Both the position numbers and the translations under genes were made by a program. DNA of 39,745 nt from Deltaproteobacteria bacterium RIFCSPLOWO2_12_FULL_60_19 (GTDB taxonomy: Bacteria > Desulfobacterota > Binatia > UBA9968). Positions 1-39,745 of the stretch are shown in pieces. The stretch's first letter is position 1. Every line of letters begins with the position of its first letter. The notes under the pieces are model-generated. The model made no database searches. It was not told the origin of the DNA and was given only the letters and a program-made list of their open reading frames with translations. The DNA is taken from positions 1 through 39,745 of the forward strand of contig MGSS01000008.1 in NCBI GenBank assembly GCA_001798595.1. The letters run 5' to 3'.

Positions 1-308
1 TCGCTCATGGTGTCGGGCATGGTGAGAATGAGGCGGTAGCCTTTTACCGCCGAGATCAAGGCGAGTCCGATCCCGGTGTTGCCGCTCGTGGGCTCGACGA
101 TGGTCGCGCCGGGTTTCAGTTTCTGATCGCGTTCCGCCGCTTCGATCATGCTGAGGCAGATCCGGTCTTTGACGGAGCCTCCCGGATTGAGGGACTCCAG
201 CTTCGCCCAGACTTCGGCGTCGTCTTTGCCGGGAAGATTTCTGAGTTTAACGACCGGGGTGGAGCCGATAAGATCGAGAATGGATCGCGCGCCGTTTAAG
301 CTTGCCAC
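1..308 (-). CDS. cysK: Cysteine synthase, N-terminal part (runs off the left edge)
   Basis: Translating the - strand from GTG at 308-306 gives an open frame to the window edge (about 102 codons). It carries the fold-type II PLP motif [14 protein letters not shown], whose lysine in SVKDR binds PLP, and the phosphate-binding loop [11 protein letters not shown]. These identify the O-acetylserine sulfhydrylase/cystathionine beta-synthase family, which makes cysteine from O-acetylserine and sulfide. The C-terminal two thirds lie outside the window. The GTG start is chosen because the protein then begins [14 protein letters not shown], as family members do; no strong ribosome site is visible, and an in-frame TTG lies further upstream. 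It diverges from the glycosyltransferase gene. A serine acetyltransferase gene, which makes its substrate, lies at 13811-14548. CysM or a CBS-like enzyme remains possible. Confidence 0.88.
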
Positions 309-387
309 TGCCTGTGCTCTGCTTTCGACGGGAAAAAAGGTTCGATTCAATCCAAACGTATGCTATATTTTTACCGTGTCAAAGTCA

Positions 388-1443
388 ATGAAAAGTCCGG
401 ACTCGGAGCGTGAAAACTCACCCTCGGCGAGAGTCCTCGCGCTCTTTCCCGGCGCGCTCGGCGACTTCGTCTGTTTTCTTACCGCACTCCGGGCGCTGTC
501 CGAGAGGGGGAAAGTCGATCTTCTGTTGGCGCGCTCCGAGTACGCCGCGCTTGCGCCACCCAACGTGACGACGCGTTCCCTGGAGCGTTACGAAATCAGC
601 CGGCTGTTCGTCGTCGGGTCTGAAGGAGAGCAAGCGATCCGGCGATTTTTCGCGCCGTATGAGTCGATCTATTCGTGGATGGGGAGCGGTGAGGAGGGCT
701 TTATCAGGCGTCTCCGGGCAGCGGCCGGCGGCAAAGTCGAGTTTTTCCCCTTTCGTTCGAGCGACTCCCGGATGCACATGTCCGATTACTATCTGACCTG
801 CGTCGCCGGGCCGGCGTCGCAAAAAAGCGCCGCTGCTGTTCGCCTGCAACCGGAAGATATTCTTTGGGCCGCAGAGTTCGCGCAAGGCCGCGGTCTTGGG
901 GATAGAAGAATCCTCGTGCTCGCGCCCGGCAGCGGCGCGAGGGAGAAAAACTGGCCCGTCGAATTTTTCCTCGAGGTCAGCCGTTGGTGGCGTTGCGAGA
1001 CCGGCGGGCAGGTATTGGTCGTCTATGGGCCCGCCGAAGAAGAGCGCCTTGGAGAGCCGGGCCGCTGGGACGGCGCGATTCAGGTTCGCGGCCTGAGTCT
1101 GGGCAAGGTGGCGGCGCTGCTCTCCCGGTGCGACCTTTATCTGGGAAACGACAGCGGGCTGACCCATCTTGCGGGCGCGCTCGGCATCGAGACCATCGCC
1201 CTGTTCGGCCCGACGGATGCGGCGCAGTGGGCGCCGCGCGGAAGGAGCGTGACGGTGGTAAGCCGAAACGTTCCGTGCTCTCCCTGCTCTTCATCCGCGA
1301 TGAAGCGCTGTGCCCATCGCAAATGCCTGGCGGGCTTAAGCCCGGACGCGGTGACCGGCCTGATCCGGCGGTTGGCCGAGCGGCGGCGCCCGGCTTCAAG
1401 CGCCCGTAATCCAGAATCCGTAGAGAACATTGCAACATCTTAG
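388..1443 (+). CDS. Glycosyltransferase family 9 (heptosyltransferase-like)
   Basis: About 351 residues. The N-terminal Rossmann half starts VLALFPGALGDFVCFLTAL, with the GxxGD of ADP-heptose:LPS heptosyltransferases. The C-terminal half has the nucleotide-sugar motifs LAPGSGAREKNWP and LGNDSGLTHLAGALG followed by ALFGPT. A cysteine-rich stretch near the end (CSPC..KRC..KC) is common in this family. The likely role is adding a heptose or similar sugar to lipopolysaccharide core at the inner face of the cytoplasmic membrane, which implies a Gram-negative envelope. The frame stays open upstream to 148, but that part overlaps cysK on the other strand and has no homology, so ATG 388 (or GTG 376) is preferred. 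No clear ribosome site is present. The exact sugar specificity cannot be told. Confidence 0.85.
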   Translation: MKSPDSERENSPSARVLALFPGALGDFVCFLTALRALSERGKVDLLLARSEYAALAPPNVTTRSLERYEISRLFVVGSEGEQAIRRFFAPYESIYSWMGSGEEGFIRRLRAAAGGKVEFFPFRSSDSRMHMSDYYLTCVAGPASQKSAAAVRLQPEDILWAAEFAQGRGLGDRRILVLAPGSGAREKNWPVEFFLEVSRWWRCETGGQVLVVYGPAEEERLGEPGRWDGAIQVRGLSLGKVAALLSRCDLYLGNDSGLTHLAGALGIETIALFGPTDAAQWAPRGRSVTVVSRNVPCSPCSSSAMKRCAHRKCLAGLSPDAVTGLIRRLAERRRPASSARNPESVENIATS

Positions 1444-1452
1444 AAAGCCTGG

Positions 1453-1568
1453 CCGTCGAGAAGGCGGCGGGTGCAAGGCGGAGCGAGGGATCGCGCCGGA
1501 GCGTACATCGCCGGTACGTGAGGAGGCGAGCCCGAAGCGACAACGCCGCAAGCGCCCCTTATCGACGG
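1453..1568. repeat. Intergenic element with 12-bp terminal inverted repeats
   Basis: CCGTCGAGAAGG at 1453-1464 pairs with CCTTATCGACGG at 1557-1568 (11 of 12). In between, CGTAC...GTACG forms a small inner dyad around 1502-1518. It occupies most of the 216-bp gap before ftsH and shows no coding potential. The layout resembles a non-autonomous palindromic repeat unit. Its copy number elsewhere in the genome cannot be seen here. Confidence 0.5.
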
Positions 1569-1659
1569 GTCAGGCGCGGCTTTGCTAGATTGAACTAACC
1601 CATTGCCTGTGTTAGAGTTTTTGTGGCTTTTTGCCTCGTAGCTCTCAAGGAGGTTTCGA

Positions 1660-3498
1660 TTGAATCAGGTTTCCAAAAATCTCGCGCTCTGGCTGGTGCT
1701 GGTGCTGGTTTTCCTTTTTCTATTTAACATCTTCAGCAAGCAGCACGGCCGCGATCCGGAAGTTATTTTCAGCGAATTCATGGCCGCGGTGGACCGCGGA
1801 GAGGTGCAGGAAGTCACCATCCAGGGGCAGAATCTGCAAGGCAAATACCGCACCGGCGAGCGCTTCCGCACCTTTGCTCCCACCGATCCGGATTTGGTGA
1901 GGACGCTGCGCGAAAAGAAAGTCAAAATCGCCGCCAAGCCCGAGGAAGAATCCCCGTGGTATATGGTGCTGTTCCTCAACTGGTTTCCGTTCCTGCTGCT
2001 CGCCGGAGTATGGATCTTCTTCATGCGCCAGATGCAGGTGGGCGGAGGCAAGGCGATGTCTTTCGGCAAGAGCCGCGCCAAGCTCCTCACGGAAAATCAG
2101 CACCGCATGACCTTCGCCGATGTGGCCGGCGTGGAAGAGGCGAAAGACGAATTGCAGGAGATTATCTCCTTTCTCAAGGACCCGAAAAAATTTACGAGAC
2201 TGGGCGGCCGGATTCCGAAGGGCTGTCTCCTCGTCGGACCGCCGGGGACGGGCAAGACGCTGTTGGCGCGGGCCATCGCCGGCGAGGCGGGCGTCCCGTT
2301 CTACAGCATCAGCGGCTCGGACTTTGTCGAGATGTTCGTCGGCGTGGGCGCCTCGCGCGTGCGCGATCTCTTCGTCCAGGGCAAGAAGAACGCGCCGTGC
2401 ATCATCTTCATCGATGAGATCGACGCCGTGGGGCGGCACCGCGGCGCCGGACTCGGCGGCGGCCACGATGAGCGCGAGCAGACGCTGAACCAGTTGCTCG
2501 TCGAGATGGACGGATTTGAGGCGAACGAAGGAGTGATTCTGATCGCGGCCACCAACCGTCCGGATATTCTGGACCCCGCGCTGCTTCGTCCCGGAAGATT
2601 CGACCGGCGCGTGGTCGTTCCCCGGCCCGACATCAAGGGGAGAGAGGGGATTCTGGGCGTGCATATCCGGAAGGTCCCGCTCGCGCCGGACGTCGACGTC
2701 TCCGTCCTGGCGCGCGGCACGCCCGGCTTCTCCGGCGCCGATCTGGAGAATCTGGTCAACGAGGCGGCGCTTCTTGCGGCCCGCGGCGACAAAGAAAAAG
2801 TCGATATGCGCGACTTTGAGCTGGCCAAGGACAAGGTGATGATGGGGTCGGAACGCAAGAGCATGATTATCAGCGAGGAGGAGAAGCGCATTACCGCGTA
2901 CCACGAGGCGGGCCATGCCCTGGTCGCCAAACTGCTGCCCGGGACGGACCCGATTCATAAAGTGACGATCATCCCGCGTGGCATGGCGCTGGGTCTCACG
3001 CAGCAACTGCCGATCGACGAGAAGCACACCTATCCGAAGGACTATCTGCTGAACAACCTGGCGATTCTTTTCGGCGGCCGCGTGGCGGAGGAGTTGGTCC
3101 TGGACCACATGACGACGGGCGCGGGCAACGACATCGAGCGCGCGACGGAGCTGGCCCACCAGATGGTTTGCGAGTGGGGGATGAGTGAAAGACTCGGGCC
3201 CATGACGTTCGGCAAGAAAGAGGAGCAGATCTTCCTCGGCCGCGATTTTACTCAGCAACAGGACTACTCCGAAAGCACGGCGATTGAGATCGACGCCGAG
3301 GTCAGGCGCATTATTTTGGAAAGCTATCAGCGGGCGAAAGATCTGCTGCGGAGCAATCTCAACCTGCTCCACAAGATCGCCGAAAAGCTCCTCGAAAAAG
3401 AGTCCTTGGATGGGGCGGAGATCGACGCCTTGGTGCAGGAGTTCGGAGGAAACGGCGGCCAGCCGATTTCTCCCATATCGGCCGTCGCCCACGCCTGA
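1660..3498 (+). CDS. ftsH: ATP-dependent zinc metalloprotease FtsH
   Basis: 612 residues, normal length. There are two N-terminal membrane segments (about residues 9-27 and 103-123) flanking a small extracytoplasmic domain. The AAA+ domain follows, with Walker A GPPGTGKT at 193-200, Walker [13 protein letters not shown] and the second region of homology [20 protein letters not shown]. The zinc protease domain has HEAGH at 415-419. FtsH forms a membrane hexamer that degrades damaged membrane proteins and short-lived regulators. The start is TTG at 1660, supported by the strong ribosome site AAGGAGG at 1647-1653. It is the first gene of a long + strand housekeeping run. In many Gram-negatives tilS precedes ftsH; here a glycosyltransferase does. 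Confidence 0.98.
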
Positions 3499-3562
3499 AC
3501 CCCGATCCGGCCCCGTTCCGCAAGGAAACGAAGCCTGTAGGTTGGAAATTTCGGATCGGGGT
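3499..3562 (+). terminator. Hairpin directly after ftsH, possible terminator or processing site
   Basis: ACCCCGATCCG at 3499-3509 pairs perfectly (11 bp) with CGGATCGGGGT at 3552-3562, starting one base after the ftsH stop codon. The loop is about 42 nt and no T-run follows, so it is not a classic intrinsic terminator. It may stabilise the mRNA 3' end or be another palindromic repeat. Confidence 0.4.
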
Positions 3563-3683
3563 GAACCGGCCTCTTGAAGGATCTGCCAGCTCTCCGAAGT
3601 TTTATCCCTCAACCCGAGCCTCGGTCGCAAGTCGTGAGGGCAGGCGCCTCGCAAGGGCACAAATTTTTTTCAAGGCGGGAGGC

Positions 3684-3718
3684 CCTTCGACGGGCTCAGG
3701 GTGGTGAGTGAAGTCGAA
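3684..3718. repeat. Dispersed palindromic repeat of the CTTCGAC...GCTCAGG type
   Basis: CCTTCGACGGGCTCAGGG followed by GTCGAA, with TTCGAC at 3686-3691 complementary to GTCGAA at 3713-3718. Similar units are very common between genes of many bacterial genomes. A second unit of the same type lies inside nnr at 10016-10043. It overlaps the longest possible folP frame, which argues that folP starts further downstream. Confidence 0.55.
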
Positions 3719-3782
3719 TCACAGTAGGCAGGAGCCGCTGACAACGCGGATGAGCAAGGGGCAAGCGAAAACTCTCGTCGGC

Positions 3783-4706
3783 ATGCTCGCTTTTCCCGCC
3801 TCGAAGACGGGCTGGGCGCTCGAGGCGCGGCACGGAACGGTTGACATGAACGGGCGCACCGCCCTCATGGGCATCGTCAACGTGACGCCGGACTCCTTCT
3901 CCGACGGCGGCAGATTTTTCGATCCCGGCCGCGCGGTGGCCCACGGGATCGAGCTTGCCGCCGAGGGCGCGGATATCATCGACGTCGGCGGCGAGTCCAC
4001 ACGCCCGGGCGCGCGAGCGGTCTCGAATCGGGAGGAGATGGAGCGCGTCCTCCCCGTGATCCAGGGGCTCAGGCGGGGCTTGTCGATCCCGATCTCCATC
4101 GACACCTACAAGGCGGAAGTGGCCAGGGCGGCGCTGGCTGAGGGAGCGGACGTGGTGAACGACATCAGCGCCTTGCGCTTCGACCCGGAGATGATTTCAC
4201 TGGTCGCCGCGGAGAAGGCGCCGGTGGTGCTCATGCACATGCAGGGAACACCGCGGACGATGCAGCAAAACCCGGTTTACCGAGATGTCGTCGCCGAGGT
4301 GAGAGACTTCCTCGCCGGGCGCGCGGCGGCTGCCGTCGCCGCCGGCGTCGATCGCCGACGGATCGTCATCGATCCGGGGATCGGTTTCGGCAAAACCCTG
4401 GCCCACAATCTGGCGCTGCTGCGCGGGCTCGCCGAGCTCGTGTCCTTGGGCTACCCCGTGCTGGTCGGGCCGTCGCGCAAGACGTTTATCGGCAAGCTGC
4501 TCGATGCGGCGCCCGAGGAGCGGTTGGAGGGCAGCCTGGCGGCGGCCGTGGCCGCGGCGCTGGCGGGCGCGAGCATTCTCCGGGTTCACGACGTCAAAGA
4601 GGCCTCGCACGCGATCAAGATCGCCGACGCGATCCGCTTCGGTCCGCCTGACCCTTCACCCCTCACGCCTAACCCCTCACGGGTAAGGGGAGACAGAGAT
4701 GCTTGA
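3783..4706 (+). CDS. folP: Dihydropteroate synthase
   Basis: It condenses 6-hydroxymethyl-dihydropterin pyrophosphate with p-aminobenzoate in folate synthesis, in the cytoplasm. The TIM-barrel signatures are present: MGIVNVTPDSFSDGG (pyrophosphate loop), DVGGESTRPGA, SIDTYKAEVA, NDISALR, IDPGIGFGKT, GPSRKTFIG, and a final RVHDV. The frame is open from GTG 3708, but the first part lies in a repeat. ATG 3783 gives about 307 residues (ATG 3750 is an alternative), and no start has a good ribosome site. The last 20 or so residues (PPDPSPLTPNPSR...) are encoded by a CTCACG-word repeat and are unlikely to be part of the fold. The stop overlaps the cdaA start by 8 bases. Confidence 0.95.
   Translation: MLAFPASKTGWALEARHGTVDMNGRTALMGIVNVTPDSFSDGGRFFDPGRAVAHGIELAAEGADIIDVGGESTRPGARAVSNREEMERVLPVIQGLRRGLSIPISIDTYKAEVARAALAEGADVVNDISALRFDPEMISLVAAEKAPVVLMHMQGTPRTMQQNPVYRDVVAEVRDFLAGRAAAAVAAGVDRRRIVIDPGIGFGKTLAHNLALLRGLAELVSLGYPVLVGPSRKTFIGKLLDAAPEERLEGSLAAAVAAALAGASILRVHDVKEASHAIKIADAIRFGPPDPSPLTPNPSRVRGDRDA
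4651..4690. repeat. CTCACG/CTAACC word repeat at the folP-cdaA junction
   Basis: A run of related words (ACCCTTCAC, CCCTCACG, CCTAACC, CCCTCACGG) followed by GTAAGGGG, which can pair back with CCCCTCAC. It encodes the dispensable-looking C-terminal tail of FolP and ends just before the cdaA ribosome site. The same words appear at 7871-7934 and 13741-13805. Confidence 0.6.
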
Positions 4707-5451
4707 TCTGTTCGCCCAGTTGCGCTGGCAGGACGCGCTCGATATCGGCATCGTCGCGTTCGCGGTCTACTGGCTGATCCGCATGATCCGCGGCACGCGC
4801 GCGATGCAGATGATCATCGGGCTGGTGGTGATTCTGCTGGCCTACGTCGCCTCGCAGATGCTCGGCCTGTTTACGCTCAACTGGATGCTGGATAATTTTC
4901 TGGGATCGATCCTGGTGGTGATTATCGTCATCTTCCAGAGCGACATCCGGCGGGCTTTGACCCAGGTGGGAAGGACGCCCCTGTTCGGCATCGCCGATCG
5001 CATCGAGCGCGGCCAGGCGTTGGAGGAAATCACCAAGGCCGTCGTGTCGCTCGCCGGCAAGAGGGTCGGCGCGCTGATCGTCCTGGAGCGCGAGGTCGGG
5101 CTGAACGATTATATCGAGGTCGGCACCGCATTGGACGCCCGCGTGAGCCGCGAGCTGGTGGAGAGCGTTTTTTTGCCCCACTCGCCGATCCACGACGGGG
5201 CGCTGGTGATCCAGAAAGGAAGAGCAGCCGCGGCACGATGCTTTCTGCCGCTCAGCGTGGACATGGATCTCAGCAAAGAGCTTGGCACCCGCCACCGCGC
5301 GGCGGTCGGGTTGACGGAAGAGACCGACGCGGTGGCGATCGTGGTTTCGGAGGAGCAGGGGAAAATCTCCTTTGTGGTCGACAGCAAGGTGTCGCAGGAC
5401 CTGGACGGTCCGCAGGTGCGGGCCGCCCTTAAGCAGCATCTCGGCTCATGA
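4699..5451 (+). CDS. cdaA: Diadenylate cyclase CdaA
   Basis: 250 residues. Three hydrophobic segments in the first about 80 residues are followed by a DisA-N (DAC) domain with the two catalytic motifs, HDGALVIQ (DGA) and GTRHRAAVG (RHR). It joins two ATP molecules into the second messenger c-di-AMP at the cytoplasmic membrane, which in many bacteria controls potassium and osmolyte balance and the cell wall. ATG 4699 overlaps folP by 8 bases, and cdaR starts inside the stop codon (ATGA overlap at 5448-5451), so translation is probably coupled. The order cdaA-cdaR-glmM is the conserved arrangement. Confidence 0.96.
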   Translation: MLDLFAQLRWQDALDIGIVAFAVYWLIRMIRGTRAMQMIIGLVVILLAYVASQMLGLFTLNWMLDNFLGSILVVIIVIFQSDIRRALTQVGRTPLFGIADRIERGQALEEITKAVVSLAGKRVGALIVLEREVGLNDYIEVGTALDARVSRELVESVFLPHSPIHDGALVIQKGRAAAARCFLPLSVDMDLSKELGTRHRAAVGLTEETDAVAIVVSEEQGKISFVVDSKVSQDLDGPQVRAALKQHLGS

Positions 5452-6386
5452 AGCGGACCTGGCAAAAATTGGTCTCCTATGTCAGCGGCGACCTGGCGCT
5501 CAAGCTCTTCTCGTTGTTCTTTGCCGCCGGGCTGTGGTTTTTTGTCAATGCGGGACAGAAAGCCGCCGAGAGGGCGATGGAGGTTCCCGTGGAAATCCGC
5601 AATGTGGCGTCGGAGCTGATGGTCGTGAATCCGGGAGTCGGCGCGGTCGAGGTTCGGTTGATGGGGCCGCCGGCGCTGCTTTCCACGCTCGATCCCGACG
5701 ATCTCCAAGTTTCTCTGGATTTGGACGGCGCGCGCGCGGGGACTTCGACCTTCCGCGTCAGCGCGGATTCTTTCAATCCGCCGCGCGGCGTGAGAGTGAC
5801 GCGGATCAGTCCTTCGGTGGTCAACGTCAAGCTCGAGACCGTGGCGGCGCGCTCTCTGCCGGTCACGGTGCGATTGGGCGGGAAACTTCCGGCCGGCTAC
5901 AAGATCGCGCGGTTGGAGTCGACGCCGGAAGCGGTCAAAGTAAGAGGTCCGGCGAGCGAAGTCAATAACATGACCGCGGTGGAGACCGTGCCGCTCGAAC
6001 TCGACGGCGTGAAAGGACAGACCACGCGGGAGGTGCGGTTGAGTTCCGCCGGCGGAACGCTGTCATTCTCGCCCGACCGCGTGACAGTCTCACTGGCGTT
6101 GGAAGAGGAGATGATAACCAGGGAGTTCGGGCGAGTCGAGGTGAAGGCGAAGGATTTCTCCGGGCGCTACACCGTGACCCCGCGCCAGGTTTCGATAAAG
6201 CTCTTCGGCCCGAAGCGTATTTTAGAGCCGCTCCAGTTGGGCCCCGACCGGGTTTATCTGAATCTCAAAGGGCTGAGCCCGGGGAATCACAACCTTCCGC
6301 TGACCATGAATCTGCCGCGTGAAGTGAAAGTCTTGGAGCAAAAGCCCGACCGCGTCAGGGTCGTTATCGGAGGAACAGAGGGCTAG
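5448..6386 (+). CDS. cdaR: YbbR-domain regulator of diadenylate cyclase CdaR
   Basis: 312 residues with an N-terminal membrane anchor (about residues 15-34, LALKLFSLFFAAGLWFFV) and several YbbR-type beta repeats expected outside the cytoplasmic membrane. In the known family CdaR binds and modulates CdaA. It overlaps cdaA by 4 bases and lies 21 bases before glmM, the usual trio. Two to four YbbR repeats are typical. Here the repeats are diverged, but the segments with PVTVRLGGKLPAGYKI and KVRGPASEV are characteristic. Confidence 0.9.
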   Translation: MKRTWQKLVSYVSGDLALKLFSLFFAAGLWFFVNAGQKAAERAMEVPVEIRNVASELMVVNPGVGAVEVRLMGPPALLSTLDPDDLQVSLDLDGARAGTSTFRVSADSFNPPRGVRVTRISPSVVNVKLETVAARSLPVTVRLGGKLPAGYKIARLESTPEAVKVRGPASEVNNMTAVETVPLELDGVKGQTTREVRLSSAGGTLSFSPDRVTVSLALEEEMITREFGRVEVKAKDFSGRYTVTPRQVSIKLFGPKRILEPLQLGPDRVYLNLKGLSPGNHNLPLTMNLPREVKVLEQKPDRVRVVIGGTEG

Positions 6387-6407
6387 CCTTTACAGGAGCA
6401 GAAAAGC

Positions 6408-7874
6408 ATGGCCTCGGAAAAGATGAAGAACAAGCAGCCTGAACGGCGGCTCTTCGGCACAGACGGCGTGCGCGGCGTCGCCAACCTCGAGCCGATGACG
6501 TCCGAGATGGCGTTGAAGCTGGGCCGCGCGTTGACGAGCGCGCTGCACAACGCCGCGCCGCACTCCGAAAGCCTATCGGCGCGCCGGAGGTCCCTCGTGC
6601 CGTCGCGCGCTTCCGGCCTTCATGCCCGGCACCGCTGGAAGATTCTGATCGGCAAAGACACGCGCCTTTCGGGCTACATGTTGGAGACGGCGTTGGCCTC
6701 CGGCATCTGCTCGATGGGCGCCGACGTGCTGCTGGTCGGCCCGCTGCCAACGCCGGGCGTGGCCTTTCTCACCCGCAGCATGCGGGCCGACGCGGGCGTG
6801 GTGATCTCGGCGTCGCACAATCCGTTTCAAGACAACGGGATCAAATTTTTCTCTCACGAAGGATTCAAGCTGCCGGACGAGACGGAAGCGCAAATGGAAG
6901 AGATGATCTTTTCCGGCGAGACCGACCGGCACAGACCGACGGCGGAAGTGATCGGCAAGGCGTTTCGCATCTCCGATGCCGTCGGGCGCTATATCGTATT
7001 TCTAAAACACGCTTTTCCCCGTCATCTCACGCTGGAGGGACTCAGGATTGTCGTGGACTGCGGCCACGGCGCGGCCTACCGGGTGGCGCCGGAGGTGTTG
7101 TCGGAGCTGGGAGCGGAGGTGATTCCGGTCGGTGTGCAGCCCGACGGAGAAAACATCAACCGCGACTGCGGCTCGCTCTATCCCGAAACCGCGCGCCGGG
7201 TGTTGCTCGAGCGCAAGGCCGATTTCGCGCTCTCGCTCGACGGCGACGCGGACCGCGCCATCTTCATCGATGAAACGGGCGAGGTGGTGGACGGCGATCA
7301 CGTGCTCGCCATCTGTGCCAGGGAGATGCAGCAGAAAGGCGCGCTCAAGGGAGGAGCGGTGGTGGCGACGGTCATGAGCAACCTGGGTTTGGAGCTCGCG
7401 CTTCAGGCGATGAAGCTCAAGCTCGTGCGGACCGCCGTCGGCGATCGCTATGTGGTGGAAGAGATGCTGCGCGGCGGATTCAATCTCGGCGGCGAGCAGT
7501 CCGGCCATCTGCTGTTCCTCGATCACAATACGACCGGCGACGGCTGTCTCACCGCGCTTCAGGTGCTGGCGACGATGGTCGAGAGCGGCCGGCGGTTGAG
7601 CGAGCTTAAGAAGGTGATGACGCGGCTGCCGCAGGTGCTGCTCAACGTGGAAGTCAGGGAGAAAAAAGATATGGCGAGTCTGCCGCGGCTCAGCGCGAAG
7701 ATCGCCGCCGCGGAAAAGGAGCTTAGGAATCGCGGCCGGCTGTTGGTTCGCTACTCCGGCACGGAGCTGCTGGCACGGGTGATGATCGAGGGCGAGGACG
7801 AAGGGAAGATCCGGCAAATGGCGGAGGAGATTGCGGAGGAGATCCGCCTCGCGCTGGGAGCTGCTAAATCGTAA
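6408..7874 (+). CDS. glmM: Phosphoglucosamine mutase GlmM, with an N-terminal insertion
   Basis: It converts glucosamine-6-phosphate to glucosamine-1-phosphate for peptidoglycan and LPS. Seen: FGTDGVRG near the start, the phosphoserine loop [16 protein letters not shown] with catalytic Ser136, the metal loop SLDGDADRA, the sugar-binding [10 protein letters not shown] and the C-terminal phosphate loop [12 protein letters not shown]. At 488 residues it is about 40 longer than usual. Roughly 25 extra arginine/serine-rich residues sit between GRALTSAL and [15 protein letters not shown] 6408 follows CAGGAG; ATG 6423 is an alternative. The stop runs into a CTAACC-word repeat. Confidence 0.97.
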
Positions 7875-7934
7875 GGGGTTAGGCGTTAGGGGTAAGGGGA
7901 GGTCGCCTTACGCCTCACGTTTTACCCCTAACGG
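7871..7934. repeat. CTCACG/CTAACC fold-back repeat between glmM and pdxJ
   Basis: CGTTAGGGGTAA (7884-7895) pairs perfectly with TTACCCCTAACG (7922-7933). The middle holds GGCGTTAGG, GTAAGGGG, CGCCTTACG and CCTCACG words. It fills the glmM-pdxJ gap, and pdxJ starts 11 bases later without a visible ribosome site. Confidence 0.7.
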
Positions 7935-7944
7935 GCAAACGACG

Positions 7945-8670
7945 ATGATTCGTCTGGGTGTCAACATCGATCATGTGGCGACGGTCAGGCAGGCGCGGGA
8001 GATCGATATCCCCGATCCGCTGGAGGCGGCGCTCTTGGCGGAGCAGGGCGGCGCCGACGGGATCACCGTTCATCTACGCGAGGACCGCCGCCATATTCAG
8101 GAGAGAGACGTCGAGCGGCTGCGAGGCGCGATTAAGACCAAGCTGAACCTGGAGATGGCTGCGACTCCTGAAATGGTGAGTCTCGCGGAAAAGCTTCGGC
8201 CGGACGACGCCTGTTTCGTGCCTGAGCGGCGCGCGGAGCTTACAACCGAGGGCGGCTTGGACGTGCGGTCGCAACAAAAGAAGATCCGCGACGCGGTCGA
8301 ACGGCTGCAGGCGCGAGGCATCAGGGTGAGCCTGTTCATCGATCCCGACAGGGATCAGATCGCGGCGAGCCGCGAAACCGGCGCGCACAGTGTCGAGATT
8401 CATACGGGGAAGTACGCCAACGCGAAGGGCGATCGCATGAGAGAGCGGGATGCGGTGGCGGCCGCGGCGACATTTGCGCGTGAGTTGGGTTTTGAAGTCC
8501 ACGCCGGACACGGGCTCAACCTCGATAACGTGACGCCGGTCGCCCGCATTCCCGAGATCGTGGAGCTGAACATCGGCCACAGCATCGTGGCGCGCGCGAT
8601 CATGGTCGGGATGGAGCGGGCGGTGAGGGAGATGAAGGAGCTGATGCGACAAGCGAGGGGCGTATGGTAG
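7945..8670 (+). CDS. pdxJ: Pyridoxine 5'-phosphate synthase
   Basis: 241 residues, standard length. It makes pyridoxine 5'-phosphate from 3-amino-2-oxopropyl phosphate and 1-deoxyxylulose 5-phosphate (DXP-dependent vitamin B6 route). Characteristic stretches are LGVNIDHVATVRQAR at the start, GADGITVHLREDRRHI, LNLEMAAT, SLFIDPD, VEIHTGKYA, GLEVHAGHGLN-like FEVHAGHGLNLDNV and ELNIGHSIVARA. The upstream open frame (from 7831) only reads glmM and repeat DNA, so ATG 7945 is used. In Deltaproteobacteria pdxJ is often followed by acpS; here acpS is absent. Confidence 0.97.
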   Translation: MIRLGVNIDHVATVRQAREIDIPDPLEAALLAEQGGADGITVHLREDRRHIQERDVERLRGAIKTKLNLEMAATPEMVSLAEKLRPDDACFVPERRAELTTEGGLDVRSQQKKIRDAVERLQARGIRVSLFIDPDRDQIAASRETGAHSVEIHTGKYANAKGDRMRERDAVAAAATFARELGFEVHAGHGLNLDNVTPVARIPEIVELNIGHSIVARAIMVGMERAVREMKELMRQARGVW

Positions 8671-8683
8671 CCCGGATCGTTGG

Positions 8684-8791
8684 GACTCCTCGGGGGCAAG
8701 CCGTTCCGGTCGACGGCAATAGGGCGGTGCTTTGAGGCGACCTTTGCGGTCGGTGCCGTCGCCCGTCACGGCCCGCCCCCTCGGAGCCTCC
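8684..8791. repeat. Imperfect fold-back element between pdxJ and nnr
   Basis: GACTCCTCGGGGGC (8684-8697) pairs with 8775-8788 in 11 of 14 positions. Inside, CGACGGCA (8711-8718) pairs perfectly with TGCCGTCG (8754-8761). It occupies the 147-bp gap where acpS is found in related gene orders. No coding signal is seen in it. Confidence 0.4.
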
Positions 8792-8817
8792 ACCGTCGGC
8801 GTCGGAAGAGTAGGATC

Positions 8818-10449
8818 GTGATTGTTGTTACAGCGAAAGAAATGCGCGAGCTGGATCGGCTGACGATCCAGAAATATGGCGTGCCGAGCCTGACGCTGAT
8901 GGAGCGCGCCGGAGAGGCCGTGGCTAAGGCGTTGCTCAAGTCGTTCGGCAAGATTGCCCGGGGTGGCGTGCTGGTCGTGGCGGGGAAAGGGAACAACGGC
9001 GGCGACGGGTTTGTCGTCGCGCGCCTGCTGAAAAAAAAAAGAATCCCCTGCGAAGTTGTTCTACTCGGACGAAGGAAAGAGTTGTCGCCGGACGCGATGG
9101 TAAATTTTCGCGCGTACCTCAAGGTCAAGGGGAAAGTCGTTGAAGCAGGTCGTGACGGCATCGGGCCGCTCGCGGAGCGGCTCAAGGGCAAGAAGTTAAT
9201 CGTGGACGCGATATTCGGCACCGGGTTGAAAGAGGAAGTTCGCGGAGTGTACGCCGAGGCGATCGCCGCGATCAACGCGTCGGGACTTCCCGTGGTAGCG
9301 GTCGATGTGCCGTCAGGTTTGGATAGCGATACGGGCAAGCCGCTGGGAGGGGCGATCAAGGCCGAGTTGACGGTGGCGTTGGGTTACCCGAAGGTGGGGG
9401 AAGTGATCTATCCCGGCCTGACCTATGTCGGCGAGCTTGCCGTGGCCGACATTGGGATTCACGCCGAGGCGGTTCAAGAGGTTCGTCCGCAGGCAGAGCT
9501 GCTCGAACATGACGAGATCTCGTGGTTCGTGCCCGAAAGAGAACCCGACAGCCACAAAGGAAGTTACGGCCATCTGCTCGTTGTGGCCGGCTCGCGTGGC
9601 AAGACCGGCGCGGCCATCTTAGCCTGCAAAGCGGGGATGCGCGCGGGCGCGGGTCTGGTGACGCTAGCGGCGGCGCGCTCGCTCAACGAGATTTTCGCCG
9701 GCTCGATGATGGAGGCGATGACCGAGCCGCTGAGGGACAACGCGGACGAAGAGATCCTGCCGCCGAGCGATCAGGAATGGCGCCGGCTGCTCGATAAAAA
9801 GAGCGCGCTCGTGTTCGGCCCGGGCATCGGAGTCAACGAATCGACCCGCGCGGCGCTCTGGTGGCTGCTGAGAAATCTTGACCTGCCGTGGGTGATCGAC
9901 GCCGACGGGCTTGGCCTGCTGGCAGGCAATGTCGGGAGGCTGCGCGGCGCGAAGCGCCCGCCGGTTCTTACACCGCATCCCGGCGAGATGGCGCGGCTGA
10001 TCGGCACGGAGGCCGCCCCTTCGACTGCGCTCAGGACAGGCGCGGTGAATAACGATCGAGTCGGCGTGGCGCGCTCGTTTGCCCGCGAGCAGCGCTGCTA
10101 TGTCGTGCTCAAAGGAGCGCGGACGGTGATTGCAACGCCGGACGGGAAGGCTTTTATCAATCCCACGGGCAACCCAGGCATGGCGAGCGGCGGCATGGGG
10201 GACGTGCTCGCGGGAATCCTGGGCGGGCTTCTCGCCCAGGGATTCAAGATTGACGATGCGCTCAAGCTCGGCGTCTTCCTGCACGGTTTCGTGGGCGATC
10301 GAGTCGCCGCGCTCAAAGGCGAGATGGGGCTGATTGCATCGGACGTGATTGAGGGATTGCCGGAAGGACTGAACGCGCTTCGCGTGAAACGCAAATTGCA
10401 AATTGCAAAAGTTAAATTGCAAAATGGAAGACACTATCGGAAATTTTGA
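8818..10449 (+). CDS. nnr: Bifunctional NAD(P)HX epimerase / ADP- or ATP-dependent dehydratase
   Basis: It repairs hydrated NADH/NADPH. The N-terminal epimerase domain (NnrE/YjeF-N) shows GKGNNGGDGFVVARLL, FGTGL and VAVDVPSGLDSDTG. The C-terminal dehydratase domain (NnrD/carbohydrate-kinase fold) shows GSYGHLLVVAGS, LTPHPGEMARL and GNPGMASGGMGDVLAGI. About 543 residues from GTG 8818, which is preceded by GGAAGAG at a 7-base spacing. The open frame further upstream covers a fold-back repeat and is not protein-like. Two oddities: the dehydratase part carries the repeat-derived peptide APSTALRTG, and the last about 15 residues are read from a TGCAAAATG repeat. Confidence 0.95.
   Translation: MIVVTAKEMRELDRLTIQKYGVPSLTLMERAGEAVAKALLKSFGKIARGGVLVVAGKGNNGGDGFVVARLLKKKRIPCEVVLLGRRKELSPDAMVNFRAYLKVKGKVVEAGRDGIGPLAERLKGKKLIVDAIFGTGLKEEVRGVYAEAIAAINASGLPVVAVDVPSGLDSDTGKPLGGAIKAELTVALGYPKVGEVIYPGLTYVGELAVADIGIHAEAVQEVRPQAELLEHDEISWFVPEREPDSHKGSYGHLLVVAGSRGKTGAAILACKAGMRAGAGLVTLAAARSLNEIFAGSMMEAMTEPLRDNADEEILPPSDQEWRRLLDKKSALVFGPGIGVNESTRAALWWLLRNLDLPWVIDADGLGLLAGNVGRLRGAKRPPVLTPHPGEMARLIGTEAAPSTALRTGAVNNDRVGVARSFAREQRCYVVLKGARTVIATPDGKAFINPTGNPGMASGGMGDVLAGILGGLLAQGFKIDDALKLGVFLHGFVGDRVAALKGEMGLIASDVIEGLPEGLNALRVKRKLQIAKVKLQNGRHYRKF
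10016..10043. repeat. CTTCGAC...GCTCAGG repeat inserted in nnr in frame
   Basis: CCCCTTCGACTGCGCTCAGG followed by ACAGGCG reads in frame as PSTALRTG within the dehydratase domain. This is the form of a widespread intergenic repeat, the same type as at 3684-3718. It lies between the TPHPGEMARLIG motif and the next helix, a place likely to be a surface loop, and keeps the frame. Confidence 0.65.
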
Positions 10450-10481
10450 CTTTTTCATTTTGACTTTTTCATTTTGCAATG
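10391..10481. repeat. TGCAAAATG fold-back repeat before tsaE
   Basis: The words AAATTGCAAATTGCAAAA and ATTGCAAAATG on the left answer CATTTTGAC, TTTTTCATTTTGAC and CATTTTGCAAT on the right. ATTGCAAAATG at 10416-10426 pairs perfectly with CATTTTGCAAT at 10470-10480. The tsaE ATG at 10479 lies inside the last word, so the start codon would be buried if the RNA folds. Confidence 0.7.
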
Positions 10482-10946
10482 AAATCTCTTTCGATGATAA
10501 CCGGCTCCGCCGCTCAGACCCGGAGCTGGGGCAAAAAGTTGGGCCGATTGCTCAAGGGCGGCGAGATCGTCGGCCTAAGCGGCGAGTTGGGGAGCGGAAA
10601 GACCTGTTTTGTGCGCGGGATCGCGGAAGGTTTAGGCGTCGGCAAAGAGGCGTGGATTCGCAGTCCGACCTTTACGTTGATCAACGAGTACGACGGCCGG
10701 CTGCCGCTCTACCACATCGACCTCTATCGTATCGGCAGCGCAAGGGAGCTGGAGGAGTTGAATCTGCGCGACTATCTGTTTTCGGATGGGGCGACGGTCG
10801 TCGAGTGGTTCGAACATCTCCCGAAAGAAGAGGTCGATGAATATCTGCTGATCGATTTCGAGCACGGCGGCGGCAACAAACGGAAGTTGACCGTCACGGC
10901 CCACGGGCGGCGGTATAAGAAGATCGTAGAGGAGTTGAAAGCTTGA
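10479..10946 (+). CDS. tsaE: tRNA threonylcarbamoyladenosine biosynthesis ATPase TsaE
   Basis: 155 residues, standard length. A P-loop [19 protein letters not shown] is followed by [17 protein letters not shown] and VVEWFEH, the TsaE (YjeE) signature. It is the ATPase partner of TsaB/TsaD in making t6A37 on tRNAs that read ANN codons, in the cytoplasm. ATG 10479 lies in the end of a repeat and lacks a ribosome site; ATG 10494 is an alternative. lysC begins one base after its stop. Its neighbour mtaB (15875) later modifies t6A to ms2t6A. Confidence 0.96.
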
Positions 10947-10947
10947 G

Positions 10948-12167
10948 ATGGCGTTGATTGTGCAAAAATACGGCGGGACCTCGGTGGGGAGCGTGGAGCG
11001 GATTAAGAACGTGGCGAAGAAGGTCATCGCGGCCAAGCAGGCGGGACACGACGTCGTTGTGGTGGTCTCGGCGATGGCCGGAGAGACCAACCGGCTCGTC
11101 GGCCTCGCCCAGCAGATCTCCGAGCTGCCCGACGAGCGCGAGCGCGACGTGCTGCTCGCTTCGGGAGAGCAGGTCTCGACGGCGCTTCTGGCGCTGGCGA
11201 TCAACGAGGCGGGCCAGCGGGCGCGCTCGTTTCTCGCCCATCAGGTGAGGATCGAAACCGACAAGGCCTATGGGAAAGCGCGCATCAAGAGCATCGACTC
11301 GACTCGCGTCCGCAAGGCGCTCAAGGACGGAGAGATCGTCGTCGTGGCCGGCTTCCAGGGCGTGGACGAAGAGGACAACATTACCACTCTGGGCCGGGGA
11401 GGGTCGGACACCAGCGCGGTTGCGGTGGCCGCGGCGCTCAGCGCCGAGGTTTGTGAAATCTACACCGACGTTGAAGGAGTTTTTACCACGGACCCCGATA
11501 TCTGCGCCGCGGCGCGCAAGCTCGATCGCGTTTCCTACGAGGAGATGATCGAGATGGCGAGCATGGGGGCCAAGGTGCTGCAGATCCGCTCGGTGGAGTT
11601 GGGGATGAAGTTCAAGGTGCCCATTCATGTCCGGTCTAGCTTCAACGACGCGCCGGGGACATGGGTGGTCGAGGAGGATGAAAGCATGGACGAGGTTCTC
11701 GTTTCAGGCGTGACCTATGACAAAGACGAGGCGAAGATTACGCTGGTGAGCGTGCCGGATCGGCCCGGCCTGGCGGCGCAGATTTTCGGTCCGATCGCCG
11801 ACGCGAGCATCGTCGTGGACATGATCATCCAGAACGCCAGCGAGGACGGGACCACGGATTTGACTTTTACGGTTCCCAAGGCGGATTATAAAAAGGCGCG
11901 CGCGCTCGTCGAGCAGATCGCGAAGACGATCCGGGCGAAGGGCGTCAACGTGGATCCGGACATCGCCAAGGTCTCCATCGTCGGCGTCGGCATGCGGACC
12001 CACGCCGGCGTGGCTGCGAAGATGTTTCAGATCCTGGCGCGCGAAGGGATCAATATCGAGATGATATCGACCTCCGAGATCAAGGTTTCCGTCGTGATCG
12101 ACGCAAAACAGATGGAACCGGCGGTGCGCGCGCTGCACAAGGCCTTTATCGAACAGCAGGGAAAATT

Positions 12168-12171
<4 letters not shown>
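10948..12171 (+). CDS. lysC: Aspartate kinase
   Basis: 407 residues, the usual size of monofunctional aspartokinase. It phosphorylates aspartate, the first step to lysine, threonine, methionine and diaminopimelate. Seen: the N-terminal kinase motif [15 protein letters not shown], the [13 protein letters not shown] substrate motif, [12 protein letters not shown], and two C-terminal ACT domains (for example [12 protein letters not shown] and [16 protein letters not shown]) that normally give feedback control by lysine or threonine. It lies one base after tsaE, and its stop overlaps the cimA start by 4 bases (ATGA). Confidence 0.97.
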
Positions 12172-13740
<1,569 letters not shown>

Positions 13741-13748
<8 letters not shown>

Positions 13749-13805
13749 AGCGTAAGAGGTGAGGCGTAAGGGGTCGCCTCACGTTTCACGCCTAACGATT
13801 CACGG
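13741..13805. repeat. CTCACG fold-back repeat between cimA and cysE
   Basis: GTGAGGCG (13759-13766) pairs perfectly with CGCCTCAC (13775-13782) around an 8-base loop. The flanks GCGTAAAGCGTAAG and CACGCCTAACGATTCACGG extend the pairing imperfectly. It contains the cimA stop codon and ends 5 bases before the cysE ATG. Confidence 0.7.
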
Positions 13806-13810
13806 AAAAA

Positions 13811-14548
13811 ATGTGGCAGACGCTTAAAGAAGACATCCAGGTCGTTTTTCAGCGCGATCCGGCGGCGCGGAATATCTGGGAAGTTATCTTCACCTATCCC
13901 GGCTTCCACGCGATCCTGATCTACCGGCTGGCGCATTGGCTCTGGAGGTTGCGACTTACGACGCTGGCCAGGTTTGTGAGCCACGTCGGCCGCTTCCTCA
14001 CCGGCATCGAGATCCATCCCGGAGCGAAGATCGGCCGGCGTTTTTTCATCGACCACGGCATGGGCGTGGTCATCGGTGAGACCAGCGAAATCGGCGACGA
14101 CGTGACTCTCTACCAGGGCGTCACGCTCGGCGGCACGTCGACCGAGCGCATCAAGCGCCACCCGACGATCGAGGAGTCGGTGACGATTTTCAGCGGCGCG
14201 GCGGTGCTCGGGCCGGTGACCGTCGGCCGTCACAGCCGGGTGGGGGCGGGCTCCGTGCTGGTGACTTCGGTGCCGCCGCACTCGACGGTGGTCGGCGTTC
14301 CGGGCAGGGTGGTGAAAATCGAGGCGAAGCACACGCCGACCGGCAAGGCGATCATCGACCTCAACTCGGCCGACCTGCCCGATCCGGTGCAGCGCGCGCT
14401 GACGAGCGCGCTTGAGCAGGTCGAGCGGCTGGAAAAACGTATCAACGAGCTGAGCGCGCGCCAGGGCGGGCTGGAGGAGAAACAGGCGGAGGACAACGAG
14501 GCGCTGCGCAAGGTGAGAGAGCTTATCAAAAATTCGGGAAACGGATAG
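13811..14548 (+). CDS. cysE: Serine O-acetyltransferase
   Basis: 245 residues. A short helical N-terminal part (about 1-60) leads into left-handed beta-helix hexapeptide repeats with the serine acetyltransferase signatures [36 protein letters not shown] and GVPGRVV. It makes O-acetylserine from serine and acetyl-CoA for cysteine synthesis and is usually feedback-inhibited by cysteine. The last about 50 residues are strongly charged and predicted coiled coil ([17 protein letters not shown]...), longer than in short SATs. The start is ATG 13811, directly after a fold-back repeat, without a good ribosome site. The partial cysteine synthase at the left edge is its pathway partner. Confidence 0.95.
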
Positions 14549-14567
14549 GCAGGGGGCCGGGCGCAAG

Positions 14568-14664
14568 ACAAAATGCAGAATGCAAATTGCAAATTTTAAA
14601 ATGCAAAATGGAAGAGAAGTTCGAAACCTTTTGACTTTTGCATTTTGCAATTTTCATTTTGCAA
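14568..14664. repeat. TGCAAAATG fold-back repeat before mnmA
   Basis: Left words such as AAAATGCAGAATGC, AAATTGCAAATTTT and AAAATGCAAAATG face CATTTTGCAATTTTC and CATTTTGCAATG on the right. TGCAAAATG at 14602-14610 pairs with CATTTTGCA at 14641-14649. The unpaired core (GGAAGA...AAA..TTTTGAC) resembles the core of the copy before tsaE, so the two share ancestry. Confidence 0.7.
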
Positions 14665-14684
14665 TGAGCCGGAAGCTAAAGACG

Positions 14685-15761
14685 ATGCTTCGTAAGAAAA
14701 AAGTGGTGGTCGCGATGAGCGGCGGGGTGGACAGCTCCGTCACCGCCGGTCTGCTCGTGGAACAGGGCTACGAGGTCGAGGGGGTATCGCTGCGCTTGTG
14801 GGAGTGCCAGCGCGAACAGCCCCAGAACTGCTCCGACTCGATGGGGGCCAGGACAGTCGCCGATCTGCTCGGCATCCCGCACACCGTCATGGACTTGCGG
14901 TCCGATTTCGTCAAGACGGTGGTCAAGCCGTTCGTCGCGAGCTACCTGAAGGGTCAGACGCCCAACCCGTGCGTCGCCTGCAATCGCGACTTCAAGCTCG
15001 GCGCGTTGCTCGACTGGGCCAAGGCGCGCGGCGACGATTACGTCGCAACGGGCCACTACGCCCGGGCGCTCAGGGATGCCGGCGCCGAACGGGTCTCGCT
15101 CGCGCGCGGCGCGGACCGAAATAAGGACCAGTCCTATTTTCTCTTCTCCCTGTCGCAGGATCAGTTGTCTCACACGCTGTTTCCGCTGGGCGATCTGGAA
15201 AAGGGCGCGGTGCGCCGTCATGCGCGGCGGCTCGGCCTGCCGGTCGCCGACCGGCCGGAGAGCCAGGACATTTGCTTCGGCGACTATCGCGCTTTCGTCG
15301 AATCCCTGGCCGATCCCGACGATCTTGCGGGCGGGGATGTCGTCGACCGGGCGGGAAATATTTTGGGACGCCATCAAGGAATCCATCGCCTGACGATCGG
15401 ACAGAGAAAGGGGCTCGGAATCTCCGCCCCTCATCCGCTCTACGTCCTGGAGATCGACGCGCTGGAGAAGCGAGTGGTGGTCGGCGCGAAAGACGAGCTT
15501 CAGTGCCGTGGGCTGGTAGCCGAATCGGTGAGCTGGATCGAGCCGCCGGAAAAGGACGAGATCGACGCCGAAGTGCAGGTTCGTTACCGTTCCCCTTCAG
15601 TGCCCTGCGTCGTGCGCGTCCGCGAAGACGGCAAGTGCGAGGCGCGTTTTGAAGAAAGTAGGGGCGACCGGCCGGTCGCCCCTACTCTCGGCCAGGCCGC
15701 GGTGTTTTATCGGGGGGACAGAGTGTTGGGGGGAGGGTGGATTGAGCGGGGGATAAAGTAA
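14685..15761 (+). CDS. mnmA: tRNA-specific 2-thiouridylase MnmA
   Basis: About 358 residues. It thiolates U34 of Lys, Glu and Gln tRNAs. The PP-loop VVVAMSGGVDSSVTA is at the start; NPCVACNRDFKLG and ESQDICFGDYRAFV carry the two catalytic cysteines; KNKDQSYFLF-type and TIGQRKGLGI motifs follow. ATG 14685 is chosen because GGAAG lies 9 bases upstream; ATG 14664 is in the repeat and lacks a site. The C-terminal domain holds an in-frame 30-bp perfect palindrome (15657-15686) that encodes SRGDRPVAPT just before GQAAVFYRGDRVLGGGWI. The core fold looks intact. Confidence 0.96.
   Translation: MLRKKKVVVAMSGGVDSSVTAGLLVEQGYEVEGVSLRLWECQREQPQNCSDSMGARTVADLLGIPHTVMDLRSDFVKTVVKPFVASYLKGQTPNPCVACNRDFKLGALLDWAKARGDDYVATGHYARALRDAGAERVSLARGADRNKDQSYFLFSLSQDQLSHTLFPLGDLEKGAVRRHARRLGLPVADRPESQDICFGDYRAFVESLADPDDLAGGDVVDRAGNILGRHQGIHRLTIGQRKGLGISAPHPLYVLEIDALEKRVVVGAKDELQCRGLVAESVSWIEPPEKDEIDAEVQVRYRSPSVPCVVRVREDGKCEARFEESRGDRPVAPTLGQAAVFYRGDRVLGGGWIERGIK
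15657..15686. repeat. Perfect 30-bp palindrome inside mnmA
   Basis: AGTAGGGGCGACCGG is followed at once by its exact reverse complement. Units of this GTAGGGGCGACC...GGTCGCCCCTAC type are known as dispersed intergenic repeats in many genomes. Here it lies inside a coding region, in frame, and probably replaced or lengthened the loop before the GQAAVFY strand of MnmA. Confidence 0.75.
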
Positions 15762-15763
15762 AA

Positions 15764-15857
15764 AGGCAAATTGAAAAATGCAAAATTTAAACCGCCGACC
15801 GGAAACAAATTTCTCAGAACTTTGCATTTTGCAGTTTGCAATTTTCATTTTGCATTG
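15764..15857. repeat. TGCAAAATG fold-back repeat between mnmA and mtaB
   Basis: AATGCAAAAT (15777-15786) pairs perfectly with ATTTTGCATT (15847-15856). Other words are AAATTGAAAAATG on the left and TTTGCATTTTGCAGTTTGC on the right, around a non-repetitive GC-rich core. It covers nearly the whole gap, and the mtaB ribosome site follows directly. Confidence 0.7.
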
Positions 15858-15874
15858 CGCCGGAGGCGCGTGAG

Positions 15875-17188
15875 ATGCGCATCGCCATCACCACGCTCGG
15901 CTGCAAGATCAACCAGTACGATTCCGCCGTAATCCAGGCGCGTCTCGAAGATGAGCGGCATTCCTTCGTCCCGTTCGACGAGCACGCGGACGTCTATATC
16001 ATCAACAGCTGCACCGTAACCGACCGGGCCGACTGGGAGGCGCGCCAGCTCGCGCGCCGCGCCAAGCGCCGACGCCCCGAGGCGCGCGTCCTGGTGACGG
16101 GCTGCTACGCCCAGGTGAAGCCGGATGAAGTCGCGCGGGTCCCGGAGGTGGATTACGTTGTGGGACTTAACCGCCTGAACGACCTGCTGCGCTTCGTCGC
16201 TGAAAGTCAGGAAGAATCCCTGCCGGCCGCTGAACGAGTTGCGGTAGGAGATGTCAGAAACGAACGCGCAGTCTCGGTGCTGGGCGCGAGGGCGCTTCCC
16301 GGCCATACGCGCGCATTCCTGAAGATCCAGGAGGGGTGCAACTATTCCTGCACCTACTGCATCATCCCGACCGCCAGAGGGCTGAGCCGCAGCGTTCCGC
16401 TGGAGGCGGTTTTAAACGAGGTGCGTTCTCTTGTCGAGCGCGGCTTCGTCGAAATCGTTCTGACCGGGATTCACCTCGGCGGCTACGGCCACGACCTCAA
16501 TCCGAGGCTGGATCTCACCGGCCTGCTTGAAACGATCGTCGAGAGGACGCAAATCCGCAGGCTCCGGCTAAGCTCGCTCGATCCGCGCGAAGCGCCGGAC
16601 CGCTTGCTGAAATTGATGGCGCAATCGGCGACGCTCTGCCCCCATCTCCACATCTGCGCGCAGGCCGGAGAAGACGGGATACTCAAGCGGATGCGGCGCA
16701 ACTATGACACGGCCTATTACCGCGACGTGGTGAGCCGGGCTCGCGAGATGCTTCCCGACGCGGCGCTGGGGAGCGACATCATCGTCGGCTTTCCCGGGGA
16801 GAGCGACGAAGAGTTCGAGCGGGAAGTGGAATTTTTCGGCTCGCTTCCTTTGACCTATTTTCATGTCTTTCCCTACTCAGTCCGCTCCGGCACTGGGGCG
16901 GCTGCTCTCCCGTGCCACGTGCCCGCGGCGGTCAAGAAAGAGCGCGGGCGGCGCATGCGCGAGCTTGGGGCGAAAAAAAGGCGGGAGTTCTACAGCCGCT
17001 TCATCGGCCGGCGGGTACAGGTCCTGATGGAGCGGGCGTCAGGGGAAGCGGCCGGCGTAGGTAAAGGCTACAGCAGAAACTATCTTCCCGTGTGGGTCCA
17101 CGGAGGACCGGGCGGCCTTAACCGCGAGATGGAGGCGGTGATCGAAGGGTTTGAAAACGGGTCGCTGTTCGGCCGGGCGATGGCCTGA
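15875..17188 (+). CDS. mtaB: tRNA t6A37 methylthiotransferase MtaB
   Basis: About 437 residues. It adds a methylthio group to t6A37 of tRNAs. The N-terminal UPF0004 domain (TTLGCKINQYDS, NSCTVTDRADWEARQ, VTGCYAQ) holds three cysteines for one Fe-S cluster. The radical-SAM domain has CNYSCTYC (CxxxCxxC) and IVLTGIHLGGYG. A C-terminal TRAM-like domain follows. LGCKINQYDS and TGIHLG point to MtaB rather than MiaB or RimO. ATG 15875 has GGAGG 8 bases upstream. Together with tsaE in the same run, the window encodes two steps of ms2t6A formation. Confidence 0.94.
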   Translation: MRIAITTLGCKINQYDSAVIQARLEDERHSFVPFDEHADVYIINSCTVTDRADWEARQLARRAKRRRPEARVLVTGCYAQVKPDEVARVPEVDYVVGLNRLNDLLRFVAESQEESLPAAERVAVGDVRNERAVSVLGARALPGHTRAFLKIQEGCNYSCTYCIIPTARGLSRSVPLEAVLNEVRSLVERGFVEIVLTGIHLGGYGHDLNPRLDLTGLLETIVERTQIRRLRLSSLDPREAPDRLLKLMAQSATLCPHLHICAQAGEDGILKRMRRNYDTAYYRDVVSRAREMLPDAALGSDIIVGFPGESDEEFEREVEFFGSLPLTYFHVFPYSVRSGTGAAALPCHVPAAVKKERGRRMRELGAKKRREFYSRFIGRRVQVLMERASGEAAGVGKGYSRNYLPVWVHGGPGGLNREMEAVIEGFENGSLFGRAMA

Positions 17189-17251
17189 TAATTTTGAGTT
17201 TTGAGTTGTTAGTTTTGAATTCAAAATTCAAAATTAAGAATTCAAAATTAT
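17187..17251. repeat. TTTTGAATT fold-back repeat between mtaB and rnc
   Basis: ATAATTTTGA (17188-17197) pairs perfectly with TCAAAATTAT (17242-17251). The inside is made of GTTTTGAGTTG, AGTTTTGAATTC and AAAATTCAAAATT words. It begins at the mtaB stop and ends just before the GAGGA ribosome site of rnc. The architecture matches the TGCAAAATG repeats but the word is different. Confidence 0.65.
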
Positions 17252-17259
17252 GAGGACGC

Positions 17260-17982
17260 GTGGACAAAGAGCCGCAATTGTCCCTTTTACAGAGGCAGCT
17301 GGGATATACGTTCTCAAATTCCGCGCTTCTGCTGCGTTGTCTGACGCACGTTTCCTATGGCAAGGGCAAACAGCACGAGCACAACGAAACGCTGGAGTTC
17401 CTCGGCGATGCCGTGCTGGATCTCGCGGTCAGCGATCTTCTCATGCGCGGTTTTCCCGAAAAGAGCGAGGGGGACCTCTCCAAGATGCGCGCGTCGCTGG
17501 TAAACGCCGCCGTGCTGGCGGAAAAAGCCGCGGAGCTCAGGCTGGGCGACTTGCTGCGCATGGGCAAAGGCGAAGAGCGCAGCGGCGGGCGGAAAAAGAA
17601 ATCTATCCTGGCCGGCGCATTCGAGGCGGTTATCGGAGGGATCTACTGGGAGGGAGGCTACGAATCCGCGCGCCGGGCGGTGGAGCGTTACTTCAGCTCC
17701 GACATCAGAGGGAGAAACCTGGGCCAGCAGGATTACAAGACCCGGCTCCAAGAGATCAGCCAGATGCTTTTCCACGCGCCTCCCGACTACCGTCTGGTCG
17801 CCGAGACCGGGCCGGATCACGAGAAGCGCTTCATAACGGAGATCGTCGTCGGCGGCAAGATACTGGGTCGGGGAGAAGGCAGGAGCAAGAAGCAGTCCGA
17901 GCAAGAAGCCGCCCGAAAAGCTATCGAGGAGTTGCAGCAGACCGGCGAGGCTACGGAAGTCATCGATCTTCCCAAAAAGTAG
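17260..17982 (+). CDS. rnc: Ribonuclease III
   Basis: 240 residues. The RNase III domain has the signature HNETLEFLGDAVLDLAVSD with catalytic acidic residues, and a second acidic site in GAFEAVIGGIYWEGG. A double-stranded RNA binding domain follows (DYKTRLQEISQ...RSKKQSEQEAARKAIEEL). It cuts double-stranded RNA in rRNA and mRNA processing. The start is GTG 17260, with GAGGA close upstream. The many fold-back repeats in this genome would make long RNA hairpins, which are potential substrates (inference). It is the last gene of the + strand housekeeping run. Confidence 0.97.
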   Translation: MDKEPQLSLLQRQLGYTFSNSALLLRCLTHVSYGKGKQHEHNETLEFLGDAVLDLAVSDLLMRGFPEKSEGDLSKMRASLVNAAVLAEKAAELRLGDLLRMGKGEERSGGRKKKSILAGAFEAVIGGIYWEGGYESARRAVERYFSSDIRGRNLGQQDYKTRLQEISQMLFHAPPDYRLVAETGPDHEKRFITEIVVGGKILGRGEGRSKKQSEQEAARKAIEELQQTGEATEVIDLPKK

Positions 17983-18065
17983 AAGAAACTTTCCTGCAAT
18001 TCCGAGTTTTAAGAATTTTCAGCCACCCCGGCTCCCTAACGGCCCGAGGCTGTTTACCTTCCAGC

Positions 18066-18081
18066 TGGCATATCGTTTGCT
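18066..18081 (+). promoter_or_regulatory. Sigma-54 promoter for the ferritin-like gene pair
   Basis: TGGCATATCGTTTGCT fits the sigma-54 -24/-12 consensus (TGGCAY-R-N4-TTGCW), with GG at 18067-18068 and GC at 18079-18080 at the required spacing. Transcription would begin near 18092, about 20 bases before ATG 18113 and just ahead of the ribosome site. An enhancer-binding activator would be needed; none is encoded nearby. Confidence 0.75.
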
Positions 18082-18112
18082 CACCTTCTTGTGGCAGGAA
18101 AGGAGAGCTGTC

Positions 18113-18628
18113 ATGGAAGGCATGAACGAACTGAGCGTGATGGTCGAGCTCGACGCCGCCGCGGCCGGGTCCGGGGGAATCTCCGAAGTCGAGAGGCTGA
18201 CCAACGAGTTCGAGGCCCATGAAGGACATGAGGAGAAATTTCTCCTGCAGTACAGGGACCTCGTGGGGAGAACCGCCAATCCCCTGATCAAGTTCCTGCT
18301 TCAATTAATCGTTTCGGACGAAGAGAAACACCATGCGGTCAGCCATGCGATGCTCTCCACACTGAAAGGCGATCTCAACTGGACCAAGCCCGAGGACGCT
18401 TTGCGCGGCCTCTATAGTCTGGGGGCGGAAAAAGAGCAGCTGATCGAGCTTACGGAGGGGTTCATCCGGGTTGAAAGGGAAGGCATAAAGGAATATAAAA
18501 AACTCATCAAGGAGAGCAAGGGGTACTATCACGACCTCTTTGTGCTGCTGTTCCAGTCGATGGTGCACGACTCGGAAAAGCACATCAAGATCCTTGAGTT
18601 TTTGCGCCAGAGGTTGAAAGAGGCCTAG
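18113..18628 (+). CDS. Ferritin-like (rubrerythrin-type) protein
   Basis: 171 residues, all helical in appearance. Acidic/histidine helix motifs (FEAHEGHEEKF, SDEEKHHAVSHA, VEREGIKEYKKL, HDSEKHIKILEFL) supply the E and ExxH residues expected for a diiron site in a four-helix bundle. A role in iron handling or oxidative stress is likely from the family, but the substrate is unknown. The start is ATG 18113 with AAAGGAG upstream, although the frame is open from 18077. It is preceded by a strong sigma-54 promoter and followed after 3 bases by a second ferritin-like gene. Confidence 0.72.
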   Translation: MEGMNELSVMVELDAAAAGSGGISEVERLTNEFEAHEGHEEKFLLQYRDLVGRTANPLIKFLLQLIVSDEEKHHAVSHAMLSTLKGDLNWTKPEDALRGLYSLGAEKEQLIELTEGFIRVEREGIKEYKKLIKESKGYYHDLFVLLFQSMVHDSEKHIKILEFLRQRLKEA

Positions 18629-18631
18629 CGG

Positions 18632-19132
18632 ATGCCTTCGGAAAAATTCGATCCCCTTAGCGGCTTCGCCGAGATCGAGCGGCTGGTCGCCAGGGTCTAT
18701 TTTCGCTTTTCCCATCTTTTTCTGGACCGGTCCGAGTTGCGGGATTTCTGGTGGGAGATGGCCCGGGAGGAAGAGCAGCACGCCGCCATCCTGCTCGCCT
18801 GCAAGGCGTTCATCGAAAACTACGATGACGAGAATCTCGATCCGAGCATCAGCCACGAGAAGGCCGCCGAAGTGACGGCGCAACTAACCAGCTATCTCAA
18901 TCGGGGCACGCCGTCGATCGGCGTCGAGGAAGCTTTCAAGATAGCTTTGGAGATAGAGACCTCGGAGATCGATGTGATCTACGGCAAGCTCTTGCAGCTC
19001 GGCGGGCCCAAGATCGCTCAGACGCTCGAGAACATAGGAGTCCCCGCCAGCGTGCAGCGACAAAAGCTCAAGGCGGCCCTGCGGCGTTTCTGCAGCGACC
19101 CGGAACTCCTCGCGGCAGCCCAGGCGCTCTGA
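18632..19132 (+). CDS. Small ferritin-like protein, second of the pair
   Basis: 166 residues, helical and soluble. REEEQHAAILL gives one ExxH motif, and ALEIETSEIDVIYGKLL another acidic helix, consistent with a diiron ferritin-like or rubrerythrin fold without the C-terminal rubredoxin part. It begins 3 bases after the preceding gene and is therefore almost certainly co-transcribed from the same sigma-54 promoter. The two proteins may act as partners. The function is not further assignable. Confidence 0.65.
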   Translation: MPSEKFDPLSGFAEIERLVARVYFRFSHLFLDRSELRDFWWEMAREEEQHAAILLACKAFIENYDDENLDPSISHEKAAEVTAQLTSYLNRGTPSIGVEEAFKIALEIETSEIDVIYGKLLQLGGPKIAQTLENIGVPASVQRQKLKAALRRFCSDPELLAAAQAL

Positions 19133-19217
19133 GTTCAGCGTACGCATTTTGCGCCTCTCTCAAGTGTTTCTCTGTTACAGTTGCGCCCCTGTCACCCCCG
19201 CGCCTCTTCGTTTCAGC

Positions 19218-19243
19218 GTTGACTCGCGTCTACGCGAGTCAAC
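19218..19243. other. Perfect hairpin between convergent genes
   Basis: GTTGACTCGCG (19218-19228) and CGCGAGTCAAC (19233-19243) are perfect complements around TCTA. It lies in the 212-bp gap between the + strand ferritin-like gene and the end of the - strand operon. No T-run follows on either strand, so it is not a standard intrinsic terminator, though the location suits transcript ends from both sides. Nothing else is seen in this gap. Confidence 0.5.
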
Positions 19244-19344
19244 GAATGACCAGGAACAAACAACAGAGAGCCGTGTTTTTGCCTGATGGCAACCTGCCTT
19301 TTCCGGAACCCAGGAAAAACGCTTCCTGGAAGGACCGGTTTTGT

Positions 19345-20286
19345 TTATATTATAGTCGCCGCGCGAGTGGACAAAGGACAGGCGCGATACAGGTCGGCGC
19401 ACTGGCGGCAGAGGCCGTGGTTGGGACGCCATCGGGGGAAGTCGCGCGTCAGCTCCGCAAGGGCGTGCGCGGGCAGGCGATCGGGCTCCGGCTCGAAGTC
19501 GTGCGTCGGAAAGCCGCAGAGCGCGCAGCGGCTGCCGGGATGGGGTTTTGCAGAAGGGGCGCCGAGCGAGCCTCGCGGATCGTAGGCAAAAGCCACAAGC
19601 CCGGCGTGGGAAGGCGCTTCGGCGTCGAAGAAACGGCTGAAGACTTGTTCCGTCTCCGCTCCGAACATGGAAAACGCGCGGGAGAATTCCAGCAGGCGCT
19701 CGACGCGCGCCGATTCACGCGCCCATCCGCGGCGCGCCAGGCGGCCGTCGATGGTCGCGTCCCACAGGATGCGATAGCGATCGGCCAGCAGCCGGTCGTG
19801 CGTCGGCCCTCCCTCCGCCGCCGGCAGCGTCGGCTCGTAGCCGAAGCCCGGATCGAGCATGTCCGCGAGGTGCAGCAATTCGTGGCGCAGCAACGCGAGC
19901 AAGCTTGTGGAATCCAACAACGACTGAGGCTGCAAGAAAATACCCGCGGCCGCTCGCTCGATCCCGTTCGCCTGTGGATTTACAAACAACTCGGCCCCTT
20001 CCTCTTTCTTGCCCGGCGCGCGCGCGACCAGGCAGCGCGCCAGGTTGCGCGCTAACAGCGGCTGCTCGCCGATCGCCCGATCGATCGGCGCGGCGAGGTC
20101 CAGGCGCTGAAACCATTCCTGGTCGAATTTTTGAAAGGCGCTATCGCGCTGGTCGGGATCGGCGATGGCGTAGAGACGGTTGCGCTCGCGCTGGAATTCC
20201 CGCTCGCGCTCGTGGCCGCGGAGCGCGTAGAACAGAGCGTCTTCGACGAAGCGCGGCTCGTAGCGAATGAAATCCGTCGCGGTCAT
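19345..20286 (-). CDS. Unknown protein with HExxH motif and C-terminal CxxC pairs
   Basis: 313 residues, not recognised as a named family. Around the middle, LRHELLHLADM is a gluzincin-like HExxH motif followed by an acidic/tyrosine stretch. Near the C-terminus CALCGFPTHDF and CRQCADLYRAC form paired CxxC motifs that could bind zinc or iron. No signal peptide or membrane segment is seen, so it is cytoplasmic. It begins one base after the TorD-type chaperone stop and is last in the molybdoenzyme operon. A role in maturation of that enzyme, such as a protease or metal carrier, is inference from position only. Confidence 0.6.
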   Translation of the reverse strand: MTATDFIRYEPRFVEDALFYALRGHEREREFQRERNRLYAIADPDQRDSAFQKFDQEWFQRLDLAAPIDRAIGEQPLLARNLARCLVARAPGKKEEGAELFVNPQANGIERAAAGIFLQPQSLLDSTSLLALLRHELLHLADMLDPGFGYEPTLPAAEGGPTHDRLLADRYRILWDATIDGRLARRGWARESARVERLLEFSRAFSMFGAETEQVFSRFFDAEAPSHAGLVAFAYDPRGSLGAPSAKPHPGSRCALCGFPTHDFEPEPDRLPAHALAELTRDFPRWRPNHGLCRQCADLYRACPLSTRAATII

Positions 20287-20287
20287 G

Positions 20288-21079
20288 TTATTCCATCTCG
20301 TCCGGCTCGGCGGCGCCGGGCATCGCCGGGCATGAATCCGTGCCGCAGGCCATCGGCACCCGGTCGTCGGTCGCCGGCCTGAGGCTCAAGCTTCTCGGCC
20401 CCAACGGGACGTTCCAGCGGGCGCACTCGCGGGCTATCAGATGGCGAGCCAGTTCGCCCAGGGCATGGTAAAAGCCGCTCTGATCTTCGCGCGCGAGCTT
20501 ATTGGCGAAGGCGGGCAGAAAGCGCGCCAGATGATCGCGCAGGAACAGGCGCTCCGCCTTGCGCGTCTCCTCCAGCATGGCAGCATCGTCGCGCTCCAGC
20601 GCGTAGGCCTCTTTCAGGGCGAGAAACGCCAGAAACTCGCACTCGCAGCTTACGTGGTCGGCCCGCTCGTGCTCCGCCCGGTTCAGCGCGAGACCGAAGG
20701 CGTTGTAGAAGCCGTGCAGATCGCCCAACTCCTGCGGCTGCTGGAACAGCGCCTCCGCGCCGTATTCCGTCTCGTACGGCGGCACGCCGCTGCGCGCGGT
20801 GTGGCCGAAGAGACGGCGATGAGAGGCCATTACGGTGAGGAGCGAGGCGTGAGCAGTGAGGCCCAGGCAAGCAGCCGCAAGGCCCGACTCCTGATCGGGA
20901 TCGAGGAGCGCCGCCGCTTCGGCCAGGGCCGCCGATCGGTCCTTCGAGCAGAGACGGGTAATCGTTTCCTCTTCCGGCGGGCGAAAACCGAGCGCCAGCG
21001 CGCTATACAGAACGGCGCGGCTAAGCGCGGCGTCGATTTCAGCGGCCTGCAGATTGGCTTTGAAAGTTTCAGGTTCCAT
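20288..21079 (-). CDS. TorD/NarJ-type chaperone for the molybdoenzyme
   Basis: 263 residues, all-helical. It has the TorD-family features of a long N-terminal helical part (LSRAVLYSALALGFRPP), the motif VPPYETEYGAEALF and later DHVSCECEFLAFLALKEAYAL. Such proteins bind the unfolded catalytic subunit and its Tat signal and hold it until cofactor insertion. The variant with PPYETEYG is typical of chaperones for type II enzymes (SerD, ClrD, DdhD-like). ATG 21079 has AGGAG 8 bases upstream. The C-terminal tail ends MACGTDSCPAMPG, with two cysteines. It follows the beta subunit across a GTTCAA repeat. Confidence 0.85.
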   Translation of the reverse strand: MEPETFKANLQAAEIDAALSRAVLYSALALGFRPPEEETITRLCSKDRSAALAEAAALLDPDQESGLAAACLGLTAHASLLTVMASHRRLFGHTARSGVPPYETEYGAEALFQQPQELGDLHGFYNAFGLALNRAEHERADHVSCECEFLAFLALKEAYALERDDAAMLEETRKAERLFLRDHLARFLPAFANKLAREDQSGFYHALGELARHLIARECARWNVPLGPRSLSLRPATDDRVPMACGTDSCPAMPGAAEPDEME

Positions 21080-21094
21080 GGGGTTCGCTCCTAC

Positions 21095-21222
21095 GGTTCA
21101 AAGTGGTTCAACATGGTTCAAAGCGTTCAAGTCGTTCAACATAGTTCAAAGTGGTTCGACGTCGTTCAAAGGCCTTGAACAACCGTTGAACAATTTTAAA
21201 CCAGGCTTGAACATTTTGAACT
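21095..21222. repeat. GTTCAA/TTGAAC fold-back repeat before the chaperone gene
   Basis: The + strand shows GGTTCAAAGTGGTTCAAC, ATGGTTCAAAGC, GTTCAAGTC, GTTCAACATAGTTCAAAG and similar words, then after the centre GGCCTTGAACAACCG, TTGAACAATTTT and TTGAACATTTTGAAC. The two halves are reverse complements word by word, so the RNA could fold into a long hairpin. It fills the gap between the beta subunit and TorD genes. Confidence 0.8.
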
Positions 21223-21244
21223 CTCCGCGCTCGATCATTCGGCC

Positions 21245-22510
21245 TTAGATCGAATTCGCATGCTTTCCCGGCCGCACGTGAAGCGGCTCGTCGATGGTCG
21301 TGCGGAAGATCTCCTTGCCGTCCTGGCCGTAGGCGATCACGGTGTCGTTGTAGAGCGTGATCTTCCGGCCCCTGAGCGTCGCCTCGTAGACCTTCGGCCC
21401 TTCCTTGATCTGGTAGCGGAAAATAATCCGGTTGGAGCGGCGGAAGAGCTGGAGCACGGCGAGCAGCTCGCGATCCGGGTAGGTGTAGCGCTCGATCGCC
21501 TCGTCGACGCCGGGGCCGAACATCTGTCTTAGATAGTCGCGGGGCACCCAGCGCGGCGGAATGTAAAATCCGTTCGGCGACGTGCCGAACTGCGGATAGA
21601 GCGGCAGCGCGACCTTCGCCACGTGGATCATGTAGTAGAGCGGGTTGTAGCGGTCCTCCGTCCAACTGCCGTCGCGGTTCATCTTCACCAGCCCCTGCAT
21701 GCGGATCTGGCCGATGCAGGCGGTCATGCAGCGCGTCTCCATCGGCTGGCCGCCGGTCTCCGGATCTTTCCCCTCGACGCGCGGATAACAGGCAATGCAT
21801 TTCTCCGACACCCGCGTGTTGCCGCGATACATCGTCTTCTTGTACGGGCAGGCCTCGACGCACTTGCGATAGCCGCGGCACTGCTCCTGATCGATCAGCA
21901 CGATGCCGTCCTCCGGCCGCTTGTAGATCGCCTTGCGTGGGCAGGCGGCCAGGCAGGCGGGATAGCTGCAATGGTTGCAGATGCGCGCGAGATAGAAGAA
22001 CCAGGTTTTGTGCTCGGGCAACTCGACGCCTTCTTTATCCAGCTCGCCGCGCACGCCCTTCTTTCCGACCGGATTGTCCTCGTAGATATTCGGCGAGTTC
22101 CACTCCTCGTCGGTCGGAAGATAGCCCAGCACGCGCGCGCTGTCGGGCGTGAGCATCTTCTGCGCCTCAAAGACGGTGATGCCGTCGAACTTGCCGTAGG
22201 GTTGTTTTTTATCGGCGCCGGGCTTGCCGGACCAGTTCTGCGCGCCGGGATTCGCTTTCTCCAAAAGCTCCAGGGTCTTCATGTCCCAGAACTGCGGGTA
22301 GCCGCCGTAGGGCTTGGTCTCGACGTTGGCCCACCACATGTGCTCCTGGCCCTTGTTGAAGGTCCAGGTGGACTTGCACGCCATCGTGCAGCTCTGGCAG
22401 GCGATGCAGCGGTTGATGTTGAAGACGAAGGCGAACTGGCGCTTGGGGAAAGCCGCCTCATACGGGTAGTTCATCTCCCGCCCGATCTGCCAGTTGTGAA
22501 CGTTTGCCAT
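21245..22510 (-). CDS. Iron-sulfur (beta) subunit of a NxrB/NarH-like type II molybdoenzyme
   Basis: 421 residues. It has four Cys clusters: NRCIACQSCTMACKSTW (Cys35, 38, 41, 45), CNHCSYPACLAACP, CRGYRKCVEACPYKK and KCIACYPR...CMTACIGQIR. In the third, the second Cys position is Tyr (NarH has Trp), so one cluster is probably [3Fe-4S]. Stretches such as GKFDGITVFEAQ and NVETKPYGGYPQFWD recall nitrite oxidoreductase NxrB and relatives. It passes electrons between the catalytic subunit and the heme subunit. There is no signal peptide, so export would be with the Tat-tagged partner. ATG 22510 is preferred (AAGGAGG just upstream); it overlaps the stop of the small upstream gene. Confidence 0.9.
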   Translation of the reverse strand: MANVHNWQIGREMNYPYEAAFPKRQFAFVFNINRCIACQSCTMACKSTWTFNKGQEHMWWANVETKPYGGYPQFWDMKTLELLEKANPGAQNWSGKPGADKKQPYGKFDGITVFEAQKMLTPDSARVLGYLPTDEEWNSPNIYEDNPVGKKGVRGELDKEGVELPEHKTWFFYLARICNHCSYPACLAACPRKAIYKRPEDGIVLIDQEQCRGYRKCVEACPYKKTMYRGNTRVSEKCIACYPRVEGKDPETGGQPMETRCMTACIGQIRMQGLVKMNRDGSWTEDRYNPLYYMIHVAKVALPLYPQFGTSPNGFYIPPRWVPRDYLRQMFGPGVDEAIERYTYPDRELLAVLQLFRRSNRIIFRYQIKEGPKVYEATLRGRKITLYNDTVIAYGQDGKEIFRTTIDEPLHVRPGKHANSI

Positions 22511-22839
22511 CATTCCCTCCTTAACACCGTGTTCGTGCTCGTGGCTCGTGCTTCCGGCGAACACGAATCACGATCACGAATAACGACCGTTCCCCATACG
22601 GCGAGGCATTCATCAACGATCGATTCGATCGCTGTTTCGCCGAGACTTTGATATGCCCCGTGGGCGCCGCCGTAAAACGGATTCTTAAACAGGCTGAGAA
22701 TCTGCCGGCGGTCGTGTCCCATGCGCGCGAACTCCTCCGCGAAGACGTAGGCCATCTCCGTCGTCGCCTCGGCGTCGGCCGGCAGCATCACGCCCACCAG
22801 CATGTTCGGATCGGTCGGATCGGGATCGTTATACGGCAC
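22510..22839 (-). CDS. Small unknown protein between catalytic and beta subunit genes
   Basis: 109 residues, not recognised. GTG 22839 has GAGGAG 7 bases upstream, and its TGA stop overlaps the beta-subunit start region (ATGATG), indicating translational coupling. It is acidic, with no signal or membrane segment. The first 85 residues look folded (LVGVMLPADAEATTEMAYVF, RRQILSLFKNPFYGGAHGAY, IVDECLAVWG), while the last about 20 are low-information. Its position inside a structural-gene operon suggests an assembly or accessory role, which is inference. Confidence 0.7.
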   Translation of the reverse strand: MPYNDPDPTDPNMLVGVMLPADAEATTEMAYVFAEEFARMGHDRRQILSLFKNPFYGGAHGAYQSLGETAIESIVDECLAVWGTVVIRDRDSCSPEARATSTNTVLRRE

Positions 22840-22861
22840 AGTCGCTCTCCTCCCTCATCTC

Positions 22862-22968
22862 GGTTCAAAGTTGTTCAAGTTGGCTCAACATGGTTCAAAG
22901 GTTCAAAGTGGTTAAACATGGTTCAAACGCCTTGAACAACCGTTGAACAATTTTGAACCTTTTGAACT
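22862..22968. repeat. GTTCAA/TTGAAC fold-back repeat after the catalytic subunit gene
   Basis: Left words are GGTTCAAAGTTGTTCAAG, GGCTCAACATGGTTCAAAG, GTTCAAAGTGG and CATGGTTCAAACG; right words are CCTTGAACAACCG, TTGAACAATTTTGAACC and TTTTGAAC. The same words and the CCTTGAACAACCGTTGAACAA core occur in the 21095-21222 copy. It ends at the stop codon of the catalytic subunit. Confidence 0.8.
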
Positions 22969-22969
22969 C

Positions 22970-25900
22970 TTACTCTTTGACTTTTGTTAACTCCCCCGCC
23001 AGATACTTCTTCATAAAGTCGTTCTCGTTGTCCGGCGTGAATCCGGTCGTCGCCGGCTTCCAGATTCCCTTGCCTCCCATGCCGCCGTCCTCGGCTTTGG
23101 TCACGCGGACCAGCGTCTCCTTAGGCACGGTGTTGATCGCGTGGTTGTCGGCCTCGCCGCCGAAGATAAAGCTCATCGAGACTTTGGCTTTGTGGAAGAG
23201 CGTGTCGGTCTGGTGCATCGGCATGTGCCAGTTGCGCGTGACCGATTGCTGCGAGCCGTAGCGCAGATTTGCCTGGTAGCCCGTGTTCTCCGACAGCGCG
23301 CGGCCGTCGGGCCGGGTCTCGTGCGCCTTCACGCTCTTTTCCGTCGCGATAAACGGCGCGTGCTTCATCATGACGATGTTGTAGGGGTAGGCGTGGTTGT
23401 ATTTCACCCGCAGCATGCAGCGTGAGACTTTGTAGAAAGGATCGTCGGGCTTCGCCCCGAGATAGGGGCGGTCGGCCGGGTTGGCGTCCACATAGACGTA
23501 ATCCCCATCGTTGATCCCCAAGTCCCGCGCCGCCTGCGGGTTCATGTGGAGCTGGTGCTCTCCCACCGACGGCGCCCGCTTGTCGATGCGGTAGGGATCG
23601 CCGAAGTTGGAATCGTAGACCATGTGCCAGTCCACGTTCGACCAGCTCGAATGGACGCGGTGGCGCGTTTTGGGCGTCAAGCAGTAGAATTGAAAGCCTT
23701 TCTCCCAGAGGAAGTTCTTGGTCTCTTTGACCTTGCTCCACGGCATCTTGACGTTGCGGATCGTGCGGTCGTCCCAGTGCTCGGCGCTGAGCGGGATGCC
23801 GTAGTCTTCGGGACGAATATACGGGTTCGAGCTGACGATCACGTTGGGCAGGTGCGGCGTCGCCTCGGGCGCCTCGCGGTGGACGATGAAGTTCTCGCCG
23901 TACTCGATCGCCTCCGGGATGTCGGCGTAGGCGTGGAGCCGGCCGGTGTCGGTGTGGAACGGCTCGCTGTCGTGCACCTGCTCGTAAAACGGAATGCGCG
24001 GGTAGGTGCGGAAGTTCATCAGACAGCCGCCCGGAGGGCCGTACTTGCCGGCCATGATGTCGGCAAGCTTGTAGCCCGCGGTCGTTGTGCAGGTGTCGAG
24101 CAGCCGCTGGATGTAAATCCCGCGCTTGTCGGGCGCGGCGAAGGCGAAGTAGTCGCGGAAGCGTTTGTCGCCGGTCAGGTCGCCCAGGGCGTTGGCGATC
24201 CCCGCCAGGATCACGAGATCGTCTCTGCTATCGAAGACCGGCGGTATGCCGCCCTTCCAGATCTGCAGAAATGGATTCGAGCAGCTCGCGGTGATCTCCA
24301 GCCCCTCGAACTCCAGCCAGCTATTGGCCGGCAGCGCGATGTCGGCGTATTCGATCGACGCGGTCATCTGGATGTCGATCGAGACGATCATCTCTACATT
24401 GGGATTGACGTTCTTGATCATCTCGTAGGCCCACTTGGCGTTGTTGATGAGGTTGACGTTGGAGAAGATCATCGCCTTGGTCGGCGTCGGCATGTGCGTG
24501 TCGCCGGTGAAATTCTTGCGCCCGAACTTCGGCGTCTCGACGATCAGCGCCTTGTCGCCGTGGTTCCAGTAGGCCGGCTCCTCGTCTTTGGTGTAGGCGT
24601 GCGCGTGGACCTCTTTGCCGTGCGCTTTCGGATTCAGGTTGATCTCGAAGGGATCTTCCGCCACCCAGCCCTTGAAGCCGGGTCCGGTCCAGGGCGAGCC
24701 CTGGAAGAGCGCCGCTTTATAGTTGCCCGCCCAGGTGTGGCAGCCGGCCCCGGGCTTGCCGATGTTGCCCGTCAGCATGAGCGGCAAATATGCCGCGCGG
24801 TTCATCTCGGTCGCGTGGAACCAATGGTTGATTCCCTCGCCCTGGTGGATCGCGACCGGTTTCATCGTCGCGATGTCATGCGCCAGCTCCTCGATCATCT
24901 TTTTCGGCGCCTGCGTGATCTCGGCCACCGTGTCGAGATCGTAGTCTTTGAGATGGGTCTGGTAGAGCGTCCAGAGCGTGGCGGCCTCGACCTCTTTGCC
25001 GTCGACCAGCTTGACTTTAAATGTTCCTTGCAGCGCCGGCGCCAGCCCTTTCTTCGCCATCGTCTCGCCCACGTCGTCGCGGGTAAGCGCGACCGGGCCG
25101 TTCTTCTTCTCGTCCCAAATCACATAGTCGCCGAGCTTGGCGTGCTGCTCGCGCGTGAGCCCCTGGATCTTCATCGAAGGGCCGTCGGCTGAAAGGGGAG
25201 TCTTGTAACCGGGAAAGATTTCATGGGCGCGAAGCCGCTGCAAATTATCCGTGCGCACCAGCAGCGGGAAGTCCGTGAAGCGCTTCACGAACGTCTCGTC
25301 GTACCACTTGTTGTCGATCATCAGCCTGGTGATCCCCAGCCAGAGCGCGGCGTCTGTGGTCGGCCGGATCGGGAGCCAGTAGTCCGCCTTGGTCGAAGGG
25401 GGACCGTACTCCGGCGCGATCACGACGATCTTCGCGCCGCGCTCCATGCATTCGATGAACCAGTGGGAATCGGTAAGCTTGTTCTCGACCAGGTTTTTCC
25501 CGTCCATGATGATGAGCTTGGAGTTGCGCAGGTCGTTGAAGTCGCAGTCCGAGGCCTGCAGCCCGTGCACCCACGGATGGCCGGGCGCCTGGTCGCCGTG
25601 CCAGGTGTAGTTCGAGAAGTTGCGGCCGGCCAGCGCCTTGTCCGGACCGACGCCGCGGACTTTGGCGTCGAGCAGCGCGAGAGAATTATTGAGCCGGTAC
25701 ATGCCGTACTTGCCGATCACGCCGAGCAGCCCCATGCCGCCGCGCATCTTGATCGTGCGCGTGCCCGCGCCGCCCATCGCCTTCACCATTTCGGGCTGGT
25801 AGCCGTGCGCCAGGAGGCGCTTGGCCCCTTCGTCTCCGCTGTAGCGGGTGGAGATCGCGTTCAACGCCTTCGCGATATTCTGGAAGACATCTTCCCAGGA

Positions 25901-26440
25901 GATCTGCACGAACTCGTCCTGGCCGCGGCTGTCGAACATGTATTTCGTCTTATTCTCCGGCGTCAGCTCCGGAAAGCCGGCGTCGGCCCAGGCTTTCCAG
26001 CCCTTGCGCACGATCGGGTGTCTCAGACGGTACGGGCCGTAGAGCACGCGGTGGAAGGTGTAGCCCTTCGCGCACTGGCGCGGGTTCCAATTCGCCGTGG
26101 CGTGGTTGCCGTAGAGATCGGCGTACTTCTGATAGTCGTAGGTGTTGCCGAGGCGGGTGACGATGCCGTTTCTGACGAAGGCGCGCACGCGGCAGGCGTG
26201 GGTGTCGTTCGGCGAGCAGACCCAGTCGAAGGCGCGGTCGTACTTATACTGGTCGCGGTAAATTTTCTCCCAGGCGCGATCGATCGAGCCGGCGAGAGGA
26301 TTCTCGCCGGGCCGCGCGGCCGCCAACAGACGGAGCGGCAGGGCCCCGCTCAGGGCCGCGGCGCTTGTTCCCGCGCCCATCCATCGCAAAAAATCGCGGC
26401 GGGTCACCCCGGTCAACTCGTCTCTTTTTTCATCGCTCAT
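22970..26440 (-). CDS. Molybdenum catalytic subunit, NxrA/NarG-like type II DMSO reductase family
   Basis: 1156 residues. A twin-arginine signal (TRRDFLRWMG, then an Ala/Leu-rich segment) indicates export by Tat. The N-terminal cluster motif is C75-x3-D79-x3-C83 with C123 following, in place of the HxxxCxxxC of NarG; an Asp ligand in this position is, to my recollection, also seen in Nxr-type enzymes. YTWHGDQAPGHPW holds the candidate Mo ligand Asp283, aligned with the NarG Asp. Other stretches (TRYSGDEGAKRL, YGPYRLRHPIVRKGWK) recall NxrA of Nitrospira-like organisms. The substrate could be nitrite/nitrate, (per)chlorate, selenate or a hydrocarbon, and cannot be decided here. ATG 26440 has AGGAG 8 bases upstream. 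Confidence 0.92.
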   Translation of the reverse strand: MSDEKRDELTGVTRRDFLRWMGAGTSAAALSGALPLRLLAAARPGENPLAGSIDRAWEKIYRDQYKYDRAFDWVCSPNDTHACRVRAFVRNGIVTRLGNTYDYQKYADLYGNHATANWNPRQCAKGYTFHRVLYGPYRLRHPIVRKGWKAWADAGFPELTPENKTKYMFDSRGQDEFVQISWEDVFQNIAKALNAISTRYSGDEGAKRLLAHGYQPEMVKAMGGAGTRTIKMRGGMGLLGVIGKYGMYRLNNSLALLDAKVRGVGPDKALAGRNFSNYTWHGDQAPGHPWVHGLQASDCDFNDLRNSKLIIMDGKNLVENKLTDSHWFIECMERGAKIVVIAPEYGPPSTKADYWLPIRPTTDAALWLGITRLMIDNKWYDETFVKRFTDFPLLVRTDNLQRLRAHEIFPGYKTPLSADGPSMKIQGLTREQHAKLGDYVIWDEKKNGPVALTRDDVGETMAKKGLAPALQGTFKVKLVDGKEVEAATLWTLYQTHLKDYDLDTVAEITQAPKKMIEELAHDIATMKPVAIHQGEGINHWFHATEMNRAAYLPLMLTGNIGKPGAGCHTWAGNYKAALFQGSPWTGPGFKGWVAEDPFEINLNPKAHGKEVHAHAYTKDEEPAYWNHGDKALIVETPKFGRKNFTGDTHMPTPTKAMIFSNVNLINNAKWAYEMIKNVNPNVEMIVSIDIQMTASIEYADIALPANSWLEFEGLEITASCSNPFLQIWKGGIPPVFDSRDDLVILAGIANALGDLTGDKRFRDYFAFAAPDKRGIYIQRLLDTCTTTAGYKLADIMAGKYGPPGGCLMNFRTYPRIPFYEQVHDSEPFHTDTGRLHAYADIPEAIEYGENFIVHREAPEATPHLPNVIVSSNPYIRPEDYGIPLSAEHWDDRTIRNVKMPWSKVKETKNFLWEKGFQFYCLTPKTRHRVHSSWSNVDWHMVYDSNFGDPYRIDKRAPSVGEHQLHMNPQAARDLGINDGDYVYVDANPADRPYLGAKPDDPFYKVSRCMLRVKYNHAYPYNIVMMKHAPFIATEKSVKAHETRPDGRALSENTGYQANLRYGSQQSVTRNWHMPMHQTDTLFHKAKVSMSFIFGGEADNHAINTVPKETLVRVTKAEDGGMGGKGIWKPATTGFTPDNENDFMKKYLAGELTKVKE

Positions 26441-26453
26441 AGCTCTCGCTCCT

Positions 26454-26574
26454 GTTCAGTTTCAAAGAGTTCAAAGTTGTTCAAGGTTGTTCAAAGGGTT
26501 CAACGTTGTTTAAGATTACTTAGGGCTTCAAAACAATTTTGAACCATGTTGAACTATTTTGAACCCCTTGAACG
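26454..26574. repeat. GTTCAA/TTGAAC fold-back repeat between cytochrome and catalytic genes
   Basis: Left: TGTTCAGTTTCAAAGAG, TTCAAAGTTGTTCAAGG, TTGTTCAAAGGG and TTCAACG. Right: GGGCTTCAAAAC, AATTTTGAACCATG, TTGAACTATTTTGAACC and CCTTGAACG. This is the third copy in one operon. It separates the fused cytochrome gene from the catalytic subunit gene. Confidence 0.8.
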
Positions 26575-26578
26575 ACTT

Positions 26579-28159
26579 TCATTTCGCTATTTTGAGATCT
26601 TGCCAGATAGTCACCGACTTTTTCCCGTCGCGGTCGCCGGCGCTGCCGTTCCAGACGGCGAAGGCCACCGGCACCGTCGCTCCCGGCGTCAGCGCCACGG
26701 CCTCTTTGCCCGTCGGCGCCAGTGTTCTGCGGAACATGACCCGATAAGAGGCTGCGCTGTAGATTCCGCGCGCGTCGATTTTCTGCTCGATCCGCGGCCG
26801 CGCTCTGAGCGTGCCGAAGCCCTGCGCCGTCAGATCTTCAGCCGGACTTTTCCGCTCCGGATCGGAGACGATATTTCCCGCGCCCCAGCCGGTGACGAAG
26901 GTCTTATTCGATTCGAGCGTAAGCGCATGGCGCGACGGTTGCTCCAGCGGAGAGCGCAGGAGGTTCGGATAGGAGTCGATGCCGAGGTTAGGGTAGAGTT
27001 TTTCGAGATCCTGAAACGCCGGCTCGAGATCGGCCTGGCGCTCCGACTTCCACATCCAGATGTTGATCGGCTTGCCGTTCTCGCCCATGGCGAAGAAGGG
27101 GGGATTGGGCGTGAGGGAGAATTGGGCGGCCACGGCATCGCGGAAGTCCTGCGGCCGCATCGCAGTGTGGTCATTGGTTTCGTCGCCCCACACGAGAAGC
27201 AGGGCGATCTCCTTCCCGTCGTGCAACGCTCTTACGGTCACCTCCTCAGGCCGGTCGCTGCGCCACCAAAGCGGCATCAGATGGAGATTGACCGGCAGGG
27301 TCGCACGCCACATGCCCGAGTCCGGGTGATCCGGCAACTCTTTCACGCGCGTGGCGACGATCTCGAACTTCTTCATCTCGACCCGCGCGCGCTGCGTATC
27401 GCCGGAGAGCGAGCGGACGAAGTTCACCAGGTGCCAGGCGTCGTCGCCGTAAGCCCAGTCGCTCGTCGGCATCGGCGTGCCGGGAATTCCGGCGACGATG
27501 CGGCGGTAGAGGGAAGCCGGATCGGGATTTCCTTTGAAGACGCCGAGCGTGAGATCGCGCGGGCGGGTCGGATAACCTTCCGTATCGACTTGCTCCTGAG
27601 TGCCGTCGCCCTTCGCCGTCGCCCCGTGACACGAGGCGCAGGCGTCTTTGTAGAGCTCGAGAGCGCGCGCCCTTGCCGCTTCGTTATACGGCGGCGCCGG
27701 CGGAACCCGAACGATGCCCTCTCCGCCGCTGCCGTCCGCCGCGGGCTGTTTCGGCGCCCTGACGGTCAACGGTTTTTCCGACAGAGATTTTACGTAATAG
27801 ACCAGCGCCCAGCGCTGCTCGACCGGCAAATGGCCCCAGGACGGCATCGCCGAGCCGGGCATCCCGCGCGTGATCGTGTTGAACAGATCCTCGTCGGTCG
27901 GCACGCCGTCCCAGGTCGAGATCAGGCGAAAGTTGGCCGCGACCAGGTTGCGCGGCTTGGGATAAAGGAGGTAGGCCGCCTCGCCGTCGCCACGCCCCTT
28001 TGGGCCGTGGCAGGCGGCGCACTGCTGAGTGTAGATCTGTTTTCCGAGAGCGACGAGCTTGGCCGACGAAGGCGGGGCCTTTAGCTCGGCGGTTTGGAGG
28101 GCAGCGGCAACGGCAAAGCTAAATAGCGCAGCGGCTAAGAGGAGAAAAATCCGTTTCAT
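26579..28159 (-). CDS. Di-heme cytochrome c fused to an ethylbenzene-dehydrogenase-gamma-like domain
   Basis: About 526 residues. A Sec signal peptide (MKRIFLLLAAALFSFAVAAA) is followed by two cytochrome c domains with CAACH (47-51) and CASCH (174-178) and candidate Met ligands in GMPGSAMPSW and GIPGTPMPTSDW. From about residue 250 a beta-rich domain resembles the heme-b gamma subunit of type II enzymes (EbdC/SerC/NxrC class), with LLLVWGDETNDHTAM and FFAMGENGKPINIWMWKS. It probably carries electrons between the catalytic complex and periplasmic or membrane carriers. It is the first gene of the operon. ATG 28159 follows GGGAGG, and a sigma-54 promoter lies at 28239-28224. Confidence 0.87.
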   Translation of the reverse strand: MKRIFLLLAAALFSFAVAAALQTAELKAPPSSAKLVALGKQIYTQQCAACHGPKGRGDGEAAYLLYPKPRNLVAANFRLISTWDGVPTDEDLFNTITRGMPGSAMPSWGHLPVEQRWALVYYVKSLSEKPLTVRAPKQPAADGSGGEGIVRVPPAPPYNEAARARALELYKDACASCHGATAKGDGTQEQVDTEGYPTRPRDLTLGVFKGNPDPASLYRRIVAGIPGTPMPTSDWAYGDDAWHLVNFVRSLSGDTQRARVEMKKFEIVATRVKELPDHPDSGMWRATLPVNLHLMPLWWRSDRPEEVTVRALHDGKEIALLLVWGDETNDHTAMRPQDFRDAVAAQFSLTPNPPFFAMGENGKPINIWMWKSERQADLEPAFQDLEKLYPNLGIDSYPNLLRSPLEQPSRHALTLESNKTFVTGWGAGNIVSDPERKSPAEDLTAQGFGTLRARPRIEQKIDARGIYSAASYRVMFRRTLAPTGKEAVALTPGATVPVAFAVWNGSAGDRDGKKSVTIWQDLKIAK

Positions 28160-28223
28160 TACTCGGCCTCCCATGGTCTTCTCGATTTAGTCGTTTGGAG
28201 CACGCGTGTCTGGCGCGTGGTGG

Positions 28224-28239
28224 AGCAAAAGGCATACCA
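28224..28239 (-). promoter_or_regulatory. Sigma-54 promoter for the type II molybdoenzyme operon
   Basis: Read on the - strand, TGGTATGCCTTTTGCT matches the -24/-12 consensus, with GG at 28238-28237 and GC at 28226-28225. The transcript would start near 28214, about 55 bases before the cytochrome ATG. The 254-bp gap to the divergent operon also holds AAGAAA (28302-28307) / TTTCTT (28320-28325) dyads, possible activator sites. Confidence 0.72.
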
Positions 28240-28400
28240 AAGAAAACTAAGCGAAATGCGCGGCGCGATAAGTTTTTCTAATGGGGGTTTTTCCAGAAAC
28301 TAAGAAATTTGCAGAGGTTTTTCTTAAAGTCGGAAAAGTTGCGCGCTAACAACGGCATCGCTTCGGCGATGGCGAAGCCGGCGGGCCGCTTCCCTGCCCG

Positions 28401-28416
28401 TGGCACAATTTATGCT
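28401..28416 (+). promoter_or_regulatory. Sigma-54-like promoter for the divergent molybdoenzyme/UbiD operon
   Basis: TGGCACAATTTATGCT has GG (28402-28403) and GC (28414-28415) at correct spacing, with one deviation in the -12 box (TATGC for TTTGC or TTTGC-like). The predicted start is near 28427, only 2 bases before ATG 28429, so the first gene would be nearly leaderless. Confidence 0.6.
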
Positions 28417-28428
28417 CCACTATCTTAA

Positions 28429-28740
28429 ATGGCGCTGAGCGCAAACAACCTCGTCCGCGTTTCTTACCTCGGACTTGTGCGCAACGTGATCGGATGTCGG
28501 GAGGAAGAGGTCGAGGTGGCGCCCGGCATCACGGTCGGCGAGCTGCTCGCGCGGCTCATCGAAAAACACGGCGACCCGTTTCGCGCCAGCGTTTTCAGGT
28601 CGGCCAAAGAACTCCGCGCCACAACTCTCATCTGCGTCAACGATTGCGATATCGCTCAACTGCAAGGCTTTGAGACCCGGCTTGAGCGCGGGGAGAATCT
28701 GAGCGTCGTGGTCGGCGTCTATCCCCCGGAAGGAGGCTAA
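28429..28740 (+). CDS. MoaD/ThiS-like ubiquitin-fold protein 1
   Basis: 103 residues. A beta-grasp pattern (VRVSYLGLVRNVIG, PGITVGELLARLIEKHG, LICVNDCDI) ends in the C-terminal Gly-Gly (PPEGG) that MoaD-type sulfur carriers need for thiocarboxylation. MoaD is the small subunit of molybdopterin synthase. This one may be dedicated to the molybdoenzyme gene that starts 4 bases downstream, whose ribosome site GGAGG overlaps the end of this gene. ATG 28429 has no ribosome site and a very short predicted leader. A second copy lies before the second molybdoenzyme (37179-37469). Confidence 0.75.
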   Translation: MALSANNLVRVSYLGLVRNVIGCREEEVEVAPGITVGELLARLIEKHGDPFRASVFRSAKELRATTLICVNDCDIAQLQGFETRLERGENLSVVVGVYPPEGG

Positions 28741-28743
28741 GCG

Positions 28744-31275
28744 ATGGCATCTCCCAGAGAAGATACGTGGGTTCACAGCGTTTGCGACATGTGTTTCGCG
28801 GCGTGCGGGATACTCGCGCACCGCGTGGACGGAGTGTTGGTGAAGATCGAGGGCGATCCCAACTGCCCGGCCAGCGGCGGCCATCTCTGCGCCAAAGGGC
28901 AGGCGGGGCTGATCGGCCAGTACGATCCTTCCCGGGTCACGCGCCCTCTGCGCCGCGCCAATCCGCGAAAAGGGATCGGCGTCGACCCGAAATGGGAGGA
29001 GATCTCGTGGGAGACCGCGCTGTATATCCTGACGGACAAACTGACCAAGGTGCGGGAAAAAGATCCGCGCGGCCTGGTGATCTCCAGCTTCGATCAGATC
29101 GCGCTCTCTTATTTCATTCGCCCGGTCTGGGCGGTGGCCTACGGCACGCCGAACGCGGACTGGGTCGGTTACTACTGCGGCAACTACCTCCACGCCTCGA
29201 TGTATCTCACCAACGGCTCGTTTCATTCGGACTTCGATCTCGATTATTGCAACTACGCGATCCTCCTCGGCAACCAGCAGGGCTTTATGGCCGGGCTGAA
29301 CGCGACGGTGATGGCGCGGAAGATGGCGGACGCGCGCCGGCGGGGGATGCGCGTCGTGGCGGTCGATCCGGTCGGGACCAACGCGGCGGCGAAGGCGGAT
29401 GAGTGGGTGCCGATCCGTCCCGGCACCGACGGCGCTTTTATTTTAAGCATCATCCACGTGCTGTTGAATGAACTCGGCTGCTATGACCGCGACTTCTTGA
29501 GCTGCCGAACCAATGGCTCCTACTTGGTCAAAGAGGATGGCAGTTACCTGAAAGAAGGTCGCGACGGCAAACCGTTGGCCTGGGATCAAAAGAGCGGGAT
29601 GGCCGTGCCATTCGATGAAAACGGGATATCCCCCGCGCTTGAGGGTTGGTTTACGGCCGGCGGCGAGAGATGCCAGCCGGCGTTTCAGGCGTTAAAAGAA
29701 CACGTCAAAGCCTACACGCCGGAGAAGGCCGCGCCCATCACGACGGTGTCTGCGGCGACGATCCGGCGCATCGCGAAAGAGTTCGGCGAGGCCGCGCGGA
29801 TCGGCTCCACCATCGTCATTGACGGCAAAGTCCTGCCGTATCGCCCCGTCGCCGTGAACATCTACCGCGGCGCCGGCGCGCACAAGCACGGCACACACAC
29901 GGCGCTGGCGGTGCAGATCCTGAACATGATCGTCGGGGCCTACTACGTTCCCGGCGGCCATCGCGGCCCGAATCTCGTCGGTCCGGCCGGACGTTGGGGA
30001 CCGGGAGTCACGGCCGAGGGGATGATCACTCCGCCCTCCGCCATCGGTCACGGCGCGAAGTACTACGACTTCGAAGAGCGCGAGCCGGACGATCTCGGCC
30101 TGCACCAGCTCTTTCCCATCACCACCAACCGCAGTCCGATGTATCAACTGAACCTGCAAGATCCCAGTTTGTTCAAGCTTCCCTATACGCCGGAGATGCT
30201 CATCGTCTGCCGGCGCAATCTCATGATGAACAACGTCAATCCCGAGCTGGTCGCCGAATCGCTCAGGAAATTCCCGTTTATCGTGAGCTTCAGCACGCAT
30301 CTCGACGAAGTCGCCGAATTCGCCGACCTGGTCCTGCCCGAGCAGTATTACTTAGAGCGATTCGACCTCTTTCCCAACCGGCCGAGCCATACGATGAGCC
30401 CGGCCACGGGCCAGTTTTACTGGGGCTTGCGCCAGCCGGTGGTGGAGACGCAGGGAGAAGCGCGGCGCTGGATCGACGTGCTCTATGAAGTCGCCGGCCG
30501 CATGGGATTTTTAAACGATATCTACAAATTGCTAAACGTGAGCATGGGGCTCAAAGAGCCCTACAAGCTCGATCCTGAAAAGCGCTACTCGATGGACGAA
30601 ATCTACGACCGCTGGACAAAATCGTTGTTCGGTCCCGAGCGCGGGATCGAATGGTTCAAGCAAAACGGCTATCACAAAGTGCCGCGGGCCGTCGAAGAAA
30701 AGTATCCCGGTCCATTCATCAAGCCGCGCTTTCCGGTCTATTTTGAAAACATGCTGCGGGCCAAGCAGTCGGTGAAGAGCGTCGCCGCCCGCATGGGGCA
30801 CGACTGGGACACCTCCGACTACCAGCCGGTGCCCGATTGGAAACCTTGCCCCGCCTACGAAGACGGCAAAGGCGCCTACGATCTGTACGTGGTCAATTTC
30901 AAGATTCCGTTTCATAGCCTGTCGATCACCACGCAGAATCCGTGGCTCAACGATCTGGCCGAGCACAATCCGTACGCGTACAAGATTCTGATCAACGCCG
31001 ACACCGCCAAGGGCAAAGGGATCAACGACGGCGAGGAGATCTGGGTCGAGTCCGAGGCGGGGAAAGTGAAAGGCGAAGCGAAGCTGACCGAGTGCATCCA
31101 TCCGCAGGTCGTGGGGATCGCCGGCGTCTTCGGAAGCTGGGCGAAGGGAAAGCCGGTGGCTAAAGGCAAAGGCGTCCATTTCAACAGCCTGTTACCGATG
31201 TCTCTGGAGCGGATCGATCCGGTCTCCACGGGCGTGGATTCTTGCATCCGCGTCAAGGTTTCACGGGCTGCTTAA
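28744..31275 (+). CDS. Cytoplasmic PsrA/PhsA-like molybdopterin oxidoreductase, catalytic subunit 1
   Basis: 843 residues. The N-terminal [4Fe-4S] motif is C14-x2-C17-x3-C21-x27-C49. Family landmarks follow: YDPSRVTRPLRR, the GTPN segment with Cys145 in YYCGNYLH (candidate Mo ligand, as in polysulfide/thiosulfate reductases), WVPIRPGTDGA and a C-terminal molydopterin-binding domain. There is no Tat signal, so it is cytoplasmic, unlike PsrA itself. With the NrfD-like and ferredoxin genes that follow it forms a three-part quinone-linked enzyme. The reaction is unknown; the neighbouring UbiD suggests an organic substrate rather than sulfur. About the same architecture recurs in the paralogue at 37697. 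Confidence 0.88.
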   Translation: MASPREDTWVHSVCDMCFAACGILAHRVDGVLVKIEGDPNCPASGGHLCAKGQAGLIGQYDPSRVTRPLRRANPRKGIGVDPKWEEISWETALYILTDKLTKVREKDPRGLVISSFDQIALSYFIRPVWAVAYGTPNADWVGYYCGNYLHASMYLTNGSFHSDFDLDYCNYAILLGNQQGFMAGLNATVMARKMADARRRGMRVVAVDPVGTNAAAKADEWVPIRPGTDGAFILSIIHVLLNELGCYDRDFLSCRTNGSYLVKEDGSYLKEGRDGKPLAWDQKSGMAVPFDENGISPALEGWFTAGGERCQPAFQALKEHVKAYTPEKAAPITTVSAATIRRIAKEFGEAARIGSTIVIDGKVLPYRPVAVNIYRGAGAHKHGTHTALAVQILNMIVGAYYVPGGHRGPNLVGPAGRWGPGVTAEGMITPPSAIGHGAKYYDFEEREPDDLGLHQLFPITTNRSPMYQLNLQDPSLFKLPYTPEMLIVCRRNLMMNNVNPELVAESLRKFPFIVSFSTHLDEVAEFADLVLPEQYYLERFDLFPNRPSHTMSPATGQFYWGLRQPVVETQGEARRWIDVLYEVAGRMGFLNDIYKLLNVSMGLKEPYKLDPEKRYSMDEIYDRWTKSLFGPERGIEWFKQNGYHKVPRAVEEKYPGPFIKPRFPVYFENMLRAKQSVKSVAARMGHDWDTSDYQPVPDWKPCPAYEDGKGAYDLYVVNFKIPFHSLSITTQNPWLNDLAEHNPYAYKILINADTAKGKGINDGEEIWVESEAGKVKGEAKLTECIHPQVVGIAGVFGSWAKGKPVAKGKGVHFNSLLPMSLERIDPVSTGVDSCIRVKVSRAA

Positions 31276-31296
31276 GCGAAAAAAGGAGGGATGAAG

Positions 31297-32169
31297 ATGA
31301 CAGCGCGCATCGATGAGTTTCTGATCGGTGTCAAGCCCCAGCGCGAATGGGGCTGGCTGGTCATCACCTATCTGTTTCTTGGCGGCGCCGGCGCGGGGCT
31401 GTTTCTCATCTCGCTCTATATCGATCACGGTTGGGCCGGCGCGCTGGGACTCGTCGTCGTGATATCGGGCACCGGGTTGCTCTTGCTCGATCTCGGGCGG
31501 CCGGAGCGCTTCTGGCGCGCCTTTTATCGGCCGCAGAGCTCGTGGATCAGCCGGGGCTGTTTCTTCATCACGCTGCTGGTCGCGCTCGGCGCGCTGCAAG
31601 TCGCGCTGGGCGTCTTCGAGATAGAGTTGTCCCCGGGCATCGCCACGGCCGTGAAGCTCGTCTCCGCCGCAGCCGCAGTGCTCGTCATGATCTACACCGG
31701 CTTTGTCTTGTCTCCTTCCGCGGCGATCCCATTTTGGAACTCGACTTTTTTTCCGATCATCTTTTTCGCTTACTCGCTGCTCGCCGGCATCGACATTCTC
31801 ATACTCACCTCGCCTTTGCTCCCCGGCCCCGCTCTCGATCTCGGCGCGCTGGAGGGTTGGCAGGCCTATCTCGCGCTCGGTTGCTTGATCTTCGTGCTGA
31901 GCCATCTCTCGGTGATGTCCGGCTCCGCAACGGCCGCGCGCGAGTCGATCCGGCTATTGACTCGCGGACGCTGGGCGACTCTCTTCATCGGGGGCGTCAT
32001 CGGCCTGGGTCTGGTCGTGCCGCTGCTGCTTGGCTGGCCGTTTGCCGGAAGGTCCGACATGCAGACGATCTTCGTCATGACGGCGGTTTTGGCGATCCTG
32101 CGGCTTTTCGGCGACTATCTCTTTCGCTTTCTGGTGATTCGCGCCGGCATGTACGATCCGCTGCTCTAA
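31297..32169 (+). CDS. NrfD/PsrC-type membrane subunit
   Basis: 290 residues with about eight hydrophobic segments (for example GWLVITYLFLGGAGAGLFLI, VVVISGTGLLLLDLG, ATLFIGGVIGLGLVVPLLL). The GGAGAG and LDLGRPERFWRAF stretches are typical of NrfD-like quinone-interacting subunits. It would link the soluble catalytic and ferredoxin subunits to the membrane quinone pool. ATG 31297 is preferred over ATG 31291 because AAGGAGGG lies at better spacing. It lies between the catalytic and ferredoxin genes. Confidence 0.9.
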   Translation: MTARIDEFLIGVKPQREWGWLVITYLFLGGAGAGLFLISLYIDHGWAGALGLVVVISGTGLLLLDLGRPERFWRAFYRPQSSWISRGCFFITLLVALGALQVALGVFEIELSPGIATAVKLVSAAAAVLVMIYTGFVLSPSAAIPFWNSTFFPIIFFAYSLLAGIDILILTSPLLPGPALDLGALEGWQAYLALGCLIFVLSHLSVMSGSATAARESIRLLTRGRWATLFIGGVIGLGLVVPLLLGWPFAGRSDMQTIFVMTAVLAILRLFGDYLFRFLVIRAGMYDPLL

Positions 32170-32184
32170 AAAAGGAGTTGCACT

Positions 32185-32787
32185 ATGACGCGCTACGGCA
32201 TGGTCCTCGATCTCAATATGTGCATCGGCTGCAACGCCTGCACGATAGCCTGCAAGGCCGAACATGCCTCGCCTTCGGGAGTCTTCTTCGCCAAGGTGCT
32301 GGAGAAAGAAGTCGGCAAGTTCCCCGCGGCGCGCCGCGTCTTTCTCCCCGTGCTCTGCAATCACTGCGAGCAGCCGGCGTGCAAGGAGGTCTGTCCGACC
32401 GGCGCGACCTCCAAGCGGGAAGACGGCGTCGTCGTGATCGATTACGATCTCTGCATCGGCTGCCGCTCCTGCATCGAGGCCTGTCCTTACGGCTCGCGGA
32501 CGTTCTACGACGGCAACGGCGCGTACTACCCCGGCTACACGACTCTCTTCGAGACCGCCAAGCAGAACATTCCCGAAGGCGTCGTGATGAAGTGCAACTT
32601 CTGCGTCGGCCGCGTCGATCAGGGACTCGACCCCGCCTGCGTGCAGACCTGCCCGACCGAATGCCGCGTCTTCGGCGATCTCGACGATCCGCAGAGCGAG
32701 GTCTCGCAGCTCGTCGCGGCGAAAAAAGCACGCCCACTCCTGCCGGAGAAAGGGCTGAATCCCTCGGTCTTCTACATCGGAGGCTGA
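32185..32787 (+). CDS. Four-cluster ferredoxin subunit, PsrB/DmsB-like
   Basis: 200 residues. It has sixteen cysteines in four groups: CIGCNACTIAC (13-23), CNHCEQPACKEVCP, CIGCRSCIEACP and CNFC...CVQTCPTEC, the pattern for four [4Fe-4S] clusters. It carries electrons between the molybdenum subunit and the NrfD-type membrane protein. There is no signal peptide, in line with a cytoplasmic complex. ATG 32185 follows AAGGAG; it begins 15 bases after the membrane subunit. Confidence 0.95.
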   Translation: MTRYGMVLDLNMCIGCNACTIACKAEHASPSGVFFAKVLEKEVGKFPAARRVFLPVLCNHCEQPACKEVCPTGATSKREDGVVVIDYDLCIGCRSCIEACPYGSRTFYDGNGAYYPGYTTLFETAKQNIPEGVVMKCNFCVGRVDQGLDPACVQTCPTECRVFGDLDDPQSEVSQLVAAKKARPLLPEKGLNPSVFYIGG

Positions 32788-32820
32788 GGCCGTCAGGATG
32801 CTTTAGCTGGATGCTCGCTT

Positions 32821-33870
32821 GTGAAATCTTTCATTCAATGTAAACCCCGCCGCTTGAGGCGGGCACAAAACCGATGGGGTTTCCAAAGGGGAGAAGCGGC
32901 AGCTCTCCCCTTTGGTCGAACACGGGGATTCAAACCCCGTGTTCGATATAAGTTGATCGCCGCCTTCTATCTTCTCCTCGCGATCCCGCATCCGCTCGCC
33001 GCCCAAAAGATCACAATCCTCTACAGCAACGCGACTTTTACCGGCACGGCGCTCTTCGTGGCCAAGGACGCGGAGCTTTGCAAACAGAAAGGGATCGATC
33101 TCGAGCTGGTGCTCGGCGGCGGCTCGGCGCCCACCGTGAGCGCCATCGTCGGCGGCTATGTGCAATTCATTCACGTCTCGGCTTCTTCCATCGTCAACGC
33201 CGCCTTGCAGGGCGGGCCGATCGTCATCGTCGCCAAAGTGATGGGGCCGCCTCCTTACAAGCTCGTCGGCGGCAAGTCGATCAAGAACGTCGCCGATCTC
33301 AAAGGCAAAAGGATCGCGGTCAACCGGTTCGGCGGCGCTCCCGACTTTTTGCTGCGCCAGAGTTTGGCGAAGAACGGGCTGGAGGTTCCGAAGGAGGTTA
33401 CGATACTCCAGACCGGCGATCCGACGGCAAGGCTGGGCTCTCTCTTCAGCGGGGCGATGGACGCCGCGATGCTGCTCGTGCCTGAGGAAAAAGTGGCGGT
33501 GGAAAAAGGCTATCCCGTCATCATTGATTTTGCCGCGCTTGGGCTGCCTTACGTCAACATCGTGTTCGGCGCCAACAAAAGATTTCTCGAACAGAGCCCC
33601 GGTTTAGCGAGAAGCTTCCTCGGCTGCTACTGGGACGGCGTCAGAAAAGCGAAGGAGGAGCCGGAGATCGCCAAAAGGGCATTGGCCCATTGGACGCGCG
33701 CGAGCGATGCGTCTCTGCTCGACTATACCTATAAAACCTGGCGCGCCGACTATGCCCCGCAATCGCTTAAGGTCGAGAGCAGGGAACTCGAACTGATACT
33801 AGCCTCCGCGCCCAAGCCGGCGAGCCAAAAAGAGGCTCCGCAACTGCTCGATATGCGTTATCTCCCGTAG
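32821..33870 (+). CDS. ABC-type substrate-binding protein (NMT1/SsuA-like)
   Basis: 349 residues if read from GTG 32821. The recognisable protein begins at a signal-peptide-like stretch (KLIAAFYLLLAIPHPLAA, cut before QKITILY), then a periplasmic binding fold with LFVAKDAELCKQKGIDLELV, GGYVQFIHVSASSIV and DLKGKRIAVNRFGG. This is the family that binds taurine, nitrate, thiamine precursors or aromatic acids. The first about 40 codons are read through a palindromic element (32842-32946), so the original start was displaced or the gene starts at TTG 32953. No permease or ATPase gene is adjacent, so it may act as a stand-alone sensor or with a remote transporter. Confidence 0.82.
   Translation: MKSFIQCKPRRLRRAQNRWGFQRGEAAALPFGRTRGFKPRVRYKLIAAFYLLLAIPHPLAAQKITILYSNATFTGTALFVAKDAELCKQKGIDLELVLGGGSAPTVSAIVGGYVQFIHVSASSIVNAALQGGPIVIVAKVMGPPPYKLVGGKSIKNVADLKGKRIAVNRFGGAPDFLLRQSLAKNGLEVPKEVTILQTGDPTARLGSLFSGAMDAAMLLVPEEKVAVEKGYPVIIDFAALGLPYVNIVFGANKRFLEQSPGLARSFLGCYWDGVRKAKEEPEIAKRALAHWTRASDASLLDYTYKTWRADYAPQSLKVESRELELILASAPKPASQKEAPQLLDMRYLP
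32842..32946. repeat. Composite palindromic element at the 5' end of the binding-protein gene
   Basis: Three stacked dyads are present. AAACCCC (32842-32848) pairs with GGGGTTT (32876-32882) around an inner CCCGCC/GGCGGG hairpin. CCAAAGGGGAGA (32883-32894) pairs perfectly with 32904-32915. TCGAACACGGGG (32916-32927) pairs perfectly with 32935-32946. The unit interrupts the N-terminal coding region without breaking the frame. Confidence 0.75.
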
Positions 33871-33889
33871 GGTCGATGACGAGGTAAAA

Positions 33890-35383
33890 ATGAATCTGCG
33901 CGGAGAGCTTCACCCGACTTACACCGACTTGCGAGAGTGGCTGGAAACAGTGGAGAAGCTGGGGGAGCTCAAGGTCGTGCGCGGCGCGCATTGGGACCTG
34001 GAGATGGCGGGGCTTGCCGAGATCGTCTCGCGCGAGGCGAAAGGCGAGGCGCCGGCCATGCTGTTCGACGAGATCACGGATTTTCCGCCGGGCCGTCGCG
34101 CGCTGTTCGGCCAGCTCGATTCGGTAGGCCGTCTCGCGCTGACGCTCGGATTGTCGCTCGACCAGCCCGACAGGATTTCCTGCGTCAGGGCGTGCAGAGA
34201 CAAGCTCAGCAAGCTGGAACTGCTCCCTCCGCGCGTCGTTCCGCGCGGCAAAGTGCAGGAAAATCTGCTCGAGGGAGAGCGTATCGATCTATTCCAGTTC
34301 CCCCTGCCCAGGCACCACGAGCTGGATGGCGGCCGGTACTTCGGGACGGCTCACTGCGTCGTCACGCGCGACCCCGACACCGGCTGGGTCAACCTGGGAA
34401 CTTACCGCTGCATGGCGTTCGGCAAAAACTCGGTCGGGCTTCACATGAGTCCCGGCAGGCACGGGCGCACCGCGCGGGACAAATACTTCGAGCGCGGGCA
34501 GCCGTTCAAAGTCGCCGTCGCGGTGGGCGCGGACCCGGCGCTTTTCCTGGCGAGCACGATGGCGGTGCCCGCCGGAGTTTCGGAATATGAGTTTGCCGGC
34601 GGGCTCAAGGGCCGGCCGATCGAAGTCTTTGAGGGGCCTTACACCAAGCTGCCGATTCCGGCGCATGCCGAGATCGTGATCGAAGGAGAATGCCTTCCCG
34701 GCGAGACTCATGACGAAGGGCCGTTCGGCGAATGGGCGGGCTACTACGCCAACAACGGCTTGACGCCGGTGCGCGAGCCCGTGCTCCGCATCAAGTCTCT
34801 ATGGCATCGCACCGATCCGATTCTCACCTGCGCGCAGCCCGCGCGGCCTCCGGGGTACAATTTCGCTTTCTGCGTTTTCCGTTCGGCTATGATCTGGGAC
34901 GAGTTGGAAAAGGCCGGCGTTCCCGACGTGCGCGGGGTATGGTGTCACGAGGCGGGATCGAGCAGGCTCTTCAACGTCGTCGCCATCAAGCAGCGCTACC
35001 CCGGCCATTCCCGCCAGGCCGGCATGATCGCTTCGCAGTGCGCTTCGGGCGTCTATATCGGCAGATACACCGTGGTCGTCGATGACGACATCGATGCGAC
35101 CAACCTCGCGGACGTCGTCTGGGCCATCGCGACGCGCACAGATCCTGAAAAATCCATTGAAATTTTTCGGCGCGGCCGGAGCAGCTCCGCCGACCCCGCC
35201 GTGTCGCCGGACGACAAAGGGTCCGACAGGAATCCCGCAGCCGTGTTTACTTCCAAGGCGGTGATCGATGCCTGCCGGCCCTATGAGTGGAAAGAGCGGG
35301 CTTATCCGGTGGTCGAGGTCAGCTCCGAGCTGCGCGGCCGGCTGCTGGCCAAGTGGAGGGACGAGTTCGAGGGAGTGCTTTAG
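33890..35383 (+). CDS. UbiD-family prenylated-FMN-dependent (de)carboxylase
   Basis: 497 residues, the usual UbiD size. The catalytic R-E-E set is visible: Arg173 in GTYRCMAF, and Glu276 and Glu281 in DEGPFGEWAGYY. These positions closely match those of fungal Fdc1. The enzyme removes or adds CO2 on alpha,beta-unsaturated or aromatic acids with prenyl-FMN made by UbiX, which is not in this window. Its place among catabolic redox genes instead of quinone synthesis genes suggests a role in degradation or carboxylation of an aromatic compound (inference). ATG 33890 has a weak GAGG site and lies 19 bases after the binding-protein gene. Confidence 0.92.
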   Translation: MNLRGELHPTYTDLREWLETVEKLGELKVVRGAHWDLEMAGLAEIVSREAKGEAPAMLFDEITDFPPGRRALFGQLDSVGRLALTLGLSLDQPDRISCVRACRDKLSKLELLPPRVVPRGKVQENLLEGERIDLFQFPLPRHHELDGGRYFGTAHCVVTRDPDTGWVNLGTYRCMAFGKNSVGLHMSPGRHGRTARDKYFERGQPFKVAVAVGADPALFLASTMAVPAGVSEYEFAGGLKGRPIEVFEGPYTKLPIPAHAEIVIEGECLPGETHDEGPFGEWAGYYANNGLTPVREPVLRIKSLWHRTDPILTCAQPARPPGYNFAFCVFRSAMIWDELEKAGVPDVRGVWCHEAGSSRLFNVVAIKQRYPGHSRQAGMIASQCASGVYIGRYTVVVDDDIDATNLADVVWAIATRTDPEKSIEIFRRGRSSSADPAVSPDDKGSDRNPAAVFTSKAVIDACRPYEWKERAYPVVEVSSELRGRLLAKWRDEFEGVL

Positions 35384-35406
35384 CAGCGATTCAAAGGGGG
35401 ATGTGG

Positions 35407-36804
35407 ATGCCAAACTCAACTCCGGCGGGAGAAAATAACGGCGGCGAACTGAAATTGGACGACGGCTCTCGCGTCGCGGTGATCGGCGGCGCGCCCGCCG
35501 GTTCTTTTTTCAGCTACTTCCTGCTGCAAACGGCGCAGCGGATAGGCTTGGATCTCCAGGTCGATATTTACGAGCCGAGGGATTTTTCCCTTGCCGCGCC
35601 TCAAGGCTGCAACATGTGCGGCGGAATCGTCTCGGAGTCGCTGGTGCAATCGCTGATGGTCGAAGGCATCGAGATGCCTCCCAACGTCGTCCAGCGGGGG
35701 ATCGACTCTTACGTTTTGCACATGGCGGAGGGGAGCGTCCGCATCGACACTCCGCTCCACGAGAAGAGGATTGCGGCGGTCCATCGCGGCAACGGCCCGC
35801 GCGGGGCTAAGGAACACGAATGGCGTAGTTTCGACGGCTATCTGTTAGAACTGGCGGCGGGCAAGGGCGCCCGCGTGGCGCGGGAAAGAGTGGACGGCGT
35901 GGCGTGGCGGGACGGCAAGCCGCAGATCAAGACCCGCGGCGGCTTGTCCCAACCGTACGATCTGCTTGCGGTGGGGACCGGAGTCAACAGCGGCGCGCTA
36001 AAAATATTCGAAGAGCTGGGGTTGGGTTATCAAGCCCCGCAAACCGCGAAAACCTATATCCGGGAACTTTACCTCGGCCGGGAGATGATCGAGAAGCACC
36101 TGGGCAGCTCCATGCATGTCTTTCTCCTCAACATGCCCCGGCTGGAATTCGCCGCATTGATCCCCAAAGGGGACTACGTCACGCTGGTCCTCCTCGGCGA
36201 GATCGATGCTGCGCTCGTGGAGACTTTCCTCGCCGCTCCCGCGGTGAGCCGGTGTTTGCCAGCCGACTGGCGCGCGGTCAAAGAGTTCTGCCATTGCTCG
36301 CCGAAAATCAATATCCAAAGCGCGGTCCAACCTTTCGCCGACCGGATCGTCTTCATCGGCGATTCCGGAGCGACCCGGCTGTACAAAGACGGCATCGGCG
36401 CCGCCTACCGCACGTCAAAGGCGGCCGCCCTGACCGCCGTCTTCGACGGCGTGTCGAGCGAGGCCTTTCGCCGCCGCTACTGGCCCGTCTGCCGCAATAT
36501 CTCTACGGACAACGCTCTGGGGAAGCTGATCTTTTTGGTCACCCGGCATATTCAACGCTGGCCGCATGATCGGCGCGCCGTGTTGCGCATGGTCTCTAAA
36601 GAGCAGCAGGGCAACGGTCAGCGCCGGATGAGCATGGTGCTGTGGGATATTTTCACCGGCAGCGCTCCTTACAAGGATATTCTCTTGCGCACTCTCCGGC
36701 CCGCTTTTTTAGCACGGGTGATGTGGTTCGTAGCCACCGATTTTTGGATCAAGATGAACGGAGGATCTCATGGAAACGGGCGGGTTGGGCAAGATATACC
36801 GTGA
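35407..36804 (+). CDS. FAD-dependent oxidoreductase (geranylgeranyl-reductase-like)
   Basis: 465 residues. The N-terminal dinucleotide fold VAVIGGAPAGSFFSYFLL has the GxGxxG-like pattern, and IVFIGDSGATRLYKDGIGAAY is the FAD ribityl GD motif seen in geranylgeranyl reductase and flavin hydroxylases. A Cys pair in GCNMCGG lies near residue 70. It may reduce a double bond or pass electrons to a quinone, but the substrate is unknown. ATG 35407 is chosen over ATG 35401 because AAAGGGGG then has 6-base spacing. Its end overlaps the next gene by 35 bases. Confidence 0.82.
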   Translation: MPNSTPAGENNGGELKLDDGSRVAVIGGAPAGSFFSYFLLQTAQRIGLDLQVDIYEPRDFSLAAPQGCNMCGGIVSESLVQSLMVEGIEMPPNVVQRGIDSYVLHMAEGSVRIDTPLHEKRIAAVHRGNGPRGAKEHEWRSFDGYLLELAAGKGARVARERVDGVAWRDGKPQIKTRGGLSQPYDLLAVGTGVNSGALKIFEELGLGYQAPQTAKTYIRELYLGREMIEKHLGSSMHVFLLNMPRLEFAALIPKGDYVTLVLLGEIDAALVETFLAAPAVSRCLPADWRAVKEFCHCSPKINIQSAVQPFADRIVFIGDSGATRLYKDGIGAAYRTSKAAALTAVFDGVSSEAFRRRYWPVCRNISTDNALGKLIFLVTRHIQRWPHDRRAVLRMVSKEQQGNGQRRMSMVLWDIFTGSAPYKDILLRTLRPAFLARVMWFVATDFWIKMNGGSHGNGRVGQDIP

Positions 36805-37144
36805 CGGCGAAGTGATCGTGCGCCAAGGGGAAGCGGGGGATTGCATGTTCGTCATCCAGGCGGGGGAGGTGGAGGTGTTTCGGGAGGACGGCAAGCAGCG
36901 GGAGGTCCGCTTGGCGGTGCTGCGCGAGAAAGACTTCTTCGGCGAGATGGCGCTGTTCGACCGCGAGGTTCGCTCGGCCACGGTGCGCGCGCTGGCCGAG
37001 GCGCGGGTGCTCACTGTGGATCGAAAGAGCTTCCTCCGCAGAGTGCACGAGGACCCTTCGCTGGCGTTTCGGGTCGTAGAGCAGATGTCGCACCGCATCC
37101 GGGAGCTGGACGCCGAGCTGACTCGGCTCAAGACCGGGAACTAG
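36770..37144 (+). CDS. Stand-alone cyclic-nucleotide-binding domain protein
   Basis: 124 residues, a single cNMP-binding beta-roll (VIVRQGEAGDCMFVIQAGEVEVF, FFGEMALFDREVRSATVRA) with the phosphate-cassette FGEMALFDxxxRSATV. It lacks the DNA-binding HTH of Crp/Fnr proteins and so is not a classic transcription factor. It may sense a cyclic nucleotide and bind a partner such as the FAD protein, whose gene it overlaps by 35 bases (GGAGG site at 36760). Pairing of such a domain with an FAD oxidoreductase hints at allosteric control (inference). Confidence 0.85.
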   Translation: METGGLGKIYRDGEVIVRQGEAGDCMFVIQAGEVEVFREDGKQREVRLAVLREKDFFGEMALFDREVRSATVRALAEARVLTVDRKSFLRRVHEDPSLAFRVVEQMSHRIRELDAELTRLKTGN

Positions 37145-37178
37145 GCGGCGGAGAAGGATGCTCGGAAGGAACGAGAGA

Positions 37179-37469
37179 ATGGTCGTCAATGTCCGCCTGT
37201 TCGGCATACTCGCCATTTTAGCCGGCGAGCGCATGGTGGCTTTCGAGATGGAAAGCGGCGCGACTTTGGGCGACGTGATAACGGGGTTGGGCAAACGCTT
37301 CGGGAGAGAATTCGTCGATCGGATTTTCAGGATTCCGGGCGAAATGCACTCGTATTGTCAGGTTTTCGTCAACGACGCGCAGGTGAACGATCTCGATGTG
37401 GAGTTGAAATGCAACGGCTCCCCGGCGGAAGTGGGGATTATTCTTCTAATGGCGTCTGAGGGAGGATAG
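37179..37469 (+). CDS. MoaD/ThiS-like ubiquitin-fold protein 2
   Basis: About 96 residues. It has a beta-grasp pattern (VNVRLFGILAILAG, GATLGDVITGLGKRFG, CQVFVNDAQVNDLD) and a C-terminal Gly-Gly (ASEGG). ATG 37179 has GGAAGGA 8 bases upstream; ATG 37158 is an alternative. Like the first copy it precedes a PsrA-like molybdoenzyme gene, though here a 137-bp fold-back element has entered the gap. It probably supplies a sulfur carrier for molybdopterin or a modification of that enzyme (inference). Confidence 0.75.
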   Translation: MVVNVRLFGILAILAGERMVAFEMESGATLGDVITGLGKRFGREFVDRIFRIPGEMHSYCQVFVNDAQVNDLDVELKCNGSPAEVGIILLMASEGG

Positions 37470-37500
37470 CAGGCCGTTGAAAAAGCTCCATCTACGGTCA

Positions 37501-37636
37501 GCCCGCCAGGGAATCTCTCTCCGGGCCGATGCGATACGTCGGTGTTGCGCTGCTCCTACAAGATGAGAGCAGCGACGAGGTACGATTGGTACTCTTCGTC
37601 CCACGCATCGGCCCTTCGAGAGACCCCCAGGCGGGC
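37501..37636. repeat. MITE-like element with 33-bp imperfect terminal inverted repeats
   Basis: 37501-37533 and 37604-37636 are inverted repeats with 27 of 33 matching, including perfect ends GCCCGCC/GGCGGGC and GGGCCGATGCG/CGCATCGGCCC. An inner CGCTGCTC/GAGCAGCG dyad is also present. It lies in the 227-bp gap between the MoaD-like gene and the second molybdoenzyme. The flank CAGGCCGTTGAAAAAGC also looks like a common repeat edge. No transposase is encoded. Confidence 0.6.
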
Positions 37637-37696
37637 GCTGGAGTGCGGCAGTCGCGGAATGATGGTGTCGTGCATTGAGGGAAGGAGAGCGTGGTT

Positions 37697-39745
37697 ATGG
37701 AAGCAGTCTCGGAAACGACTCAAACGTGTGGCGCGCGCGACGACCTTTGGATTCCGTCCACCTGCGGTTTGTGCTACGGCACTTGCTCGATCCTCGCCCA
37801 CCGAGTGGACGAGGTTCTGGTCAAGATCGAAGGGAATCCTGACAGCGCGGTCGGCAAGGGGCGGCTCTGCGGTAAAGGCGTGAGCGGCCTCATGACGCAC
37901 TACGATCCCAACCGGGTGCGCGTCCCGCTGCGGCGCACCAACCCGGTGAAAGGGATCGGCGTGGATCCGGGCTGGAAAGAGATTTCGTGGGACGAGGCTC
38001 TGGACGAAGTCGCCTGGCGGCTGCGCAAGCTGCGCGCCGAAGATCCGCGCAAGCTCTTCATCCAGCGGACTACGACCGTCACCTCCAGCCGCACGCCGAT
38101 GCAGGTTTTCGCCGCGGCTTTCGGCACGCCCAACCGCTCTTCGGCCGGCGGCGGCCTCCACTGCGGCAACGGCGCGCATCTGATCAGCGGCATAATGCAC
38201 GCCTCGTGGTCGGTAGTGCCGGATTTCCAGTACTGCAACTACGCGGTCTACTTCGGCGCCTCGAAAGGCCACGGCGCGGGTCACGCCTCCTGCTCCAACA
38301 TGGGCATGGCGGCGGACGCTCGATCTCGCGGCATGAAGATGGTCGTGGTCGATCCGATGTGCAACTTCGCGGCGGCGAAGGCGACCGAGTGGGTGCCGCT
38401 TCGCGTGGGGACGGATGCCGCCCTGGCGCTCGCAATGTGCCACGTGATGGTCAACGAGCTCGGCACATTCGACGCGCCTTATCTTCGGGCCAAGACCAAC
38501 GCGGCTTATCTCCTCGGTCCCGACAAACTCTACGCGCGCGATGTCGCAAGCGGCAAGCCGCTTGTTTGGGATTCGAGCGTGAATGAAGCGCGGCCTTACG
38601 ATGCGGCGGAAGCCGATGACATGGCGCTTGAGGGAGACTTCACCGTGAACGGCGTCTCCTGCCGGCCGGCGTTTCAGCTCCTGAAAACGCACTTGAGCAA
38701 GTTCACGCCCGAGTGGGCCGAGCCGATCACGACCATCCCGGCGAAAGACATCCGGCGGCTCGGAACCGAGTTTGCCCGCGAGGCGCGCGTCGGCAGCACG
38801 ATCGTGATCGACGGCGTGACCGTTCCCTACAGACCGGTTGCGGCGATCGCCTTCCGCGGATCGCAGGGGCACATGAATTCCGTCTACAACTTTCTCGCCG
38901 TCGATCTTTTGAACCAGCTCGTAGGCTCGGCCGACATGGCGGGAGGATGTCTCGGCTTCAACCCTGCGAGCCACGGCCACCCGGAGACGGGCCGCCCGCG
39001 CTATATCCCGAAGCCCGGTCCCGACGGTTTGATGGTGACCGGCAGTTGGATGGCGCACCACGTTCCCTATCCGATTCGCGAGCCGCGCCTGCCTGAAGAG
39101 CTCGGGATGCAGGATCTGTTCGTTCTCTGCCAGACCTCGCCGTTTTCGGATTCCGCGGACCGCGAGGAGATGTGGAAAAAGTTCGAGCTTCCCTACCGGC
39201 CGGAGATCCTGCTCAACTATGGGACCAACCTGCTGATGAGCATCGCCAACAAAGAGACGGTGGCGAAATCCCTCGCGCAATTCAAATTTATCGTCTCCTT
39301 CGACCTGTTTTTGACCGAGTCGTCGGAGTTCGCCGACATCGTGCTGCCGGATTGCGATTATCTTGAGTCCGTCGATTCGCGCCCCAACTTCCCCTTCATC
39401 TTCAGCCTGCCGGGAGGAATGGGCGAGTGGTGTTGGCCGATCAAACAACCGACCGTCGCGCCCGAGGGCGAGCAGCGGCGCTCAAGCGAGGTGCTGATCG
39501 ATCTGGCCGACCGGATCGGCATGCGGGAAGACTTAAACGCCGCCTACAATGCGATCCTCAAGCTCGAAGGGCCGTTCCGCTTGCAATCGGACCGGAAATA
39601 TTCCTACGAAGAGGTCTGCGACGCCGAGCTGAAGACGAACTTCGGCGCCGAGCGCGGGCTCGAGTGGTTCAAGAATAACGGCCTCATCAAGTGGCCCAAA
39701 AAGCCGGAAGAGGTTTACTGGCGCCACTTCGTGGACGTGCGCGTG
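37697..39745 (+). CDS. PsrA/PhsA-like molybdopterin oxidoreductase, catalytic subunit 2 (cut by right edge)
   Basis: The frame from ATG 37697 is open to the last base (683 codons) with no stop, so the C-terminal part is missing. It has the same cluster spacing as subunit 1: C23-x2-C26-x3-C30-x27-C58. It also has HYDPNRVRVPLRR, the GTPN segment with Cys156 in HCGNGAHL (candidate Mo ligand), TEWVPLRVGTDAA and GSTIVIDGVTVPYRPVA, closely paralleling the first copy. There is no Tat signal. AAGGAG lies 9 bases upstream. The two subunits are ancient paralogues, each with its own MoaD-like gene. Whether this copy has its own NrfD and ferredoxin genes lies beyond the window. Confidence 0.9.
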   Translation, partial: MEAVSETTQTCGARDDLWIPSTCGLCYGTCSILAHRVDEVLVKIEGNPDSAVGKGRLCGKGVSGLMTHYDPNRVRVPLRRTNPVKGIGVDPGWKEISWDEALDEVAWRLRKLRAEDPRKLFIQRTTTVTSSRTPMQVFAAAFGTPNRSSAGGGLHCGNGAHLISGIMHASWSVVPDFQYCNYAVYFGASKGHGAGHASCSNMGMAADARSRGMKMVVVDPMCNFAAAKATEWVPLRVGTDAALALAMCHVMVNELGTFDAPYLRAKTNAAYLLGPDKLYARDVASGKPLVWDSSVNEARPYDAAEADDMALEGDFTVNGVSCRPAFQLLKTHLSKFTPEWAEPITTIPAKDIRRLGTEFAREARVGSTIVIDGVTVPYRPVAAIAFRGSQGHMNSVYNFLAVDLLNQLVGSADMAGGCLGFNPASHGHPETGRPRYIPKPGPDGLMVTGSWMAHHVPYPIREPRLPEELGMQDLFVLCQTSPFSDSADREEMWKKFELPYRPEILLNYGTNLLMSIANKETVAKSLAQFKFIVSFDLFLTESSEFADIVLPDCDYLESVDSRPNFPFIFSLPGGMGEWCWPIKQPTVAPEGEQRRSSEVLIDLADRIGMREDLNAAYNAILKLEGPFRLQSDRKYSYEEVCDAELKTNFGAERGLEWFKNNGLIKWPKKPEEVYWRHFVDVRV

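Follow-up and report, generated by a model that had tools for sequence, protein, structure and literature searches.

Two molybdoenzyme modules adjoin a UbiD-family (de)carboxylase in a deltaproteobacterial genome and are probably parts of an aromatic-acid pathway

The window is a stretch of 39,745 nucleotides from Deltaproteobacteria bacterium RIFCSPLOWO2_12_FULL_60_19 (contig MGSS01000008.1). Annotation with Pfam and NCBIfam places ten genes between positions 28429 and 39745, all on the + strand, and bears out the gene list of an earlier note on this DNA, with the FAD protein recognized only through a sub-cut-off match. The first four genes form module A. They encode a MoaD-like protein of 103 amino acids that ends in PPEGG (28429..28740; Pfam ThiS, E 5e-6, above cut-off; moaD_arch below cut-off); Mo1, a DMSO-reductase-family catalytic protein of 843 amino acids (28744..31275; Pfam molybdopterin oxidoreductase with Fe4S4 domain); an NrfD-type membrane subunit with a putative quinone site (31291..32169; Pfam NrfD, E 5e-28); and a ferredoxin subunit (32185..32787; Pfam Fer4_11, E 1e-22) whose nearest NCBIfam families, ArrB and DsrO, are both below cut-off. 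Sixteen of the 17 cysteines of the latter fall into four cluster-type groups, which agrees with its earlier description as a four-cluster ferredoxin. Module B pairs an NMT1/SsuA-like binding protein (32953..33870; Pfam NMT1, E 6e-22) with a UbiD-family (de)carboxylase of 497 amino acids (33890..35383; Pfam UbiD, E 8e-67). Module C is a separate pair, composed of a FAD-dependent, geranylgeranyl-reductase-like protein (35401..36804; TIGR02032, 28 bits, below cut-off) and a protein of 124 amino acids with a single cNMP-binding domain (36770..37144; Pfam PF00027, E 1e-24). Module D contains a second MoaD-like protein of 103 amino acids, ending in ASEGG (37158..37469; no Pfam match, NCBIfam SAMP1 and moaD_arch below cut-off), and Mo2, a second DMSO-reductase-family protein (37691..39745; Pfam molybdopterin oxidoreductase). 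Both of the MoaD-like/molybdoenzyme modules reported earlier are therefore present, and both MoaD-like proteins carry a Gly-Gly C-terminus. Since the contig ends at 39745, Mo2 is incomplete at 685 amino acids; its relative L046 has 877. Mo2 and Mo1 are 44% identical.

Short gaps or overlaps had been described throughout, and this holds for all but two gaps, of about 165 and 221 bases, where dispersed repeats sit between the ferredoxin and binding-protein genes and between the second MoaD-like gene and Mo2. The first repeat (32830..32950) bears hairpins, lies just 5' of the binding-protein gene and has 13 copies in the source genome, this one included, that span at least 115 of its 121 bases with 93-100% identity, as well as partial copies. 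The second (37468..37640) bears inverted repeats and also has copies in the source genome, with 79-100% identity among the 40 scored of 108 candidate places. The mechanical open reading frame of the binding protein begins at 32821, ahead of the first repeat, and we propose the TTG at 32953 as its start. Judging from the reading frame and the upstream sequence AAAGGGGG, the FAD gene probably starts at 35401 and not at 35287.

After comparison with loci in other genomes we rejected a single conserved ten-gene operon; the complete set was found in no other locus examined. The earlier suggestion of one operon joining everything is not supported, and the ten genes are neighboring modules. Module A recurs as a set in relatives, so that the proposed PsrABC-like complex is indeed found again together with MoaD. 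The binding protein-UbiD pair, already noticed as adjacent genes, likewise recurs in other loci: a relative of the binding protein adjoins UbiD in L256 (504 bits), and another adjoins Mo1 in L052 (521 bits). The cNMP gene adjoins the FAD gene in all seven genomes that have it (in G022 the FAD frame is broken), and the surrounding stretch examined in the six other genomes holds no UbiD or family Mo gene in any case. One of the six, L240, carries a distantly related Fer4/NrfD/Mo-like gene group immediately ahead of the pair. Searches with the FAD protein gave no match in Pfam at 0.001 or in the PDB at 0.1. We regard the FAD-cNMP pair as a bystander of the pathway discussed below and, because neither UbiD nor family Mo genes accompany it elsewhere, we rejected the cNMP protein as a dedicated sensor for that pathway.

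The association of UbiD with molybdoenzyme genes extends beyond this contig, so for this pair the refuting condition named in the earlier note, a lack of co-occurrence outside the contig, does not hold. Among 79 Mo-family genes of 12 related genomes, 18 have a UbiD gene within 3 kb, compared to 6.3 expected from UbiD density, and six have one within 300 bp on the same strand, compared to 0.30 expected; the Poisson expectation takes UbiD genes to be spread evenly, and the window itself, which was chosen for this feature, is among the 18. With the same assumption and the window counted, chance alone was rejected as the reason for UbiD genes beside Mo genes. Elsewhere, 7 of 66 Mo genes have a UbiD within 3 kb (three in Chloroflexi, two in Betaproteobacteria, one in Rhodospirillaceae and one in a Bacillota-labelled MAG). 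Among the UbiDs listed, a Mo gene lies within 3 kb of 7 of the 16 that are at least 61% identical to the window UbiD and of 1 of the 60 others in the same genomes. These counts rest on 76 listed UbiD places in 12 Mo-bearing genomes and on 93 Mo places, and the listed UbiDs exclude those under about 46% identity, some of which adjoin Mo genes (L041, L045, L076). For most of the family (120 of 145 genes) no UbiD lies within 3 kb, many of these loci being cut by contig ends, and both UbiD and Fer4 are found within 3 kb in only three of the 145, so the combination seen in the window is rare.

The UbiD domain is confirmed by its Pfam score (225 bits, cut-off 23.3) and by TIGR00148 (284 bits, cut-off 244.85), and the best PDB match is 7pda (370 bits). 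The catalytic R-E-E set, described earlier as intact, lies in the motifs GTYR (residue 170) and EGPFGE (residue 276), which we take to correspond to R173, E277 and E282 of Fdc1. The protein thus resembles known UbiD/UbiX decarboxylases in its full length, its expected motifs and the presence of a UbiX-size flavoprotein gene in the genome, and differs from them as one of about 65 paralogs and in its link to DMSO-reductase-family genes. Two flavoprotein-family genes occur in the source genome, one of them of UbiX size, and one UbiX apparently makes the flavin cofactor for about 65 UbiDs.

We then compared Mo1 with known enzymes of its family. Its Fe4S4 cysteines are residues 14, 17, 21 and 49, and from its sequence Cys145 is the likely metal ligand. 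The Mo1 structure model (pLDDT 92) aligned with VIA-align to PsrA (Z 36.4, rmsd 2.6, 676 aligned), ArrA (Z 35.4, rmsd 3.0, 708 aligned) and acetylene hydratase (Z 32.7, rmsd 3.1, 659 aligned), and Foldseek ranked ArrA first; identity to the nearest solved folds is about 21-26%. Mo1 shares with PsrABC and ArrAB the N-terminal Fe4S4 and, by alignment to ArrA, a cysteine at the metal-ligand position, which presumably acts as the ligand in ArrA. A Fer4 partner is common to all three, and an NrfD partner to Mo1 and Psr. The catalytic subunit of PsrA/PhsA enzymes is Tat-exported and periplasmic. In contrast, no Tat signal was seen at the Mo1 N-terminus (MASPREDTWVHSVCDMC), which would place the protein in the cytoplasm, and Mo1 also differs from PsrABC/ArrAB in its dedicated MoaD-like gene and in its UbiD and binding-protein neighbors. 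The metal ligand of pyrogallol transhydroxylase is Ser, where Mo1 has Cys145, and in the profile A1 search that enzyme (4v4c) reached 50 bits, compared to 249 for PsrA.

In addition to the fold, acetylene hydratase shares with Mo1 a cysteine that aligns by profile with Cys145 and that we take to be its ligand Cys 141. However, it lacks the Fer4/NrfD partners of Mo1, and its Asp13, which directly adjoins the second cysteine of the Fe4S4 motif and is discussed in PMC12096430, corresponds by the Fe4S4 motif to Phe18 in Mo1 (CDMCFAAC). Acetylene-hydratase chemistry was therefore rejected for Mo1, which lacks the catalytic Asp13. The catechol dehydroxylases of Eggerthella and Gordonibacter and their environmental homologs are described in PMC7028382 as DMSO-reductase-family enzymes nearest to acetylene hydratase and with many paralogs, and PMC11574389 and PMC12771579 give the dehydroxylases 4Fe-4S partner proteins, as Mo1 has. 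The Mo family profile recovers unassayed proteins of Eggerthellaceae/Coriobacteriales with a Cys-Gly-x3-His motif; unlike Mo1, these unassayed relatives (L114, L118, L131) have Tat-type signals, and their loci, as far as examined, lack a MoaD gene. The aldehyde oxidoreductase of Aromatoleum is a tungsten enzyme of a superfamily different from that of DMSO reductase. Its operon aorABCDE nevertheless resembles the window in having two MoaD-like genes and a four-cluster ferredoxin subunit (PMC6365974).

These data suggest that the Mo modules and UbiD are probably parts of a pathway trimming aromatic acids. We consider it an even call that the two bis-MGD oxidoreductase modules and the binding protein-UbiD pair share a catabolic region, with the Mo2 module continuing past the contig end, and put similar, middling trust in the chemistry, in which a quinone-linked dehydroxylation or hydroxylation of the ring, together with UbiD (de)carboxylation, would lead into a benzoyl-CoA-reductase-like pathway. 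The binding protein would capture an aromatic or unsaturated acid, Mo1, facing the cytoplasm, would remove (or add) a ring hydroxyl, and Fer4 and NrfD would relay electrons that come from quinones (or go to them). Cofactor maturation may be the role of the dedicated MoaD proteins, as has been suggested for their counterparts in the Aromatoleum operon. Using prenylated FMN supplied by UbiX, UbiD would remove (or add) a carboxyl group, and the products would enter a benzoyl-CoA-reductase-like (class I type) pathway. HGD-D genes occur as three pairs in the source genome, and one pair adjoins a BcrA/BcrD-type ATPase. Because 2-hydroxyacyl-CoA dehydratases can be encoded by HGD-D genes as well, benzoyl-CoA reductase itself is a candidate assignment. 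This reading draws support from the Mo-UbiD linkage, the binding-protein links, the HGD-D, UbiX-size and COX1 genes, the CoA-related neighbors and the literature on catechol dehydroxylases, in which loss of a Thauera homolog is reported to impair growth on 3,5-dihydroxybenzoate (PMC7028382). It is weakened because PsrA and ArrA outscore acetylene hydratase for Mo1, and because UbiD expansion also occurs without close Mo-family members: many UbiD genes are present without one in 11 of the 23 genomes of the bacterial family and in all 10 genomes of the order outside it.

The electrons could also run the other way. We hold reductive dehydroxylation to be slightly favored over hydroxylation, and find it rather unlikely that Mo1 and Mo2 are water-dependent ring hydroxylases that pass electrons to quinones before UbiD decarboxylation, by analogy with the Thauera 3,5-dihydroxybenzoate route, reportedly a hydroxylation followed by a decarboxylation. 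The gene anatomy suits both directions, two COX1-family oxidases encoded in the source genome could drain the quinone pool, and according to PMC7028382 the Thauera homolog is part of a dihydroxybenzoate operon; however, the characterized members of the nearest organic-substrate branch reduce their substrates. It is unlikely that Mo1 and Mo2 are instead respiratory reductases of the usual PsrA/PhsA/ArrA type, acting on inorganic sulfur or arsenic compounds, with UbiD nearby by chance. Their best named relatives are PhsA, PsrA and ArrA, the Mo-Fer4-NrfD subunit plan is that of PsrABC, and a genome of 4.19 Mb that carries about 65 UbiD genes makes chance neighbors common, as the expectation of 6.3 among 79 illustrates. 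Yet the excess of UbiD neighbors over expectation is about 3-fold at 3 kb and about 20-fold at 300 bp (six cases), Mo1 has a dedicated MoaD gene and lacks a Tat signal, and PhsA, the best NCBIfam score of Mo1, gives 279 bits, far under its cut-off of 694 (201 bits for the incomplete Mo2). CoA-ligase, CoxLMS-like and CoA-transferase genes also neighbor some Mo relatives. Quite unlikely, finally, is that UbiD carboxylates its substrate, or forms a separate pathway together with the binding protein, and that the Mo modules serve a different one. Phenylphosphate carboxylase beta (TIGR02724) does top its NCBIfam scores (304 bits, cut-off 469), and close relatives in L255, L256, L257, L259 and L260 have a binding protein nearby and no Mo gene, but the linkage statistics given above speak against such a separation.

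If the preferred reading of a shared aromatic-acid pathway is true, the locus represents a genetic unit that may allow uncultured bacteria, several of which come from groundwater, to process aromatic acids in the absence of oxygen, and it offers concrete enzyme pairs for assay. Two molybdenum/tungsten oxidoreductase modules of uncharacterized kind adjoin UbiD, and a 4.2 Mb genome with about 65 UbiD paralogs would offer a rich supply of new (de)carboxylases. In the open-licence literature, no title or abstract opening among those listed names UbiD together with a molybdoenzyme, and no match was obtained for UbiD with a catechol dehydroxylase, or with benzoyl-CoA reductase and a dehydroxylase. 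In the literature covered, the Mo-family members described with organic substrates come mostly from Actinobacteria of the gut, a picture that would broaden with a parallel radiation that has MoaD and UbiD partners of its own.

To survey the family, we collected 166 Mo ORFs (> 300 bits, > 720 amino acids), of which 145 remained after removing repeats identical over residues 201-600; shorter or frameshifted ORFs, including Mo2 of the window and L079, are left out of this set. Within 3 kb and on the same strand, Fer4 accompanies 57 of the 145 genes, NrfD 45 and MoaD 62, the last within 50 bp of the Mo gene in 40 of the 62 cases. A twin-Arg-like motif occurs in the first 45 residues of 16 of the 145 ORFs (uncurated). 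A PaaK-like ligase gene adjoins one relative and CoA-transferase genes lie near UbiD-Mo2 in two betaproteobacterial loci, neighbors that point to acyl-CoA chemistry. In 23 of the 145 sequences, which form one branch, Phe aligns at the metal-ligand Cys; six of them have a Cys six residues past the aligned place and 17 have none in the loop. This sub-clade has almost no electron-transfer genes adjoining and UbiD adjoining more often; since all Phe-type sequences come from a single clade, Fisher tests by ligand type treat them as more independent than they are. The Phe-type members might be bis-MGD enzymes without a redox function (hydratase, lyase or transhydroxylase-like), preparing substrates for decarboxylation in a lineage whose genomes each contain dozens of UbiD paralogs. 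That a widespread DMSO-reductase-family clade with its own MoaD proteins works together with UbiD enzymes as an anaerobic aromatic-acid funnel, including this possibly non-redox sub-clade, is a tentative idea to which we give a modest chance. L070, a Phe-type member with Fer4 and NrfD genes directly before it, yielded a model (pLDDT 89) with the same fold and ArrA as the first match.

Gene calls together with Pfam and NCBIfam matches bear out the presence of the ten genes listed in the earlier note on the plus strand at 28429-39745 of the 39745-base window, which is one entire contig of the host genome: MoaD1, Mo1, NrfD, Fer4, a binding protein, UbiD, a FAD protein, a cNMP-binding protein, MoaD2 and Mo2. 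Mo1 (28744-31275) and Mo2 (37691-39745, truncated by the end of the contig) are catalytic proteins of the DMSO-reductase family, and we call their relatives the Mo family. Mo1 has 843 amino acids and all four Fe4S4 cysteines, and sequence inspection revealed no export signal. Both MoaD-like proteins carry a C-terminal Gly-Gly, and MoaD lies within 50 bp of the Mo gene in 40 of the 62 relatives' cases with MoaD nearby. The catalytic motifs are present in the window UbiD (33890-35383). Two families of dispersed, MITE-like short repeats with inverted repeats occupy gene junctions within the stretch, one at 32830-32950 (13 near-full copies across the host genome) and one at 37468-37640 (40 of 108 candidate copies in that genome scored).

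The Mo family belongs to a known superfamily, of which it forms an uncharacterised branch. Against PDB entries, a profile built from 19 paralogs scored 249 bits for PsrA, 243 for ArrA and 172 for acetylene hydratase. The structure model of Mo1 (pLDDT 92) is nearest to PsrA (Z 36.4, rmsd 2.6, 676 aligned), with ArrA (Z 35.4, rmsd 3.0, 708 aligned), its top Foldseek match, and acetylene hydratase (Z 32.7, rmsd 3.1, 659 aligned) behind. ArrA and acetylene hydratase each have a Cys in the alignment column of Mo1 Cys145, the likely metal-ligand place, but the catalytic Asp of acetylene hydratase is absent from Mo1. A scan of public genomes returned at least 524 confirmed relatives, of which 80, representing 78 distinct loci, were kept. 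Their hosts are Deltaproteobacteria, Chloroflexi, Beta-, Gamma- and Alphaproteobacteria, Actinobacteria including Eggerthellaceae, Firmicutes groups, archaea and others.

The host genome (4.19 Mb, 162 contigs) contains 64 UbiD-domain matches, or 66 with the window UbiD as query, so that UbiD neighbours are likely to occur by chance. We computed the number expected from the UbiD density of each genome and the room remaining on each contig. In 12 related genomes, UbiD lies within 3 kb of 18 of 79 Mo genes (6.3 expected), and within 300 bp on the same strand of six (0.30 expected); outside these genomes, it lies within 3 kb of 7 of the remaining 66. UbiD and molybdoenzyme genes thus co-occur recurrently beyond this contig, as the earlier note's proposal requires. 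Among the UbiDs listed in the same 12 genomes, 7 of 16 that are at least 61% identical to the window UbiD have a Mo gene within 3 kb, compared with 1 of 60 others, where low identities are under-represented. Strict coupling is nevertheless disfavoured by the 120 of 145 Mo genes without UbiD within 3 kb, by the co-occurrence of UbiD and Fer4 within that distance at only 3 of 145, and by 11 of 23 genomes of the bacterial family that have the UbiD expansion without close Mo-family members. UbiD scored 16 to 60 times in each of the 32 other genomes of the order; one of them, G007, an 8.3 Mb assembly with 9% contamination, has 126-136 candidates, and all six genomes from other families of the class have none.

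In a tree of 145 Mo sequences, 122 keep the metal-ligand Cys and 23 form one fully supported clade in which Phe aligns at this place and the loop is shortened. Since this Phe type is a single clade, it points to one evolutionary change rather than 23 independent ones. The loop Cys is absent in 17 of the 23 and lies six residues further on in 6. Fer4 occurs within 3 kb on the same strand of 56 of 122 Cys-type versus 1 of 23 Phe-type genes (36 of 78 versus 0 of 13 when at least 1.5 kb of flank is required on both sides), and UbiD within 3 kb of 16 of 122 versus 9 of 23. Fer4/NrfD adjoins in 1 of the 23 Phe-type cases. Hosts of this type are related genomes of the same set or Deltaproteobacteria-labelled records, and examples include L041:10589-13204, L055:10546-13203, L051:6577-9216 and L070:1738-4239.

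The earlier note had interpreted the ten genes as a single operon, a reading that is supported in part: its UbiD-Mo link recurs, but the complete set was seen at no other locus fetched. Parts of it recur separately. The order MoaD1-Mo1-NrfD-Fer4 is found again in relatives (loci L057 and L059 being the same place) and, with the binding protein added, in L052. Relatives of the window binding protein (NMT1/SsuA-like, 32953-33870) adjoin the Mo1 module in L052 (521 bits) and a UbiD of 884 bits in L256 (504 bits), so the window unites two links that are separate elsewhere; the L052 contig stops directly after the binding protein, and a UbiD may or may not exist beyond. At locus L136, the Mo1 and Mo2 modules adjoin as well. 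Strong matches to the FAD protein (geranylgeranyl-reductase-like, 35401-36804), which is without Pfam or PDB match, occur in 7 of 39 genomes, the host included, and an eighth gives only 18.7 bits. The cNMP gene follows directly in all seven, with a broken FAD frame in the related genome G022. Since no UbiD or Mo-family gene was found near the pair in the stretches fetched from the six other genomes, although a weakly scoring Fer4/NrfD/Mo-like group (Mo 40 and 32 bits) just precedes it in G022 (L240), we take it as a bystander to the Mo/UbiD modules. The pair, kept in seven genomes, spans 35401-37144 and includes a stand-alone cNMP-binding protein.

The host genome also encodes two COX1-family genes, two flavoprotein-family genes, one of UbiX size, and three HGD-D pairs. 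One pair adjoins a BcrA/BcrD-type ATPase and looks like a class I benzoyl-CoA reductase; it could be a 2-hydroxyacyl-CoA dehydratase. In the betaproteobacterial relatives L075 and L081, a CoA-transferase gene lies upstream of UbiD and Mo2. Catechol dehydroxylases are the best-studied organic-substrate branch and are reported to be closest to acetylene hydratase; loss of a Thauera homolog impairs growth on 3,5-dihydroxybenzoate (PMC7028382). The Aromatoleum tungsten enzyme AOR comes with MoaD-like genes (PMC6365974). Judging from the genome setting and the Thauera and Aromatoleum precedents, Mo1 may catalyse ring dehydroxylation or hydroxylation, NrfD would couple it to quinones, and UbiD would perform a (de)carboxylation. 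The open-licence literature searched yielded no description of a UbiD and Mo-module combination.

Other gene groups lie elsewhere in the window, in the host genome and in relatives. A nitrogenase-like cluster on another contig of the host genome (L039:829-6399), its order partly shared by L043 of a related genome, encodes two NifD/E-like proteins, a 3-hydroxyacyl-CoA dehydrogenase and a protein of 586 aa that contains two NifH/CfbC-like stretches. Behind it come a putative aldehyde-dehydrogenase-like gene, judged from its start, the genes of a Fer4-NrfD-MoaD-Mo module and one for a PaaK-like ligase. On the minus strand of the window, divergent from the Mo1 module, Type II DMSO-reductase-family genes (19345-28174) encode an alpha subunit (1156 aa, Tat motif), a beta subunit, a heme subunit with cytochrome c domains and a chaperone, and score under the cut-off for all named enzymes. 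In loci L050, L143, L166, L167, L168 and L171, a comparable NarG/NarH-like pair runs divergently from genes of another Mo clade.
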